Source: a bacterium
Lineage (GTDB): Bacteria; Desulfobacterota; Deferrisomatia; Deferrisomatales; BM512
Assembly (NCBI GenBank): GCA_004322275.1
Contig: SCTA01000041.1
Location: 1 to 64,000 of the forward strand
DNA length: 64,000 nt
Reading direction: 5' to 3'
Shown here in pieces: positions 1-64,000 of this stretch; positions within the stretch are counted from its first letter, which is position 1, and each line of letters starts with the position of its first letter. The translations under genes were made by a program, and so were the position numbers. The notes beneath the pieces were generated by a model. The model had not been told where the DNA came from. It saw nothing but the letters and a program-made list of their open reading frames with translations, and did no database searches.

Positions 1-270
1 TGCCTCGCGCTCCTAGCCACCTTTTGAGTGAGCAAAAGGTGGCCCAAAACTCAGCCCGGACCCGTCGCTCGCGCTTTAAAAAGCGCGACCACTTCGTTCC
101 GGCTGGGCCGTACGGGGCACCCACTACGCTTCGCTCCGTTAAGACCCGCGCCGGCCCGACGCCTCCACTCGTTGCGCCGCGTACGGGCCCCGTAGGGAGA
201 CGAAAAGAAGGCTCGCCGATAAGCGGAAGAGAATTGTTGGCTTATCGGCTCGAAGGTAATTTGTTTACAA
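1..270 (-). repeat. Structured repeat family A, copy A1 (cut by window edge)
   Basis: This non-coding element is read on the minus strand. It holds a terminal hairpin (ccttttgagtgagcaaaagg near 20-39), a middle region with hairpins such as cgctcgcgctttaaaaagcg, and an inner hairpin pairing 215-224 with 240-249. It ends at ctcgaaggtaatttgttta. Near-identical or structurally matching copies lie at 2611-2903, 37967-38252, 43064-43330 and 43340-43620. An open frame runs through it but is not coding, because the same sequence is found in both orientations between genes. Confidence 0.85.
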
Positions 271-327
271 GTATCAGAAACCGTGTTGGTCGCTTATCGC
301 GAGGCGAAAGGCGAAAAACGATTATGG

Positions 328-362
328 AATTGTCGGCTTTCGTGCCTCAAGCCGACCTACAC
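328..362. repeat. Short palindromic repeat, type D
   Basis: The sequence tgtcggctttcg...caagccgacctaca forms a short hairpin. Similar copies occur at 2926-2959 and 43668-43703, each next to a family A element. Such 'gtcgg...ccgacctac' hairpins are common intergenic repeats in proteobacteria. Confidence 0.6.
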
Positions 363-389
363 GGCTGCTGCGACGTTCGCACATCCTTT

Positions 390-428
390 AAAACGATAAG
401 GCCCGCAAATGCGGGCCTTATCGTTTTT
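390..428. terminator. Strong bidirectional terminator hairpin
   Basis: A 17-bp stem, aaacgataaggcccgc paired with gcgggccttatcgttt around an aaat loop, is followed by a T run on the plus strand and by a shorter T run on the minus strand. It sits about 65 bp past the stop of the AT-rich minus-strand operon and would end its transcription. Confidence 0.8.
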
Positions 429-433
429 CTATT

Positions 434-454
434 GGTGGGCGGAATCCACCCTAC
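434..454. repeat. Short hairpin repeat, type E
   Basis: The sequence gtgggcggaatccaccctac is a short hairpin ending in 'cctac'. A relative is at 43622-43642 (gatgggctaaagcccatcctac). This form of intergenic repeat is widespread in proteobacteria. Confidence 0.5.
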
Positions 455-493
455 GCGACTAAATTGGTTGTCGGTATAACATAATACAATTAT

Positions 494-1054
494 TTAGCTG
501 TACAATCTCAGCTTATTTAATATTAGTTCTCTGTGTAAATTTGAATACATAACGCTTGCATTACATGTAAGTATCCCTGTCTGCTGCGCCTTCCTTGATG
601 TCGGCAAATCAGTTGTCTCTTTCTTATATGCAAGATACTGGCGTTTTATTTCATCGGGGGCACAATCATTAGTGGTGATTTTTTTTGATGTGATTGCCTT
701 GTGCAGATAGTCGATATTTCTACTTAAATTTTTAATTTCCATCATTAAATTGATATAGTTGTCGTCGTTTGGCTGCTTCACATAATCATGGTATTTTTGA
801 TAAGACCTTTCAAGGCTAGTAGCAGCAAGGTCAAATAAGCTTGATACCATGTCTTTGTTTTTAAAATTATTATTTACAGATGTAACTATAAAAAGAGCGA
901 TGTATACCATAAAAAATGTTCTGCTAATTAAATCCAAAATTCCGAATAATTTTATATCATAAAAATTCTGGTACGATGATATCGGAGCCGTAAATATTTG
1001 TCCGAAAGCAAAACCAAATATAAAGATTAAAATACTAATTAAACTAGCGTGCAT
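494..1054 (-). CDS. Small membrane protein, third gene of the AT-rich cassette
   Basis: This 186-residue protein is not recognised as a named family. Residues 4-24 and about 36-60 are hydrophobic and probably form two membrane helices, followed by a hydrophilic, helix-rich cytoplasmic part with several lysines and a few cysteines. It overlaps the preceding STAS-like gene by 11 bp, so the two are almost certainly co-translated. Codon use is AT-rich, unlike the GC-rich genes elsewhere in the window, which points to acquisition by transfer. A membrane protein downstream of a regulatory ATPase and a STAS protein could be an output or effector, but that is inference. Confidence 0.75.
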   Translation of the reverse strand: MHASLISILIFIFGFAFGQIFTAPISSYQNFYDIKLFGILDLISRTFFMVYIALFIVTSVNNNFKNKDMVSSLFDLAATSLERSYQKYHDYVKQPNDDNYINLMMEIKNLSRNIDYLHKAITSKKITTNDCAPDEIKRQYLAYKKETTDLPTSRKAQQTGILTCNASVMYSNLHRELILNKLRLYS

Positions 1055-1358
1055 CTTTTATATACTGCGTAATCTCTTCAACTAATAAAGGATCTTCGCT
1101 GGACTTGAAAATAAACCTATCCAAACAACGCTTAGCACCGTAATCTCTTGCGATGCCACCAAAGGCTTCTTCCAAAAACGAAGTTGGGAACCCTGCGCAC
1201 CCATCAAGGTCAATCACTATTTTGGAATTATCGTTTTCGTCTCTAAAAAGAGGTACTAGTATACTAAGCCGGAATTCTTCACCGGAAAACGGGCCATCGT
1301 CAACAAAGCGTGCACCAGGTGTCCGCGAAAAATCGGTGGCAATATTTATCCTGTTCAT
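1044..1358 (-). CDS. STAS-like DUF4325 protein
   Basis: This 104-residue protein looks like the STAS-like DUF4325 family. It has a short N-terminal 'FSRTPGARF..DGPFSGEEFR' stretch, a beta strand 'KIVIDLDGCAGFPTSFLEEAFGG' (residues about 45-67, here split by a helix start), and a C-terminal strand-helix. STAS domains commonly bind partner kinases in switch systems, as SpoIIAA binds SpoIIAB. Here the gene starts 1 bp after the stop of a GHKL ATPase gene, so the pair may form such a switch. Base composition is AT-rich. The family call rests on remembered sequence features, not a search. Confidence 0.75.
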   Translation of the reverse strand: MNRINIATDFSRTPGARFVDDGPFSGEEFRLSILVPLFRDENDNSKIVIDLDGCAGFPTSFLEEAFGGIARDYGAKRCLDRFIFKSSEDPLLVEEITQYIKDAR

Positions 1359-1359
1359 A

Positions 1360-2373
1360 TCAAGATGCCTCTTTAAAATCAGAATAACTAAATTCCCACG
1401 CGAGCAGTGTACCCTTAAACCTATGCTTTAATTCGATAGTTTCACCCATCGCACATCGATACATCCCCCTATTAGATATAACTATCAAATCACTAATATT
1501 CTTAGTATTGTATGTTTCTTTCATGCTTGGCAACCCCTTACCGCGATGATGCTGCCTAGTGCTTGTCCTAAACTCCCCATCAAGTGCAGATTTAATCAAA
1601 GCACCATCTCTCAATTTTTTTAATTTAAGTTTTTTTGCTAGAGCGCCAACCATATCACCAAAATTCTTTGCGACCGTTGTAGGAATGCCCTTACCTGTGT
1701 CAAAAAAATAAAATCTGACTCGCTTTTTATCTTTTTCGTTTGATGCAATCATCCACCATTGATTTGTTTTATGCGAACTATCGTAAGCATGATGCCAAGT
1801 ATTAACCATACACTCTATAATAATGTTATAAATTCTTCTTGATTTTAGATCACGCTCTTGCCCTGTGTGCCTATACACAAAATCCAAGACATCATTGGCT
1901 AAAGGAGAATCTGATTTTTCTCCATTTCTGACCGTAAAATAATCTGATGAAGTAATAGTTGCGGATTTAGAAACAACAAAATCATAAAATCCAGACTTTC
2001 CAATCGTCTCTTTGCATTTTCTATCAAGCGGCAGGTTTCCGGATATGTTTAGAATATACTTTGCTTTTTTGGCCCTGTCAAGCAACGCAAGAAGGTATAG
2101 AACCGCATCAAGCGTTATTGTTTTTATTTTGGTCATATTGAAGAATACTTTTTTATTGTTATAAATTAATTCTTCTACCTTTGCGAAAGTGGAGACCATT
2201 TCATTTGGATTATCAACTACGCTAAATGCAGGAGGGCAATTTATGACATAACGATCATGCTGATCTTTTCCATAATATATTATTTTACTTATTCTTACTG
2301 ACCTGCGAAATTTTCGCCTTATAAATATCAACTGCCTTTTACGTGGCTCGCTGGGGCCAAAAATCTTTTTCAT
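1360..2373 (-). CDS. GHKL-type ATPase with N-terminal STAS-like region
   Basis: This 337-residue protein has a basic N-terminus, then a STAS-like stretch (about 70-130, including 'VFFNMTKIKTITLDAVLYLL'). A GHKL ATPase domain covers about 175-330. The N box 'IIIECMVNTWHHA' gives Glu187 and Asn191, the G1 box is 'FFDTGKGIP' (Asp225), and the G2 box is 'HRGKGLPSM' (about 276-284). No DHp histidine domain, membrane segment or receiver is visible, so it resembles anti-sigma-type kinases or MORC/Hsp90-like ATPases more than a sensor kinase. It is the first gene of an AT-rich three-gene operon bounded by inverted family A repeats. The role is unknown; regulation or defence are possible. Confidence 0.8.
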   Translation of the reverse strand: MKKIFGPSEPRKRQLIFIRRKFRRSVRISKIIYYGKDQHDRYVINCPPAFSVVDNPNEMVSTFAKVEELIYNNKKVFFNMTKIKTITLDAVLYLLALLDRAKKAKYILNISGNLPLDRKCKETIGKSGFYDFVVSKSATITSSDYFTVRNGEKSDSPLANDVLDFVYRHTGQERDLKSRRIYNIIIECMVNTWHHAYDSSHKTNQWWMIASNEKDKKRVRFYFFDTGKGIPTTVAKNFGDMVGALAKKLKLKKLRDGALIKSALDGEFRTSTRQHHRGKGLPSMKETYNTKNISDLIVISNRGMYRCAMGETIELKHRFKGTLLAWEFSYSDFKEAS

Positions 2374-2610
2374 ATCATTAAGCCTTGCAGGTCGTATTTA
2401 GAAAAACGCCGATCTGACAATTAGACCACATATTTTGTTTCTTTCGGTTTGTCTCTTTCATTATTAAATAACAGAGAATTACAAGTACATTGTTTTTTTG
2501 CGTTTCACACAAACCGCCTACAGCTTCTTACGACAACCGTTTCTAATTCTGCCCCTTTTTCTTTTTTCTGGCAACGGGATTGTTGTTTCCGTTTAAAAAT
2601 GCACCTTCCC
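2374..2610. other. AT-rich leader region without a recognisable gene
   Basis: This stretch separates the AT-rich operon start from repeat copy A2. It is AT-rich and must hold the operon promoter on the minus strand, but no convincing -35/-10 pair was found. A 63-codon plus-strand frame here has no protein-like features. Confidence 0.5.
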
Positions 2611-2903
2611 CTTTACGTAAAACTACCTTCGAGCCCATAAGCTGGTTACGACCCGCTTATGGGCGAGCCCGGAGCGTAGCGACCCTGCGGCGTCCCCCAA
2701 GGGGCCCGTACGCGGCGCAACGAGTGGAGGCGTCGGGCCGGCGCGGGGTCTTAGCGAGCATAGCGAGCGGGTGCCCCGTACGGCCCAGCCGGAACGAAGT
2801 GGTCGCTCGTAGAGCGAGCGACGGGTCCGGGCTGAGTTTTGGGTCACCTTTTGCTCACTCAAAAGGTGACTGGGGGCGCGGGGCGAAGCCTCGCAAGGTG
2901 TAG
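2611..2903 (+). repeat. Structured repeat family A, copy A2
   Basis: The element starts with ctttacgtaaaactaccttc and the stem cccataagc/gcttatggg. The middle region (cgcaacgagtggaggcgtcg and ggtcgctcgtagagcgagcg) is nearly identical to copies A1 and A3. It ends with the hairpin ccttttgctcactcaaaagg and a tail 'gggcgcggggcgaagcc'. It is inverted relative to A1, so the two copies face each other across the AT-rich cassette. Confidence 0.85.
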
Positions 2904-2925
2904 AAAAGGTTTTCACGAAATGGTT

Positions 2926-3031
2926 TTGTCGCCTTTCGCTACGCTCAAAGCGACCTACATAACTGTTGCTGGATTTCCGTTTCACTGGAATGACGAAAGT
3001 CTCTGGATTCCCGCAGGCGCGGGAATGACGT
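2926..3031. repeat. Cluster of short intergenic repeats (types D and F)
   Basis: A type D hairpin (tgtcgcctttcg...aaagcgacctaca) at 2926-2959 is followed by two 'ggaatgacg' units (2964-2992 and 3004-3030). The second contains the palindrome ttcccgcaggcgcgggaa. The same 'cccgc..gcgggaatgacg' motif recurs at 43777-43804. No gene is present. Confidence 0.6.
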
Positions 3032-3139
3032 AAATTTTCGCGAAATTGCTTTCACCGTTTTTAGTTGCCGCAAACCGGGTTTTCCCGCTATAAGCGCCAA
3101 GCGTATAATTATCAGCCAGACCGTGAGGCAACAAGATAG

Positions 3140-3895
3140 ATGAAAACTCCCCTTAACGACGAGATGGTAAAGCAGGGTCACACCCTCTTCCGTTACCGAA
3201 GCTTCATTCCCCTGCTTTTTATCCTCCCCGGCTATCTGGCGCTGCGGGAGACTCCCGCCATAGCCGCGAAGATCGGCCTTGCGGCGGCAAACCTCTGGGC
3301 GCTTTTCAGCTTTTTCGTCTCCCTCTCGGGGCTAGTCATCCGCGCGGTGACGGTGGGCTACAGCCAGGCGGCCACCTCCGGCAGAAACACCAAAAAACAG
3401 CTCGCCAACTCGCTGAACTCCACAGGCATCTACTCTCTGGTGCGAAACCCCCTCTACCTCGGCAATTACCTTATGCTTCTCGGCGTCTCCCTTTCGCTGA
3501 TGGTCTGGTGGTTCCCCCTCCTCGTCACCCTCTCCTACTGGCTTTACATGGAGAGGATCATCGCCACGGAGGAGCGATTTCTTATCGAAAAGTTCGGCGA
3601 TTCCTACCGCCGCTGGGCGCTTGAGACCCCCGCCTTTATCCCCCGTCTCTTTGGCTGGCAGACGCCGCGCAATCCCTTTTCGATGAAAAAGGTCCTCCGC
3701 CGCGAGTTTTACGGCTTCACCGCCCTCTGCCTCGCCTTTTTCGTCACAAAGCTCACCGCCGACGTGCATTTCGGCAAGATGGAGTTTGGGTCGTGGCTTT
3801 GCGCGGCCTGGCCCTGGAGCTACACCTTTTTCGCTTCCCTCCTCCTCTTCGCCGTCCTCTACGCGCTGAAAAAGACCACTCGCCTGCTGCGCTGA
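3140..3895 (+). CDS. Integral membrane methyltransferase, ICMT/PEMT-like
   Basis: This 251-residue protein has about six hydrophobic segments (near 22-40, 45-72, 104-125, 125-137, 190-203 and 225-245). It carries the hallmark of the isoprenylcysteine carboxyl methyltransferase / phospholipid methyltransferase group: 'SLVRNPLYLGNYLMLLG' (99-115), followed by 'ATEERFLIEKFGDSYRRW' (142-159), where the Glu pair and Arg help bind S-adenosylmethionine in the family. The substrate cannot be told from sequence; a membrane lipid or a hydroxyl/carboxyl group on a small molecule is likely. The start is ATG with only a weak ribosome site. It stands alone, with repeats upstream. Confidence 0.75.
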   Translation: MKTPLNDEMVKQGHTLFRYRSFIPLLFILPGYLALRETPAIAAKIGLAAANLWALFSFFVSLSGLVIRAVTVGYSQAATSGRNTKKQLANSLNSTGIYSLVRNPLYLGNYLMLLGVSLSLMVWWFPLLVTLSYWLYMERIIATEERFLIEKFGDSYRRWALETPAFIPRLFGWQTPRNPFSMKKVLRREFYGFTALCLAFFVTKLTADVHFGKMEFGSWLCAAWPWSYTFFASLLLFAVLYALKKTTRLLR

Positions 3896-4065
3896 CCTGC
3901 GGGTTTCGCCTGTCTCATAAACGCAAAAACCTCCTCTTGCGAGGACAATATTGTAAATTCCGGGAATAATTATGCCAATTTTGTAGGGCAAAAATTCTTT
4001 CGCGCCATGATAAACATTACCGTAAGGTTGCGTACTCATTATCGTTTGGTATTCTTTTAAAACGT

Positions 4066-4081
4066 TGGCACGGGTCTTGTA
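4066..4081 (+). promoter_or_regulatory. Candidate sigma-54 promoter
   Basis: The sequence tggcacgggtcttgta matches the -24/-12 pattern TGGCACG-N4-TTGCW closely, with GT in place of the -12 GC and the correct 10-bp gap. It lies 75 bp upstream of the beta-barrel gene at 4157. No enhancer site was identified. Confidence 0.45.
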
Positions 4082-4156
4082 ATAATCCCGTTCCGATGCC
4101 GTTCTTTTAACCGCCGTCTTACGGCTTATCAACGAACCATTTGGAAAGGAATCAAG

Positions 4157-4882
4157 ATGAAAAGAACCGCCAAAGCCCTTTTGACTGCGTTCTCCCTCTT
4201 CGCCCTCGCCGCGCCCGCGCTGTCCACCCCCAGCACCCAGATCTGGATACCCTCCACCGACATTCAGGCCTACGGCGTCACTCACCTGACCGTCGACAGC
4301 TACATCAGGACCTCGCAGGACGACCCCTACTTTCCCCCTGTCTTCGTCTTCGGGCCGACCATCGGCGTCCTGCCCTACGAGAAGATCCAGATGGAAGTCG
4401 GCTTCGACCTCATCTACAACGGCGTTCCCGAATATGATTCCCACCCGATCTACGGCCACCTGAAGATCGGCACCCCGGAAGGCTCCATGTTCGAGTCCTC
4501 CCCCGCCCTCGCCGTCGGCGGTTACAATTTCGGCACCGAGAAGGATCTGACCAACCAGAACATAATCTACGGCCTCGTCGCCAAGAACATCCCTGTTCTC
4601 GGCCGCCTCTCAGTCGGATACTACCAGGGCAACGAAGACGTCCTCGGCGACGACGACAGCGGCATTCTGGCCTCCTGGGACCGCTCGCTTCCCGAAATCT
4701 CCGACAAGCTCTGGGCCGCCATCGACTACCAGGGCGGAGACAACGCCCTCGGCGCGCTCAGCTTCGGCTTTTCCTACGCCTTCGCGCCCAACGCCAGCGT
4801 GATCTTCGGCTACGACATGTACAACGACAACGACATCGCCGGTGAAGATACCTACACCGTTCAGGTCGATCTCAACTTCTAA
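4157..4882 (+). CDS. Outer-membrane beta-barrel-like protein, unknown function
   Basis: This 241-residue protein has a clear Sec signal peptide (basic MKRTAK, hydrophobic core to about residue 20, 'APALS' cleavage area). The mature part alternates polar and aromatic or aliphatic residues, e.g. 'LSVGYYQGNEDV' and 'LSFGFSYAFAPNASVIFGYDMY', and ends in 'YTVQVDLNF'. The terminal Phe after alternating hydrophobics is the usual beta-barrel C-terminal signal read by BamA. No named porin family is recognised. The ribosome site ggaaagga lies 6 bp before the ATG. It is monocistronic, between a possible sigma-54 promoter and a strong terminator. Confidence 0.75.
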   Translation: MKRTAKALLTAFSLFALAAPALSTPSTQIWIPSTDIQAYGVTHLTVDSYIRTSQDDPYFPPVFVFGPTIGVLPYEKIQMEVGFDLIYNGVPEYDSHPIYGHLKIGTPEGSMFESSPALAVGGYNFGTEKDLTNQNIIYGLVAKNIPVLGRLSVGYYQGNEDVLGDDDSGILASWDRSLPEISDKLWAAIDYQGGDNALGALSFGFSYAFAPNASVIFGYDMYNDNDIAGEDTYTVQVDLNF

Positions 4883-4939
4883 AGAAATCAACAGCGTAAA
4901 TCCCCCTCCTTGACAGGCTTGACACGGCCTGCACCTTCG

Positions 4940-4969
4940 GCGGGACCCAAATGGGTCCCGCTTTTTTTT
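4940..4969 (+). terminator. Rho-independent terminator
   Basis: The stem gcgggaccc/gggtcccgc around an aaat loop is followed by eight T residues. It lies 57 bp past the stop of the beta-barrel gene. Confidence 0.9.
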
Positions 4970-4998
4970 ATTTTCATCAAAAAAAGTTTATTTCCCCG

Positions 4999-5058
4999 TT
5001 GACTCTCCGGTCCAACTATTATATTTAACGCTAGCTAAACAACACCACCCGGAGAGTT
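4999..5058 (+). promoter_or_regulatory. Probable promoter and inverted repeat upstream of tetR-type gene
   Basis: A -35-like ttgact (4999-5004) and -10-like tatatt (5020-5025) are spaced 15 bp apart, which is short. The sequence gactctccgg (5001-5010) is repeated in inverse as ccggagagtt (5049-5058), the second arm covering the ribosome binding site. The arms could be operator half sites for the downstream repressor. Confidence 0.4.
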
Positions 5059-5064
5059 CCCTTT

Positions 5065-5676
5065 ATGACAGCGAAAACAAGCCAGCCCGAGCAGGACAGG
5101 GAGATGCGGCAGAAGATATTGAAGAGCGCAACGAGGCTCTTCGCCGCGAAAGGCTACGCCGCCACCTCCGTGCGCGAGATAGTCTCGGAGGCGGGGGCGA
5201 CCGCCCCGGTTCTCTACTACTACTTCCAGAGCAAGGAAGGGGTCTATCTCGAAATAATGCGCGAGGCGCTCTCCCAGTTTGAAAGCGCCCTCACCGAATG
5301 CGCAAAAAAAGAAGGCTCCGCCGAAGAGAAGCTGAGATATCTGGCGGTGCGGCTCCACAACCTCCATTGCAAGAACCTGGATACGGTTAGCCTCATCCAT
5401 TCCGTCTACCACGGCCCGCCGCAGGGCGCGCCGGAGTTTGATTTCGACACCTTTCACAAGTGGCTGCTCGCCACAATCGCCTCCCTCGTCGGCGAAGGCA
5501 TTTCGCGCGGGGATTTCGCGGGGGAAAGCCCGGAGGCGATGACTATGGCGCTGCTCGGAGCGGTGCGCTTCGCCATGGACGCCGAGCTTTGCCACCCGGA
5601 GGACTCTCCCGGCGAGGAAGGTCTGTCAAAGGTTCTCGACATTATTTTTCTGGGGATGAGACCCCGGAATAGCTGA
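5065..5676 (+). CDS. TetR-family transcriptional regulator
   Basis: This 203-residue protein has an N-terminal TetR helix-turn-helix (about 12-58): 'ILKSATRLFAAKGYAATSVR' then 'YYYFQSKEGVYLEIM', the classic end of the DNA-binding domain. The C-terminal ligand domain is not diagnostic. It precedes the RND adaptor gene by 15 bp and the pump by a further 1 bp, so the three form an operon and it most likely represses it in response to a pumped compound. The ribosome site ggagag lies 8 bp before the ATG. Confidence 0.9.
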   Translation: MTAKTSQPEQDREMRQKILKSATRLFAAKGYAATSVREIVSEAGATAPVLYYYFQSKEGVYLEIMREALSQFESALTECAKKEGSAEEKLRYLAVRLHNLHCKNLDTVSLIHSVYHGPPQGAPEFDFDTFHKWLLATIASLVGEGISRGDFAGESPEAMTMALLGAVRFAMDAELCHPEDSPGEEGLSKVLDIIFLGMRPRNS

Positions 5677-5691
5677 ATCAGGGGATTGTTC

Positions 5692-7014
5692 ATGAGGAAA
5701 ATTCGTCTGGCTTTAATTACGTCAACGCTGGCCCTGGCCCTCCTTTCCGGGTGCTCTTCAAAAGACTCCGGCAAGGATTCTCCCGCCAAAACCGAAGGGA
5801 AACCGCCGGTGGCCGTGGAGATACTGAAGGTTTCGGGGGAAAACACCTCTTCGGGAATCGACGTTGTCGGAACTCTCGAACAGAAATTCTCCGCCGACGT
5901 AAAGTCGGAGGTGCGGGGAAGGATAACCGCCCTGCACGTAACCCAGTGGGTCAACGTCAGGAAGGGCCAGCCCCTCGCCGAGATCGACGCGAGCGAGCCC
6001 AGGCTTGCCCTCGAAAGGGCCAAGGCGGCCATCGAGGGCGCAAAGGCGCAGGAGGCGGTAGCCAGGGCGCAGGCCGAGGTTGCGAAGTCTCAGGCCATCG
6101 GCTCCAGATCCCTGGAGGAGACCGCCAGAGCGGGACTGATGGGCGCGGAAGTGGACGCCGAAAGGAGTGAGAGGGAATACCAGCGCCTTAAAAACCTCAG
6201 GGAATCCGGGCTGGCGACGCAGCAGAGCCTCGACGAGGGGCTTTCCGCCCTCGACGCCGCAAAGGCGCGGGTGAGGGCCGCCAAATCGCAGATAGAATCG
6301 ACGGTCTCGCAGATAGCTTCCGCGCAGGCGCAGGTGGCCGCCGCTGAGGCTCAGGCCCGCGCCGCCTCCGCGCAGGTCGCGGCTTCCCTGGAAGATATGA
6401 AGCAGCTTGAGACCCAGATCGCAAAGGCGACAATCGTCTCCCCCCTTGACGGAACCGTCTCCGAGCGCTTCATGAACGTCGGGGACCTCCCCGGCGACGC
6501 CGTGATAATGCGCGTGGTGGACAACTCCCTCCTCAACCTGACGGTAAACGTCCCCTCGCAGGCGATCTCGTCGGTAAAGGCCGGACAAACCCTTTCATTT
6601 TCGACCGATTCTCTCCCCGGCGAGACCTTCGAGGGCAAGGTGATGTTCATAAACCCCTCCGCCGACCCCGCCGACCGCTCGCTGCGGGTGACCGCCGAGG
6701 TCAGGAACTCCCCGCCCAGGCTTCGCGGTGGCCTCTTCGTCAAGGGAAGGATAGTCACCGGCGCGAAGGAGAACGTGATCCTTCTGCCGCGCGGCGCCCT
6801 CGTCTACTGGGACGTTCCCTCCAAAAAGGGCGAGGTTTTCGTGGTCACCGGAACTACGGCTAAAAAACGGTCCGTCACCACCGGGGCCGCCGGCGGCGAT
6901 ACGGTCGAAATCGTCACCGGCCTCTTCGCGGGTGAAGCCGTGGTCCTTCGCGGAGGCTTCAACCTCGTCGACGGCGATGTCGTGAGCGTCTCCGAAGCCA
7001 GGGGAGCGAAGTAA
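5692..7014 (+). CDS. RND efflux periplasmic adaptor lipoprotein (membrane fusion protein)
   Basis: The ATG at 5692 was chosen because gggga lies 6-10 bp upstream; an in-frame TTG at 5686 is too close to it. The 440-residue product starts with a lipoprotein signal ending 'LALLSGC' (Cys21). It then has a lipoyl-like half ('GRITALHVTQWVNVRKGQPL'), a long alpha-helical hairpin rich in Ala/Gln/Glu (about 105-245), the second lipoyl half ('IVSPLDGTVSERFMNVGD'), and beta-barrel/proximal domains. This is the AcrA/HlyD-type adaptor that joins the inner-membrane pump to the outer-membrane channel. The next gene supplies both partners in one chain. Confidence 0.93.
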   Translation: MRKIRLALITSTLALALLSGCSSKDSGKDSPAKTEGKPPVAVEILKVSGENTSSGIDVVGTLEQKFSADVKSEVRGRITALHVTQWVNVRKGQPLAEIDASEPRLALERAKAAIEGAKAQEAVARAQAEVAKSQAIGSRSLEETARAGLMGAEVDAERSEREYQRLKNLRESGLATQQSLDEGLSALDAAKARVRAAKSQIESTVSQIASAQAQVAAAEAQARAASAQVAASLEDMKQLETQIAKATIVSPLDGTVSERFMNVGDLPGDAVIMRVVDNSLLNLTVNVPSQAISSVKAGQTLSFSTDSLPGETFEGKVMFINPSADPADRSLRVTAEVRNSPPRLRGGLFVKGRIVTGAKENVILLPRGALVYWDVPSKKGEVFVVTGTTAKKRSVTTGAAGGDTVEIVTGLFAGEAVVLRGGFNLVDGDVVSVSEARGAK

Positions 7015-7015
7015 A

Positions 7016-10000
7016 ATGTTTTTATCCGACCTTTCAATAAAACGGCCCGTCTTCGCGGCGGTGATGATGCTGGCTCTGGTCACCCTCGGCGTCTTCTCCT
7101 ACCGGCGGCTGGCTCTCGACCTCTACCCGAACGTAGACGTGCCGGTTCTCATCGTCACGACGCAGTACCCCGGTGGTTCGCCGGAATCGGTCGAGCGCGA
7201 GGTGACGAAGAAGATCGAGGAGGCGATAAACCCCATCGCCGGAGTCAAGCACGTCGTCTCCAACTCCCTTGAGGGCGTCTCGATTGTCGTCGTCCAGTTC
7301 CAGCTGGAGATAAAGATAAACGAGGCCCTGCAGGAAGCCCAGGCCAAGGTGCAGGCTATCCGCGGCAGCCTTCCGCTTACCATCGAAGAGCCGGTGATAC
7401 AGAAATTCGACTTCTCCGCCATGCCCGTCGTCTCGATGGCGGTTAAATCGGAAACCCTCTCCCCCCGCGAGCTTTCGACCGTGGTGGAAAAGCTGGTCAA
7501 GCCGAGGCTGGAGAACATCTCCGGCGTAGGCAAGGTCGATCTGGTCGGTCTTTCCAAGCGGGAGGTCAACGTAAACGTGGACCCGCTACGCCTCGACTCC
7601 TTCTCAATGGGAGTTGACGAACTTATCGGCGGTCTTCGGTCCGAGAACGTCAACACCCCCCTCGGCAGGATAAAGAGCGGCCTCACCGAGGCCCCCCTGC
7701 GCGTCTCCGGCAAACCCGGCCTGGTCGCCGGGTTCAACCGAATCGCCATAGCGGGCAGAAACGGGCGGACAGTCGAGCTGGGGCAGGTTGCGGATATAGT
7801 GGACGGCATCGAGGAGCAGCGCACCCTCGCCTTCGTCAACGGCGTTCCCGCGATTGGCATAGACATCCAGAAGCAGTCGGGGGCGAACACCGTGGAGGTG
7901 GTCGACGCCGCGATGAAGTCTCTCGCGAAACTGAAGGGGGAACTGCCCCCCGGAACCAGCATAGAGGTGGTGCGCGACGCCTCCGTCTTTATTCGCGAAT
8001 CGGTGGAGGACGTTGAAAACTCCCTCGTCCTCGGCGGCCTTCTGACGATACTGATCGTCTTTTGCTTCCTGAACTCGTGGCGCTCGACGGTAATCACCGG
8101 CCTTACCCTCCCCATCTCCGTCGTCGCCTCCTTCATCGTCATGAATTTCATGGGGATGACGCTGAACATGATGACCCTGATGGCGCTTTCCCTCGCCATC
8201 GGCCTTCTCATCGACGACGCCATAGTCGTGCGCGAAAACATCGTCCGCCACCTCGAAATGGGCAAAGACCACTTTACCGCCGCCAGGGAGGGCACCGCCG
8301 AGATAGGTCTCGCCGTGCTCGCGACCAGCTTTTCGATTATCGCCGTCTTCGTGCCGGTCGCCTTCATGAAGGGCATCGTCGGCCGCTTCTTCTTCTCCTT
8401 CGGCATAACGGTAGCCTTCGCGGTGCTTGTCTCCCTCTTCGTCTCCTTCACTCTCGACCCGATGCTCTCCTCGCGCTGGCACGACCCGGACATCGAGCGG
8501 AAGGGTAAGCGCCACCTCGTCGCCCGCCTCCTCGATTCCTTCAACGACTGGTTCGACCGGGCGGCGGACCGCTACAAGGTCCTCATCGGCTGGGCTCTCG
8601 ACCACCGTAAGACTACGATGGCCGCCGCGCTCGCAGCCTTTGTGGGCGGAATAATGATCTTCGGCTCGCTCGAATCCAGCTTCATGGTCGGCTTCGACAA
8701 GGGGGAGTTCTCCGTCGGCCTCAAATCCTCCCCCGACGCCTCGATTAACGAGACCGAGAACAGGCTTGAGGCGGTGCTGGGCGAGATACGGTCGCTGCCC
8801 GAGGTGCAGCACACCTACGCCACCATCGGCGCTAACAACTCAACCGTTCGCGACGCCCTCATCTACGTGAAACTGAAGGATAAAAATGAGCGCGTCCGCT
8901 CGCAGGACGAGGTACAGCGCGACCTCCGCTCACGGCTGGTGAAGGTTCCCGGCATAGTAAGCTCGATCATGGAAGCCGACAGCTTTCAGGGCCAGAAGGC
9001 CCTTCAGGTAAACCTCCGTGGCGAAGACCTTGGACTTCTGAAGAAGTACGGACAGCAACTGAAAGCCGAGATATACAAGATTCCCGGCATAGTCGATCTC
9101 GAAGTGACCCTCGAACACGATGTGCCGGAATTCCAGCTCACCGTGGACAGGGAGCGCGCCGCCGACGCCGGCCTCTCCACGGGCAGCATCGCCGGCACCC
9201 TCGGGGCGCTGGTGGGCGGGCAGGCGGTCACCACCTACGAGGACGAGGACGGAGACGCCGTTGACGTGCGGGTGCGGTTGCCGGAAAACCTCCGGGGCGA
9301 CATGGAGACAATAGGCAGGCTGCGGATCGCGGCTCCGGGGCAGGGGACCGGCGGCTCTACCGCTCTCGTTCCCCTCGGCGGCCTGATCAGCTACAACATG
9401 GAAAAGACCCCCTCGCAGATCGACAGGCAGGATCTCTCCCGCCAGGTGGTCATCTCCGCCAACCTCGACGGCCTCCCCATCGGCACCGCCGTCCAGAAGG
9501 TCGCCGAGGCCGCCAAAAACGTCCCGATGGAGCCCGGCTACAGGGTGGTCTTCTCCGGCGAGGCGGAGGACATGGCCGAATCCTTCGGCTACATGGCGGA
9601 AGCCCTCCTCATGGCGATAATCTTCGTCTACCTGATACTCGCCGCGCAGTTTGAATCCTTCATCGACCCCCTCTCCATCATGCTCTCTTTGCCCCTCTCC
9701 CTCGTGGGCATGGCGGGGATGCTGAAGATGACCGGCGATACCATCAGCATAATGAGCCTCATCGGCCTCATAATGCTGATGGGGCTCGTCACCAAAAACG
9801 CGATTCTGCTTGTCGATTACGCGAAGATTCTGGGGAAGGGCGGTATGGAGAAGCGCGAGGCGCTGATTACGGCGGGCCGCACCAGGCTTCGCCCGATAAT
9901 GATGACCACCCTTGCGATGATCTTCGGCATGCTTCCCCTCGCGCTCGCCCTGGGAGCGGGCGCGGAGATGAGAGCCCCGATGGCGAGGGCGGTCATAGGC

Positions 10001-11458
10001 GGCCTCATAACCTCCACCATCCTCACCCTCCTCGTCGTCCCCGTCGTCTACTCCGTCCTCGACGATTTCGGCGGCTGGATAAAGAGGAAGTGGAGAAGCG
10101 GCATACCCGTGGACGAAACGACTCCTGAGAGCGGAGTAAAGAAACTGCTGGTTTCTCTCCTCATCGGCCTTTTCCTCACCGCCGCCGGAGCCCCCCTCGC
10201 TTACACGGAAGAAGGCGGAAAGACAAGTATGACCGTCCTCACCCTCGAAGAGGCGCTGAAACTCTCCTCGGAGCAGAGCAAGGACATAAAAAAGGCCCGG
10301 GAGCTTAAAAACCAGTATTACGGCATTTACGTGCAGGAGAGGGCTTCCGTCTACCCGCAGGTAACCGCAACCGCCAACCTTCTCCGGCAGGAGGACGACA
10401 GCCAGTCGAGGCTCGGCGTTCCCGGAACCGCGACTAATATAGCGGGAGCAGGCGTCAACGTCTCTCAGGTGCTCTACACCTGGGGGCAGCTCGACGCAGC
10501 GGTCCGCGCCGCCGAGATCGGAATGCAGACGGCGGACGACGAACTTAGGGTTGCCCGGCAGGAAGCGGCGCTTACCGTAACTTCAACCTTTTACGACCTT
10601 CTCCTCGTCAAGGAGCTAAACGCGCTCGCGGTCCAGAACCTCCAGCAGCGGGAAAAGCACCTCGAAGAAGCGAAAAAGAAGCTGGCTGCGGGGGTTGCGA
10701 CCGATTACGACCTCCTCTCCGCCGAAGTGGCCGTCAAAAACGCGAAACCCGAAGTCTCGAAGACCCAAAACCAGATACGGCTCCTCCGCGACAGACTGCG
10801 CTTCCAGCTCGGGATAGAGGAGGGGGAGGTAGACGTAAAGGGCTCCCTAGAAGTCGTCCCCTCGCCCGCCCCCGGCTACGAAGTCGCCCTGAAGTCCGCG
10901 AAGGAGAACCGGCCCGAACTGGCGGCGCTCCAAAAGAGGCTCGAAGTCTACGGCGAACTGGTCACCATAGCAAAGGCGGGAGACAAGCCGCGCCTCGACT
11001 TCCGGGGCTCCTACGGCTACTCCTCAATAAATCCCGACGGCAGCGCCGAAAGCGACGGAACCAATTGGAGCGCGGGTATTTTCGCCACTTGGCCGATCTT
11101 CGACGGGAAGAGGACACAGGGCAGGACAGCCCAGCTCGCGAGCGAAGCCGCGGGGCTCCGTATCGACGAGCAAAAGCTCCTCGACGGGCTGGCCCTCGGG
11201 GTGCGCGACGCCCAAAACAACGTCCGCGAGGCCGAAGAGGTGTTGGCCGGGCTTGAGGGAACGGTGGCGCAGGCCGAAAAGCTCCTCTCAATGGCGCAGA
11301 AGGGTTACGAATTCGGCGTGAAGACCAAGCTCGACGTGGACGACGCCCTCCTGAACCTCACACTGGCAAAGAGCAACCTCGCTGGCGCGAGGCGCAACTA
11401 CCTCGTCGCCCGCGCCACGCTCGAATTCGCGATGGGAGTGCTGGGAGATAAAATTTAA
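7016..11458 (+). CDS. RND efflux pump fused to TolC-like outer-membrane factor
   Basis: This 1480-residue protein joins two families. Residues 1-1025 are a complete HAE-type RND transporter: TM1 near 12-30, two large periplasmic loops, the proton-relay 'GLLIDDAIVVREN' (Asp400, Asp401), and 'GLVTKNAILLVDY' with the relay Lys near 928. After the last TM the chain continues in frame through a polar linker (1026-1041) and a signal-peptide-like segment (1042-1063: KK, hydrophobic core, 'GAPLAY'). A TolC/OEP domain follows (1070-1480), with two helical repeats and beta segments ('LSQVLYTWGQLDAAVRAAE'-like). These are normally separate genes. No stop codon or frameshift is seen at the junction. Proteolytic release at 'PLA' is possible. 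The substrate is unknown. Confidence 0.9.
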   Translation: MFLSDLSIKRPVFAAVMMLALVTLGVFSYRRLALDLYPNVDVPVLIVTTQYPGGSPESVEREVTKKIEEAINPIAGVKHVVSNSLEGVSIVVVQFQLEIKINEALQEAQAKVQAIRGSLPLTIEEPVIQKFDFSAMPVVSMAVKSETLSPRELSTVVEKLVKPRLENISGVGKVDLVGLSKREVNVNVDPLRLDSFSMGVDELIGGLRSENVNTPLGRIKSGLTEAPLRVSGKPGLVAGFNRIAIAGRNGRTVELGQVADIVDGIEEQRTLAFVNGVPAIGIDIQKQSGANTVEVVDAAMKSLAKLKGELPPGTSIEVVRDASVFIRESVEDVENSLVLGGLLTILIVFCFLNSWRSTVITGLTLPISVVASFIVMNFMGMTLNMMTLMALSLAIGLLIDDAIVVRENIVRHLEMGKDHFTAAREGTAEIGLAVLATSFSIIAVFVPVAFMKGIVGRFFFSFGITVAFAVLVSLFVSFTLDPMLSSRWHDPDIERKGKRHLVARLLDSFNDWFDRAADRYKVLIGWALDHRKTTMAAALAAFVGGIMIFGSLESSFMVGFDKGEFSVGLKSSPDASINETENRLEAVLGEIRSLPEVQHTYATIGANNSTVRDALIYVKLKDKNERVRSQDEVQRDLRSRLVKVPGIVSSIMEADSFQGQKALQVNLRGEDLGLLKKYGQQLKAEIYKIPGIVDLEVTLEHDVPEFQLTVDRERAADAGLSTGSIAGTLGALVGGQAVTTYEDEDGDAVDVRVRLPENLRGDMETIGRLRIAAPGQGTGGSTALVPLGGLISYNMEKTPSQIDRQDLSRQVVISANLDGLPIGTAVQKVAEAAKNVPMEPGYRVVFSGEAEDMAESFGYMAEALLMAIIFVYLILAAQFESFIDPLSIMLSLPLSLVGMAGMLKMTGDTISIMSLIGLIMLMGLVTKNAILLVDYAKILGKGGMEKREALITAGRTRLRPIMMTTLAMIFGMLPLALALGAGAEMRAPMARAVIGGLITSTILTLLVVPVVYSVLDDFGGWIKRKWRSGIPVDETTPESGVKKLLVSLLIGLFLTAAGAPLAYTEEGGKTSMTVLTLEEALKLSSEQSKDIKKARELKNQYYGIYVQERASVYPQVTATANLLRQEDDSQSRLGVPGTATNIAGAGVNVSQVLYTWGQLDAAVRAAEIGMQTADDELRVARQEAALTVTSTFYDLLLVKELNALAVQNLQQREKHLEEAKKKLAAGVATDYDLLSAEVAVKNAKPEVSKTQNQIRLLRDRLRFQLGIEEGEVDVKGSLEVVPSPAPGYEVALKSAKENRPELAALQKRLEVYGELVTIAKAGDKPRLDFRGSYGYSSINPDGSAESDGTNWSAGIFATWPIFDGKRTQGRTAQLASEAAGLRIDEQKLLDGLALGVRDAQNNVREAEEVLAGLEGTVAQAEKLLSMAQKGYEFGVKTKLDVDDALLNLTLAKSNLAGARRNYLVARATLEFAMGVLGDKI

Positions 11459-11593
11459 CAAAACTGCTGCGAGCCTGCCCCGCCTTCGTCGTCGCGATTC
11501 GCTTCCGGGCTCACCGTAGCGCTGCCGTTGCCTCGCCTTTCGCTACGCGGCTCCTTGAATCCGGGGCTCTCGCGACGTTTTTGGACAGTCCTC
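11459..11593 (+). repeat. Palindromic repeat family B, copy B1
   Basis: This element begins directly after the stop of the pump gene with aaaactgctgcgagcc and ends ggctctcgcgacgttttt, its imperfect complement. The outer stem seen in other copies is weak here. The interior holds 'gtagcgctgccg...cgctacgcggctcc'. Confidence 0.75.
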
Positions 11594-11603
11594 AAAACTA
11601 CAA

Positions 11604-11630
11604 AGGCCCGCATTTTGCGGGCCTCGTTCA
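11604..11630. terminator. Terminator hairpin between convergent genes
   Basis: The stem aggcccgca/tgcgggcct (11604-11624) lies between the convergent pump gene and the minus-strand operon end. T-rich tracts are short (plus side 'cgtt', minus side 'tttgtag'), so strength is uncertain. Confidence 0.55.
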
Positions 11631-11639
11631 TGAATAAAG

Positions 11640-12671
11640 TTATTTTTTCTTTTGAACTTTAAGGATTATCGGGCCGGTCGAAGGCGAGTCCTGCGGCGCC
11701 TCTCCGTCAACGTAGACTTCATTCTCATAAAGAGGCCCGCCGAGGGTCGCGCGCCCCCGAAGATATCTGGCGTTGGGCGGCAAATTGAAAAAAACCTCCC
11801 CGTTTTGGTCGGTCAGGGCCGAGGTCGCGGCGGGAGGGCCGTTTCTGTCGGGATTCGGGTAGGCCAGCACATAGTAGGAGGCCAGCGGCTTCCCGGTCGG
11901 GTCGAGCAATTTTATTTTCTGGCCCTTGCCGGCGCTTTCATCCTCTTCCAGAGAACTCAGCCGCTCGGCCATCGCAATTTCCAGATTCACCTCTTCTCCT
12001 TCGCGGATGACGACCGGGTTTCCCGCGTAGAAGTTGAGCCTGTCTCCCAGTTCTATGGGGCCGTAGGCTCCGCCCTTGACCCGCTTTCGCGCGACCAGGT
12101 AGTAGGTTCCCGCCGGAACCGACACCGTGAAGTCGCCCCTGGCCACGGGCTGCAGAAAGTCGGCGGGGCCGTGAAAATATCCGGCGACGGACTTGTAGCC
12201 GTAGAGATAGGCCTTCTCAAGCGGTTCGCCCTTGAAGGTAAGTCTGCCCTTTATTCTGGTGGCTTCCGACGGGCCGCGCTTTTCGGCTGAAACCGGCGTG
12301 AGATAGAGCCCGACGGTCGTCCACCGGTTTTTGGCTACGGTGACGGGAGAACCCGAGTACACGCAGTAGATGTCTCCGGCCTCGGGCTTTTCACCCTTGT
12401 TTTTAGGCCCTTTTTTTATCGCCTCGACTACGTATCTGCCTTCCGGAAGGTCTACGGAATATCTCCCGTCTATCGCGGTCTTCGTCCTGGCGGCGGGCGC
12501 GTCCCCCGTGAAGGGGCCGAACCCTCCAGCTCTAAGTGCGTAGATATTTATGTCCACGGATTCGACCAGAGTCCCGCCCAGAGACGCCCTCCCTTTTATT
12601 CCTTCCGCGCAATATGCCCCGGAACAGGAAAGGAGCAGCATTACAAACGAAATAAAATGAATCTTTCTCAC
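11640..12671 (-). CDS. Secreted beta-sandwich protein, carboxypeptidase-regulatory-like repeats
   Basis: The GTG at 12669-12671 was chosen: it overlaps the upstream stop as GTGA, has gaggaag just before it, and begins a signal peptide ('VRKIHFISFVMLLLSCSGAY'). A longer upstream frame is only the antisense-like shadow of the neighbouring gene. The 343-residue product has repeated units of the type 'G..SV.LPEGRYVV', 'GDFTVSVPAGTYYLVARK' and 'NGEVFFNLPPNARY', typical of carboxypeptidase-regulatory/transthyretin-like beta-sandwich domains. It is the last gene of a three-gene operon and shares architecture with the gene before it. The function is unknown; cell-surface or periplasmic binding is a reasonable inference. 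Confidence 0.75.
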   Translation of the reverse strand: MRKIHFISFVMLLLSCSGAYCAEGIKGRASLGGTLVESVDINIYALRAGGFGPFTGDAPAARTKTAIDGRYSVDLPEGRYVVEAIKKGPKNKGEKPEAGDIYCVYSGSPVTVAKNRWTTVGLYLTPVSAEKRGPSEATRIKGRLTFKGEPLEKAYLYGYKSVAGYFHGPADFLQPVARGDFTVSVPAGTYYLVARKRVKGGAYGPIELGDRLNFYAGNPVVIREGEEVNLEIAMAERLSSLEEDESAGKGQKIKLLDPTGKPLASYYVLAYPNPDRNGPPAATSALTDQNGEVFFNLPPNARYLRGRATLGGPLYENEVYVDGEAPQDSPSTGPIILKVQKKK

Positions 12672-13735
12672 CAGACTTCCTCCACGAGTACCCGAAGGCC
12701 GGTGACCTTCTGGCCCGCCTTGACGTTTATCCCCGATCCCTTTTCGCCCCTGTGCTGGCCGACCTTTTCGCCGGGAGAGGAAGGGCCGCCGATTTTCGAG
12801 CGCGCCCCCAGATAATAATTGCCGTCCTCCCGGGACAAGGGCAATACGAACTTGCCGTCCTTGCCCGAGGGAGGGCTGACGAAGGCTGGCTTGCCCGTCA
12901 TCCTGCCGTCCCGGAAAGCCAGAATCCGCACTCCCTCGACGGGCTTCGAGCCGGAATCCACCACGACGCCCTCTATGGAGGTGGTCGAACTCCCCATCGT
13001 TGCGGTTACCTTGCTCCACTGCTTTTCGTCGATCTGCGCGAGAGCTATCTCTCCTGTGTCCGCGTAAGAGCCTTCCGAAACCTCCAGACGGCGGACGGCG
13101 ACGAGGTCAGAGCTTTCCGGGGGGCCGTAGTCTTTGCCGCTCTTCCTTTGCCGCACGGCCAGAGTGTAAGCGCCGTGAAGAAGGCTTATCCGGAACTCCC
13201 TGTTGTCCGCGACCTCCACCGCAACGAGAAATCCCGGACCTATGGGTTTTTCCACCATCCCCTTGTAAACGTATATCGTCGCGCCGTCCCTGCTTTCGGG
13301 CAAAACTACTCTTCCCCTGATCCCGGTTCCCTCCGGCCCCGTGGAAGCGGAAAAACCGCTTGGATCGGCCAGCTCGATATTGACGAAAACCTTCTCCCCC
13401 GGCTTGGGCTCCACGGGATTGGGCACGGCTTCCCCGATAAGCCTGATCTCCCTGCTGCCTTCGGTCAGGGTGGCTTTCGCCCACACCCAGTAGCGGCCGG
13501 GGCCGATGTCGAGGGTGAACGAACCGTCCGCCGCGCTGGGAACTTCCGCTACGGGAGGAGTCGAACGGTCCTGATCGGCCCTGGGGTAGAACTGCACCAT
13601 CGCCATCGGCACGCCCTGACCGTGCCGAAGAACCTTTCCCGCTACATGCGCCGGTTCCTTCGGTTTCTGGGCGCAGGAGGCGGCAAGAAAAAGGGCGAGG
13701 CAAAGTAACGGGAGGGTCTTTGCTGAAATTTTCAA
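12668..13735 (-). CDS. Lipoprotein with carboxypeptidase-regulatory-like domains
   Basis: This 355-residue protein starts with a lipoprotein signal 'LCLALFLAASCAQ' (Cys21). Three beta-sandwich units follow, each with a 'V.G.V...G.P...V.....DG.F.L....G.Y.V.A' pattern ('AADGSFTLDIGPGRYWVWAK', 'NREFRISLLHGAYTLAVR', 'GKFVLPLSREDGNYYLGAR'). Such domains often lie in surface or periplasmic proteins and bind peptides or sugars, but no enzyme motif is visible. The start overlaps the stop of the membrane synthase-like gene by 4 bp (ATGA), and its own stop overlaps the next gene's GTG, so all three are translated as a unit. Confidence 0.78.
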   Translation of the reverse strand: MKISAKTLPLLCLALFLAASCAQKPKEPAHVAGKVLRHGQGVPMAMVQFYPRADQDRSTPPVAEVPSAADGSFTLDIGPGRYWVWAKATLTEGSREIRLIGEAVPNPVEPKPGEKVFVNIELADPSGFSASTGPEGTGIRGRVVLPESRDGATIYVYKGMVEKPIGPGFLVAVEVADNREFRISLLHGAYTLAVRQRKSGKDYGPPESSDLVAVRRLEVSEGSYADTGEIALAQIDEKQWSKVTATMGSSTTSIEGVVVDSGSKPVEGVRILAFRDGRMTGKPAFVSPPSGKDGKFVLPLSREDGNYYLGARSKIGGPSSPGEKVGQHRGEKGSGINVKAGQKVTGLRVLVEEVW

Positions 13736-16155
13736 TCCGTCATACCCTCATCGGAAGAAAGACCCGTTCCCAGGCCCGCGAGGCTGACAAACGCCAGAAG
13801 GTAACAGGCCGCGCCCATGTCCAGAGTGGCGGAATAACCGAAATTCATCGCCAGCAGCAAGACTCCGAGCGAGGCGCAAACGCTGGCGAAGCCGTTGACC
13901 GACCAGATCCACGGCAGCAGATTGCCGCTGCTTTCGCCCAATTGGGATATAGCCGCGGGGAAAGGCATGCCCATCGCGAAAGCCAGAGGCAGGGTCACCA
14001 GAAGCGCAATCGCGAACCTCGCGGCGAAGGGGTAGTTCATCACCGCCGACAGCAGGTGGGGCGTAAAGTGCGCCTGCACCGCGCCCAGAACGGCAATCAC
14101 CAGAAGCCACAGGCCGAGTTTTTTGCGGCTCGGCGCCATCCTTTCGGAAAGAAGACACCCCGCGCCGCTTCCAAGCAGGAAGGCCAGCAGCGTAACCGTC
14201 ACAGCGTACACGGGGTGGCCAAGCACCAGAAGCAGCCTCTTCATGGTGCCGATCTCAAGCACCATGTAGCCGAAACCTATGGCGAAAAAGTAGGAGAGAA
14301 CCCAGAAGGACTTCCTGCCCACCCTGGGCAGGCCGCGCAGATAAAGCACGGGCAGCAGCAGCGAAGCCGTGGAAATTACAATCATGATGATAAAGGAGAG
14401 GCGCAGGATTTCCGCCCCGCGGTCGTCAAACCCCGCGCGGCCGGGAATGGAACCGGAGATAAAATCGCCGGGCCGCACCGTGTAATAGAAGAAAGGCCTG
14501 TCGTCGGTCGGAGCGGAAACGTCAAAAGGGATGTCCTTTAGCGCCTCTTCCACATTCTTTGAGTCGACGATACGGGAAAGCTGACTCTCGCCCGCGCCCT
14601 GATAGGGGTAAAGGAGGTCGAAGCCATAGCGGTCGAGCACCTCTCTGATCTTTTCGTCGTCCTTCGCCTCGAAGGGCTTTTTGGAGACCATCACGTTGGC
14701 GAGACCCCGGTCCGATACCACCCTTATATGGCGGCCGGGCTCGGCGATCCCCTTGCGCTCGAGCAGATCCCTCGCGAGGGCGGTGAGGCGCAGCGCCCTT
14801 TGTTCGTAGGCGAAGCGGGTCACCGAGAGGATGCCGTCGCCGGTCAACCGGTCCCAGTAATCCTCAAAGGCCTCGGCGGTGTGAAGAAGGTCTTCCGAAA
14901 GAGTGAAGGCCCCGGCAGAAGGGGGAAGGCGGCCGAAAACCGCCGAAGCCCCGATTACGTCGTATTTTTCACTGTCCTGACGGGCGTATCTTCTGGCGTC
15001 GGCGACGGCCAGCTTCACGCGCCCGTCGCTGTACGGCTTGCCGGTAAAGGCTCCGAAGGTCTCCTCAACCATCTCCACGACCTGGGGATTTATCTCCACA
15101 GCCTGAACCGTTACGCCGGGAAAGGAGAGGGCTATCCAGACATCCTTCCCTCCGCCGGGCCCGAAAAGAAGTGCTTTCGCACCGGGGCGGAGGTGATACG
15201 GCATCGCGACGAGATTGGCCCGGAAAAATTCGGGGTTCGCGGCGGACTGCGCCCCGTCGTAAAGGTTGGTGTACCCGGAATCGTCCACCACCAGACCGAT
15301 CTGGCGGGGCTGCTCTCCCTTGTACTTCACCGACTGGCCCTGAGGACGGAGCATGTCGTCCGGCGGCAGGGAAAAAGCGGCCACCCTGCTCATCGAATTC
15401 CACCTGACCGCGAGGATGTCGGGATCGTACCTTCCTCTGGCGAAGGGAATTTCAGCCGAACCCGAGACCTCGGCCCAGACGCAAAGCGCAACGAAACAAG
15501 CCGCTACGGCCGTTCCGGTCCACTTCATGGATTTTGAACGGTTCCACAGCGGCGCGGAAAGAGCGGCGAAAGCGCCTGCCACACCCAGCGCGGCGGGAGC
15601 TGAAACGTAGGAGAGCAGAAGCGGGAACAAGGCGCAGCCCAGGGCGGACCCCAGAAAGGTGGCCGCGTAATGCTTCTTTATGTCGGGCGCCCGCTCGCGC
15701 AAAACCCCCGCCGTAACGACTCCGGTGAAGAAAAAAGGCCACCCAACTCCCACGGACAGCACTGTGAGGCGCACCGCAAGCTCAACGTCAAGGTCCGTTG
15801 TCTGCGCTCTTTCAAAGGGTTTGTAGAAAGGCTGGTGAAAGGGTGCGAGCGTAAGGCGCGAAAGCTCGGGAAGGCTGTGCATCAGGGCGAGGTACAGAAG
15901 GACCGAAACCACTCCGAAGGCGAAGACAAGCGTAAAGCGCGCGCGGTATGCGGCCGATCCGAGCGAGGGTTTGAGGCCGACGGCCAGCCCTCCTGCGCCC
16001 AGCCCCAGCAAGGCCAGGCCGATTGAGAGGGACGCGAAGTGATACCACATCAGAACCGAAAAAATCCTGATAAGGACAAGCTCGTAAAGCAGCATCCCCG
16101 CGCTGAGCAGGGCAAGGGCAAGAAGTTCGCCCCTTCTGACCTCGCCCGCCGTCAT
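13732..16155 (-). CDS. Membrane-embedded spermidine-synthase-like protein
   Basis: This 807-residue protein has three parts. About seven membrane helices lie in residues 10-235. A soluble Rossmann domain follows (about 300-560) with 'KALLFGPGGGKDVWIALSF' and 'VQAVEINPQVVEM', the spermidine-synthase/SAM-methyltransferase nucleotide loop. About seven more helices lie in residues 590-800. Fused 'spermine/spermidine synthase domain' membrane proteins are known in bacteria but most lack a proven reaction. It heads an operon with two exported beta-sandwich proteins, which suggests an envelope role, not cytosolic polyamine synthesis. The ribosome site gaagaa precedes the ATG. Confidence 0.78.
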   Translation of the reverse strand: MTAGEVRRGELLALALLSAGMLLYELVLIRIFSVLMWYHFASLSIGLALLGLGAGGLAVGLKPSLGSAAYRARFTLVFAFGVVSVLLYLALMHSLPELSRLTLAPFHQPFYKPFERAQTTDLDVELAVRLTVLSVGVGWPFFFTGVVTAGVLRERAPDIKKHYAATFLGSALGCALFPLLLSYVSAPAALGVAGAFAALSAPLWNRSKSMKWTGTAVAACFVALCVWAEVSGSAEIPFARGRYDPDILAVRWNSMSRVAAFSLPPDDMLRPQGQSVKYKGEQPRQIGLVVDDSGYTNLYDGAQSAANPEFFRANLVAMPYHLRPGAKALLFGPGGGKDVWIALSFPGVTVQAVEINPQVVEMVEETFGAFTGKPYSDGRVKLAVADARRYARQDSEKYDVIGASAVFGRLPPSAGAFTLSEDLLHTAEAFEDYWDRLTGDGILSVTRFAYEQRALRLTALARDLLERKGIAEPGRHIRVVSDRGLANVMVSKKPFEAKDDEKIREVLDRYGFDLLYPYQGAGESQLSRIVDSKNVEEALKDIPFDVSAPTDDRPFFYYTVRPGDFISGSIPGRAGFDDRGAEILRLSFIIMIVISTASLLLPVLYLRGLPRVGRKSFWVLSYFFAIGFGYMVLEIGTMKRLLLVLGHPVYAVTVTLLAFLLGSGAGCLLSERMAPSRKKLGLWLLVIAVLGAVQAHFTPHLLSAVMNYPFAARFAIALLVTLPLAFAMGMPFPAAISQLGESSGNLLPWIWSVNGFASVCASLGVLLLAMNFGYSATLDMGAACYLLAFVSLAGLGTGLSSDEGMTD

Positions 16156-16342
16156 ACGGATTTTTCTTCGTCTTTAAAGCCGCGTTGCCGAAATGACACT
16201 TTGAAACTCCGCAAAACCTGCTAAGTTCGTGAATTATCAATCATACTATACCGGCTTTCGAGCCAGCAAGGGAATGGAGCTTTTACGAACCCCGCGCGGG
16301 CAAGTTACCACGGTCGAGAGAGAAATTCGCCTCGCAGGAATG

Positions 16343-16382
16343 AAAAACAAAAAGGGACTTAACCGGTTAAGGCTAAGTCCCT
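16343..16382 (-). terminator. Terminator of the initiator tRNA
   Basis: On the minus strand the stem agggactta.../taagtccct is followed by tttttgttttt. It starts 8 bp after the tRNA CCA end. Confidence 0.85.
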
Positions 16383-16390
16383 GAATTTGC

Positions 16391-16467
<77 letters not shown>

Positions 16468-16517
16468 ACGCGAAGCGCGGATTATCGCCTCACCCCCGAT
16501 TGCTGTCAAGGGTATTC

Positions 16518-16546
16518 TTGACTATTGCCGGTCCCCCCTGTAAATT
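16518..16546 (+). promoter_or_regulatory. Sigma-70-type promoter of nadA
   Basis: A -35 ttgact (16518-16523) is followed after 17 bp by a -10 taaatt (16541-16546). Transcription would begin near 16553, 23 bp before the ATG at 16576, which supports that start over an upstream in-frame ATG at 16525. Confidence 0.65.
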
Positions 16547-16575
16547 CTCTCTTCCCCCTGGAAGGATATATTTTC

Positions 16576-17493
16576 ATGAGCAGCGAAGAAAACATACAAA
16601 AACAGATAAGGCTTCTCGCCCGAGAGCGAAACGCCGTGATTTTGGCCCACAATTACCAGCGCGGCGAGGTGCAGGACGTGGCCGACCACACCGGCGACAG
16701 CCTCGGCCTCTCCATAATCGCCTCGAAGACAGACGCGAAAGTCATCGTCTTTTGCGGCGTCCACTTCATGGCGGAGAGCGCCTCCATCCTCTCGCCGGAA
16801 AAGACGGTCCTCCTCCCCCGGCTCGACGCGGGGTGCCCTATGGCCGACATGATAACCGCCGAAGACCTCATAAAAGTGCGCGAGGAGCACCCCGGCGTTC
16901 CGATAGTGACCTACGTCAACTCCTCCGCGAAAGTGAAGGCGGTCAGCGACATCTGCTGCACCTCGGCCAACGCGGTGAAGGTGACCAATTCCCTCCCGGA
17001 GAAGACCGTCTACCTCGCGCCGGACAGAAACCTCGCGCGGTGGGTGGCGCGCAACACCGACAAGAACGTCCTCTACTGGAACGGCTGCTGCCCCTCCCAC
17101 GAGCGGCTCACGGCCAGGGACGTGCTGGCGGCGAAAGCCGAGAACCCCGGCGCTCCCTTCATCGCCCACCCCGAGTGCAGGCCCGAGGTGATAGACCTCG
17201 CCGACGCGGTCCGTTCTACCTCCGGCATGCTGGAGTGGTGCAAGAATTCCTCCGCGAAGACGATAATAGTCGGCACGGAGACGGGTCTCTTCCACCAGCT
17301 CAGGAAAAACAGCCCCGACAAAACCTTCGTCGCGCCGACGGAAAAGCTCTTTTGCCCCAACATGAAGCTGACCTCCCTCGAAGACCTCCTCGTCTCCCTC
17401 GAAAAGATGGAAAACGTGATCGAGGTCGAGGAGAGCGTCCGCATTCCGGCGGCGAGGGCGCTGCAGAGGATGGTTGATGCCGGGCGAGACTAA
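16576..17493 (+). CDS. nadA: Quinolinate synthase NadA
   Basis: This 305-residue enzyme condenses iminoaspartate with dihydroxyacetone phosphate to quinolinate in de novo NAD synthesis. The three cysteines that hold its 4Fe-4S cluster are visible in '[12 protein letters not shown]', 'WNGCCPSHE' and 'KLFCPNMK'. The N-terminal '[16 protein letters not shown]' is a family signature. The ATG at 16576 was chosen for its ribosome site (ggaaggat) and for its fit with the promoter. nadB and nadC are not in the window. The gene is followed at once by palindrome B2. Confidence 0.97.
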
Positions 17494-17634
17494 GAGGATG
17501 CTGAAAAACTGTTGTGAGCCCCGTTTTCGGCGTCGCGTGCTCGCTCGAATCTCGCCTAACACCCGGTTATGTCTCGCTTCTCGCTGTGCGTCTCCTTGAA
17601 ACCGGGGCTTCTCACGACGTTTTTCAGCAACCTC
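17494..17634 (+). repeat. Palindromic repeat family B, copy B2
   Basis: It begins at the base after the nadA stop. The outer arms gatgctgaaaaac and gtttttcagcaacctc pair, and the next arms gtgagccccg and cggggcttctcac pair. The centre is cgtgctcgctcgaatctcgc. It may act as the nadA 3' end. Confidence 0.85.
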
Positions 17635-17660
17635 TTAACTCTTAACTCCGGTCTTTTGAA

Positions 17661-20600
17661 ATGGGCGCTGACAAGCTGATTGAACTGCTCGAATCCCTCG
17701 ACGGAAAGGGAAGGCGCATCCGCGCCCAAGGGCTCCGCTCGTCCAGCAGGGCCTATCTCCTCGCGCGGGTGGTGGGGAAGCTCAAAAAGCCCATCCTCGT
17801 CCTTACCGCTACCGTGCCGGAGGCTAAAGCCTTCGCCGACGAGCTTAAGTTCTTCCTCGGGGCGGATTCGGAAAAGCACCCCCTGCCCTGGGACCCCCCG
17901 GTTGTCTACCTTCCCCCGTGGGACACCCTCACCTTCGAGAACCTGCCCCCTCACCCGGAGATTTCGGCCCAGAGGATAGCGGCGCTCTTTCGGGCGACCA
18001 ACGGCGGCCCCTTCATACTGGTCGCCCCGGTGGAATCAGTCCTCCAGCGCCTGCCCGCGCCCAGGACCGTAGAGAACGGCTCGATACCTATATCGGTGGG
18101 CGAGGAGTTCTCCCGCGAGCGCTTTTTGCTTAAGCTGGCGCAGTCGGGGTACCAGCGGGTCGGGCAGGTGGAGGAGCGCGGCGAGGTGAGCGTGCGCGGC
18201 GGCCTCGTGGACCTCTTCGCCCCCCATTACGAGCGCCCTCTGCGCCTGGAGTTCTTCGGCGACGACCTCGAATCCATCAGAACCTTCGACCCCTCCACCC
18301 AGCGCTCTCTGGACAAGATCGAGGAGGCGGTGATTCTACCGGCGAGGGAGGTCGTCGCGAGCGAGGAGGCGGCCGAGGCGGCTTTCACAACCCTTCGGCT
18401 GCGCTGCCACAAGCTGGGGATGAACCGCTCCGAGACAGCGGAAGCCCTGGAAGCCTTCAAGACGGACCCCTTCGGCCCCCACCGCGAGCCCTTCCTCCCC
18501 TACTTCGGCGACACCGCGACCCTCTGGGACTATATCCCCGAAAGCGCCGCCGTCGCGGTGGACATGCCGGGGGATTTCGCCGAAAAGGTGGCGGAGTTCT
18601 CAAGGGAGATCGGCGAGGGGAGCCAGAGGGCGGAAAAATCCGGGAGGCTCTTTCCCGCGCTTGAAGAGTCCTATATCTCTCCCGAGGAGTGGAACGCGCA
18701 TCTGGGGAGTCGCCAGGTAATCGAGCTTGAATCCCTCGACATGGAGGTTCCCGGCGCCGTCTCCTTCGACACCCGCGACAACTCCGATCTCGTAACCGCC
18801 CTTCGCAACAACAGGGGCACGGAACGCCTCCTTACCCCGCTGGTGGACGAGATTAAAAAGGCGAAGGACAGGGGCCACCACACCTGCATCGTCGCCCGCA
18901 CCGCTCCGATGGCCCTGAAACTCCGGGAGTTCCTCCGGGAGTACTCTATTACCGTAGAGCCGGAGAAGTCCTTCACCCTCTCGACACCCGAAAACCGGGC
19001 GAGCGTCAGCCTCTGCATCGGAGGCCTCGCGAGGGGGTTTCGCTTCCCCGGCGAGAAGCTGACCCTCATCACGCAGGCCGAAATCTTCGGCATGAAGGGG
19101 AAGCGCCCTCCTCCGAGGCGCGGCCTTACCCGGACCTCGCTGGCGGAACTTAAAGACAACGACCTTATCGTCCACGCCGATTTCGGCATCGGGCGCTACA
19201 GGGGCATGGCCCGCATAGCTGTAGAGGGAATCGAGGGGGATTATCTCCACCTCGAATACGCGGACGGCGACAAACTCTACCTCCCCGTCACCCGCCTGGC
19301 CATAATCCAGCGCTACACCGCTCCCGGCGGGGGCGAAAACGTCTCCCTCGACAAGATAGGCGGCAAGCGCTGGGAGAAGGCGTGCAAGAAGGCCCGCGAA
19401 GGCATCGAGGAGATGGCGCACGAGCTTCTGGATCTCTACGCCAAGAGGACGCTGGCCGAAAGGCCGCCCTACAACGTCCCCGACCTCGCCTACCGCGAGT
19501 TCGCCGCCACCTTCCCCTACGAGGAGACAAGGGACCAGTTCGCCGCCATAGACGACGTCCTCGGGGACATGACCGGGAAGAGGCCGATGGACCGCCTGAT
19601 CTGCGGCGACGTGGGTTACGGAAAGACCGAGGTCGCCATCCGCGCGGCCTTCCAGTCCGTCCACGGAGGAAAGCAGGTCGCGGTGCTTACTCCCACCACC
19701 GTACTCGCCGCCCAGCACTTCCAGAATTTCAAGAAACGCTTCGAGGGGTACCCGATAACGGTCGAAATGCTCTCCCGCTTCGTCTCGAAAGAGGAACAGG
19801 ACGCGGTGTCCAGGCGGCTGGCTGAGGGGAAGACCGATATAGTCGTCGGAACCCACCGGCTGATACAGTCCGACGTAAAGTTCAAGAACCTCGGGCTGGT
19901 GGTCATCGACGAGGAGCACCGTTTCGGCGTCGCCCAGAAGGAAAAGCTGAAGAAGATGCGCGGCGAGGTGGACATGCTCTGCCTCTCGGCCACGCCGATA
20001 CCGCGCACCCTTCAGATGTCCTTCACCGGCATCCGCGACCTCTCCGTCATTGAGACTCCTCCCGCCGACCGCCTCTCGGTGCGCACGAAGGTGGCGCGCT
20101 TCGACGACGACGTAATAAAAGAGGCGATCAAGAGGGAACTGGGGCGCGGCGGTCAGGTATACTTTGTCCACAACCGGGTGCAATCCATCGAGGAAGTAGC
20201 CCACCACCTGCGGGAGCTTTTCCCCGGAGTGAGGTTCGCCGTCGGTCACGGCCAGATGAAGGAGAACTCGCTCCAGGAGGTGATGGAGCAGTTCACCACC
20301 GGCGAGGTCCAGGTTCTGGTCTGCACGGCGATAATCGAATCCGGGCTGGATATCCCGAGGGCCAACACCATACTCATAAACCGCGCCGACCTTTTCGGCC
20401 TCGCCGACCTCTACCAGCTTCGGGGAAGGGTCGGCCGGTCGAACGTTCAGGCTTACTGCTATCTCCTCCTCCCCGCCGAGGAACAGGGGGTGACCGCCGA
20501 CGCCCAGAAGCGCCTTCAGGCGATGCAGCAGTACTCCGATCTCGGGGCCGGGTTCAAGGTCGCCCTCCACGATCTGGAGATACGCGGGGCCGGCGAGCTT

Positions 20601-21146
20601 CTCGGCAAGAACCAGTCGGGGCAGATAGCCGCCATAGGCTTCGACCTTTACGCCGAGCTGCTGGAGGAAGCGGTCCACCGGCTTAAGGGCGAGCCGTACA
20701 GGAAAGCGCCGGAGCCGGAGATTCGGCTTAGAGTTCCCGCTCACTTCCCCGAGGCCTACGTACCCGACCCGCGCCAGAGGCTCGCCCTTTACGAGAGGCT
20801 CGCGAGGATCGAGGCGGAGGAAGAGGCCGAGGATCTGCGCTACGAGTTCATCGACAGGTTCGGCCCGCTGCCGAAGCCGGTAGAGAATCTCCTCGAAGTG
20901 ATGAAGCTTCGCCACCATCTCATAATGCTGCGCATACTCGCCCTCGACTACACAGGGGAGGAATTGGTCCTCTCCTTCGGGGAAGACCCCGGGGTCGATA
21001 CCGCGAGGATCGTGGAGCTGGCGGGCAAGGAGCCGAACCTCTTTCGCCTCACCCCGGACAGCCGCCTGAAGTGGAAGATCGGGAAGGGGCGGGAGGCGGG
21101 CGAGATATTTTCCTTGGCCAGGGAACTTCTCGACAGGTTAAGATGA
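17661..21146 (+). CDS. mfd: Transcription-repair coupling factor Mfd
   Basis: This 1161-residue protein has the full Mfd length. The N-terminal UvrB-like part contains 'RERFLLKLAQSGYQRV' and 'RGGLVDLFAP'. The RNA-polymerase interaction domain begins near 500 ('LIVHADFGIGRYRGM'). The superfamily 2 translocase has Walker A 'CGDVGYGKTEVA' (about 645-656) and 'VVIDEEHRFGV' (about 745), plus 'DIPRANTILINRADLFGLAD' and 'QLRGRVGRS' in the second RecA lobe. Mfd removes stalled RNA polymerase at DNA lesions and recruits UvrA, which is encoded five genes downstream. The start has only a weak ribosome site. Confidence 0.98.
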   Translation: MGADKLIELLESLDGKGRRIRAQGLRSSSRAYLLARVVGKLKKPILVLTATVPEAKAFADELKFFLGADSEKHPLPWDPPVVYLPPWDTLTFENLPPHPEISAQRIAALFRATNGGPFILVAPVESVLQRLPAPRTVENGSIPISVGEEFSRERFLLKLAQSGYQRVGQVEERGEVSVRGGLVDLFAPHYERPLRLEFFGDDLESIRTFDPSTQRSLDKIEEAVILPAREVVASEEAAEAAFTTLRLRCHKLGMNRSETAEALEAFKTDPFGPHREPFLPYFGDTATLWDYIPESAAVAVDMPGDFAEKVAEFSREIGEGSQRAEKSGRLFPALEESYISPEEWNAHLGSRQVIELESLDMEVPGAVSFDTRDNSDLVTALRNNRGTERLLTPLVDEIKKAKDRGHHTCIVARTAPMALKLREFLREYSITVEPEKSFTLSTPENRASVSLCIGGLARGFRFPGEKLTLITQAEIFGMKGKRPPPRRGLTRTSLAELKDNDLIVHADFGIGRYRGMARIAVEGIEGDYLHLEYADGDKLYLPVTRLAIIQRYTAPGGGENVSLDKIGGKRWEKACKKAREGIEEMAHELLDLYAKRTLAERPPYNVPDLAYREFAATFPYEETRDQFAAIDDVLGDMTGKRPMDRLICGDVGYGKTEVAIRAAFQSVHGGKQVAVLTPTTVLAAQHFQNFKKRFEGYPITVEMLSRFVSKEEQDAVSRRLAEGKTDIVVGTHRLIQSDVKFKNLGLVVIDEEHRFGVAQKEKLKKMRGEVDMLCLSATPIPRTLQMSFTGIRDLSVIETPPADRLSVRTKVARFDDDVIKEAIKRELGRGGQVYFVHNRVQSIEEVAHHLRELFPGVRFAVGHGQMKENSLQEVMEQFTTGEVQVLVCTAIIESGLDIPRANTILINRADLFGLADLYQLRGRVGRSNVQAYCYLLLPAEEQGVTADAQKRLQAMQQYSDLGAGFKVALHDLEIRGAGELLGKNQSGQIAAIGFDLYAELLEEAVHRLKGEPYRKAPEPEIRLRVPAHFPEAYVPDPRQRLALYERLARIEAEEEAEDLRYEFIDRFGPLPKPVENLLEVMKLRHHLIMLRILALDYTGEELVLSFGEDPGVDTARIVELAGKEPNLFRLTPDSRLKWKIGKGREAGEIFSLARELLDRLR

Positions 21147-21149
21147 TAT

Positions 21150-21290
21150 GAGGTTGCTGAAAAACTGCTGCGAGCCCCTTTTACGGCGTCGCGTGCTCGC
21201 TCGCCGCTCGCCGTATTGACGCACACTGTCTCGCGACTCGCTGTGCGGCTCCTTGTAAACGTGGCTCTCGCGACGTTTTTAAGCAACCTC
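21150..21290 (+). repeat. Palindromic repeat family B, copy B3
   Basis: It starts 4 bp after the mfd stop. The outer arms gaggttgctgaaaaac and gtttttaagcaacctc pair almost fully, with inner arms ctgcgagcc and ggctctcgcg. Confidence 0.85.
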
Positions 21291-21353
21291 GGCTATACTG
21301 GTTTTGCTGAAAACCACTTAAACGCTGCCCGGTCAGCCGGGAGAAAACCCCCT

Positions 21354-22262
21354 ATGCGCAAGAATTCTTTTATTTTAGCCCTCTTCCTCTCGGTTTCGGC
21401 GCTGCTGGCCGTCTGCCTCGCCTCGCCGCGCGTTTACTGCGCCGAGATAGTGGACGAGATCGAAGCGGTGGTGGACGGCAAGCCCATAGCCCGCTCCGAG
21501 GTCGATTCGATAGCGAGGCAGGCCGGGAACCCCGAGGACCCGGCGATACGCGAGGCCGCTTTCGGTATCGTCGTCAACCAGACCCTCATCCTCCTGGAAG
21601 CGCAGAAGAGAAAGATCTCCGTGACCGGCGATGAGGTCGATTCCGCCATAGAATCCTTCCGCCGGAGAACCGGGCTGGACATCCTTTCCCTCCGGGGGGA
21701 GGTGGAGGCCAGCGGCAAGAACTGGCGCGATTTTCGCGAAGAGTTCCGGACGCAGATTACCGTCTCCCGCCTCGGCATGGACATCATCCGCCAGGAATAC
21801 AAGAGCGAAGAGGCGGCCCAGAGGGAATATTTCATCCGGCATTACGACGAGTTCAAAAAGGGGGATTGGGTTCGCCTCCTGCACCTCTCCCTTCCGGGCG
21901 AAAGCGCCGAAACGGCTGAGAAGGTGCGCGCCGCCGCGCTCGCCGGCGGCGATTTCGCCAAAGAGGCCGTTTCCCTCTCCGGGTGGGAGGCGGTGGACAC
22001 CGGCAAGCTGGAGGTGAAGGACCTTACTCCCGCGCTGAAAGACGCCGTGGCCCAGCTTGCAGCCGGAGGAGTGACCCCGGTTCTGACGCTCGGCGGCGAG
22101 GCGCATCTTTTTTATCTGGCGGAAAAAGAGAACGGCAAGGTCGCTTTCGAGGACGTGAAGGAAGAGGTCGCCGCGAAGTTCCGCGAAAGGGGCCTCGAAG
22201 AAGTGATAAACAACTGGCTCATGATCCGCAGGGACGATGCGCGGATCGTCAGGATGCGCTAG
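21354..22262 (+). CDS. SurA-like periplasmic chaperone / PPIase
   Basis: The ATG at 21354 was chosen because cgggag precedes it and it starts a signal peptide ('MRKNSFILALFLSVSALLAV', cleavage near 'VYCAE'). The 302-residue protein has a SurA-type N-terminal helical domain opening 'VDEIEAVVDGKPIARSEVDS'. A parvulin-like C-terminal domain covers about 195-290 ('DFAKEAVSLSG...DTGKLEVKDLTPALKDAV'), which is shorter and less conserved than active parvulins, so isomerase activity is doubtful. It probably helps outer-membrane proteins fold. It lies 7 bp before pdxA, as surA does in many proteobacteria. Confidence 0.85.
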   Translation: MRKNSFILALFLSVSALLAVCLASPRVYCAEIVDEIEAVVDGKPIARSEVDSIARQAGNPEDPAIREAAFGIVVNQTLILLEAQKRKISVTGDEVDSAIESFRRRTGLDILSLRGEVEASGKNWRDFREEFRTQITVSRLGMDIIRQEYKSEEAAQREYFIRHYDEFKKGDWVRLLHLSLPGESAETAEKVRAAALAGGDFAKEAVSLSGWEAVDTGKLEVKDLTPALKDAVAQLAAGGVTPVLTLGGEAHLFYLAEKENGKVAFEDVKEEVAAKFRERGLEEVINNWLMIRRDDARIVRMR

Positions 22263-22269
22263 GAGCGGC

Positions 22270-23238
22270 ATGAACGGGCATCCGAGGGTCGCAATAACCT
22301 GCGGCGAACCTACCGGGGTGGGGCCGGAGGTGACGCTGGGGGCGCTTTCGTCCATGGACCTCGAAGGAGCCGGGGTTATTCTCGTCGGCCCCGCCGGGGT
22401 ATGGCGCAAAGCGGGCGAAACGCAAGGCAAGGTTCAACCGGACTTCCGCCGTATCGTCGAGCCGGAGGGAGTCCCTTTTTCGGACTACACCTTCGGCAAA
22501 ATGACCGCCAAAACGGCGAAGATGGCCACCCTCTCCCTCGAAAAGGCCATCGGGATGGTTCTTTCGGGGGAAGCGGACGCGCTCGTCACCGCGCCGCTCT
22601 CGAAGGAGGGGCTGAAACTCTCCGGGAGGGAGTTCCCCGGCCACACCGAGCTTCTCGGCGCGGCCTGCGGCGTGAAGAGCCCCACCATGCTGTTCGCGGG
22701 TGGTTCTTTTTTCGTCTCCCTGGTCACAACGCACTTTCCCCTTCGCGAGGTTCCGGGGCATATCACCGCTGAAAACATTCTTTCGACGGTCAGAAACACT
22801 TACGGCTTTCTCGCGGGGCTGGGCATGGAAAGACCGCGAATCGCCGTCTGCGGCCTCAACCCCCACGCGGGAGAGAACGGCCTTCTGGGGGACGAGGAGC
22901 TGCGGGTAATCGGACCCGCCGTCGAAGCTGCGAGAGGCGAGGGAATGGACGTTACCGGCCCCTTTCCCGCCGACGCCCTCTTTTACAGGGCCTCGAAGGG
23001 GGGGTGCGACGCGGTGGTCGCGATGTATCACGATCAGGGGCTCGCGCCCTTCAAGCTTCTGCACTTTCACGACGGGGTCAACGTCACCCTGGGCCTGCCC
23101 ATCATCCGGACGAGCCCGGACCACGGCACCGCCCCCGACATCGCTGGAAAGGGTATCGCCGACCCTTCCTCGATGCGCGAAGCGATTAAACTGGCGATAA
23201 GAATGGCTCAATCAAGGAACAGGCAACAGGCTAAATGA
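22270..23238 (+). CDS. pdxA: 4-hydroxythreonine-4-phosphate dehydrogenase PdxA
   Basis: This 322-residue enzyme oxidises 4-phosphohydroxy-threonine in the DXP-dependent pyridoxal phosphate pathway. It shows 'VAITCGEPTGVGPEVTLGAL', 'ALVTAPLSKEGLK', 'FPGHTELLG', and the metal-site 'AMYHDQGLAPFKLLHF', with 'TSPDHGTAPDIAG' near the end. The ATG at 22270 has aggagcgg upstream; an earlier in-frame ATG would overlap the surA-like gene. Its stop overlaps the next start by 4 bp. Confidence 0.97.
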   Translation: MNGHPRVAITCGEPTGVGPEVTLGALSSMDLEGAGVILVGPAGVWRKAGETQGKVQPDFRRIVEPEGVPFSDYTFGKMTAKTAKMATLSLEKAIGMVLSGEADALVTAPLSKEGLKLSGREFPGHTELLGAACGVKSPTMLFAGGSFFVSLVTTHFPLREVPGHITAENILSTVRNTYGFLAGLGMERPRIAVCGLNPHAGENGLLGDEELRVIGPAVEAARGEGMDVTGPFPADALFYRASKGGCDAVVAMYHDQGLAPFKLLHFHDGVNVTLGLPIIRTSPDHGTAPDIAGKGIADPSSMREAIKLAIRMAQSRNRQQAK

Positions 23239-24661
23239 AGATAAAATTCGGAACCGAAGGGTGGCGGGGCGTCATCTCCCGCGATTTCACCTTCGACGGC
23301 GTGAGAAGGGTCTCGGGGGCTCTCGCCGACTGCCTCGTTGAAGAAAATTCCGCCGGGAAGGGCGTGGCGATCGGCTACGACCGGCGCTTCTTGTCCGCCG
23401 AGTACGCGGCGGAGTGCGCGGGCGTCCTCGCCGCGCGGTCCATACCCGTGCGCCTCGCCGAAGAATACCTGCCCACCCCCGTCCTCTCCTTCGCCATACG
23501 CGACGAAAACCTCGCCGCCGGGCTGATGATAACCGCCTCCCACAACCCGCCGGAGTGGAACGGGATAAAGATTAAGGGCCCTCACGGCGGACCCGCCTCG
23601 ACGGAACTGGTGAGCAGGGTGGAGAAGATTCTCGGCGATTCCTTCGGGCCGGAGCGGGATGTCGAGTGCCTTTCCCTCGAAGAGGGCAAAAGCCGAGAGC
23701 TTATTACGTCGCTGGACCCGAGGAAGAGCTATCTCGAAGCGGTCTCAAGGATAATCGACTTCGAGGCCATTAAAAAAGCCCGCCTCCGGGTCGCGGTGGA
23801 CGCGATGCACGGGTGCGGAGCCGGTTGGACCGCAGATATCCTCCGGGACCTCGGCTGCGAGGTGACGGAGCTTAACGGTTCCGGCGACCCCCTTTTCGGA
23901 GGCATCCCCCCCGAGCCCACCGAAGAGCGAGTGACGGCTCTTCTGTCTCTCGTGAAGAGGGACGGATTCCACTTCGGCGTGGCGAACGACGGCGACGCCG
24001 ACAGGCTCTCGGCGGTGGACGAGCGGGGCGATTACTTTTCGCCCCAGAGGATAATCGCCATCTTCGCGAAATACCTCAAAACCGTGCGGAAGATGGAGGG
24101 CGGGGCGGTAAAGGCCGTCTCGGCAACCTCGATGCTCGACCGGCTCGGGGAAAGATACGGCTTCGAGGTGCTGACGACCCCGGTAGGATTCAAGCACATG
24201 AGCCCCTACCTGCTCCCCGGCAGCGGCTACTTCATGGCCGGCGAGGAGAGCGGTGCGATAGGCGTCACCAGCCACCTTCCCGAGCGCGACGGGGTCTTCA
24301 ACTCCCTTCTGCTGGCGGAAATAGCCGCCGTGACGGGACTTGGCCCGAGGGGATATCTGGAAGAGATTTTCAGGGAGATAGGCCCTTTCGACTACGGAAG
24401 GCTCGATCTGCGCTTTCCCCGCGAGGAGATGAAAGTTGTCCGTGAAAGGGTGTCTTCGATAAAGCCGGAGGGGACTCTCGCCGGAAAGAAAATAGCCTCC
24501 ATCGACAACCTCGACGGCCGAAAGATATTCCGCGAGGACAATTCCTGGCTCCTGATAAGGGTCTCCGGGACCGAGCCGCTCCTTAGAATCTACGCCGAGG
24601 CGGGCGACAGGGACGAAGTTAATAATCTCCTCCGGGCGGGCAAAGAACTTGCGGGGATTCG

Positions 24662-24665
<4 letters not shown>
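23235..24665 (+). CDS. Phosphoglucomutase / phosphomannomutase
   Basis: This 476-residue alpha-D-phosphohexomutase carries the phosphoserine loop '[17 protein letters not shown]' (Ser near 103), the Mg loop '[12 protein letters not shown]' (about 250), the sugar-binding 'GEESGAIG' (about 336) and the phosphate-binding '[14 protein letters not shown]' (about 443). It interconverts hexose-1- and hexose-6-phosphates for glycogen, cell-wall or polysaccharide precursors. Whether glucose, mannose or both is the substrate cannot be fixed here; GlmM is less likely from the loops. It overlaps pdxA and uvrA by 4 bp on each side. Confidence 0.93.
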
Positions 24666-27485
<2,820 letters not shown>

Positions 27486-27493
<8 letters not shown>

Positions 27494-27785
27494 CGTTTAC
27501 TGCGAGCTCTGCCGCAAGGTGCTGGCCGCCGGAGCCCTAAAGTTTCTCGTTACGATTAACGTGGCCGCCGATTTCGACGGCGCCCTCCCCGCGGACTGCG
27601 GGATAGAGGATCTCGAAGCCTTCATGCGGTCCATCGACAGGGCCGACCCGCGAAAACTCGAACATGACGTTTACCAGTCGAAAGGATACCTCCTTTGTCC
27701 CGAGTGCAAGAAGAAGTTCATGGATAACCCCCTCGGCGTCGCCGCGAAAAAGAGTTCAACCGAGCCGGAGGGAAGGGTTCACTGA
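27486..27785 (+). CDS. Small CxxC/CxxC zinc-ribbon-like protein
   Basis: This 99-residue protein begins inside the end of uvrA (8-bp overlap) and its stop shares one base with the next start, so it is part of the operon. Cys6/Cys9 ('CELC') and Cys71/Cys74 ('CPECKKKF') form two CxxC knuckles, probably one zinc site. Between them is a conserved-looking segment '[20 protein letters not shown]'. No family name is recognised. Its place between a repair gene and a B12-type radical SAM gene gives no clear function. Confidence 0.8.
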
Positions 27786-30322
27786 TGCGATACGGACTCG
27801 AACTTCTGGACGTTGAAAAACCGGGCAGGTACGAGGGCATAGAGGCCGGGGTGGAGATCCGCGACTGGGACGCGGCCCGCCTCCGCGTGGCCCTTCTCTT
27901 TCCCGACGTCTACGAGATCGGCATGAGCCATCTCGGGATTCCCATCCTCTACCGCATACTGAATTCGCTGGAGGGAGTGCTCGCCGAGCGCGCCTACGCG
28001 CCCTGGATGGACATGGAAGCGTTTCTTCGCCGGGAAAAGCTGCCTCTCATAACGAGGGAGTCGGGGCGTCCTCTGAGCGATTTCGACCTTCTGGGGTTCA
28101 CCCTCCAGTACGAGCTTTCGATCACCAACGTCCTGGCCATGCTGGAGCTCGGCGGAGTGCCCCTAACGGCGGCCGAGAGAGGCGAGGACGACCCCATCGT
28201 CATAGGCGGCGGCCCGGTGGCGGCGAACCCCGAGGTCTTCGCGGATTTCTTCGACGCCCTCTTCATCGGCGACGGCGAGGAGGGAGTCAGGGAGATCGCG
28301 TCAGCGCTCGTAAAGGCTAAGGAGGCGGGCCTCGACCGCGCGGGGAAGCTGGAGGCGCTCGGAAAGGTTGAGGGGGTCTACCTCCCCTCGAAAGCTACTC
28401 CAATTTTCGACGGCGAGAAGTTCGCGGGTTTTTCCTCCGGCAAAAAGGTGAAGCGAAGGATCGTCGCCGACCTCGAAAAGAGCGCCCCGGTCCCGAAACC
28501 CATAGTGCCCTTCGGCTCCTCCGTCCACGACAGGATGGCGCTGGAGGTGGCGCGCGGCTGCACGAGGGGGTGCCGGTTCTGCCAGGCGGGCTTTCTCTAC
28601 CGCCCGGTGCGCGAGAGGGAGGCGTCGTCGATTCTCGGGGCGGCCTGCGAGGGGCTCGCAGCCACGGGTTTCGAGGAGGTCAGCCTTCTTTCCCTTTCCA
28701 CCGGCGATTACTCCTCCATCGGGCCGCTTCTGGTGAACCTCATGGAAAACCACTCGAAGGAGAGGGTCTCGGTGAGCCTTCCGAGCCTTCGGGTGGACAG
28801 CTTCGACGAAAGGCTCCTCACCGAGGTCTCGCGGGTGAGGAAGACCGGCTTCACCCTCGCCCCCGAAGCTGGTTCCCAGACCCTTCGCGACAGGATAAAC
28901 AAGCACTTCACCGACGAGGAGATTATCGCCTCGGTGGAAAAAATCTTCCGCGCCGGGTGGAAGGGAGTGAAGCTCTACTTTATGATCGGGCTCCCCTTCG
29001 AGACGGAAGAAGACCGGCTGGCGATAGTCACCCTAGCTGAGAAAATCGCCCGGTTCGCCCCTCCCGGCAAGTCCAGGGTGACCATCTCGGTCTCCAATTT
29101 CGTCCCCAAGCCCCACACTCCCTTCCAGTGGGCCGGGCAGATGGACAAAGAGGAAACCGAGAGGATTCACCGCGAGCTTTCCAAAGCCCTTTCGCGGAAC
29201 AAGAAGATCGACTTCAAGCGCCACGACGCCGCGACGAGCGCTCTTGAGGGCGTAATAGCCAGGGGTGACCGCAGGGTGGGCAAGGCGATACTAGGAGCTT
29301 ACCGTCTCGGGTGCCGGATGGACGGCTGGTCCAGCGAAGTCCGCCCCGCCCTCTGGGAGCAGGCTTTCCGGGAGGCGGGAGTGGAACCCGCGTGGTATCT
29401 TCGCGAGCGTTCCACCGGCGAGCATCTGCCCTGGGAGCTTGTGGACACCGGCGTAACTTCCGATTTTCTGCTTGGAGAGCTCGAAAAGGCCAAGAGCGGG
29501 GAGCGCACCCCCGACTGCCGGAAGGAAGAATGCTCCCTCTGCGGCGTCTGCGACCACAAGATGCTGCGCCCCAGGGATTCGGCTCCCCTACCCTACCCGG
29601 AGAAATCCGCGGAGCCCCTCATCCCTGCCGAGGAGTCCGACCAGTCGAACGCCCCGAAAATCCGCTTTCGCTACTCTAAGACCGGCCCGGCGGCGCTGCT
29701 CTCCCATCTGGACGCGAGTTCCTCCCTCCAGCGGGCTTTCCGCGCCGCGGGGGTCGATATACTCTACTCGCAGGGGTTCAACCCCCAGCCGAAGCTGCGC
29801 CTCGGGCCCGCGCTCTCTCTGGGCACCGAGAGCTTCTGCGAGCTTGGAGAATTGAAGGTAGGCGAGGTGCCGGAGCTGGAGGAAGCGCAGGAAAAGGTCA
29901 ACTCCCGCCTTCCCGAAGGGCTGCGGATCGAGATAATGTGGGTCATGGAGCCCTTGAGCGCGGGTCTCCCCTCCGGCTCGACCCTTGAGGAATACCTGCT
30001 GGAGCCTTCCGCCAGGGCCCAAAGCGCCGCCGGGGCGGTGGGCGGCTGGGAAGAGATTTTCAGAAGGTTCTGGGAGAAAGACTCGTTTTTGGTTATAAAA
30101 AGGAGAGTGGGGAAACCGGACAGGGTCATGGAGTCAAAAGACTACGTACGCGGACTCTGGGTGAGGCCCGACGGCGCTCTTGGCTTTTTGATGAGGCGCT
30201 CCGGCGACGGGGGGCTGGTGGCCCCGGAACTCCTTTTTCACGCCCTCGCGGATCTTCCCGAGGGAGACAGGGCCCTGAAAAGGGTTTTGAAGATACGGAT
30301 GGAAATTCCGAGGGAAGAGTAA
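27785..30322 (+). CDS. B12-binding-type radical SAM protein fused to DUF2344
   Basis: This 845-residue protein joins two families often encoded side by side. Residues 1-600 match the TIGR03960 radical SAM type: an N-terminal B12-binding-like domain ('VALLFPDVYEIGMSHLGIPI'), then the cluster motif 'ARGCTRGCRFCQAG' (about 256-269) and 'LSLSTGDYSSI'. A cysteine cluster 'CRKEECSLCGVCDHK' lies near 580. Residues about 620-845 match DUF2344/TIGR03936 ('RFRYSKTGPAALLSHLD', 'YSQGFNPQPKLRLGPALSLG'). The reaction is not established; the constant pairing with RNase G/E, seen here with a 1-bp overlap, suggests a role tied to RNA processing or modification. Confidence 0.9.
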   Translation: MRYGLELLDVEKPGRYEGIEAGVEIRDWDAARLRVALLFPDVYEIGMSHLGIPILYRILNSLEGVLAERAYAPWMDMEAFLRREKLPLITRESGRPLSDFDLLGFTLQYELSITNVLAMLELGGVPLTAAERGEDDPIVIGGGPVAANPEVFADFFDALFIGDGEEGVREIASALVKAKEAGLDRAGKLEALGKVEGVYLPSKATPIFDGEKFAGFSSGKKVKRRIVADLEKSAPVPKPIVPFGSSVHDRMALEVARGCTRGCRFCQAGFLYRPVREREASSILGAACEGLAATGFEEVSLLSLSTGDYSSIGPLLVNLMENHSKERVSVSLPSLRVDSFDERLLTEVSRVRKTGFTLAPEAGSQTLRDRINKHFTDEEIIASVEKIFRAGWKGVKLYFMIGLPFETEEDRLAIVTLAEKIARFAPPGKSRVTISVSNFVPKPHTPFQWAGQMDKEETERIHRELSKALSRNKKIDFKRHDAATSALEGVIARGDRRVGKAILGAYRLGCRMDGWSSEVRPALWEQAFREAGVEPAWYLRERSTGEHLPWELVDTGVTSDFLLGELEKAKSGERTPDCRKEECSLCGVCDHKMLRPRDSAPLPYPEKSAEPLIPAEESDQSNAPKIRFRYSKTGPAALLSHLDASSSLQRAFRAAGVDILYSQGFNPQPKLRLGPALSLGTESFCELGELKVGEVPELEEAQEKVNSRLPEGLRIEIMWVMEPLSAGLPSGSTLEEYLLEPSARAQSAAGAVGGWEEIFRRFWEKDSFLVIKRRVGKPDRVMESKDYVRGLWVRPDGALGFLMRRSGDGGLVAPELLFHALADLPEGDRALKRVLKIRMEIPREE

Positions 30323-31857
30323 TGGGCTCCGATCAAAGCCAGCCACTTATCGAAAAAGAGATAATCATAAGCGCCACCCGGCAGGAAACCCGCGTCGCGC
30401 TGATGGAGAACAAGCTCCTCTCGGAGTTCTACCACGAGAGCGTGCGCGACAGAAGAATAGCCGGGTCGGTCTACAAGGGCAGGGTCAGCCGCGTCCTTCC
30501 GGGGATGCAGGCCGCCTTCGTCGATATCGGCCTTGAAAAGGCCGCCTTCCTCTACGTCTCCGACGTGGAGGGGCAGGGCAGGGAGTACTCGGAGATAGAA
30601 TTCGAGGACGAGAGGGAACCCGAAACGGAGGTTCCCTTTAAAAAGCGCGCCTCGGCCCCCATCGAGACCCTCCTCACCGAGAGCCAGCTCATCACGGCGC
30701 AGGTCGCCAAGGAGCCCCTGGGGAGGAAGGGGGCGCGCATCACCCAGCACATCAGCCTCCCCGGCAGGAACATCGTCTACCTGCCCAACGTCGATCACGT
30801 CGGCGTATCGAGGAGGATAGAGGACGAAAAGGAGCGCCAGCGGCTCAAGGAGCTGGTGGAAAAGCTCAAGGGCGAAAACCCCGGCGGCTACATAGTCCGC
30901 ACCGTCTCGGCGGGATGCAAGGAGGAAGAGCTTCGCCCGGAGATGGACTTCCTCCGGAGGCTCTGGGAAGAGATATCCAAAAAATCCGCCTTTCAGGCCG
31001 CCCCCTCGCTCCTCCACAGCGACCTCGATCTCATCTCCCGCTCCATCCGCGACCTTTACACCCCTTCCGTCAGGAGGATAGTTGTCGATTCCCCCGACGA
31101 GTACCGGGAGATTCTCGATTTCGTCAACACCTTCGTTCCGCAGGCGGCCTCCGCCGTCGAGCTTTACACGCGCCCCGAGCCGATCTTCGACTTCTACGGG
31201 ATAGAGATAGAGCTTTCGAGGGCGATGGAAAAGCGGGTGTGGCTAAAGAGCGGCGGTTACATAGTAATCGAGATGACCGAGGCGCTTACCGCGATAGACG
31301 TGAACACCGGCTCCTTCGTCGGCAAGCGAAACCTCGAAGAGACCATTCTCAAGACCAACCTCGAAGCCGCGAAAGAGATAGCCTACCAGCTTCGGCTCCG
31401 CAACATCGGCGGCATCATCATCATCGACTTCATCGACATGGAGCACGAGGAGAACAGGCTGAAAGTCTTCGAGACCTTCCGCACCGAGTTCGAGAAGGAC
31501 AGGGCCAAAACCAACCTTCTCCAGATTTCGAGCCTCGGCCTCGTTGAAATGACGCGAAAGAGGGTGGGCGAGAACCTTGGCAGGTCTCTCTCGGAAGCCT
31601 GCCCCTATTGCGACGGCACAGGGATGGTGCGCTCCAAGTCCACGGTGGCTGCGGAGATCTTCCGCGACCTTCGGCGCAAGCGCAACCTCATCACCGGCGA
31701 AGACGTGGTGGTCGAAGCGAACAAGGACGTGGTCCAGTTCATCTTCGAGGAGGAGCGGGCCGATCTGGAAATGCTGGAGCAGGCCCTCGGCGTGCACATA
31801 ACCCTGAAAGCCAGGAAAGACTTCCACCGCGAGGAGTACGAGATAGCGGGGGTCTGA
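30322..31857 (+). CDS. rng: Ribonuclease G/E family endoribonuclease
   Basis: This 511-residue protein is RNase G-sized, without the long C-terminal scaffold of RNase E. It has an S1 RNA-binding domain (about 35-125: 'GSVYKGRVSRVLPGMQAAFV'), the RNase H-like/catalytic core with acidic motifs 'LTAIDVNTGSFVGK' and 'IIIDFIDMEHEENR', and the zinc-link 'CPYCDGTG' (Cys427/430) that holds the dimer. It cuts single-stranded AU-rich RNA, for example in 16S rRNA 5' maturation and mRNA decay. It is the last gene of the uvrA-linked operon; repeat C1 follows. Confidence 0.95.
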   Translation: MGSDQSQPLIEKEIIISATRQETRVALMENKLLSEFYHESVRDRRIAGSVYKGRVSRVLPGMQAAFVDIGLEKAAFLYVSDVEGQGREYSEIEFEDEREPETEVPFKKRASAPIETLLTESQLITAQVAKEPLGRKGARITQHISLPGRNIVYLPNVDHVGVSRRIEDEKERQRLKELVEKLKGENPGGYIVRTVSAGCKEEELRPEMDFLRRLWEEISKKSAFQAAPSLLHSDLDLISRSIRDLYTPSVRRIVVDSPDEYREILDFVNTFVPQAASAVELYTRPEPIFDFYGIEIELSRAMEKRVWLKSGGYIVIEMTEALTAIDVNTGSFVGKRNLEETILKTNLEAAKEIAYQLRLRNIGGIIIIDFIDMEHEENRLKVFETFRTEFEKDRAKTNLLQISSLGLVEMTRKRVGENLGRSLSEACPYCDGTGMVRSKSTVAAEIFRDLRRKRNLITGEDVVVEANKDVVQFIFEEERADLEMLEQALGVHITLKARKDFHREEYEIAGV

Positions 31858-31951
31858 GGCTGGTTGCAGAGAACTTCCGGGTTCTTGCAGAGTTGTTCAA
31901 AAATTTAGCAAAGCGGCGAGAAAGATTCTCTTTCAACTTCCGGCAAACTAT

Positions 31952-32060
31952 TTCGGCGAAGGGCAAGGAGTCCGCAGGGCGCGCGGTCGCAGGCAGTATC
32001 AGGAATACGCCAAGACCCGCGCCCGAGAAACGACGCAGACCTTCGCCGAAAGAGGAAGCC
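31952..32060. repeat. Structured repeat family C, copy C1
   Basis: The ends tttcggcgaagg and ccttcgccgaaa pair perfectly. The interior holds the small hairpin gtatcaggaatac and the shared 'aaggagtccgcagggcgcg' line. Copies C2 and C3 have different bases in both stems but keep pairing. It lies between convergent rng and bamD. Confidence 0.7.
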
Positions 32061-32073
32061 GGACGCCCAGCGT

Positions 32074-32742
32074 TTATTCGGTCGTGATCCCCGTTTCCTG
32101 CATCCTCGCCCGTATCTCGTCGGCCATCCTCGAAGCTTCCCCCGCCGCTTTTGAATCGTGGTAGTCGCGAAGTACGTTCGTAACCCTGCCCAGCGCCGCC
32201 TTGTACTCTTCCTTCCGGAGGTAAAACCGGGCTACGTAGAGCTCGTGGCCCGCGAGCAGCTCCTTCCCCTCCTTTGTCTTCTCACCGGCGTCCGCGGCGT
32301 ATTCCGAAGAGGGATAGGCCGAAATTAATCTCGTGAAGAGCTCCACCATCGTCTTGGCGGGCGTCTGGTCGCGGCCTTCCGTCTCAAGCTGGCCGTAGTA
32401 GGAAAGTCCCCTCTTGTAAATCGCGTAGGGAACCCTGGCGTGTGCGGGGTGGTTTTCCTCGAAGGCGCGGTAGGAGGCCGCCGACTCGGCGAAATTCTCC
32501 CGGAGATAAAGCACGTCCGCCGAAAGCAGCTCGGCCTCGATGGCGAGGGGCGAAAAGGGATATTCCTCCCTCATCGTCATGATCAGCTCGTCCGCCTCCT
32601 CGAAGTTCTCATGTTCCACGGCGTTTTTCGCCTGATTGAAGAGCGCCTCGGCGGGGGGAACGTCGCGCTTCTCGGCCCCGGCGCACCCCCAGAGGAGGGA
32701 AACCGCGAAAAGAAGCGCAAGCGTGTATATTAAGGATTTCAT
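32074..32742 (-). CDS. bamD: Outer-membrane assembly lipoprotein BamD-like
   Basis: This 222-residue protein has a lipoprotein signal 'LLFAVSLLWGCAG' (Cys20), followed by five TPR-like helical pairs: 'AEALFNQAKNAVEHENFEEA', 'AIEAELLSADVLYLRENFAE', 'AHARVPYAIYKRGLSYYGQL' and so on. Length and repeat pattern fit BamD/YfiO, the essential partner of BamA in inserting beta-barrel proteins. A generic TPR lipoprotein cannot be ruled out. It is the last gene of the gatCAB-mtnA run; aaagg lies before the ATG. Confidence 0.85.
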   Translation of the reverse strand: MKSLIYTLALLFAVSLLWGCAGAEKRDVPPAEALFNQAKNAVEHENFEEADELIMTMREEYPFSPLAIEAELLSADVLYLRENFAESAASYRAFEENHPAHARVPYAIYKRGLSYYGQLETEGRDQTPAKTMVELFTRLISAYPSSEYAADAGEKTKEGKELLAGHELYVARFYLRKEEYKAALGRVTNVLRDYHDSKAAGEASRMADEIRARMQETGITTE

Positions 32743-32783
32743 TACAAACCTTTCTTTAGAACTTTACTTCATCTTCCGGCAAA

Positions 32784-33830
32784 CTATTCAGGAAGCCGAT
32801 CCTTTACGAGGGATTTTAAGGATTCCGTAAAGGGCGGGCGGGCGACTCCTTTTTCGGTGATTATCGCGGCGATATACTCCGCAGGGGTCACGTCGAAGGC
32901 GGGATTCCAGACCTTCACGCCTCCCGGAGCCACCTGTCTGCCGCCGAGGCAGGTAACCTCGACCGGCGAGCGCTCCTCTATCGGTATCTTGTCTCCGGTG
33001 TCCAGCGAAAGGTCCACCGTGGATAGCGGGGCGGCTATGTACATCGGGATACCGTGCTCTTTGGCGAGTATCGAGACGGAGTAGGTGCCGATCTTGTTGG
33101 CGGTGTCGCCGTTGGCGGCTATCCTGTCCGCGCCCACTATGACCGCGTCCACCTTGCGGGTCTTCATGAGATATCCGGCCATGTTGTCGCAGATGAGGGT
33201 GACGGGGATGTCGTCCTTCATCAGCTCCCACGCGGTGAGCCTCGCTCCCTGCAGGAAGGGGCGGGTCTCGTCGGCGTAGACGCTGACCTTCTTTCCCGCC
33301 TCCACCGCGCCGCGTATCACGCCGAGGGCGGTCCCGTAGTCGGCGGTGGCGAGCGCACCGGCGTTGCAGTGGGTGAGGACGACGCACTCGTCGGGCAGAA
33401 GGGCAGCGCCGAAGCGCCCCATCGCGCGGTTCGCCTCGACGTCTTCCTCGTGTATCAGGATCGCTTCCTTCACGAGCCCTTCGGCGATTTCGGAGGGAGA
33501 AAGAGCCTTCGGCTCCGCTTCCTTCCCCTTCATCCGCTCGATCGCCCAGAAGAGGTTCACCGCCGTCGGGCGCGTCGCCGCGAAGACCCTGTAGGCCTCT
33601 TCCATATAGCCGCTAAAATCCGCGCCTTTGGCCCCCTCGCGGGCGGCCAGCGCCAGACCGTAGGCGGCGGTGACGCCGATTGCGGGCGCTCCCCGGACTA
33701 TCATGTCCGTTATCGCCTTCGCCACCTCCCGCCAGTCGGAGTACTCGATATAGACTTCCTCGCAGGGAAGTTTCGTCTGGTCTATGAGGAGGAGGGTTTC
33801 GCCCGTCCACTTAAGAGTATAGAAACTCAT
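32784..33830 (-). CDS. mtnA: S-methyl-5-thioribose-1-phosphate isomerase MtnA
   Basis: This 348-residue enzyme converts methylthioribose-1-phosphate to methylthioribulose-1-phosphate in methionine salvage. Family motifs are '[20 protein letters not shown]', the catalytic Cys in '[20 protein letters not shown]' and the catalytic Asp in '[20 protein letters not shown]'. It begins immediately after the gatB stop (no gap). The other salvage genes are not nearby, so it may serve in a shorter or different methylthioadenosine route. Confidence 0.96.
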
Positions 33831-35272
33831 CTAGCTATCCATCTTCTTTTTGAGTAGTTCGTTGACGAGGCCGGGGTTCGCCTTGCCCTTCGATTCGCGC
33901 ATTATCTGGCCGACGAAAAAGCCGGTCAGCTTTGCGTCGCCGCCTTTCAGCCTCTCGAACTCGGAGGGGTTTTTGGCGATTATGGCGTCCACTATCGCCT
34001 CTATCTCGGAGGTGTCGGAGATCTGGGTCAGCCCCTTCTCCTTCACTATCGCTTCGGCGGACTTTTTGCTCGTCCACATCTCCTCGAAAACCTCCTTAGC
34101 GATCTTGGAGGAGATTGCCCCGTTTTTTACCAGATCCAGCATCCCCGCGAGCATCGCCGGGGTGACGGGTGAGAAGGCGACCGAGTCGAAGCCGTCGCGG
34201 TTGAGGTTCTTGAGGACAGAGCCCATCACCCAGTTGGAGACGGCTTTGGCGTCGGAGTGGAGCTTTACCGCCTCCTCGAAGAAATCCGCCAGTTCCCGCG
34301 CGGAGCAGAGCACGTCGGCGTCGAGAGCCGGGAGACCGTAGCTTGTCCTGAACCGCTCGCGCTTGGGGTCGGGAAGTTCGGGAAGCAGTTCTTTCGCCTT
34401 CTCGACCTCTTCGGAACTTATGACTATCGGCAAAAGGTCGGGGTCGGGGAAGTAGCGGTAGTCGTGGGCCTCTTCCTTGGAGCGCATGCCGAGGGTTACC
34501 CCCTTCGCCGCGTCGAAGAGGCGGGTCTCCTGAATCACCGTGCCGCCCTCCTCTATAAGCTCAATCTGCCGCTCGCGCTCGTAATTTATCGCCTGTTCGA
34601 GGAACTTGAAGGAGTTGACGTTCTTTATCTCGGCGCGGGTGCCGAATTTTTCGCGCCCCCTCGGGCGCACGGAGACGTTGGCGTCCACCCGGAGGCTCCC
34701 CTCGTTCATGTTCCCGTCGCAGACGCCGAGGTAGACGAGTATCTCCCGCAGCTTCTTGACGTAGCGCACCGCCTCCCCCGCCGAGCGAATGTCCGGCTCG
34801 CTGACGATCTCCAGCAGCGGCACGCAGGCGCGGTTGAGGTCCACGAGGCTGTAGTCCGCGCCGGGAACGTCGGGGTGGAGGAGCTTTCCGGCGTCCTCCT
34901 CCATGTGGATTCTGGTTATGCCGATGCGCTTGGGGGCTCCCTTGTCGTCCTCGATGTCCAGATGGCCGAATTCGAGAATCGGAAGCTCGTACTGGCTTAT
35001 CTGATAGCCCTTGGGCAGGTCGGGGTAGAAGTAGTTCTTGCGGGCGAAGCGGCTTACCGGGGCCACCGTGCAGCCCGTCGCCAGCCCCACCTTTATCGCG
35101 AACTCGACCACCCTCTTGTTCAGCACCGGAAGGGCTCCGGGAAGGCCGAGGCAGACAGGGCAGACCTGGGTATTGGGGCTCGCGCCGAACCGGGTCGAGC
35201 AGCCGCAGAATATCTTTGTCTTCGTGAGAAGCTGCGAGTGGACCTCTAGGCCCACGACCATTTCCCAATCCA

Positions 35273-35273
<1 letters not shown>
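33831..35273 (-). CDS. gatB: Asp/Glu-tRNA amidotransferase subunit B
   Basis: GatB activates Glu or Asp on misacylated tRNA-Gln/Asn before amidation. The 480-residue protein has '[19 protein letters not shown]', zinc-type cysteines ('CGCS..F' and '[12 protein letters not shown]'), 'EEDAGKLLH' and the C-terminal YqeY-like tail ('[20 protein letters not shown]'). The ATG at 35271-35273 overlaps the gatA stop and has gggaggtg upstream; a GTG one codon earlier is possible. Its presence implies that the organism makes Gln-tRNA or Asn-tRNA indirectly. Confidence 0.98.
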
Positions 35274-36735
<1,462 letters not shown>

Positions 36736-36739
<4 letters not shown>

Positions 36740-37044
36740 GCGCCCGCCCCCTCGTCGATGACCTTGGCCACGCGGTAGCAGCCCTCCTCCGGGTAGGGCG
36801 CGTTGGAGAGCGCCTCGTCGTTGGAGAGTCCGGGGCGGACCTCGTCCTCCCTCTCCCTTCGGGTTTCCATGACACCGAAAACGTGGGACATCGGCTCGAC
36901 CCCTTCGAGGTCGAGTTCCCCGAGCTTCTCCACGTAATCGAGGATGTTCGACATCTCGGAGGCAAGCGTCTCGAGCTCTTCGGGGGAGAATTTCAATCTT
37001 CCCAGCTCGGCGACGCGGCCTGCTTCTTTGGCGGTTATCTTCAT
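36736..37044 (-). CDS. gatC: Asp/Glu-tRNA amidotransferase subunit C
   Basis: This 102-residue protein is GatC, the small belt subunit that stabilises GatA-GatB. It has the family pattern '[20 protein letters not shown]', '[19 protein letters not shown]' and '[14 protein letters not shown]'. The ATG at 37044 was preferred because gtggag lies 7 bp upstream; a GTG at 37056 is an alternative giving four extra residues. It heads the gatC-gatA-gatB-mtnA-bamD operon. Confidence 0.96.
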
Positions 37045-37175
37045 CTTTTGCTCCACGGGGTTTGCTGCATTCCCCTTGCGACTTTAACGGAAAGAGCGAA
37101 AAGTAGCATACACTATCCGGAGGTTCAAGGTGATGTGGACTTGCTTTCCATATAGATACGTTCTAACGTCTTTGC

Positions 37176-37322
37176 AAGGCTGTTGAAAAACTGTTGCGAG
37201 CCGCGTTTTTAAGTGTCGCCGTGCTCGCTCAGGGGCTCTCCGTAGCGCTGCTACTGTCTCGCCCCATCGCTACGCGGCTCCTTGAAACCGCGGCTTCTCC
37301 CGACGTTTTTCAGCAGCCTTTG
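37176..37322 (+). repeat. Palindromic repeat family B, copy B4
   Basis: The outer arms aaggctgttgaaaaac and gtttttcagcagcctt pair, and gcgagccgcg pairs with cgcggcttctcc. This copy lies between divergent genes (gatC and a radical SAM activase), unlike the others, which follow stop codons. The rest of the gap, 37057-37175, shows nothing clear. Confidence 0.85.
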
Positions 37323-37362
37323 AAAGCGTTTCCTTCTCATTCATCCAGAAAGCAGGGCCGGA

Positions 37363-37959
37363 TTGCTGAATATTCGCCACATCGCGGTAACGGAGGGGGT
37401 GAACGGGCCGGGAGCGCGCCTGACCGTCTGGGCGCAGGGCTGCCCCTTCGTCTGCGAGGGGTGCTTCAACCCCGAGCTTCGCCCCTTTGAGAACAAGCGG
37501 CTTCTTTCGCCTGAAAAACTGCTGGAGGAAGCGCTGAGCCTCGATTTTTCAGGGGTCACTCTCTCCGGGGGAGAGCCCTTCGCGCAGGCGGACGAGCTGG
37601 CCGATTTTCTCCGGCTGCTGAAGGCGAAGCGACCCAAAACCGGCGTCATCGCCTTCACCGGTTACACCCTCGCCGAGCTTAAAAACGGTCCCTGGGAACT
37701 CAAAAAGCTCCTTTGCGAAATCGACCTTCTGATCGACGGCAGATACGAGGTTCAAAGCCCTTCCGCCGGAAGCCTTCGGGGCTCCTCGAACCAGAGACTC
37801 GTTCCCCTTACCGAGACCGGCCTCGACCTTCTCGAAGAGATCGTCATGAACAGCCGCGCCGAGACCGCGCTGACGATAACCGGAGAGGGAGAGGTCATAG
37901 TCTCCGGCTTCCCCACGGCTGAATTCGTCCGCAACCTGCGAAACAAGCTCTCGGGATGA
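37363..37959 (+). CDS. Radical SAM activating-enzyme-like protein (NrdG/PflA type)
   Basis: This 198-residue protein carries the radical SAM cluster motif CxxxCxxC in 'AQGCPFVCEGCFNP' (Cys27, 31, 34) and the SAM-binding 'VTLSGGEPFAQADEL'. Length and motif order match glycyl-radical activases, especially the NrdG-like short form. No glycyl radical enzyme is adjacent, so its partner is unknown. The start is TTG with gcaggg upstream. Confidence 0.85.
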   Translation: MLNIRHIAVTEGVNGPGARLTVWAQGCPFVCEGCFNPELRPFENKRLLSPEKLLEEALSLDFSGVTLSGGEPFAQADELADFLRLLKAKRPKTGVIAFTGYTLAELKNGPWELKKLLCEIDLLIDGRYEVQSPSAGSLRGSSNQRLVPLTETGLDLLEEIVMNSRAETALTITGEGEVIVSGFPTAEFVRNLRNKLSG

Positions 37960-37966
37960 GTTTTTT

Positions 37967-38252
37967 TAGCTGTAAACAAAAAACCTTCGAGCCGATAAGT
38001 TCATATAATTTACTTATCGGCGAGCCTTCTTTTCGTCCTACTCGTGGCCCGTACGCGGCGCAACGAGTGGAGGCGTCGGGCCGGCGCGGGGTCTTAGCGA
38101 AGCGATAGCGGAGCGAGTGCCCCGTACGGCCCAGCCGGAACGAAGTGGTCGCGCTTTTTTAAAGCGCGAGCGACGGGTCCGGGCCGATTTTTTGGGCACT
38201 TTTTTCTAAAAAAAGTGCCATGGGTGCGGGGCGAAGCCCGGCAAGTTGTAAA
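37967..38252 (+). repeat. Structured repeat family A, copy A3
   Basis: It starts agctgtaaacaaaaaacc, then the stem ccgataagt/acttatcgg. The middle is almost identical to A1 and A2. Later hairpins are gtcgcgcttttttaaagcgc and ggcacttttttctaaaaaaa with its partner gtgcc. The tail is 'ggtgcggggcgaagcccgg'. It fills the gap between the activase stop and the convergent methyltransferase; nothing else is seen there. Confidence 0.85.
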
Positions 38253-38302
38253 TTCCCGAGTTCGTCCAATGCCTTCGCCGAAAACTCTCGGGGTAAGCGT
38301 GG

Positions 38303-39007
38303 TTACTTAACCGCTCTCAGAACCCCCTTCCCCAAGGGCATGAACCTCTCGACGATCTCGACTTCGGCCTCCCGGAAACCGGCCCCGAGACACAGTGCTT
38401 CCCATTCCCCCGGCGAAACCGCGCCACCTACGCAAAACGCCCACGCCTCCGGGTCTTTTCTCAGCTCTTCCCCAAGCTCGCCCAGCGCCATTACGTCGGC
38501 GAGGAGCCACCTCCCGCCGGGTTTCAGTATCCTGAAGACCTCTTTCGCCAGCAATTGCTTGTCGAAGACGAGATTGGCCGCCCCGTTGGTCAGGACGTGG
38601 GTGAAAGAATCGCTCTTGAGGGGGATATCGGGGAGGAACCCCTCCACCGCCTCGCACTCCCCCGAAGCCGCGGCAAGGTTCCGCAGCATCCCCCGGCTCG
38701 CGTCGAGGGAGACGACCCTCGCGCCCGCTCCAGCGAGCCAGAGGGTGTCGAGCCCTGAGCCGCAGCCTAGATCGGCGACGGTCAACTCTCCTCCCTCTTT
38801 CATAATTTCCCCCGCGAGGGGAAAAGCCCCGACGAAGCCGTCCAGAGTCTCCCTTCCGGCCTTCGCGACGATGTCCGGAGGATACCCGAGCGAAAGCGCG
38901 AGCGCCTCGCCGGTGGGAAAAGCCAGTCCTCCGGGAGCGCGCGAGCCCTCGGCGGCTATCCGCTCGTAAGCGGCTTCCACGGCCTTTTTTATCGCTTCCT
39001 TTTCCAT
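38303..39007 (-). CDS. Class I SAM-dependent methyltransferase, ArsM-like
   Basis: This 234-residue protein has a SAM-binding Rossmann fold: 'VADLGCGSGLDTLWLAGAGA' (motif I, about 76-95), 'VVSLDASRGML' and 'LKPGGRWLLADV'. The N-terminal part 'LAFPTGEALALSLGYPPDIV' and the C-terminal 'AFCVGGAVSPGEWEALCLGA' resemble arsenite methyltransferases, including Cys residues near the ArsM positions. The typical ArsM Cys pair is incomplete, so the substrate may differ. It stands alone. Confidence 0.78.
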   Translation of the reverse strand: MEKEAIKKAVEAAYERIAAEGSRAPGGLAFPTGEALALSLGYPPDIVAKAGRETLDGFVGAFPLAGEIMKEGGELTVADLGCGSGLDTLWLAGAGARVVSLDASRGMLRNLAAASGECEAVEGFLPDIPLKSDSFTHVLTNGAANLVFDKQLLAKEVFRILKPGGRWLLADVMALGELGEELRKDPEAWAFCVGGAVSPGEWEALCLGAGFREAEVEIVERFMPLGKGVLRAVK

Positions 39008-39064
39008 TCAGGAAAAATCCCTATAATTAACTTAATCGAAACCGGCAAACTTTCAGGGGTAACA

Positions 39065-39685
39065 ATGGCGGCAGAAGAAAAAACTCTCTATGTATCGAGC
39101 GAAACAATACATCCCTTGCACTGGGAGCGCCTTACGGCGCAAAATCCCGAGGAAGTGGCGGAAAGGTCTCTCGCCCGGTGGGACGGCGAAAAATTCACCC
39201 TCTCCCTTCTCGGCAAAGAACTGGTCATCTCGCCCGCCGACAGAAGAATTTTCTTCACGGCCGCGCCCAACGTTCCGGCGGGGTTTCATCAGGGGCTTAC
39301 GGCTATTTCCTACCTCTGGGGGGCGACCGGCTCGCAGCCCTCCGGTGAGTTCGTCTCCCTGCTGGAGCTTCCGGGCGGCGCGACCTTCTTTCACGGCCAC
39401 CACGCCCCCGCAACCCGGAAAATCTCGGAGCGCTTCGGCGCTTCACCCGCAGAGTTCAGGAAAAGGACGCTTGAGCGCGGGTGGAGCGAGGTGGCTATCG
39501 GCGACGGTTCCGCCAGCATCCTTGCGCTGCCGAAGATTCCCCTCCAACTCGTCCTCTGGGCGGCGGACGAGGGGTTCGCCTCCTCCGCTATCTTCCTCAT
39601 AGATTCCCGCGCGGGACAATATATGCAACTGGATGCGATCTGGGCGCTTACGAACTGCGCCGTGGAACAATTGCTTAGGGATTGA
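39065..39685 (+). CDS. DUF3786 domain protein
   Basis: This 206-residue protein looks like the DUF3786 family known mainly from strict anaerobes. Features include 'FTLSLLGKELVISPADRRIF', 'GLTAISYLWGATGSQPSGEF', 'FFHGHHAPATRKISERFG' and 'IPLQLVLWAADEGFASSAIF..DS'. There is no cysteine cluster, unlike its homologue at 40648. The two lie on either side of prmA. The function is unknown. Confidence 0.75.
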   Translation: MAAEEKTLYVSSETIHPLHWERLTAQNPEEVAERSLARWDGEKFTLSLLGKELVISPADRRIFFTAAPNVPAGFHQGLTAISYLWGATGSQPSGEFVSLLELPGGATFFHGHHAPATRKISERFGASPAEFRKRTLERGWSEVAIGDGSASILALPKIPLQLVLWAADEGFASSAIFLIDSRAGQYMQLDAIWALTNCAVEQLLRD

Positions 39686-40543
39686 TCAGGATATCTTCCG
39701 TAACAAAAGTGCGCTCCACGGCCCCATATCCTGTCTGTCCATCGTTTCAAACCCCAGCCCCTCGAAGTAGCTCCTTGCGCCCTCGCACTCCTCGACCAGA
39801 AAACCTGAGATGATGAGCCTGCCGCCGGGGGCGGTGTGCTTCGCCAGCAGCGGGGCGAGGCCGAGGACTATCTGGTAGAGGATGTTTGCGACGACCAGCG
39901 GCCACTCCCCCTTTATCGCCCGCAGTTCCCCGCAGTAGACCTCGATACCCTCCTCGACGCGGTTCAGCAGGGCGTTGTCGCGGGTGGCTTTGGCGGCGAG
40001 GATGTCCATGTCGAGCGCGCCGACCTTTTTCACCCCGAGAAGCCGCGCCGCGATGGACAAAATCCCCGAGCCGCAGCCGACGTCGAGCATCGCGACCACC
40101 GGCTCGGCCAGGAGGCACTCGTCTATCATGTCGAGGCAAAGGCGCGTTGTCTCGTGGCCCCCGGTGCCGAAGGCGCGGCCCGGATCGATGAGCAAGGTCG
40201 CCATGCCCTCTTCGGGCGGCGGAACGTTTTCCCAGGTAGGGCAGATCCAGAGCCTTTTGGAGGCCTTGAGGGGATGGAAATACTTCTTCCACGACTCCCA
40301 CCAGTCCTCGGAGGCGATCTCCTCCCACCGAATCTTTACAACTTCGGCTTCGTGGAGGGCCGCGAAGCGTCCGAGAGCGGCCTCTACCTTCTCTTTGTCG
40401 CCGGGTTTGTAGTAGGCTGCCAGTTCCTCGCCGGATTCCTCTATCCCGCCCGCGCCCAGCTCCATCAGTTCGAGAGCGGCCAACTCGCGAAGGGCCTCCG
40501 GCGCGTTTACCATGCATTTAAGCCATACGGCTGCTTCTTCCAT
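39686..40543 (-). CDS. prmA: Ribosomal protein L11 methyltransferase PrmA
   Basis: This 285-residue enzyme trimethylates L11. It has the PrmA pattern 'VKIRWEEIASEDWWESWKKY', 'LLIDPGRAFGTGGHETTRLC', SAM motif 'MLDVGCGSGILSIAARLLGV' and 'VVANILYQIVLGLAP'. It is convergent with the DUF3786 gene (stops adjacent) and divergent from the second DUF3786 gene. ggagtgag precedes the ATG. Confidence 0.95.
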   Translation of the reverse strand: MEEAAVWLKCMVNAPEALRELAALELMELGAGGIEESGEELAAYYKPGDKEKVEAALGRFAALHEAEVVKIRWEEIASEDWWESWKKYFHPLKASKRLWICPTWENVPPPEEGMATLLIDPGRAFGTGGHETTRLCLDMIDECLLAEPVVAMLDVGCGSGILSIAARLLGVKKVGALDMDILAAKATRDNALLNRVEEGIEVYCGELRAIKGEWPLVVANILYQIVLGLAPLLAKHTAPGGRLIISGFLVEECEGARSYFEGLGFETMDRQDMGPWSALLLRKIS

Positions 40544-40647
40544 TTCTCACTCCGGTATTATTTTTGGTTATCTTATCACAGGCGGCTTGAGTAAATCCGC
40601 TTTGTCGCCTATTTTTGTCCGGTCAAAACCTAACACTGGGAATTTAA

Positions 40648-41460
40648 ATGGCCTACAAAGTTCTCGACATTTTAAAAGACCTGCCCGGCACCAACTGCGG
40701 GGAGTGCAAGAAGAGCGGCTGCTACCCCTTCTCCATCTCGGTCTACCTCGAAGGGTGGGACCTCGCGAGCTGCCCCCACCTCCCAGCCGGAGAGGTTGAG
40801 AGGATGAAAACTCTCATCGCCGAGGACAGGGCCAGGGGGGGCGGCAAGAAAGACCCCACCCACGACCAGGCGGTAGTGAGTCTCAGCAAAAAATTCCGCG
40901 CCGCCGATTTGCAGGTCATGGCGGCAAACTCCGGCTGCGTCCAGGCGGGGGATTCCCTCGTCTGCCCCTTCCTCGACGGCTCCTACGAGATCGGCCTCGA
41001 AGACGTGAAGGCGCTCAAGGGAGAGCCGCCGAGCGTCTGGGTAAAGGTCTTCCTCTACATCTACCTCACCCGCGCCAGCGGCGCAAAACCGGCCGGGAAG
41101 TGGGTCTCCTTCAGGGAGCTTCCCAACTCCACCAGCAAATCGGCCAACTTCGAGAGCTGCGGCGAGAAGATAGCCAGGCATTACTCCGGCCACGGGGAGA
41201 AGCTCGACGAGGCCGTCCGCGAACTCGGGGGAGTGCGTGACGAGCTGGGCTCGGCGGACAGGGTCTGGCGACTGACCCCGCTGCCGAGAATTTCGCTGCT
41301 GCTGCTCTACTGGGAGGCGACCGAGGAGTTTCCCGCAAGGGCGACAATCCTCGTAGACAAAAACATACTTGAATATCTCGATCAGGAGGCCACGGTCTTC
41401 CTCGCCGAGGCGATCTCCAACCGTCTTTGCGGCAAATCCGTAAACGAGGTGATAACATGA
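40648..41460 (+). CDS. 4Fe-4S-domain DUF3786 protein
   Basis: This 270-residue protein has an N-terminal iron-sulfur motif (Cys17, Cys20, Cys25, Cys42: 'TNCGECKKSGC' and 'ASCPHLPAG') like that in corrinoid Fe-S proteins and related electron carriers. A DUF3786 domain follows from about 80 ('VWVKVFLYIYLTRASG', 'RISLLLLYWEATEEFPARA'). It is probably a redox or corrinoid-linked protein of anaerobic metabolism, but the partner is unknown. Its stop overlaps the start of the LysR gene, which may control it. Confidence 0.8.
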   Translation: MAYKVLDILKDLPGTNCGECKKSGCYPFSISVYLEGWDLASCPHLPAGEVERMKTLIAEDRARGGGKKDPTHDQAVVSLSKKFRAADLQVMAANSGCVQAGDSLVCPFLDGSYEIGLEDVKALKGEPPSVWVKVFLYIYLTRASGAKPAGKWVSFRELPNSTSKSANFESCGEKIARHYSGHGEKLDEAVRELGGVRDELGSADRVWRLTPLPRISLLLLYWEATEEFPARATILVDKNILEYLDQEATVFLAEAISNRLCGKSVNEVIT

Positions 41461-42359
41461 TGTTCCGCCACCTGGAGGCCTTCGTCGAAACCGCCCGCAC
41501 GGGCAGCGTGACTCTGGCCGCCGAAACCCTTCTCGTCACCCAGCCCACCGTCAGCGGCCAGCTCCGGGAGCTTGAGGAAGAGCTCGGCGTCGCCCTCTTC
41601 AACCGGCTGCCGCGAGGGGTCGAGCTGAGCGAGGCGGGGAAAAGGTTTCTCCCGAGGGCGAAGGAGATACTCTCGGCGCGCAAAAAACTCCTCGAAGAGG
41701 CCTCCGACTACAAGGGGCTGCTTTCCGGGACCCTCGAACTGCACGCCTCCAACGTCCCCGGCGAATACCTCCTCCCGGTGTGCATCGCCCACTTCAAGAA
41801 AGCCCACCCCAGCCTTCGCATAGTGATGAAAATTCACGACAGCCGCGAGACCATCGAGGCGATCCAGCGCGGAGACGCCTACCTCGGCCTCGTCGGCGGC
41901 AGCGTCGAAGACCCCGACCTCGAATTCTTCCCCATCTGGGACGACAGGATATGCCTCTACGCCTCCGCGAAAGCCGAATTTCCCGAAACCGTCACCTTGC
42001 AGGAGCTTGCCGCCCTACCCCTCGTCATGCGCGAGGAGGGCTCGGCCTCGCGGCTCACCGTGCAAAACGCCCTCAAGGCGGCGGGGCTGGAGATGAATTC
42101 CATGGAAGTGGTCGCGGAACTCGGCTCCACCACCGCCGTCAAAAAGGCGGTGGCCGCAGGGATAGGCGCATCTTTTCTGTCGGGGATTTCGGCTTTGGAG
42201 GAACTTGAAGCGGGGCTGTTCAGGAAGATCGAAGTAACGGGGCTTGCGCCCATCGAACGCAGATTCTACCTCGTCCGCCACAGAAGGCGCGAACTCCCAC
42301 CCTCGGCGCGGGCCTTTTGCGAGTATGCGCTACAGAAAGCAGCGAGTTGTTTTAATTAG
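41457..42359 (+). CDS. LysR-family transcriptional regulator
   Basis: This 300-residue regulator begins at an ATG overlapping the upstream stop (ATGA; a second ATG follows directly). The N-terminal winged helix is 'FRHLEAFVETARTGSVTLAA' with 'TQPTVSGQLRELEEELGVAL' (to about 45). The type 2 periplasmic-binding-like effector domain follows ('LELHASNVPGEYLLPVCIAH'). It resembles the CysB/CysL-type group that senses small organic acids or sulfur compounds. It is co-transcribed with the Fe-S DUF3786 gene. Confidence 0.92.
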   Translation: MMFRHLEAFVETARTGSVTLAAETLLVTQPTVSGQLRELEEELGVALFNRLPRGVELSEAGKRFLPRAKEILSARKKLLEEASDYKGLLSGTLELHASNVPGEYLLPVCIAHFKKAHPSLRIVMKIHDSRETIEAIQRGDAYLGLVGGSVEDPDLEFFPIWDDRICLYASAKAEFPETVTLQELAALPLVMREEGSASRLTVQNALKAAGLEMNSMEVVAELGSTTAVKKAVAAGIGASFLSGISALEELEAGLFRKIEVTGLAPIERRFYLVRHRRRELPPSARAFCEYALQKAASCFN

Positions 42360-42369
42360 GGAATCGTGT

Positions 42370-42402
42370 GGCGCGTTACGGCTTGCGCCTAACGCATCCA
42401 AC
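42370..42402. repeat. Short hairpin repeat between LysR gene and AT-rich gene
   Basis: The sequence gcgcgttacggcttgcgcct, continuing 'aacgcatcc', forms a hairpin (gcgtta/taacgc). Such 'gcgttacg...cctaacgc' units are common intergenic repeats. It could act as a weak terminator for the LysR gene. Confidence 0.4.
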
Positions 42403-42445
42403 ACGGCTTAAACACAACGTATCATATAACAAGGATTTATATGAA

Positions 42446-42973
42446 TTATACACAATGCTCATCATAAAATTTTCTGTCGCATAACATTAAAAATATATCA
42501 AAATCATCTGAACTAATATTATTGTGTTTGCTAATCTCGATAGCAGATTTAAGACTTTTATTTTTGACGAAATGTGGATTTTTTAAACAATACCAGCACT
42601 GAAACACCAGTCCCTCATGAAATAACCTACTTTCAATATCTGCAAACAACCCTATTGTTAAATATAAAAACTGAGGAATAAAATCGGGGTTAAACTCTAA
42701 AACGCCATCATGGTCGCTATCGGCATGCTTGCAAAAATTAGCAGGCCTATTTATGCTGCGAGCTATTTCTTTAATATATTCTTCCTTAACATAATTATTA
42801 AATGAATGCTGTAATGTTAAGCCTCTTTTACCCGCTATGTCATTAATCACCGCATAAGAAGATTGAATTAGCAAATATATAGAAACAGGGTCTTCTCTTC
42901 TAAAAAAAAGTCTCACAGCGGTTTTAAGATTTCTTTCAGCGGCTGCAACCTTGCCTATTTTTTCTTTGGTCAT
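42446..42973 (-). CDS. AT-rich hypothetical protein, helical
   Basis: This 175-residue, mostly alpha-helical protein belongs to an unnamed family common as single genes in proteobacteria. It has 'ERNLKTAVRLFFRREDPVSI', an all-helical middle, and 'NRPANFCKHADSDHD' (Arg76...His83), which fits a HEPN-type R-x6-H spacing, though the family assignment is not secure. Base composition is AT-rich, unlike its neighbours, and a dense repeat cluster lies upstream on its 5' side, so it was probably acquired. Possible roles include a toxin-like RNase; this is speculative. Confidence 0.65.
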   Translation of the reverse strand: MTKEKIGKVAAAERNLKTAVRLFFRREDPVSIYLLIQSSYAVINDIAGKRGLTLQHSFNNYVKEEYIKEIARSINRPANFCKHADSDHDGVLEFNPDFIPQFLYLTIGLFADIESRLFHEGLVFQCWYCLKNPHFVKNKSLKSAIEISKHNNISSDDFDIFLMLCDRKFYDEHCV

Positions 42974-43063
42974 ATTATATAAATCCTATGCATGCCTCAA
43001 GCCATGTAGCCGCGCAGGTGGGTTCGGCCCACCAACTACGCCAAAACATTAATGTGATTATAT

Positions 43064-43330
43064 AGTTGCGGGGCTGTTCGCCCCTGCGCCCCAACACCGC
43101 TTCTTTTGAGCGCCCAAAAGAAGCGGTGGGAAGAAAAGGCGCGCCCCCTTTGCGCCAAAGCGCTCGTTCATCGCTCGGCGAGCGCGCAAATCGCCACGGG
43201 CTCATGGCGCGCTCGGAACACCCTCGCTCTCTCACTCGCTGGCGCCGGAGGGCGTGGGGAACGAAAATAAGGCTCGAACAAAAGCGAATCTTTTTGAGCT
43301 TTTGTTCTCGAAGGTAGATTTTCTGCACAT
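43064..43330 (-). repeat. Structured repeat family A, copy A4
   Basis: On the minus strand it begins after ctcgaagg with the stem gaacaaaagc/gcttttgttc. It ends with the hairpin accgcttctttt.../aaaagaagcggt and tail 'ggggcgcaggggcgaac'. The middle differs from A1-A3, but the order of hairpins is the same, so it is a diverged subtype. Confidence 0.7.
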
Positions 43331-43339
43331 ATCTCAAAT

Positions 43340-43620
43340 AGCTATAAACAAATTACCTTCGAGCACACGAGAGCAAATAATCCTTCTCGTGTGCGAGCCA
43401 TCCTTTCGTCCTCTTCGTGGCCCGTAGGTGACGCAGGGAGCGGAGGCGGAAAGGGCGGCGGGGGGGTCTTAGTGAGCGTAGCGAACGGGTGCCCCCTCAC
43501 GCCCCCGCCGTAGCGACCGGTCGCTCGAAGAGCGAGCGTCTCCTTCCGGGCCGATTTCTTGGGTACTTCTTTCTAAAAGAAGTACCAAGGGGAGTGGGGC
43601 AGAGCCCCACAGACGTAGAC
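43340..43620 (+). repeat. Structured repeat family A, copy A5
   Basis: It begins agctataaacaaattaccttc and the stem cacacgaga/tctcgtgtg. Later hairpins are ggtcgctcgaagagcgagcg and gggtacttctttctaaaaga with partner agtacc. The tail is 'gagtggggcagagcccc'. It faces A4 head to head with only about 10 bp between the inner ends. Confidence 0.75.
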
Positions 43621-43808
43621 CGATGGGCTAAAGCCCATCCTACATAAATAGCTAAAACAATTAAGGTATTGTCGGCTTTCGTTCCTCAAGCACGACCTAC
43701 ACGCTAAAAGAAGTACCCAGGGTGCGGGGCGCGCCAAGCCCCGCTAGCCGTAAACGTGCGCAGCACACAAAAGTCACTGGTTTCCCGCATTCGCGGGAAT
43801 GACGAAAT
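43621..43808. repeat. Cluster of short repeats after A5
   Basis: It contains a type E hairpin (gatgggctaaagcccatc, 43622-43642), type D (43668-43703), a partial family A tail (aagtacccagggtgcggggc near 43712-43745) and type F (ttcccgcattcgcgggaatg, 43777-43804). No gene is present. The last hairpin may end the minus-strand transcript of the AI-2E gene. Confidence 0.6.
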
Positions 43809-44855
43809 CTACCCCCTTCCCCCTACATTCCCATCCGCCGAGAGCATCACGGCGACGGGACGGGTCTTGGGAAACTCCGCGAAGATTATCATCAGGATGA
43901 CGGTGAGCGGGACGCAGAGGAACATTCCGGTTATCCCCCAGAGCTTCCCCCAGACGGCGAGGGAGAGCAGCACGACGAGAGGGCTTATGTTGAGCGAGGC
44001 CCCGAGTAGCTTGGGCTCCAGCAGATTTCCGGTCAGGAACTGTATCACTACGAGTCCGATTACCACGGCCAGGAAGGGGCCGGGGGAAGCGAACTGCACG
44101 AGGGCGAGGAGGGAGGGTAGCCCCACTCCGGCGAGAGCGCCGACGGTGGGGATGTAGTTGAAGAGGAAGATGAGGAAGGACCAGAAGAAGGGGAAATCCA
44201 CCCCGACGAAGAAGAGGACGCCGTAGGAAAGGACGCCCACGAGGATGCTGGCGAAGGTCTTTATGAGGACGTATTTTCGTATGCGGTCGTTGATGGACGC
44301 CATCACCCCGGTGGAGCGCTCCCTGCCCGGTCCTTCCGGGACCAGCGACTTTAGTTTGGCTTCAAAGGCGGGCCGCTCCACGATCATGAAGATTACGTAG
44401 ACGACTATCAGCCCGAGGTCTCCGGCGATCTCGGCGACCAGCCCCGCCATGCTCCCCACCATACCCTCCACGTTCAGCCCCGCGAGGATTTTGTCCAGGC
44501 TCGGGGCTTCCTTCATGCCGAACCACCCGGCGCCGGATTTTATGATGGCGTAGATGTTTTCCTGATAAATGGGGGCGGCCTCGGTGACGGAGGAGAGGCT
44601 TATCGTCATGGCGTTTATGATCTCCAGCGTCGCCACGGCGGCCAGCGCCAGCGAGGCGAGGAGAAAGACCCACCGGGGCACCCTTTGACCTCGCGGCAGC
44701 GCGCTGCGCAGGGCGTCGGCCATTGCTTCGAGCAGATACCCCACGACTATGGCGACCGCCAGCGGTATGAGGATCGACTTCGCCGTGAAAAGCCCCCAGA
44801 AAGCCCCTCCGACGATGAACATAACCGCCGCAATCTTTACCGCCCGGTCCTGCAT
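43809..44855 (-). CDS. AI-2E/PerM family membrane transporter
   Basis: This 348-residue protein has about eight membrane helices, with a short cluster at the N-terminus (10-30, 55-75) and the rest after residue 145. Features typical of the AI-2E family (PF01594, YdiK/PerM) are 'LEAMADALRSALPRGQRVPR', 'VDFPFFWSFLIFLFNYIPTV' and 'LEPKLLGASLNISPLVVLLS'. Family members export signals or work in Na+/H+ antiport; the substrate here is unknown. aaaggag precedes the ATG. It diverges from the LolC/E gene. Confidence 0.88.
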   Translation of the reverse strand: MQDRAVKIAAVMFIVGGAFWGLFTAKSILIPLAVAIVVGYLLEAMADALRSALPRGQRVPRWVFLLASLALAAVATLEIINAMTISLSSVTEAAPIYQENIYAIIKSGAGWFGMKEAPSLDKILAGLNVEGMVGSMAGLVAEIAGDLGLIVVYVIFMIVERPAFEAKLKSLVPEGPGRERSTGVMASINDRIRKYVLIKTFASILVGVLSYGVLFFVGVDFPFFWSFLIFLFNYIPTVGALAGVGLPSLLALVQFASPGPFLAVVIGLVVIQFLTGNLLEPKLLGASLNISPLVVLLSLAVWGKLWGITGMFLCVPLTVILMIIFAEFPKTRPVAVMLSADGNVGGRG

Positions 44856-44983
44856 CTTACTTCTCCTTTTTATTTAGGATTTGCCCGTAAAGAGCATCGG
44901 CACTACCCGAAAACTTGTCAAGCCCGTCCTTTATTTTTCTTTGCAGGTTGAGGTTTCGCCCCCGTTGCGGCTATATTTGCGGG

Positions 44984-46192
44984 ATGAAAAACACCCTCGA
45001 AACGTGGATCGCCTTTCGCTACCTGCGAACAAAGCGCACGGAGAAGTTCATCTCCCTCATCACCTGGCTTTCGACCGGCGGCGTGGCGCTCGGCGTCGCG
45101 GCGCTCATCGTGGTTTACGCGGTGATGACGGGCTATTCCGGCAAGCTGCGTGACAAGCTGGTGGGGATGAACGCCCACGTCTCGGTCTACGCCCTCTCCG
45201 GGCCAATTCCCGACGGCGGCAGCGAGGTTATCGGGCGCATCCGGGAGATTCCCGGAATCAAAAGGGTGGTGCCGATACTCCTCGGGCAGGCGCTCCTCGC
45301 TTCGGGCGGATCCAATTCCGGCGCGGCGATTCGCGGCGTCGACCCGGCGGACCCGGACTTTCTGGAGGTCGTCGGCAAGGGAATGGTCGAGGGCTCGGCC
45401 AGTTCCCTCGGCGGCGAGGCCCCGGCGGTGCTTATCGGAAGGGAGCTGGCGACCGAACTCGGGGTCAAGGCGGGAGACAGGGTGCGGCTGACCATCCCCA
45501 TCGGGGAGACCCCCCGTTCACGCCTCTTTCTGGTGGGCGGAGTCTTCAATTCGGGTATGTACGATTTCGATTCTACCTTCGCCTTCCTCTCCCTCAAAAA
45601 CGCCGACGATCTTCTGGGGATGAACGGCGCGGTCTCGGCCCTCGACATACGGGTGGACGACATCGACAAGGCCCCGGAGGTGGCGGAGACGCTCCGCAAC
45701 GTTCTCGGGCAGCGCTGGTGGGTGGGCGACTGGAAGAGGATGAACCGCAACATCTTCAGCGCGCTGGCCCTCCAGAAGGCGGTGCTCTCGCTGATACTGG
45801 GCCTCATAGTCATCGTCGCGGCCTTCAACGTCGCCGCCACTCTCATCATGGTGGTAATCGAGAAGACGCGGGAGATAGGGATACTTAAGGCGATGGGCGC
45901 GAAAAACACCACGATACGGCGCATTTTTGCGATTCAGGGGCTGATAATAGGCTCCGCCGGGGCGCTCTTCGGGGCCGCGCTGGGAATATTTGTCTGCTAC
46001 ATGCAGAACACCTTCCAGTTCGTGAAGATTCCCAGCGACATCTACCTCTTCGACAGTTTGCCGATGGAGCCCGAGGTAATCTCCACCGCCGTATTTTCGA
46101 TCGCCGCGATAGCCCTCTGCTGGCTGGCGACCCTCTATCCCTCCTGGCAGGCCTCGCGCATGGACCCGGTGAGAGCGATACGAACGGAATAG
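44984..46192 (+). CDS. ABC permease, LolC/LolE family
   Basis: The 402-residue protein begins at ATG 44984; a longer frame upstream is not supported. It has an N-terminal helix ('GGVALGVAALIVVYAVMTGY'), a large periplasmic MacB-like domain (about 45-260), and three C-terminal FtsX helices (about 265-395). 'WIAFRYLRTKRTEKFISLIT' and the end 'LYPSWQASRMDPVRAIRTE' are signatures of lipoprotein-releasing permeases. It would extract lipoproteins from the inner membrane with an LolD ATPase, which is not adjacent. A weak ribosome site (gcggg) precedes it. Confidence 0.92.
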   Translation: MKNTLETWIAFRYLRTKRTEKFISLITWLSTGGVALGVAALIVVYAVMTGYSGKLRDKLVGMNAHVSVYALSGPIPDGGSEVIGRIREIPGIKRVVPILLGQALLASGGSNSGAAIRGVDPADPDFLEVVGKGMVEGSASSLGGEAPAVLIGRELATELGVKAGDRVRLTIPIGETPRSRLFLVGGVFNSGMYDFDSTFAFLSLKNADDLLGMNGAVSALDIRVDDIDKAPEVAETLRNVLGQRWWVGDWKRMNRNIFSALALQKAVLSLILGLIVIVAAFNVAATLIMVVIEKTREIGILKAMGAKNTTIRRIFAIQGLIIGSAGALFGAALGIFVCYMQNTFQFVKIPSDIYLFDSLPMEPEVISTAVFSIAAIALCWLATLYPSWQASRMDPVRAIRTE

Positions 46193-46295
46193 ACGCCTTG
46201 AATATGTTATCCGGCTGAATATACTCGTTGTGAGGTTTCGGATAAACGTTGCTAAAAGTGCTTCCGGCAACGAAAATCGCGAAAGATTTTTATTG

Positions 46296-46420
46296 ACGGC
46301 AAAGGATTTTGACGCCGGGCGAGGAGCCCGCAGGGAGCGCGACGAAGACAGTAGCGTGACTACGTCGAGGAGCGCTACCGAGTAGCGACGACGACCCGCG
46401 TCAAAAGCCGAAGCCGTAGA
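46296..46420. repeat. Structured repeat family C, copy C2
   Basis: The ends ttttgacgccgggcg and cccgcgtcaaaa pair. The inner hairpin is gtagcgtgactac, and the lines gaggagcccgcagggagcgc and gcgaccgagtagcgac-like 3' half match C3. It fills most of the gap between the LolC/E gene and pfkA. Confidence 0.75.
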
Positions 46421-46463
46421 CTGTTTAAGGCAATCACTTAATTTAAAATAAAGGAGTCACAAA

Positions 46464-47621
46464 ATGCGTATAGGAATACTAACCGGCGGCGGAGACGTTC
46501 CGGGTCTAAATCCCGCGATAAGAGCCGTAGTAACCCGCGCGATGGCGGAGGGCCACACCGTTCTTGGGTTTCGCCGGGGCTGGATGGGGCTACTCCACCT
46601 CAATCCCGACGACCCGGAGAGCGTCAGGGAATTCACCCTTGAGCTGAACCTCGACAATACGCGCACGGTGGAGCGCAACGGCGGAACCTTTCTCCACACC
46701 GCCCGCGTAAACCCCTGGGGCGTCGCACCCAAGAGCGTTCCCGCCTTCATATCGCAAGACCTGCTGCGCCCCGGCGAGGGGGGGAAGATCGACTGCACCC
46801 TCCACGTCAAAAAGGTGCTCGAAAGGATGGGGATAGACGTTCTGGTCCCGATCGGCGGCGAAGATACCCTCGGCTACGCCTCCCGCCTCCACCGCGAAGG
46901 CTATCCGATGGTCTCCATACCCAAGACGATGGACAACGACGTCTTCGGCACCGACTACTGCATCGGTTTTTCCACCTCGATAAGCCTCTCCGTGAAATAC
47001 ATCCACCAGCTTCGCACCTGCACCGGCTCCCACGAGCGCATCGGCGTGGTGGAGCTTTTCGGCCGCTATTCCGGCGAGACTTCCCTCATCGCGGGCTACC
47101 TCGCCGCCGCCGACCGGGTGCTCATTCCCGAGGTTCCCTTCAATCCCGAGAAGGTGGCGGAGCTGATACTGCGCGACAAGAAGGCCTGCCCCTCGCACTA
47201 CTCGATGCTCACCATCTCCGAGGGCGCTCTTCCCGAGGGCGGGGACATTCACCAGACGGGCGAGGCCGACGCCTTCGGCCACAAGAAGCTGGGCGGCATC
47301 GGCCAGCAGCTCTCAAAGAAGATAGAAGAGGTCACCGGCGAAAAGACTATGTTCCAGACGCTCGGCTACCTCATGCGCTCCGGCCCGCCCGACGCGCTTG
47401 ACCTGATGGTTGCGAAGAACTACGGCAATTCGGCGATGGACCTGATCTCCAGAAAGGAATTCGGCCGGATGGTCGCTCTGCAGGGCGGCAAGTACACCCA
47501 CGTACAGGCCGACATGCCCCTGATGGGCTCCAAGACCGTCGATGTCGATACCCTCTACGACAGGGAAAACTACCTGCCCCGGATAAGGACCGCCGTCGGG
47601 CTCCCGATGTTCCTCTACTAG
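46464..47621 (+). CDS. 6-phosphofructokinase, PPi-type active site
   Basis: This 385-residue enzyme has the PFK fold: '[20 protein letters not shown]' (nucleotide/PPi loop), '[10 protein letters not shown]' and '[18 protein letters not shown]'. In ATP-dependent enzymes these read GGDG(S/T) and PGTIDND. Asp in place of the second Gly and Lys in place of Gly are accepted marks of pyrophosphate-dependent PFK, so this is likely reversible and PPi-linked. '[20 protein letters not shown]' is the usual sugar-phosphate helix. aaaggag precedes the ATG. Repeat B5 starts at its stop. Confidence 0.93.
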
Positions 47622-47744
47622 GGAAGCGGCTGTGAGCCCCGTTTTCTGTGTCGCGTGCTCGCTCGAAGCTCGCCTAACACCCGGTTATGTCTCGCTTCTC
47701 GCTGCGCGTCTCCTTGAAACCGGGGCTTCTCGCAACGCTTCCCC
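47621..47744 (+). repeat. Palindromic repeat family B, copy B5
   Basis: It starts within the pfkA stop. The outer arm is gggaagcg instead of the usual ...gaaaaac, and the far end is cgcttccc, so the change is matched on both sides. The inner arms tgagccccg and cggggcttctcg also pair. The interior is as in B2. Confidence 0.85.
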
Positions 47745-47845
47745 TGCCACAGGGGTGCGCCTTTTCTTTCCCCCATTTCTTCTGGGCGCTCAAAAGAAAT
47801 GGGGCCGGGGTCAAGGGGTGAAACCCCTTGAAGGCAAGGGTCGGC
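47745..47845. repeat. Partial family A tail unit
   Basis: It holds a hairpin ccccatttcttctgggcgct, continuing 'caaaagaaatgggg', followed by 'aaggggtgaaacccctt'. The layout matches the 3' end of family A copies (compare aagaagcggt in A4). It lies between B5 and the next gene. Confidence 0.6.
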
Positions 47846-47883
47846 AAACTGGTTATAACTACGGGTTTTCAGTTTTTTCATTG

Positions 47884-48675
47884 ATGTTTCTTCTCCTTCT
47901 GACTCTGCCCCTCCCGGCAGCCGCCGGGGCGATTCCAGGAATCGGCGAACCCGAAGAGTTGCTGCAGTCAGTCCGTGACGGCAATAAAAGCGGCGATTAC
48001 TGCGCGGCGCTCGCGGACGCCGAAAAACTCTTTTCCGGCCACGCCGACACCGCGCTCTTTCACGTAAACGAAGAACTCGTCGCCAGCGCTTGGTACTCCT
48101 GCGCTCTTAAAAAGAAAGACCCCCCACTCAAGGGCGGAAGGCTGGAAAAAGAACTTAAACTTTTGAGGCAAATTCATTCGGAACTGAAGGCGAAAGAAGA
48201 CAAGACCCCCTTCGAGCTTTTCGTCCTCTCCACGGCCCCCTCGGCGGAAGGCGAACCTTACGAAAAAAGCGCGCTCACAGCGCTGCTTGAAAAATTTCCG
48301 GGAACCCCTCCCGCCGTCTGGGCGGATTTCATCCTCACGGCGGGGATCCGGGGAGAACCGGCGAAAATCGAAGAGTTCCTTTCCCGCCACAAGGATTCGA
48401 GGCTCGTCCCCACCGCCAGGATTCTCGTCGGCAACTGGCTCTGGCTCTCGCCCGAGACCGTCGCCGAAGCCGTCGATATCTGGAAAAACGTCCGGCGCGC
48501 TCACCCGGCTTCCCTTCTCGACTATTACACTGCGGGCGAGCGTCTCTCGCAAGCCGGGGAAGCGCTCCCGCCTGAAGAGCTTAAGCTGCGCCCCCTCGTT
48601 CTGGGCTTTTACATGGGAACGGAGACGAATCTGAAAACCTTGAGAAACGCCCTGGAGAACGGAGGTAAAAGATGA
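47884..48675 (+). CDS. Exported protein of unknown function
   Basis: The ATG at 47884 was chosen because it starts a signal peptide ('MFLLLLTLPLPAAAGAIPG'); the longer frame upstream runs through repeats B5 and the A tail. The 263-residue product is rich in charged helices and looks like a TPR-like or helical-repeat periplasmic protein ('LLQSVRDGNKSGDYCAALAD', 'TARILVGNWLWLSPETVAEA'). No family is recognised. Its stop overlaps the next start (ATGA). A ribosome site is not clear. Confidence 0.65.
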   Translation: MFLLLLTLPLPAAAGAIPGIGEPEELLQSVRDGNKSGDYCAALADAEKLFSGHADTALFHVNEELVASAWYSCALKKKDPPLKGGRLEKELKLLRQIHSELKAKEDKTPFELFVLSTAPSAEGEPYEKSALTALLEKFPGTPPAVWADFILTAGIRGEPAKIEEFLSRHKDSRLVPTARILVGNWLWLSPETVAEAVDIWKNVRRAHPASLLDYYTAGERLSQAGEALPPEELKLRPLVLGFYMGTETNLKTLRNALENGGKR

Positions 48676-49064
48676 TCTGCGAGCGCTGCAACAACACGAT
48701 AGCCCCCGGAGAAGAACTTTCGCACGGCGCTCTTCGGGTCTGCGAAGACTGCGCGATGGACCTCCTCTCTCCGGCCAAGGCCTGCGACCCCTGGGCGGTC
48801 AAGCTGGCCAAAGGCTCTTTCACCTCGAAAGCCGACGCCGCAAGCACCCTCCGGGGACCGGAGAAGGAGCTTTACGAGCTCGTTAAAAAGCGCCGGAGGG
48901 TTTCCGTCGAGGAAGCAAAAGAGTCCCTTTCGCTGGGTCAAAACGAGATTCAGAAAGTGTTCAGCGTCCTTCGCCACATGGAGCTTCTCCGGGGCTCGAA
49001 GAGAGCGGACGGAGGCGTTGACCTGCTGCTCTTCGACGACGACGGGAAAACCGGCGGCAAGTAG
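48672..49064 (+). CDS. Zinc-ribbon and winged-helix-like protein
   Basis: This 130-residue protein has CxxC pairs at Cys3/6 and Cys24/27, probably one zinc site, and a C-terminal 'KELYELVKKRRRVSVEEAKE' plus 'NEIQKVFSVLRHMELLRGSK' that reads like a winged helix. It could be a small DNA-binding regulator or a translation-related zinc protein. It forms a two-gene operon with the exported protein before it. No name is recognised. Confidence 0.7.
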   Translation: MICERCNNTIAPGEELSHGALRVCEDCAMDLLSPAKACDPWAVKLAKGSFTSKADAASTLRGPEKELYELVKKRRRVSVEEAKESLSLGQNEIQKVFSVLRHMELLRGSKRADGGVDLLLFDDDGKTGGK

Positions 49065-49086
49065 CTTTCATAATCGAGGATAAAAC

Positions 49087-49119
49087 AGCGGCCTCCCCGG
49101 CGGGAGCGCCGCTTTTTTT
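49087..49119 (+). terminator. Rho-independent terminator
   Basis: The stem agcggcctccc/gggagcgccgct, with one bulge around cggc, is followed by seven T residues. It lies 23 bp after the stop of the zinc-ribbon gene. Confidence 0.85.
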
Positions 49120-49249
49120 CATTTCCCACCTTTTATTTTTTCCGCTCAACTCCCCGGAAAGACGGAATAATATCCCCTTGCCTCGAAATATTAAGGGGCG
49201 GGGAATTTTCCGCTCCCAGATGCACCCTAGTACCCGGTGAAATATTGTT

Positions 49250-49346
49250 TTACAATGCAAAATGGAGAGACTTTTTCCGGTATTCTTTTCGCCGCAAAAG
49301 CGAAAACCGCGCTTTACCCGGTAGAGTCGCGGTTAAGCTTCGGAGG
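49250..49346 (+). promoter_or_regulatory. Structured 5' leader of the giant gene
   Basis: The leader contains two GCAAA boxes (atgcaaaatgg near 49256 and cgccgcaaaagcg near 49291) and a long hairpin, aaccgcgctttacc paired with ggtagagtcgcggtt, ending just before the ribosome site cggagggt. The layout recalls c-di-GMP-I aptamers, but the conserved GNRA loop and ACGCAAAGC box are absent, so no class is assigned. Confidence 0.3.
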
Positions 49347-49353
49347 GTATGAG

Positions 49354-52300
49354 ATGAAAAGTCGCATGAAGAGATTTCTTCCCGTCGTTCTCGCTCTGCC
49401 GGTTTTCGGCCTCGTCTTTCTGCCCGTCCCGGCTTTTGCCGCGACCTTCGGGAACATTACCGAGGATTTTTCAGGTGTGCTGGGCAAGGCCGGGGCTACG
49501 GCGAACTGGAACACCGGCTCCGGCGCTCTTTCGCTCGGGAGCGCGAGGAGGGTGTTCAACCCTTTCAGCTATGATTCGGTTCCGGCCCTTCTCGGCGCGC
49601 CCTCGACCAATTTCGGCAGAGACGCGGTCTTTTCCGACCTTGACGGCGACGGCGACCTCGATCTGGCCGTGGCCAATCAGGGCTTTCCCCCGGTCATGTA
49701 CAGGTACGGCGGCTCCTACTCCACTGAGACCCCGATAAGCTCCGACGTTTACATGAGCATGTCGATCTCGGCGGGGGACGTGGACGGCGACGGGGACAAC
49801 GACCTCGTTGTGGCCAACTACGACACCGGAGGCAAGAACCGCCTCTACCTTAACGACGGAACCGGGGTTTTCACCGCCATACCGATAGCCGTCGATTTAA
49901 CCTCGGAGAGCAACGATACCCTCCTTTCCGACTTCGACGGCGACGGGAAACTCGACCTCGTGATTTCCTCCTACGCCAGCGGAACCTGGATATATCTCAA
50001 CGACGGCTCCGCCGCGCCCTTCACCGGCGTCGGAGCTTTGATAAGCGCCATGCCCGAAATAAACGCAATCGCGTCCGGCGACCTCGACGGCGACGGAGAC
50101 CCCGACATCGCCACCGCCGCCTATACCCTCAACGGCAGCTACAACGAAGTATATGTAAACAACGGCGGCGGCTCTTTCGCGGTCTTGCCGATGCTCACCG
50201 CCCCGCTTGGAAACTATTCGGTCGTCGGAATGGGCGACATCGACGGCGACGGCAACCTCGATCTCGTCTACGGTGTCTTCAGCGGTTCCCCAATTATCTT
50301 TTTCAATACCGGCTCCCTGCCGGACTTTACGACCCTCAACATAGATGAAGGCGGCCCTTTCGCGGCCGGGGTGGCCCTCGGCGACGTTGACAACGACGGA
50401 GACATCGACCTCGTCTTTTCCGACGTCAACGGCTACGGCCCGCGCCTCTATACAAACGAAAGCCGAGGCCAGTCCTTTTATGGAATGCAAATCGGCTCAA
50501 ACTTCGGAACGCCGCAATACGCCGTCGCGATGGCCGACCCCGACAACGACGGCCTCCTCGAACTTTTCGCGGGGAGCTTTTCCGGCGAGCACAACTATTT
50601 CGACAACTCCGGAACCCCCAATCCCTTTGACGGCTATCTCAGCCCCACTTCTGTCTTTGCGGCGGAAGTACAGGGACTGGCGAAGGCCGACTTCAACGGC
50701 GACGGAAAGAAGGATTACGTCGAGGCCAGCGTCGACGGCGCTTACAAGGTATGGCTCAATACGGGCTTTGGCTACTTCAACCCCGCCTCTCCCGCTCCGG
50801 CTCCCGGAACGGGGCTGGCGAGGGTCGCCGTGGCCGATTTCAACGGCGACGGCAGGCCGGACGTGGTCGGCGCGCGCCCCGGCACACCCTTCACGGTCGC
50901 TCTCAACAACGCCTCTTCCGATCCCTTCTACGTGGCGACGCTGTGGTTTAGCGACCAGCCGATGCCGGCGGCGCTTACCGGAATCGGAGCGGGAGATTTC
51001 GACGGCGACGGCGACAACGACGTTGTGACTGTGGGTATGGGTGATTCGGCAAAGCTCTGGCTGAACAACGGCCTCGGCTCCTTTGTTCTCTCCGACACCG
51101 GCATAACCGTAAATTCCAGCGCTCTCGCGGTCTTCGACTACCAGAACGACGGCGACCCCGATCTTGTTTTTGCCGACACGGGCAGCACTTTCATCCTGCA
51201 AAACAACGGCGGCCTCGCGTTTTCCGCCATGTCGGTGGGAGCGGCCGGCACAACCGCCGTAGCCGCCAAAGACCTTCCTACCGGCTTCGACCTGATAGTT
51301 TTCGGGTTCAACGGAGCCATCCCCGTTTACTATATCGCCGACCCGTCCGGCGTTTTGACCGGCCCGTCAAATATCGGCTCGACGCCGTTACAGGCAACCG
51401 CCATCGCATTAGCCAATTTCAATCTGGACAAACGCCAGGATGTGGTTGTCGGCACCCAGGGGGGGGAGTTAAAGGTATTCTTCGGCCAATCCGGCGGAAG
51501 CTATTTCCTCGACACCACCCCCTACTATATCGCGGGCACCGGACTTTCGGCAGTCAACGCGCTTCTCGCGGACGATTTCACCGGGGACGCCTACCCGGAT
51601 ATTCTTGCCGCTTTCCCTACCGAGGCGACTTCTCTGGCCAGGAATCAGTCGGGGATTTACGGCGTGCCCAACTACTCTCCGGTAGCCATAGGCTCGCTTG
51701 AAAGAAACACATGGTCTCTTGCGGTGGGAGACGTTGACGGCGACGGCGACCTCGATTTCGTAGAGGGAAACAGTGACGAGGTCGCTCTTCTTTTTATAAA
51801 CAACGGAAGCGAAACCCCCTTCGCCAGCGCTTCGGGTTTTTTCTTCGGCGGAGGAGATTTCAATCCCGTGCCCGCGCTCGCGGATTTCGATGGCGACGGC
51901 GATCTCGATCTGGTAACCGGCAGTACCGTTGGGCCGCTTGACTCGGCTCCCGGAGCGGCAAAAAAGCTATATCTGAACGGCGGACAGGCAACCGGTTTTT
52001 TCAGCCTGTCGGAGCAGGTAGGCGACCTGAACGATTCGACAAACGACATAGCCGCGGGCGACCTCAACGGCGACGGCTATCCCGATCTCGTAACCGCCAA
52101 CGGCAAGGCACAGCTGGATACGGTCACCTTCACCATGACCTACACCGGCCAGCAGAACAAGGTCTACATAAACAACGGCACCTCTGCGCCCTTCGCCTCG
52201 GTGACGGCGCTTAACGTCGGGGCGGAGCCGTATTTTTACACCAGCGTGGCCCTCGGCGACATGAACGGCGACGGCCTTATGGACGTTGTCGCCGCCGGAC

Positions 52301-55300
52301 GCGCTCCCACCGCAGGCACCCCCGTTCCCGTAAGCCTTTACCTCAATCAGGGCGGGGCCGACCCCTTCGGCGCAGCTTCTCCTCTCTATATAGGAACCGA
52401 TACAGCCTCAGTAGTGGACCTGGCGGTCGGAGACGTGGACAGGGACGGCGATCTGGACGTCGTCGCCGGCAAAAGGTCCAGCCAGGCTCTTCTGTACCTG
52501 AACAACGGCACCTCCGATCCCTTTTACATGGTTACCGGGACCCCCGTTTCCATCTCCACGGACCCGCAGGGAGGCATGATCGAGCTTGCGGACGTAAACA
52601 ACGACGGTTATCCCGACCTTGTGGTGTCTTCCTTCGACAACGTGCTCCTTGTCTACCTGAACAACGGCTCTTACGATCCCTTCTACGGCCTCTACGGGGG
52701 CACGCAGGGCGTTGAGGTGTCAACCTCGCCGGAAGCGTTTACGAGAACCGCAACCCATGACTTCAATTCCGACGGCATAAAGGAAATTCTGGCGGCCAAC
52801 ACCTCCGCCACTCCCACAAAGCTCTTCGGCCCGGCCTTCGTCTCGCCGGCCTACGCTGAATCCTCGCCGGTAGATGCCGGTCTCAGCGTCGCGGCGGCCA
52901 CCCTGAACTTCTCGGGGTCCGTGCTCGCGGGAAGCGAAGTGGAATTTTACCTCTCCAACGACGGGAGCAAGCTGTACAGGGTCGTGCCGGGTCACGAGTT
53001 TGTCTTTCCGGCCGAAAACAGCACCATCAAATGGCTGGCGAGGCTCTCAAGCGGCGTGCCGGTCTATTCGCCTCTTATCGACTCGGTTTCCATCGACTAC
53101 CGCACCGCTTACGCCGTTCCCTCCGCGAACGCCGGGGCGGATCGAAACGTAAACGAAAGCTCTACCGTCGATCTGACCGGCGGTTATACCGATCCCGACA
53201 ACGACGTGACGACTTTTCTCTGGGAGCAGACCGGGGGGCCCCTCGTCGCGACAATAAACGGCGCCGACACCGCCAACGCCTCCTTTACCGCCCCCTCGAC
53301 GGTCTACCTTGAGAACCTCGTGTTAACCTTCAGCTTTACCGTCACCGACGCTCAGGGCTTTACCAGCTCCGACGAAGTTGTCCTCACGGTCGTCAACGTA
53401 AACCAGCCGCCGGTGGCGATCATCGAGGACGGCGCAGCCTCGATAACCTTCACCGAAGGGGACCTTGCCTGCCTCTACGGCGTCAATTCCGCCGACCCGG
53501 AGTTTGGATCCCTCACTTACGCCTGGGAACTGCTGAGCGGAATCACCCCCGTCTACGTCGGCGGCATGGACCAGCCTATGGTGTGCTTCACCGCTCCCGA
53601 GGTAGCCGCTGGCGGCGCTACCCTTACTTACCGGCTTACCGTCGCCGATCCCGAAGGAGCTACCGGCGCCTCTACCATCGCGGTCATCGTGCAGAACATT
53701 GCCTCAGGGAACCTCCCGCCGGTGGCGAACGCCGGGGCCGACAGGTCAGTCCAGGAGGGCGCTTCGGTGACTCTCAGCGGAGCGGGTTCCTCCGACCCCG
53801 ACGGGACCATCGTTTCCTGGCTGTGGGTACAGGACTCCGGGCCTACGGTGACGATGACGGGAGCAAACACCTCGTCCATGACCTTCACCGCGCCGCAGGC
53901 AGCGACGGCACCCGTTGTCCTCACCTTCGCCCTCACGGTTTACGACAACGGCGGCCTCTACACCTTCGACCTCGTCACCGTCACCGTCGAAAACCTCAAC
54001 CACGCCCCGGCTCCTCCGGCCAAATCCATAACCACCAATCAGGACCTGGCCGCGACCTTTACCATCGATCCGGGCGACGCCGACGCGGAAGACACCCACA
54101 CTTTCGCCCTCTCCGGGAGCCCTGAAAACGGCACTGTTTCGGTCGCGGACGGCGGCGAAGTCACTTACATACCCAACGCGGGCTTCCGGGGAAGCGACCA
54201 GTTCTCGATAACTGTGACCGACTCGCACGGGGCAAGCGGGGTCGCCGTTGTCAGCGTCACCGTGGAGGCAGTGGAAACCCCCACCGACGAGCTTGTCCTG
54301 AATGCGGACGATCCGATCTCCCTCGACCCTGACAACCCCCTTTTGAAGGCGCTTGCCGCCCTCATCGGCGATTTCAACGGCGACGGCATCCCCGACCTTG
54401 TCGCGGTGGACGGCGAAAGCGACCAGGTGTACATGTTCGTCGGCGACGGCCTCGGAGGCTTCGTCGCTTCTCCTGTGACTTACAGCGCAGGCGGCATTGC
54501 GGTCACCCTGTCCGCAGGCGATCTGAACAACGACGGCAGACTTGACCTGATAATCGTCGTGGACACCGGCGGGGTTTCTCCCAGAAGCGGAAGGGCGGCG
54601 GGAGCGGTCGATCCCGGGGGTTCCTATCAGCTCTCCTCCCTGCTGGGCGGTGCGACCGGTTTTGAAGACCCGGTGGTCGATGCCTCCAGCGACGTCGCCC
54701 CCCTCCCCCCGGCGGTCGGAGACATCGACGGCGACGGCGACGACGACGTGGCCGCCGCCGGAGCCGGTCCGGCTGACGTGGAGGTCTACGAATCATCCAG
54801 CGACGGGTCCGGCTACCAGCTATCGAACCTGCTCACGATCCCGGCCGAAAATCCCGGTCCGCCGGTTATCGCCGACGTAAACGGCGACGGCGACGCGGAC
54901 ATCGTTGTCGCGAACACCGCAGCCGATACCGTTACCGCGAACATCAACGCCGGCGACACTACTTTCGCCGAGACCATAACGGTCGAGGCGGCTACCGGCA
55001 GCAGCGGCTATCTGGCCACCGGAGATTTCAACAACGACCAGAAGATGGACGTGGCGACCACCGGCGGAGCGACCGGCGAGATAAACATACTCCTCTGGGA
55101 CAACGGTTCCAGCACTCTGGAGCTGGCCGCGACCTACATCTCCGAGGGCACCCCCTCCGAGGTCATCGCCGACGACTTCAACAACGACACCTATATGGAC
55201 CTGGCGGTTCTGGAAGAAACCGAATCGATGGTGAGAGTCCTTCTGGGCACAGGGACGGGCGGTTTCGACGCCGTGCTTGTCAAGAACGTCGGGGGAGACC

Positions 55301-55473
55301 CCTCATCCCTTTCGGCGGGCGACGTAGACAACGACAACTACCTCGATATAGCCGTCGTTGACAGGGTAACGGGAGAGGTCAAAATCTTCAGGACCGACGT
55401 AAAGACCGTGAAACCCAAAAGCTCCGGAGGAGGAGGAGGAGGCGGCTGCTTCCTCAAAGCCCTCGGCTTCTAA
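49354..55473 (+). CDS. Giant secreted FG-GAP/VCBS repeat protein
   Basis: The ATG at 49354 follows cggaggg and begins a signal peptide (to about 30, 'VPAFAAT'). The 2039-residue protein has about 1130 residues of FG-GAP/VCBS repeats with Ca-binding 'DxDGDGDxD' loops ('DLDGDGDLDLAVAN', 'DVDGDGDNDLVVAN'). Next come two PKD/REJ-like sandwiches ('ANAGADRNVNESSTVDLTGG' near 1256 and 'ANAGADRSVQEGASVTLSGA' near 1452), a middle Ig-like unit, a cadherin-like unit ('FTIDPGDADAEDTHTFALSG'), and a second FG-GAP block to about 2010. The tail is 'SSGGGGGGGCFLKALGF'. Family members are surface or extracellular, adhesive or matrix-like. The Gly-rich plus Cys end suggests C-terminal anchoring. It is monocistronic. 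Confidence 0.88.
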   Translation: MKSRMKRFLPVVLALPVFGLVFLPVPAFAATFGNITEDFSGVLGKAGATANWNTGSGALSLGSARRVFNPFSYDSVPALLGAPSTNFGRDAVFSDLDGDGDLDLAVANQGFPPVMYRYGGSYSTETPISSDVYMSMSISAGDVDGDGDNDLVVANYDTGGKNRLYLNDGTGVFTAIPIAVDLTSESNDTLLSDFDGDGKLDLVISSYASGTWIYLNDGSAAPFTGVGALISAMPEINAIASGDLDGDGDPDIATAAYTLNGSYNEVYVNNGGGSFAVLPMLTAPLGNYSVVGMGDIDGDGNLDLVYGVFSGSPIIFFNTGSLPDFTTLNIDEGGPFAAGVALGDVDNDGDIDLVFSDVNGYGPRLYTNESRGQSFYGMQIGSNFGTPQYAVAMADPDNDGLLELFAGSFSGEHNYFDNSGTPNPFDGYLSPTSVFAAEVQGLAKADFNGDGKKDYVEASVDGAYKVWLNTGFGYFNPASPAPAPGTGLARVAVADFNGDGRPDVVGARPGTPFTVALNNASSDPFYVATLWFSDQPMPAALTGIGAGDFDGDGDNDVVTVGMGDSAKLWLNNGLGSFVLSDTGITVNSSALAVFDYQNDGDPDLVFADTGSTFILQNNGGLAFSAMSVGAAGTTAVAAKDLPTGFDLIVFGFNGAIPVYYIADPSGVLTGPSNIGSTPLQATAIALANFNLDKRQDVVVGTQGGELKVFFGQSGGSYFLDTTPYYIAGTGLSAVNALLADDFTGDAYPDILAAFPTEATSLARNQSGIYGVPNYSPVAIGSLERNTWSLAVGDVDGDGDLDFVEGNSDEVALLFINNGSETPFASASGFFFGGGDFNPVPALADFDGDGDLDLVTGSTVGPLDSAPGAAKKLYLNGGQATGFFSLSEQVGDLNDSTNDIAAGDLNGDGYPDLVTANGKAQLDTVTFTMTYTGQQNKVYINNGTSAPFASVTALNVGAEPYFYTSVALGDMNGDGLMDVVAAGRAPTAGTPVPVSLYLNQGGADPFGAASPLYIGTDTASVVDLAVGDVDRDGDLDVVAGKRSSQALLYLNNGTSDPFYMVTGTPVSISTDPQGGMIELADVNNDGYPDLVVSSFDNVLLVYLNNGSYDPFYGLYGGTQGVEVSTSPEAFTRTATHDFNSDGIKEILAANTSATPTKLFGPAFVSPAYAESSPVDAGLSVAAATLNFSGSVLAGSEVEFYLSNDGSKLYRVVPGHEFVFPAENSTIKWLARLSSGVPVYSPLIDSVSIDYRTAYAVPSANAGADRNVNESSTVDLTGGYTDPDNDVTTFLWEQTGGPLVATINGADTANASFTAPSTVYLENLVLTFSFTVTDAQGFTSSDEVVLTVVNVNQPPVAIIEDGAASITFTEGDLACLYGVNSADPEFGSLTYAWELLSGITPVYVGGMDQPMVCFTAPEVAAGGATLTYRLTVADPEGATGASTIAVIVQNIASGNLPPVANAGADRSVQEGASVTLSGAGSSDPDGTIVSWLWVQDSGPTVTMTGANTSSMTFTAPQAATAPVVLTFALTVYDNGGLYTFDLVTVTVENLNHAPAPPAKSITTNQDLAATFTIDPGDADAEDTHTFALSGSPENGTVSVADGGEVTYIPNAGFRGSDQFSITVTDSHGASGVAVVSVTVEAVETPTDELVLNADDPISLDPDNPLLKALAALIGDFNGDGIPDLVAVDGESDQVYMFVGDGLGGFVASPVTYSAGGIAVTLSAGDLNNDGRLDLIIVVDTGGVSPRSGRAAGAVDPGGSYQLSSLLGGATGFEDPVVDASSDVAPLPPAVGDIDGDGDDDVAAAGAGPADVEVYESSSDGSGYQLSNLLTIPAENPGPPVIADVNGDGDADIVVANTAADTVTANINAGDTTFAETITVEAATGSSGYLATGDFNNDQKMDVATTGGATGEINILLWDNGSSTLELAATYISEGTPSEVIADDFNNDTYMDLAVLEETESMVRVLLGTGTGGFDAVLVKNVGGDPSSLSAGDVDNDNYLDIAVVDRVTGEVKIFRTDVKTVKPKSSGGGGGGGCFLKALGF

Positions 55474-55495
55474 AAGTTAAGGGGAACTGAAAGAA

Positions 55496-55528
55496 AAGGG
55501 CTGCGGTTTTCCGCAGCCCTTTTTTATT
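55496..55528 (+). terminator. Rho-independent terminator
   Basis: The stem aagggctgcgg/ccgcagccctt around tttt is followed by a run of T residues. It lies 22 bp after the giant gene's stop and could act both ways. Confidence 0.9.
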
Positions 55529-55577
55529 TTCATGAATTTTTTAGCTGGGAAAATACCCTGATTGAAGGGTCTAACAT

Positions 55578-55705
55578 ACGGCGCAGGATTTTGCCGCCGG
55601 GCGAGGAGCCCGCAGCGAGCGCGACGAAGACAGTAGCGTGGCTACGGCAAGGAGCGCGAGCGAGTAGCGACGAAGCCCCGCGGCAAAAGCCGAAGCCGTC
55701 GGGCG
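55578..55705. repeat. Structured repeat family C, copy C3
   Basis: The ends ttttgccgccgggcg and ccccgcggcaaaa pair (gccgc/gcggc where C2 has gacgc/gcgtc). The inner hairpin is gtagcgtggctac. It lies between the giant gene's terminator and the convergent end of nikO. Confidence 0.75.
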
Positions 55706-55714
55706 GCAAGCCCG

Positions 55715-56455
55715 TCAGGAAGGGCAGACCTGCATCCGCAGAGGTTTCTCCAGTCCGCTTCTTTCAAGCAGTTCCTCATCCGCGAAAATATCCTTCGTCG
55801 GGCCGTCGGCCAGCACCTCGCCCCCGTGAAGGACGATGGTGCGCTCGCAAAGGTCGAGGACCAGGTCGAGGTCGTGGGTGGCTATTATCTTGGTGTGGTG
55901 GAAGGAGCCGAGAAGCGTTATCAGGCGTCGGCGCGCACGCGGGTCAAGGTTAGAGCTGGGCTCGTCCATGACCAGCACGTCAGGCCGCATCGCCAGCACC
56001 GAGGCGATGGCGACGGCCCTCTTCTCGCCGCCGGAAAGGCGGTGCGGCGGGCGGTCCCGGAGGGCCAGCGCGCCCACCCGTTCGAGGGCGTCCACCACCC
56101 TCTTTTCCACTTCCTCCGGCGGAAGCCCGAGATTCAGCGGACCGAAAGAAACGTCCTCGTCCACCGTGGGCATGAAGAGCTGATCGTCAGGGTCCTGAAA
56201 GACCATGCCGACAGTCCTTCGCACCGACTCCAGAGTCTTTGGCGTAATCGGGACGTGTCCTATGCGGACCGCCCCCTCAACCGGGGCCAGAAAACCGTTC
56301 AGGTGGAGAAGGAGAGTCGATTTGCCCGCCCCGTTGGCCCCCACGAGGGCTACCGATTCGCCGTGAGTGAGGGTGAAGCTCACCCCTCGAAGGGCCTTGG
56401 TTGAATCCGGGTAGGTATATTTGAGGTCGACGACCTCAATTATATGGTGGCTCAT
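55715..56455 (-). CDS. nikO: Nickel/cobalt ECF-type ABC ATPase NikO
   Basis: The 246-residue ATPase starts at ATG 56455, 2 bp after the nikQ stop; a longer frame into nikQ is spurious. Walker A is 'LVGANGAGKSTLLLHLNG', the Q-loop region is 'GMVFQDPDDQLFMPTVDEDV', the signature is 'LSGGEKRAVAIASVLAM' and Walker B is 'DVLVMDEPSSNLD'. It belongs to the CbiO/NikO branch. With NikQ and NikMN it forms the full importer, and the nearby nikR favours nickel over cobalt. Confidence 0.95.
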   Translation of the reverse strand: MSHHIIEVVDLKYTYPDSTKALRGVSFTLTHGESVALVGANGAGKSTLLLHLNGFLAPVEGAVRIGHVPITPKTLESVRRTVGMVFQDPDDQLFMPTVDEDVSFGPLNLGLPPEEVEKRVVDALERVGALALRDRPPHRLSGGEKRAVAIASVLAMRPDVLVMDEPSSNLDPRARRRLITLLGSFHHTKIIATHDLDLVLDLCERTIVLHGGEVLADGPTKDIFADEELLERSGLEKPLRMQVCPS

Positions 56456-56457
56456 TT

Positions 56458-57264
56458 TCAGCTTCCGGTTATCAGGGTTCCGATGAGTCTGGGAAGGTTG
56501 ACGAAGCGCAGCGCAATAAAAAGCGCGGTCCATCCGACAGTGAAGACGGCTTCCGCCGCTCCGAAGGTAATTTCTCTTTTTATCCGTATCTCGCCGTCGA
56601 AGCCGCGCGCCAGCATCGCCTGATAGACTCGCTGCGCCCGGTCGAGGGTACGCATGAGGAGGTGGCCGACGATGTGGGAAAAGACCCGAAGGCCCATCCC
56701 CCGCCCGCCGAAGGTGCGAAGGGCGCGCGCCCGCGCCATCCGCATCGCCTCGCCGCCGAGGACAAAGAGGTAGCGGTACAAAAAGAGAAGCTGCACAGTC
56801 ATGACCTTCGGCACCCCGAGCCGCTGGAGCCCCAGGCAAAGTCCCTGAAAGCTGGTGACAGCTATGAGAATGAAGGCCGTGCCCACCGTAAGCGCGAAGC
56901 GGGCCATTATAGAGAGGAAGGAAAGCCACCCCCCGGTGACTCCAACCTCTCCGAGGTGCATAAGTATCTTCTTGTCCAGAAAGGGGTTCCAGATTCCGAC
57001 CAGAAAGGCGAAGGGGGCTACTGCGATGAGTTTTTTCAGCACGAAGCCCAGCGGGATACGCCCGATTCCGGCGAGCCAGAGCGGATAGAGGACGAAGGGC
57101 AAAAGGGCGGAAAGCTCGTACTTCGGAAAGGAGACGACGCAGATTATGAAGACCGCCGAAGTGATTATCTTGGCGCGCGGGTCCAGCCGGTGGACTCCGG
57201 TGTCCTGGGAGGCCAGCCGGTCAAGACGGCCCAAATCTAAAAAGGCGGCTTCGATGTTCGCCAA
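56458..57264 (-). CDS. nikQ: Nickel/cobalt ECF-type permease NikQ
   Basis: This 268-residue protein has about five or six membrane helices and the CbiQ/NikQ coupling motif 'ARALRTFGGRGMGLRVFS' with 'DRAQRVYQAMLARGFDGE', where the ATPase docks. The start is TTG with ggag upstream, 7 bp after the nikR stop. It is the T component of the importer. Confidence 0.93.
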   Translation of the reverse strand: MANIEAAFLDLGRLDRLASQDTGVHRLDPRAKIITSAVFIICVVSFPKYELSALLPFVLYPLWLAGIGRIPLGFVLKKLIAVAPFAFLVGIWNPFLDKKILMHLGEVGVTGGWLSFLSIMARFALTVGTAFILIAVTSFQGLCLGLQRLGVPKVMTVQLLFLYRYLFVLGGEAMRMARARALRTFGGRGMGLRVFSHIVGHLLMRTLDRAQRVYQAMLARGFDGEIRIKREITFGAAEAVFTVGWTALFIALRFVNLPRLIGTLITGS

Positions 57265-57271
57265 GTGAGCG

Positions 57272-57691
57272 CTACTCCAAGTGTTCGCCGGTGGTGGTCG
57301 TCACCAGCTTCCCGTGCTTTACGCCCTTGGTCCCGATGAGCGCGTCGGCCAGCTTCCTCACCTCGCCGCTCTTTCCCCGCACCACAAGCACTTCGAGGCA
57401 GTTGTGGGCGTCCAGATGGACGTGGAGCACGGATATTATTTTGTCGTGCCAGCTGTGCTGGTGCTCGGTAAGCTTGTCCGAGAGATCGCGGGTGTGGTGG
57501 TCGTACACCAAAGTAACGGTGCCGACGGTCTCCTCATCGCTTCTGGTCCACTGATCCTCGACGAGGGTGTTGCGGATGAGGTCGCGCACGGCTTCGGAGC
57601 GGTTGACGTAGCCCTTTCGCTCAATGAGCTCGTCGAAGCGCTCCAGAAGGCCCGCCTCGATGGAGACGCCGAACCTGACAATCTGCGCCAT
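57272..57691 (-). CDS. nikR: Nickel-responsive regulator NikR
   Basis: This 139-residue protein is NikR-sized. An N-terminal ribbon-helix-helix ('[20 protein letters not shown]', '[15 protein letters not shown]') is followed by an ACT-like metal domain with the square-planar nickel ligands in '[19 protein letters not shown]' (two His and one Cys). The ATG at 57691 has ggagg upstream; the longer frame lacks support. It probably binds the divergent nikR/nikMN region when nickel is plentiful and lowers uptake. Confidence 0.95.
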
Positions 57692-57814
57692 AAAAATAAA
57701 CCTCCCTGGACGCGGCTTTCGATAACCCGGCATCCGCCGCTGCGGACAAAACCTTTTTATCAGCCGGGTAACACGAAAGTAACATTTTTGCTATTGCGTC
57801 AGTATAGCACAAGC

Positions 57815-57841
57815 ATGTAGCCTGTAGCCATACAGTAACAC
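57815..57841 (+). promoter_or_regulatory. Candidate NikR operator
   Basis: The arrangement atgtagc-N13-gtaacac (right half 57835-57841) fits the GTGTTAC-N13/14-GTAACAC pattern known for some deltaproteobacterial NikR sites, but the left half matches at only 4 of 7 bases. Extra gtaaca(c) units lie at 57768 and 57779. The site is between the divergent nikR and nikMN starts. Confidence 0.4.
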
Positions 57842-57886
57842 GAATTTTTAATCCAGTCTTACCGGCCCGCTACCGAAGGAACAATC

Positions 57887-58918
57887 ATGCACATGGCCGA
57901 TGCGCTCGTATCTCCCGCCGTTGGCGGCGCGGTATGGGCCGCCACAGCAGCAGCCACCCTTTACTGCGCCAAAAAGGTGCGAGAAGAGATGGACGACCGC
58001 AAGGTTCCCCTGATGGGGGTTCTCGGCGCTTTCATCTTCGCCGCCCAGATGCTGAATTTCACCATACCGGCGGCGGGCTCCAGCGGCCACCTCGGCGGCG
58101 GAATGATCCTCGCCATACTTCTCGGGCCTTACGCGGCTTTTATCGTGATGGCCTCGGTGCTGGCCGTGCAGGCGCTCTTTTTCGCCGACGGCGGCCTTCT
58201 GGCGCTTGGCTGCAACATCCTGAACCTCGGCTTTTTTCCCTGCTTCATCGGCTACCCCCTCATCTACAAAAGGGTCGCCGGAAAAACCCCCTCTTCGGGG
58301 CGCATAATGGCGGGGGCGATGATCTCGTCGATTGTCGGCCTGCAACTCGGCGCTTTCGGGGTCGTGCTTGAGACCGTCGCGTCAGGGGTATCGGAACTTC
58401 CCTTCGGCACCTTCGTCTTCCTCATGCTGCCGATCCACCTCGCCATCGGCGTAGTCGAAGGGCTCGCCACCGCCGCCGTGGTCACCTTCGTCTGGCGCGA
58501 GCAGCCCGACATCCTCCTTCGCGCCGCCTCCGGCAATCAATCCGGAGGAGCATCCATGAAAAGAGTCCTCGCCGGGCTGGGTTTATTCGCGCTGCTGGCG
58601 GGAGGCCTCCTTTCGTGGTTCGCCTCGACGAACCCGGACGGCCTCGAATGGTCTATCGCGAAAATAACGGGGAAGGGCGAGATAGAGGCGAAAGAGGACG
58701 GCGTTCACGCCGCGCTTAAGGATATTCAGAAAAAGACGGCTCTGCTTCCGGACTACGGATTCAAGGAATCCGGGGGGGAGGAAAGCGAAGCGAAGAACAA
58801 CGGTTTCTCTCCCGAGGCGGGGACGAGCGCCGCGGGGCTCGTCGGCGGCGCAGTAACCCTTCTTCTTGCCGCCGGTTTCGGCTGGGCGCTTAAGCGCCGC
58901 AACCAGCCGGCCGCCTGA
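57887..58918 (+). CDS. nikMN: Fused nickel transport protein NikMN
   Basis: The 343-residue protein joins the S component NikM/CbiM (1-215) to a NikN/PDGLE domain (225-343). It begins 'MHMADALVSPAVGGAVW'; the N-terminal Met-His-Met binds the metal in this family. 'GAFIFAAQMLNFTIPAAGSS' and 'GGGMILAILLGPYAAFI' are NikM signatures. The second part has one helix, 'NPDGLEWSIAKI', a periplasmic segment, then a last helix. It takes up nickel with NikQ and NikO on the opposite strand. gaaggaa precedes the ATG. Confidence 0.94.
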   Translation: MHMADALVSPAVGGAVWAATAAATLYCAKKVREEMDDRKVPLMGVLGAFIFAAQMLNFTIPAAGSSGHLGGGMILAILLGPYAAFIVMASVLAVQALFFADGGLLALGCNILNLGFFPCFIGYPLIYKRVAGKTPSSGRIMAGAMISSIVGLQLGAFGVVLETVASGVSELPFGTFVFLMLPIHLAIGVVEGLATAAVVTFVWREQPDILLRAASGNQSGGASMKRVLAGLGLFALLAGGLLSWFASTNPDGLEWSIAKITGKGEIEAKEDGVHAALKDIQKKTALLPDYGFKESGGEESEAKNNGFSPEAGTSAAGLVGGAVTLLLAAGFGWALKRRNQPAA

Positions 58919-59056
58919 GGCTGTTTAAAAACTGCTGCGAATCCCGCCTTCGGCGTCGCGTGCTCGCTCGAATCTCGCCTAACAGTCAGTTATGCCTCGC
59001 TTCTCGCTGCGCGTCTCCTTGAATCCGGGGTTCTCGCGACGTTTTTAAACAGCCTC
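58917..59056 (+). repeat. Palindromic repeat family B, copy B6
   Basis: It starts inside the nikMN stop codon. The outer arms gaggctgtttaaaaac and gtttttaaacagcctc pair perfectly over 16 bp, with the inner arms ctgcgaatccc and ggggttctcgcg. It is the best example of the family. Confidence 0.9.
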
Positions 59057-59086
59057 CTGGCTCCGTTATCCAGGCAGCCAGCCCGA

Positions 59087-60553
59087 TCAGGGCGCTCTCA
59101 AAGCGGCGCCGAAGAGCCTTTCGATCTCCCTCGACGAGACCGCGAAATTAAGCCCGTCGTAGCGGCTCATTGAAAGGGTGTTGACGCCCAGGACCTTTCC
59201 CGTCGCTTCGACTATGAGGGGGCCGCCGCTGTTTCCGGGGTTTATGGTGGTATCGGTCTGCAGGTAGTTTATTCCTTCGCTTATCCTCTGCCCGCTGAGT
59301 ATCCCTCTTGAAAAGCTCCACCCGAGAAATGCCGGAGTGCCGATGGCTATGACCTCCGTCCCCTCCGTCCCCTCTACGGGGTCCGCCAGGGTCAGCCAGG
59401 GATACGCGCCCTTCGGCGCGCGGATGAGGGCGAGATCTGCGTCCATGTCTTTTGACAGCACCTCGCCTATCAGCACCCGCCCGTCGCGCAGTTTGAGGCT
59501 GACCGTCTTGTCGGTGGAGATGACGTGCTCGTTGGTGACCAAAAGCCCCTCGCGCGTCAGAAAAAAGCCGGTGCCGAGCCCGAACCGGCTCCGCACGGCC
59601 ACCACCGCATCCATAAAGTCATCGTATTTTGAGGGGGCGGAAGGGACAGGCGCGTCATCGACCGTGCCTTTCTCGCCCATCCGGCGGAATCTGTCCCGTA
59701 CGGGGTAAACCTTGTGGAGCGTCATGGAATAGTCCTGCCCGCTGGCCGTCACGGCCGGAATTTCGAGGACCCCGTTTCCCGTCGTCATGCTTGTCGTGTT
59801 CGTCGCGCGCTTGTCGGGCAAGAAATATTTCGTAGCGTAAATGCCGGGGGAATTCGAGACCTCGAATTCGGCCTTTATATCGCCGTTTTTCCAGCCTGCC
59901 TTGATGCTCGATATGACCGTTGCGACCAGAAGTCCGGTAGAAGGGTCTTTTTTTATCCCGATTCGGTGGTTTCCCCGAAGGTCCACCCAGATGCCTTCGA
60001 TCTTGTCCAGGTCTTCGCTGTTCTCGTCGTAATACTTTTTAAGTTCCTCTTCCTTGACGGCTTTAATCTCCCCTGCGGGGATTTTGGCCGCCTTCTCCTT
60101 GGACTCGGTGAGGGTTACGAGCATGTCCGTTACGAGTTTTACGATTACTTTTTTGCTTCTCCAGCTGTTTGGACGGCTGCGGACGCTGTAAATGACCCTG
60201 CCGTCGTACAGATCGCACAGATCCATGCTCAGATAAACTATTTCGTCGATGTGCGAGCGTCCGGTCTGATAGGAAACCCGAAGCTCGTAGCTGGCGTCGA
60301 GCTTGCTCGCCGTAAGTGCTACCGAGTGTTGGGAAAAAACCTTCTCGATCTTGGGAGTCACCATGGCCGGATCTGTGGGCAAAAACAGATAGACCTTCCC
60401 GCCGGGGATGAAATTTTCGATGTTCTCGTGCCTTACGCTTATGTAGGGGGCGCAGCCGCAGAGGGCGGCCAAAAGCAAAAGAGACAAAAGGATTGCAAAG
60501 GTGTTTTTGAAACCCTTTTTGCAAGAGAAAATACCCGTGCCACGCAGATACAT
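59087..60553 (-). CDS. Lipoprotein trypsin-like serine protease
   Basis: This 488-residue protein has an N-terminal membrane/lipobox segment ('LLSLLLLAALCGCAPY'), a domain of unknown type (about 40-310), and a trypsin-2/DegP-like protease. The triad is His343 ('VTNEHVIS'), Asp near 373 ('DADLALIR') and Ser near 441 ('NPGNSGGPLI'). 'GTGFFLTREGLLVTNEHVIS' is the usual entry to the domain. No PDZ domain follows, so it is not a standard DegP. It may work at the outer or inner membrane on misfolded or specific substrates. It is single, convergent with the B6 repeat. Confidence 0.88.
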   Translation of the reverse strand: MYLRGTGIFSCKKGFKNTFAILLSLLLLAALCGCAPYISVRHENIENFIPGGKVYLFLPTDPAMVTPKIEKVFSQHSVALTASKLDASYELRVSYQTGRSHIDEIVYLSMDLCDLYDGRVIYSVRSRPNSWRSKKVIVKLVTDMLVTLTESKEKAAKIPAGEIKAVKEEELKKYYDENSEDLDKIEGIWVDLRGNHRIGIKKDPSTGLLVATVISSIKAGWKNGDIKAEFEVSNSPGIYATKYFLPDKRATNTTSMTTGNGVLEIPAVTASGQDYSMTLHKVYPVRDRFRRMGEKGTVDDAPVPSAPSKYDDFMDAVVAVRSRFGLGTGFFLTREGLLVTNEHVISTDKTVSLKLRDGRVLIGEVLSKDMDADLALIRAPKGAYPWLTLADPVEGTEGTEVIAIGTPAFLGWSFSRGILSGQRISEGINYLQTDTTINPGNSGGPLIVEATGKVLGVNTLSMSRYDGLNFAVSSREIERLFGAALRAP

Positions 60554-60737
60554 CTTCCCCCTCCTCGCTTCGGATAAAAAACGGTCCGGGAAATGATGTA
60601 GAAAAACAAAAACACCGTCAAAGAAAAAACGAAAACCAGGCCATGCCGCGACGGCCGCTTGAAACTATCGCATCCGGGCTACATACTGTAGTGGACGGGT
60701 TTCGCACGGGAAACAACCTTTTCAGGGTGGTGGCGTT

Positions 60738-61484
60738 TTGGACATTCTCCTCAGCAACGACGACGGCATTCACTCACCGGGGCTTCTGGCGCTGGCCGAC
60801 GCCCTCTCCCCTCTCGGAAGGGTTGTAGTGGTCGCCCCCGACAGGGAGCGAAGCGCGGTTTCCCACGCTCTCACCCTCCACCGCCCCCTTCGCCTCTCCC
60901 GCGTGCGCGAGGACTGGTACTTCGTCGACGGAACTCCCACCGACTGCGTCCACCTCGGGGTCCACGCGGTCCTCACCCGCCCCCCCGGCCTTCTCGTGGC
61001 GGGTATAAACGCCGGAGGAAACCTCGGGGACGATCTTACCTACTCCGGCACCCTCGCGGTGGCGATGGAAGGGGCTCTCCTCGGCGTGCCTTCCATGGCC
61101 GTCTCCCTGGTCGCCAGAAGCGGCTACGATTTTGCGCCCGCCGGAAGGGTCGCCTTCAAAATTGCGCAGTCCATCCTCGAAAAGGGGCTGCCGGAGAGGA
61201 CCTTCCTCAACGTAAACGTTCCGGGCTCCCTCCCCGCCGGGGAAGAAGCAAGAATAACGGTAACGAAACAGGGAAGGCGTATCTTCGGCAGCGGAATCGT
61301 GAAAAAGACCGACCCCCGCGGCGGCGAATACTACTGGATCGGAGGGACGGAGCTGGGTTACGTGGACGGGGACGAGAAAAGCGACATAGCGGCGATAGCT
61401 CGGGGAGAGGTCTCGGTCACACCCCTCCACACCGACCTCACCGACGAACGTTTTTACGACCGGCTCGGGGAGTGGAGCCTTTGA
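60738..61484 (+). CDS. surE: 5'/3'-nucleotidase SurE
   Basis: This 248-residue phosphatase has the SurE signature 'ILLSNDDGIHSPGLLALADA' (metal Asp pair), 'VVAPDRERSAVSHALTLHRP', 'VDGTPTDCVHLGVH' and 'VAGINAGGNLGDDLTYSGTL'. It removes phosphate from nucleoside monophosphates and polyphosphate in stress or stationary phase. The start is TTG (60738), with cagggtgg upstream. It is the first gene of the surE-FAD-pcm-nlpD run. Confidence 0.96.
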   Translation: MDILLSNDDGIHSPGLLALADALSPLGRVVVVAPDRERSAVSHALTLHRPLRLSRVREDWYFVDGTPTDCVHLGVHAVLTRPPGLLVAGINAGGNLGDDLTYSGTLAVAMEGALLGVPSMAVSLVARSGYDFAPAGRVAFKIAQSILEKGLPERTFLNVNVPGSLPAGEEARITVTKQGRRIFGSGIVKKTDPRGGEYYWIGGTELGYVDGDEKSDIAAIARGEVSVTPLHTDLTDERFYDRLGEWSL

Positions 61485-62860
61485 AGTACGACGCGATAGT
61501 CGCCGGAGCCGGGGCGGCGGGCATCTTCGCCGCGCGGGAGCTCGCCCTCGGCGGCGCGAAAGTCCTCCTCCTCGAAATGGGTCCTTCCCTCGAACACCGG
61601 CTCTGCCCGAGGCGCGAGACCCGAAAGGAGTGCTTTCGCTGCGACCCCTGCCGCCTTCTCTACGGCTGGGGCGGGGCGGGGGCCTTCAGCGACGGCAAGC
61701 TCTCCCTTTCGAGCGGCGTCGGGGGGTTTTTGCCGGAGATATTACCGGAAGGGGTCACCGAGGAGCTCTTGTCGCGCGTCGATTCGGTCTACCTCTCCTA
61801 CGGAGCCCCGGAAAAGGTCTACGGGGGAGACCCGGAGGAGAGCCGCAAATTCTCCGAACTCGCGCTTTCGGCGGGGCTCACCCTCGTCCACAACCCGCTT
61901 CGCCATATGGGAACCGACAAATCGCGGGAGGTTCTGGCCCTCATGGAGCGGGACATAAAGAAGATAGCCACGGTGCGCTTCAACCTGCCCTGCGAGGAGG
62001 TCCTCGTGGAGAAGGGCGCGGTGAGGGGGGTTCGCGCGGGAAAGGAGACTTTCAAGGCGGACACGGTCATCCTAGCGGGGGGAAGATCGGGCGCGGGGTG
62101 GATGAAAGCGGTCGCCGAAAAACTCAAAATCCCCCTGAAACCGAATCCGGTCGACATAGGCGTGCGCGTCGAGTGCCCCTACGAGGTCGCCGCCCCGATG
62201 ACTACGGGACTTTACGAGGCGAAGCTCCGATACCTCGCCCCCACCTTTCGCGACGAGGTCCGCACCTTCTGCATGAACCCGGGGGGAGAGGTGGTCCACG
62301 AGGTTTACGAGGATTGCCTCACCGTTAACGGCCACAGTTACGCCGGGGCCAACGGAGGGCTGACCAACTTCGCCCTGCTGGTGACGACGCGCTTCACCGA
62401 GCCCTTCGACGACCCCCTCTCCTACGGCAAATTCATAGCCCGGCTGGCGAATCTCCTCTCGGGGGGGATACTTGTCCAGCGCTATGCGGACCTCGTCTCC
62501 GGCAAGCGCTCCAACCCCGAACGCATTAAAAAAGCCCGGTTTTCTCCCACCCTCGAAGACGCGACGCCGGGCGATCTCTCCTTTGCATTGCCTCATCGCC
62601 ATCTCGTGGATATCATCGAGATGATGACGGCCCTCGACAGGGTCTGCCCCGGCCTCTGCGGAGAGGACACCTTCCTCTACGGCGCCGAGGTAAAGCTCTA
62701 TTCGAGCAGGATAGCCCTCGACGAAAATCTCGAAACTCCGGTAAAGGGCCTCTACTGCGCGGGCGACGGGGCCGGGGTGAGCAGGGGGCTGATGCAGGCT
62801 TCGGCCTCGGGCATGCTGGCCGCAAGGGCGATACTGAAGACAAAAGGAGTGAAAAACTGA
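61481..62860 (+). CDS. FAD-dependent dehydrogenase (COG2509-like)
   Basis: The TTG at 61481 overlaps the surE stop (TTGA) and has ggggag 8 bp before; a GTG at 61472 is possible. The 459-residue protein opens with the FAD Rossmann motif 'IVAGAGAAGIFAARELALGG'. A Cys-rich segment ('CPRRETRKECFRCDPCRLLY') and 'GWGGAGAFSDGKLSL' match uncharacterised FAD-dependent dehydrogenases of the COG2509 group. 'VILAGGRSGAGWMKAVAEKL' and 'GLYCAGDGAGVSRGLMQASA' are later FAD-binding parts. The substrate is unknown. Its place between surE and pcm is unusual. Confidence 0.88.
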   Translation: MKYDAIVAGAGAAGIFAARELALGGAKVLLLEMGPSLEHRLCPRRETRKECFRCDPCRLLYGWGGAGAFSDGKLSLSSGVGGFLPEILPEGVTEELLSRVDSVYLSYGAPEKVYGGDPEESRKFSELALSAGLTLVHNPLRHMGTDKSREVLALMERDIKKIATVRFNLPCEEVLVEKGAVRGVRAGKETFKADTVILAGGRSGAGWMKAVAEKLKIPLKPNPVDIGVRVECPYEVAAPMTTGLYEAKLRYLAPTFRDEVRTFCMNPGGEVVHEVYEDCLTVNGHSYAGANGGLTNFALLVTTRFTEPFDDPLSYGKFIARLANLLSGGILVQRYADLVSGKRSNPERIKKARFSPTLEDATPGDLSFALPHRHLVDIIEMMTALDRVCPGLCGEDTFLYGAEVKLYSSRIALDENLETPVKGLYCAGDGAGVSRGLMQASASGMLAARAILKTKGVKN

Positions 62861-62874
62861 TCCATAGGGCGAAA

Positions 62875-63498
62875 ATGGGGCGGCTCGCGCAGTCTATTGC
62901 GGCGTCCCTCGGAATAACCAACAAAAGAGTCATCGAGGCGGTGGGTCAGATACCCAGGCACCTCTTCGTCGAGGAGGCGCTCACCCTTCGCGCCTACTCC
63001 GACGACGCGCTTCCCATTGGCTACGGCCAGACCATCTCAAAAATTTCCACCGTCCTTCGCATGACCGACCTTCTCGACCCGGCCGAGTCCGACAGGATAC
63101 TGGAAATAGGCACCGGCTCCGGTTTTCAGCTCGCCGTACTGGGCCTTCTTTGCAAGTCTGTCTATTCGGTGGAGAGGGTTGGAGCGCTGGCGATACGGTC
63201 AAGGCAAATGATGAACCGGCTCCGCATCTTCGGAGTCAACATACGCTCCGGCGACGGCTCTAAGGGGTGGAGCGAACACGCCCCCTTCGACAAGATAATC
63301 GTAACCGCCGCCGCCGCGAAGCTTCCCGAGCCCCTCCTCCTCCAGCTCGCCGTCGGCGGCAGGCTCGTCATCCCCGTGGAATCGGGAGAAAGACAGGTTC
63401 TGACGGTCGTCACGCGGCTCGGCGAGGACCAGTGGGAGCAAAAAACCCTCGAAACCTGCAGGTTTGTGCCGCTGGTGGAAGGAGCGAGGGGCCGATGA
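62875..63498 (+). CDS. pcm: Protein-L-isoaspartate O-methyltransferase
   Basis: This 207-residue enzyme methylates damaged isoaspartyl residues so that proteins can be repaired. It has 'AVGQIPRHLFVEEALTLRAY', 'LPIGYGQTISKISTVLRMTD' and SAM motif I 'ILEIGTGSGFQLAVLGLLCK', with 'DKIIVTAAAAKLPEPLLLQL' near the end. It begins 12 bp after the FAD gene and its stop overlaps the next start. Confidence 0.96.
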   Translation: MGRLAQSIAASLGITNKRVIEAVGQIPRHLFVEEALTLRAYSDDALPIGYGQTISKISTVLRMTDLLDPAESDRILEIGTGSGFQLAVLGLLCKSVYSVERVGALAIRSRQMMNRLRIFGVNIRSGDGSKGWSEHAPFDKIIVTAAAAKLPEPLLLQLAVGGRLVIPVESGERQVLTVVTRLGEDQWEQKTLETCRFVPLVEGARGR

Positions 63499-64000
63499 GA
63501 AGAGGGCTTCTACTCCTTTTGCTCGCTCTTTTCCTGTCGTCCTGCGCGATGACCTACGGAGAGCGCCACCACGTCGCGCGGGGCGAGACCATAGAGTCAA
63601 TCGCCGCCGCAAGGGGGCTGAGCGCGAGTGAGATACGCGAGATGAACTACCTCGGCCCAGCCGACAGGGTAAGCGAGGGAGACACGATATTTCTTCCCGC
63701 TCCCGGTGATTCCCCACCTCTGGCAAAGGCCGCGAAAAAGAAAATCCCCGCCGCGCCAGAAAAGATCGCCCCGGCTGAGAAAAAACCCGTAAAGGCTGAA
63801 AAACCGGCAGGAGCATCGCCCCCGGCGATTGTCCCGGCTCCCCCGCCAGCGAAACAAAAGCCCGCGGAAAAACCTGAAACGGCTGCATCCAAACCCTCTT
63901 CGGCGAGGCTGCTTTGGCCTCTTGCCGGCGCGGTCGTGCGCGGATACGGCGAAGGGGGCGGCAAGGGAATCGACATAGCCGCCAGGGGCGGCGAGAGGGT
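63495..64000 (+). CDS. NlpD-like LysM/M23 lipoprotein (partial, runs off window)
   Basis: The ATG overlaps the pcm stop (ATGA). The visible 168 residues have a lipoprotein signal 'LLLALFLSSCAMT' (Cys17), a LysM domain (about 24-68: 'HHVARGETIESIAAARGLSA'...'DTIFLPAP'), and a long Pro/Ala/Lys linker. The start of an M23 peptidase domain follows ('LWPLAGAVVRGYGEGGGKGI'). NlpD proteins activate cell-wall amidases; many lack metal ligands, which lie beyond the window here. Adjacency to surE and pcm matches the classical cluster. Confidence 0.88.
   Translation, partial: MRRGLLLLLLALFLSSCAMTYGERHHVARGETIESIAAARGLSASEIREMNYLGPADRVSEGDTIFLPAPGDSPPLAKAAKKKIPAAPEKIAPAEKKPVKAEKPAGASPPAIVPAPPPAKQKPAEKPETAASKPSSARLLWPLAGAVVRGYGEGGGKGIDIAARGGER

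Follow-up and report, generated by a model that had tools for sequence, protein, structure and literature searches.

A dispersed multi-hairpin repeat of a Deferrisomatales bacterium, a proposed REP/BIME-like mobile element

A non-coding element of about 290 nt, composed of hairpins in a fixed order, is dispersed through the genome of a bacterium of the Deferrisomatales and is probably, if by no means certainly, a non-autonomous mobile element of the REP/BIME-like kind that is mobilised as a single folded strand. The stretch of DNA that was analysed (the window, 64,000 nucleotides) comes from a genome (G000) of 2.88 Mb and 45 contigs, in which it is contig C41. The five long copies claimed by the first-pass annotation were all located in the window, together with the tail of a further copy:

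2-276 (-): copy A1, central type A, cut off at the contig end (nhmmer and sequence)
2618-2906 (+): copy A2, central type A (nhmmer and covariance model R1)
37963-38254 (+): copy A3, central type A (nhmmer, model positions 3-293, 289.8 bits)
43061-43334 (-): copy A4, central type C, head-to-head with A5
43336-43620 (+): copy A5, central type B, head-to-head with A4
43703-43758 (+): tail fragment of a further copy from half of hairpin 4 onward, a direct repeat (nhmmer, model positions 243-295)

The stem sequences quoted for these copies were found and are paired in every copy, and the near identity that had been noticed in the middle of A1-A3 corresponds to their common central type A, A4 being of type C and A5 of type B. 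The five copies all exist, with the refinement that A4 and A5 make up one head-to-head pair, while A3 is a single copy flanked by convergent genes (37363-37959 on the + strand and 38303-39007 on the - strand). An end at 38252, as first drawn, does not apply to the element in general because most copies run on into a terminal hairpin drawn from an exchangeable set; as read by eye, these 3′ hairpins either have GTAG/CTAC at their borders or show CGTC on the opposite strand, and the core of the element begins with TACC. A different repeat family, likewise intergenic, with termini resembling GCTGAAAAAC ... GTTTTTCAGC, occurs in the window at 17491-17629, 21147-21286, 37177-37315, 47609-47747 and 58914-59052.

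The common structure consists, in order, of the motif TACCTTCGAG, hairpin 1, a central stem with hairpin 3 on its 3′ side, and hairpins 4 and 5. In A3, where a conserved unpaired motif, CCTTCGAG, lies immediately 5′ of hairpin 1, the parts are located as follows:

37991-38021 (+): hairpin 1, arms 37991-38000 and 38012-38021 (GCCGATAAGT/ACTTATCGGC)
38044-38187 (+): central domain, a long interrupted stem with GGCC/GGCC closing (covariance model R1, 148.1 bits)
38149-38169 (+): hairpin 3, arms 38149-38157 and 38161-38169 (TCGCGCTTT/AAAGCGCGA)
38195-38219 (+): hairpin 4, the 'last stem' of the first description, arms 38195-38205 and 38209-38219
38226-38242 (+): hairpin 5, GC.GGGC / GCCC.GC

Fold statistics were taken from an alignment of 38 full copies, in which one fold of 63 pairs leaves 98.2% of cells paired, compared with 39-44% after sliding of the 3′ partners. 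The + strand of A3 has a minimum free energy z-score of -4.7, a value that none of 100 shuffles equalled; on these grounds, and by the covariation score given below, the fold of A3 and the pairing of the family are not due to chance. It is the + strand whose fold is relevant: the energy of the alignment fold is -87.6 kcal/mol for +, compared with -70.8 for -, the + strand folds better than the - strand in 36 of the 38 single copies, and there are 183 G-U cells against 14 A-C cells in the 38 copies when read on +. The structure was chosen with G-U allowed, and a fairer count is therefore that of the pairs that are usually Watson-Crick, among which 38 G-U cells stand against 14 A-C cells. Both an RNA and a single-stranded DNA form are compatible with this asymmetry. 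In four copies of the genome the central stem houses inserts of about 145-168 nt, which are palindromic and related (C1:79657-79823, C3:21612-21780, C8:29521-29688 and C32:40537-40683).

With the copy at 37960-38260 as query, 52 BLAST matches were obtained genome-wide; a genome-wide covariance-model search, of the kind proposed at first pass, returned 76 matches to the central-domain model, and with a full-element profile 97 elements and fragments were recovered from the regions retrieved. The family thus amounts to about 90 copies, fragments included, a count that is based on search matches and is approximate because contig ends may have led to a few places being counted twice. Matches occur in only two of the 297 genomes of the phylum, G000 and its congener G001 (metagenome-assembled genome SRXB01, isolate D1FMe1.002, about 70% identical to G000 at a syntenic locus); the element is absent from the other 295, including G002-G004 of the same family. 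G001 has ten diverged copies with different stems and the same order of parts, 5′ motif and head-to-head layout. Eight of these copies, which are few and related, independently give the same layout, again with the better fold on +, and the energies for the congener are -59.3 on the + strand versus -44.5 on the - strand. A phage or plasmid origin was rejected, since neither the phage nor the plasmid collection yielded a match and the pattern was not found in viral contigs; pattern matches in one Lachnospiraceae contig and one Chloroflexi contig were taken as chance because neither contig gives a match to R1.

The sites of the element are biased towards convergent genes. By a simple codon-score script for gene calling, which left 34 further sites without a called flank outside the count, 21 sites lie in convergent, 9 in tandem and 4 in divergent gene gaps (n=34), whereas, of the adjacent genes in these regions that have no element between them, 8 pairs are convergent, 60 tandem and 17 divergent (n=85); the excess in convergent gaps (21/34 versus 8/85) has p = 1e-8. 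This preference may be only survival bias. An unlikely alternative is that the element is a structured RNA useful to the host, its copies being transcribed 3′ UTRs that would serve, where genes converge, as two-way barriers to transcription, as processing sites or as stabilisers of mRNA. The position of copies directly downstream of genes and terminators, the stability of the fold and the retention of G-U on one strand all accord with such a function, but the copies occur in either orientation, many are truncated, about 90 of them are changing fast in one genus only, and recombinants with broken central pairs persist, for example L066, of which the 5′ half is type B and the 3′ half type A.

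Matched changes on both arms, which had been the basis for proposing selection on the fold or copying through it, were confirmed, and in hairpins 1, 3 and 4 they exceed a phylogeny-aware null. Changes on both arms affect 27 of the 63 pairs, and the covariation score is 0.331, compared with 0.04-0.065 for slid pairings. Related copies inflate such scores, and column changes were therefore simulated on the tree of the copies by an R-scape-like script (not R-scape itself). In this check, seven pairs of the structure lie beyond the phylogenetic background at E < 0.05, all of them in hairpins 1, 3 and 4, and twelve pairs of the structure have E < 1; twelve column pairs passed the tree null overall, of which five lie outside the structure. 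The E-values are approximate because the exchange of whole hairpins between copies violates the assumption of a single tree. The significant pairs of hairpin 1 are alignment columns 37-69, 38-68, 39-67 and 41-65; its variants include GCCGATAAG, GTCCAAAAAC, GCACACGAG, GAACAAAAGC, GCAAATGAGC and others, with pairing that is nearly always complete. In hairpin 3, the significant pair 239-251 is U-A in 21 copies and G-C in 17. Pairs 284-310 and 290-304 are significant in hairpin 4, and hairpin 5 (pairs 319-341 to 325-335) has four pairs changed on both arms. Central types A and B are separated by compensatory pairs, and the double changes of the central domain, which mostly follow this split and are individually non-significant in the tree null, amount to one historical split. 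The identity of the copies ranges from about 68 to 100% and they are mosaic, which refutes the reading that recent identical duplication alone explains them.

It is quite improbable that the fold is unselected and the covariation mutational, the arms staying complementary through arm-to-arm copying (template switching in quasi-palindromes) and gene conversion. Most of the significant pairs do lie in hairpins 1 and 4, which have short loops, and the stems exist as a few discrete alleles common to copies as blocks; however, the both-arm changes between types A and B also involve central pairs whose members lie as much as about 130-155 columns from each other, and the strand asymmetry is not predicted.

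The copies are arranged in a characteristic manner. In 27 pairs the 5′ ends of two copies face one another, at a distance of about 0-10 nt in 26 cases, and among the 21 pairs that could be typed with the three central types, all are A-B, B-C or A-C and none is like-like (0/21). Like-like pairs may be missing partly through assembly, since long perfect palindromes assemble badly. At three places (C15:83843, C3:207 and C5:103109) the head-to-head partner is cut directly after TACCTT, truncations that are consistent with cleavage or a break point there. Three opposed pairs have been opened by cargo, at window positions 277-2617, at C9 44978-45883 and on C15, and this cargo is the one feature in favour of integron attC-like sites (folded single strands on which a tyrosine recombinase would capture cargo between opposed copies), an extremely doubtful identity given that the Rfam search produced no attC match, that most pairs hold no cargo and that no array beside an integrase came to notice. 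Between the opposed A1 and A2, the window contains three genes of atypical codon use (494-2373, - strand), one of them with DUF4325; the C15 cargo (C15:81467-83752) is a defence-like gene between two opposed copies, to which a Pfam search assigned nSTAND3 and Mrr-like endonuclease domains.

The locus of A3 offers a comparison with an empty site. In G001, the orthologues of its flanking genes (a radical-SAM protein and a methyltransferase) are adjacent, convergent and almost gapless without the element, so that the copy was either gained here or lost there; the empty site of the congener can thus be explained also as a loss. The final 13 codons of the upstream gene recur in diverged form downstream of A3, at 38258-38296 (EFVQCLRRKLSG versus EFVRNLRNKLSG). 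As the differences are largely synonymous, this one site suggests that A3 may have arrived with, or beside, a recombination between two versions of the gene. Comparison of the flanks revealed no general target-site duplication, only other hairpin repeats and the special case of 38258-38296, and no terminal inverted repeat was established; the termini of the element vary.

The proposal that a REP/IS200-type enzyme moves the hairpin element agrees with its manner of life, namely unlike-partner dimers, convergent gene gaps and neighbouring hairpins that by eye look GTAG- or CGTC-tagged, but not with the gene content of its carriers. The search for movers covered the Y1_Tnp and RVT_1 families and yielded no candidate enzyme in the carriers. 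Y1_Tnp (PF01797) had positive controls and, of the 13 genomes searched, 10 have it, with 0 matches in G000 and G001, although a gene lost in assembly gaps would escape; the TnpA-REP (Y1) gene that was sought is thus found in neither carrier, and on this ground a resident Y1_Tnp was rejected as the mover. The only reverse-transcriptase match (L166 1141-2401, contig C8 of G000) is in two broken frames with no copy adjoining, and mobilisation by reverse transcriptase as a group II intron-like retroelement was rejected because this sole enzyme is broken and unlinked to the copies. The L166 reverse transcriptase resembles defence-type enzymes.

For the preferred reading of a non-autonomous REP/BIME-like element we infer movement, the folded strand as its substrate and an enzyme acting in trans. 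The trans-supplied enzyme would recognise the + strand hairpins, in single-stranded DNA more probably than in RNA, together with the unpaired 5′ motif TACCTTCGAG. Copies would be inserted in gene gaps, where those downstream of genes would survive best, and selection on the folded substrate would preserve the pairing of the arms while their sequences drift. Recombination between copies would swap whole hairpins, producing the mosaic, and the long palindromes formed by two like copies would be lost, leaving pairs of unlike type. It is rather unlikely that the element represents a new class of short mobile element confined to one genus, in which a one-strand multi-hairpin fold is the substrate of a non-Y1 enzyme and hairpins are swapped while the architecture is kept. 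The architecture survives across two species whose stems share little sequence, and the copies constitute a natural library of compensated variants for asking what recognises the fold. The element also allows one to ask whether covariation in a repeat can stem from mobilisation and not from RNA function in the host.

Among known systems, MITE-type elements (bcr, ERIC, NEMIS, Correia and similar) are short, non-coding, dispersed and structured once transcribed. The present element is likewise short, non-coding and dispersed, but it differs in folding better on one strand, and neither terminal inverted repeats nor a target duplication nor a parental transposase was established for it. With Rfam's structured RNAs, IS-linked and intron RNAs among them, it shares covarying stems and a one-strand fold; it matches no known Rfam family, as none reaches its gathering score over the copies of the window (the only match in the window is a tRNA) and seven tested loci with copies gave no credible match. 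Many bacterial palindromic repeats consist of one hairpin and are associated with a Y1 transposase, whereas here a multi-hairpin unit occupies about 90 places and that enzyme was not found. REPs are single palindromes of 20-40 bp (Di Nocera 2013, PMC3733652; Nunvar 2010, PMC2817692), and REPs and BIMEs are high-copy and extragenic, form head-to-head or unlike-partner dimers, take convergent or downstream positions and may have RNA activity (PMC3733652; PMC2817692). Like the GTAG/CGTC REPs and BIMEs, the element is high-copy and extragenic, in convergent and unidirectional gaps downstream of genes, and forms opposed dimers of unlike partners (27 pairs, 21 typed); by eye, its exchangeable terminal hairpins resemble GTAG- or CGTC-tagged REPs. 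In contrast to the REPs, its unit of about 290 nt is about ten times longer and arranges ordered hairpins around a long central stem, and no RAYT gene was found in G000 or G001. Two defining tests therefore separate them, the unit being too long and ordered and the REP enzyme not having been found; not a REP by definition, the element works like the REP family.

Follow-up and report, generated by a model that had tools for sequence, protein, structure and literature searches.

Bacterial genomes contain several kinds of imperfect palindromes. Integron attC sites lie behind a stop codon, their antisense strand folds, and their structure is conserved whereas their sequence is variable. REP/BIME elements are multicopy and extragenic, form strand-specific hairpins with conserved mismatches, and in many cases lie near stop codons. 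In both REPs and attC sites, mismatches or flipped-out bases are described as guiding the enzyme (PMC8266576), and ribosome stalling has been reported for REPs located 15 nt or less from a stop codon (PMC12306157). Bacterial MITEs such as ERIC, RUP and NEMIS are short, non-coding and multicopy, with inverted ends. For Geobacter metallireducens, a 24-copy set of multicopy 'predicted short RNA elements' was published in 2009 (PMC2700814). The element analysed here resembles each of these. Judged from its sequence, it has the strand-specific hairpin with conserved mismatches of a REP, but it measures about 122 nt as opposed to 20-40, has no GTAG/GGAG tag, keeps a fixed polarity relative to stop codons and occurs in genomes without a Y1 enzyme. 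Like attC, it is an antisense-strand imperfect palindrome behind a stop codon that keeps its structure while its sequence varies; unlike attC, it is found as dispersed single copies behind different genes, and attC-type RYYYAAC/GTTRRRY ends were found in 0 of 208 copies. It shares with the MITEs the general traits listed above, but its core is conserved and its arms are variable, the reverse of the usual MITE. Target duplications were looked for in four sets comprising 206 copies, and the flanks matched no further than expected by chance; no parent insertion sequence came to notice.

We analysed a 64,000-nt stretch (the window; positions 1 to 64,000 of contig SCTA01000041.1, assembly GCA_004322275.1) of a Desulfobacterota genome of 2.88 Mb. 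The closest named relative by protein is an unclassified metagenome-assembled genome, isolate D1FMe1.002, at 86%. A preliminary description had singled out three copies of a repeat (family C) at 31952, 46296 and 55578. We found that this repeat is a foldable element of about 122 bp with 124 matches to a covariance model (R1) in the genome. All three copies are present and complete (122-123 bp; Table 1), position 31952 falling within the 31939-32061 copy, and the paired arms quoted for them (gacgc/gcgtc, gccgc/gcggc and ggcgaagg/ccttcgcc) as well as the three inner hairpins were read correctly. The line 'aaggag(c/t)ccgcag', described as conserved, occurs exactly in the 31939 copy only, and the 46296 and 55578 copies read 'gaggagcccgcag'. 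Searches by blastn with one query per type scored 40 places each in the genome, with identities between copies of up to 93-96% within a subtype. A total of 67 distinct places were gathered, 54 of them full-length, and chimeras of type 1 and type 2 exist among the copies. Several copies of both types have in common an inserted module, CCCCCGGTA..TTCCG(A/G)GGGCAGGC, in the right arm (L020, L036 and, in the present genome, the places C37:1870, C5:102228, C18:85572, C35:39967 and C8:18153).

Table 1. Copies of the element in the window, and parts of the fold in the 46296 copy.
Feature	Positions	Strand	Remarks
Type-1 element	46296-46417	+	R2 110.9 bits; ends ACGGC/GCCGT
Type-1 element	55578-55699	+	R2 106.6 bits; ends ACGGC/GCCGT
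Type-2 element	31939-32061	+	R2 120.5 bits; ends CCGGC/GCCGG
Diverged member (D6 group)	17506-17624	-	36.0 bits; 12 nt behind stop of 16525-17493(+)
Diverged member (D6 group)	21162-21280	-	40.7 bits; 15 nt behind stop of 17661-21146(+)
Diverged member (D6 group)	47627-47737	-	32.3 bits; 5 nt behind stop of 46464-47621(+)
Diverged member (D6 group)	58929-59046	-	32.7 bits; 10 nt behind stop of 57887-58918(+)
Diverged member (D6 group)	37188-37310	-	35.5 bits; no adjoining stop codon (codon-usage gene calls)
Partial diverged member	11478-11566	-	22.8 bits; 19 nt behind stop of 7016-11458(+)
Outer arm TTTTGACGC	46307-46315	+	pairs with 46398-46406
Outer arm GCGTCAAAA	46398-46406	+	partner of 46307-46315
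GGAG side of tandem G.A internal loop	46323-46326	+	partner 46386-46389 CGAC
CGAC side of tandem G.A internal loop	46386-46389	+	partner 46323-46326 GGAG
Inner hairpin GACAGTAGCGTGACTACGTC	46347-46366	+	closing pair of the loop has alternated repeatedly between G-C and T-A within the family

The fold opens with a short outer stem, followed inwards by a 3x3 loop, by a stem carrying a single conserved A.G mismatch and by a long arm stem. Further in come a purine-rich internal loop (CRAGGMN/NRACGCMG), a middle stem that differs strongly between subfamilies, and an apical hairpin of the form GTAN..NTAC. Of the 54 close copies, 53 have retained GGAG/CGAC as the internal loop. Across 102 copies from the phylum, this loop takes the forms GGCG/CAAC (66 copies), GGAA/TGAC (14) and GGCT/TTAC (6) and, more rarely, GGAG/CGAC (4), GGCA/TAAC (3) and GAAA/TGAC (3). 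Its non-standard pairs change in step, and its closing G-C is swapped for A-T. At other places in the hairpin, some copies have tandem G.A mismatches (CGAG/CGAG) at positions that are occupied by Watson-Crick pairs (GGCG/CGCC or GGAG/CTCC) in others. When two copies were folded as single-stranded RNA, z-scores of -5.7 and -6.7 against dinucleotide shuffles were obtained, and folding of the 55578 copy as DNA gave -1.4 only. In the D6 group, the outermost 8-12 nt of both arms are specific to each copy yet complementary (for example, GACC/GGTC versus GAGC/GCTC), as can be seen at 17494-17636 and 58919-59060 of the window and in L325 compared with L316.

We then investigated the base pairing. The preliminary description had proposed that the idea would fall if further copies broke the pairing as often as they kept it. 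The copies do not behave in this way: of the 1616 base-pair cells in the 54 full-length copies, 95.8% pair, compared with 30.7-46.7% when the partners are slid along the same copies. This close set shows no excess over column shuffling, either in pairs with changes on both sides (9 versus 8.8) or in further pair types (18 versus 18.2), and two base pairs are unpaired in 18 and 24 of the 54 copies. The R-scape test suggested beforehand was run in a similar, tree-aware form. Within the close family it singled out only column pair 64-71 (E ~0.008), the closing pair of the inner hairpin (G-C in 33 copies, T-A in 21), because the remaining changes reflect a single split between types 1 and 2, to which most two-sided changes within the close family go back. 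With 122 diverged copies, two pairs reached E<0.05, and the top ranks were mostly occupied by hairpin pairs.

In view of these outcomes, we counted events on single branches, using the 122 diverged copies aligned without structure and 200 null simulations. Double substitutions that keep the pair occurred 61 times on single branches, whereas the null simulations gave a mean of 4.5 and a maximum of 12, and slid partners gave 0-8; recombination between subtypes is another possible source of a double change on one branch. Single-sided breaks numbered 77, slightly under the null mean of 86. In addition, a second covariance model (R2) yielded 102 copies, nearly all from genomes outside those used for model building. 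Here, 93.7% of 2762 cells pair (32.2-46.4% with slid partners), 26 of the 28 pairs have changes on both sides, and covariation is 0.733 compared with 0.197 after shuffling, in an alignment that leans towards the structure because it was fitted to the model. The decisive evidence for pairing is provided by the diverged copies. The compensatory base changes reported from three copies are thus real: diverged copies of other genera and families of the phylum covary, the non-canonical loop included, and this supports the proposed structured RNA or hairpin-dependent repeat family.

Substitution patterns and predicted stabilities show that the strand that folds is the + strand of the window as printed. 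By parsimony counts, changes from Watson-Crick to G.U numbered 59 and those from Watson-Crick to A.C 29, as compared with 46.6 and 44.8 under the null (p 0.002). Among 66 copies, one of them from the same-genus genome, the + strand folds better than its complement in 55 when treated as RNA and in 65 when treated as DNA. The same strand is the more stable one as RNA in 51 of the 58 copies of a distant, complete genome (G283).

The element has a fixed position relative to genes. Of the 200 copies having a right neighbour, 163 have their right end towards a convergent gene, and the distance from this end to the stop codon is mostly between 0 and about 16 nt. In the present genome, a convergent right gene is found for 52 of 64 copies scoring at least 100 bits, 24 of 30 copies between 45 and 100 bits and 16 of 21 below 45 bits; elsewhere, it is found for 27 of 30 copies in genome G003 and 44 of 55 in G283. 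Gaps of at most 10 nt to the stop codon were counted for 36 of the 65 close copies of this genome and for 25 of the 58 of G283, while 2.6% would be expected from random intergenic placement, as estimated from the gaps of this window. No rule was seen on the left side in a first count of the 67 copies in this genome, in which the left gene is on the + strand in 28 cases and on the - strand in 28, and usually lies tens to hundreds of nt away. Of the five full-length diverged members in the window, four begin 5-15 nt after a stop codon and share this polarity; for the partial one the distance is 19 nt. All gene calls are our own and based on codon usage. The fixed polarity is new here, and a distant family within the phylum shows it too.

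The placement of all three window copies at gene 3' ends, stated in the preliminary description, was borne out. The right end of the 31939 copy lies 12 nt behind the stop codon of the convergent gene 32074-32742(-), and that of the 55578 copy about 16 nt behind that of the convergent gene 55715-56455(-). In the case of the 46296 copy, an upstream + strand gene ends about 103 nt leftward, and the right neighbour is the + strand gene beginning at 46464 (46464-47621), which is phosphofructokinase-like to judge from its position and relatives. The right neighbour reads away from the 46296 copy, which thus departs from the convergent rule and belongs to the roughly one fifth of copies without a convergent right neighbour.

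We also examined the flanks. A T-tract in the left flank is strong in types 1 and 3; as it is absent in type 4, D6 and G003, we rejected it as a general target site. Hairpins in the flanks were hardly more stable than shuffled sequences. Simple sequence targeting fails to explain a putative preference for insertion a few nt behind a stop codon. In G283, the strand of the copies depends on the half of the chromosome, counted from the start of the record: 28 are on the minus and 4 on the plus strand in the first half, and 6 and 20, respectively, in the second. This corresponds to 48 of 58 copies following one strand per half (p 4.5e-7), a real pattern that may simply follow gene orientation and was not adopted as a replication-strand rule.

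Copies turn over rapidly, and sites are not shared even within a genus where checked. R1 gives 124 matches in this genome, 4 in a same-genus genome (6 with R2) and 31 in one of the same family. The same-genus genome keeps the neighbouring genes at the 31939 site but has an ordinary bidirectional terminator instead of the element, and the span between the aligned gene parts is 163 nt as opposed to 360 nt here. At the 46296 site, a named metagenome-assembled genome has both neighbouring genes and no element, and at the 55578 site the element is absent from a relative whose left gene is different. We compared four G283 sites with relatives: two are element-free in both relatives (one cleanly, one with a further difference of about 600 nt), at the third the relatives have an ordinary terminator, and at the fourth one relative has its copy elsewhere in the gap and in the opposite orientation. 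At two G283 sites, the stop codon of the orthologues is at the same codon position. At other sites occupied by the element in G283, its relatives have ordinary terminators close behind the stop codon. One G283 site has a terminator resembling theirs about 370 nt downstream of the stop codon, with the element and other repeats in between. Counted on the gene strand, 15 of 65 copies in this genome have an intrinsic terminator behind the element (6.7 expected), as do 11 of 58 in G283 (3.9 expected), and G003 shows no such excess (2 of 31, 2.0 expected).

In G283, the element also occurs in tandem, at a period of about 121-132 bp (L358, L362, L370 and L371). Five G283 copies (at 1597102, 3030875, 3769154, 4160290 and 1822992) have a 3' extension resembling GACGCNCGACCTTCATGAAAT to the right of the element. 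No protein carried by the longer G283 copies was found, the downstream frames looking unrelated by eye.

The three covarying copies in the window are part of a larger, phylum-wide family: R2 matches 48 of 297 genomes and 35 of 199 genera of the phylum, most abundantly in G283 (81 matches), G063 (52), G268 (51), G287 (40) and G072 (37). A check against Rfam, as had been proposed, found no counterpart: with Rfam 15, the window matches only a tRNA, and 13 element loci searched at E<=5 gave four chance matches, none over an element. The models R1 and R2 allow annotation of hundreds of intergenic copies without an Rfam match. The published Geobacter elements are intergenic and multicopy, as here, and their central palindrome GRCGTAGCGCTGCTACGCC is the complement of a core of the GGCGTAGCAGCGCTACGYC type at several of our loci (PMC2700814). 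The apical hairpin in L313 and L323 is the complement of GRCGTAGCGCTGCTACGCC, with a near match in several subtypes of the present genome. The accessible portion of the Geobacter report gives, in contrast to the present analysis, no structure, covariation, polarity or stop-codon rule (PMC2700814). Taking the core palindrome alone, we infer that the two sets may belong together. Within the literature searched, the palindrome GTAGCGCTGCTAC appears in print only in PMC2700814, and no description of the stop-codon rule for the present family was found.

With moderate confidence, we read the element as a non-autonomous mobile hairpin, one folded strand of which would be recognised by an enzyme and inserted between a stop codon and a terminator. 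The strand antisense to the capped gene would fold into a mismatch-bearing hairpin, which might be recognised much as REPs and attC sites are, and insertion would take place in the short stretch that is transcribed but untranslated. Fold and loops would persist since only folding copies are multiplied, and the arms would be free to vary provided that both sides change. The target could be ribosome-free RNA or DNA behind the stop codon, reached as an R-loop or via an RNA intermediate. Several results count against this reading: no mobiliser was found, target duplications were not above chance, about a fifth of the copies lack a convergent right neighbour, G003 has no terminator excess, and sequence by itself does not account for the positional preference. 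It is rather unlikely that the element is copied through RNA; carried in the 3' UTR of the mRNA of the capped gene, it would be reverse-transcribed into the antisense strand, and this single DNA strand would fold and be inserted behind another stop codon. If true, this would explain the location between stop codon and terminator, the fixed polarity and the antisense structural selection together, and the element would be a retro-moved hairpin of a new kind; we know of none. The positional rule leads to a testable question, namely how a mobile element senses the end of a coding region.

The main rival to the mobile hairpin is a structured RNA element at mRNA 3' ends, serving protection, processing or transcription-translation uncoupling and kept by selection, with spread being secondary. 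We regard it as a real possibility, if not a probable one. The strong RNA fold, the non-canonical loop covariation, as expected for an RNA 3D motif, and the 3' UTR position all agree with it, and the stalling of ribosomes by REPs near stop codons (PMC12306157) and the annotation of the related-looking Geobacter family as predicted short RNA elements (PMC2700814) point the same way. However, the structurally selected strand is antisense to the mRNA of the adjacent gene, left genes in this genome read into the element in the folded sense in only about half of the cases, and the lack of shared sites even within a genus, where checked, is at odds with a selected role. That the folding strand runs antisense to the capped gene is explained by a folded DNA strand no less well than by an mRNA element. 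A selected mRNA 3'-end role could also coexist with mobility. It is improbable that the element acts as a transcription terminator in repeat form: although it now occupies some orthologous sites at which relatives have ordinary terminators, the hairpin lacks a following T-run on both strands, so that it is not a standard terminator. The gene strand continues with A-rich sequence behind the element in types 1 to 3, and some copies still have a normal terminator downstream.

The remaining explanations concern the origin of the covariation and the moving enzyme. Palindromes could perfect themselves through template switching in replication and so covary without selection, and the double changes on single branches and the copy-to-copy variation in step of the D6 outer arms would be compatible with this. 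We nevertheless consider it very improbable, since specific mismatches are kept and not perfected (as in the GGAG/CGAC loop), the loop exchanges occur among non-standard pairs, and the preference for G.U over A.C is confined to a single strand. The idea that the element is a REP/BIME mobilised by a Y1 (RAYT) transposase likewise deserves little credence. REPs do act as single-strand-specific imperfect hairpins with required mismatches (PMC8266576), but Y1_Tnp (PF01797; RAYT/IS200) is absent from this genome, the same-genus genome G001, and the element-rich complete genomes G283 and G287. By our tally, 28 of the 48 genomes bearing the element have Y1, as against 184 of the 249 others (Fisher p 0.036), which is opposite to the direction expected. 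In the 8 nt left of the element, the region searched, REP-like GTAG/GTGG/GGAG tags occur in 4 of 208 copies and CGTC in 1 of 208. Small palindromic repeats are usually classed as Y1-moved REPs, and the present data provide an abundant structured family in complete genomes free of Y1.

Two further features of the window were observed. Another repeat family (D10/D17/D20, about 250 bp), with inverted arms of up to 74 nt, occurs at 1-2960, 37971-38220 and 43270-43590, and one of its copies begins about 11 nt behind the stop codon of 37363-37959(+). Finally, a 2078-aa frame at 49237-55473 contains many DxDGDG-type repeats and is presumably FG-GAP-like.
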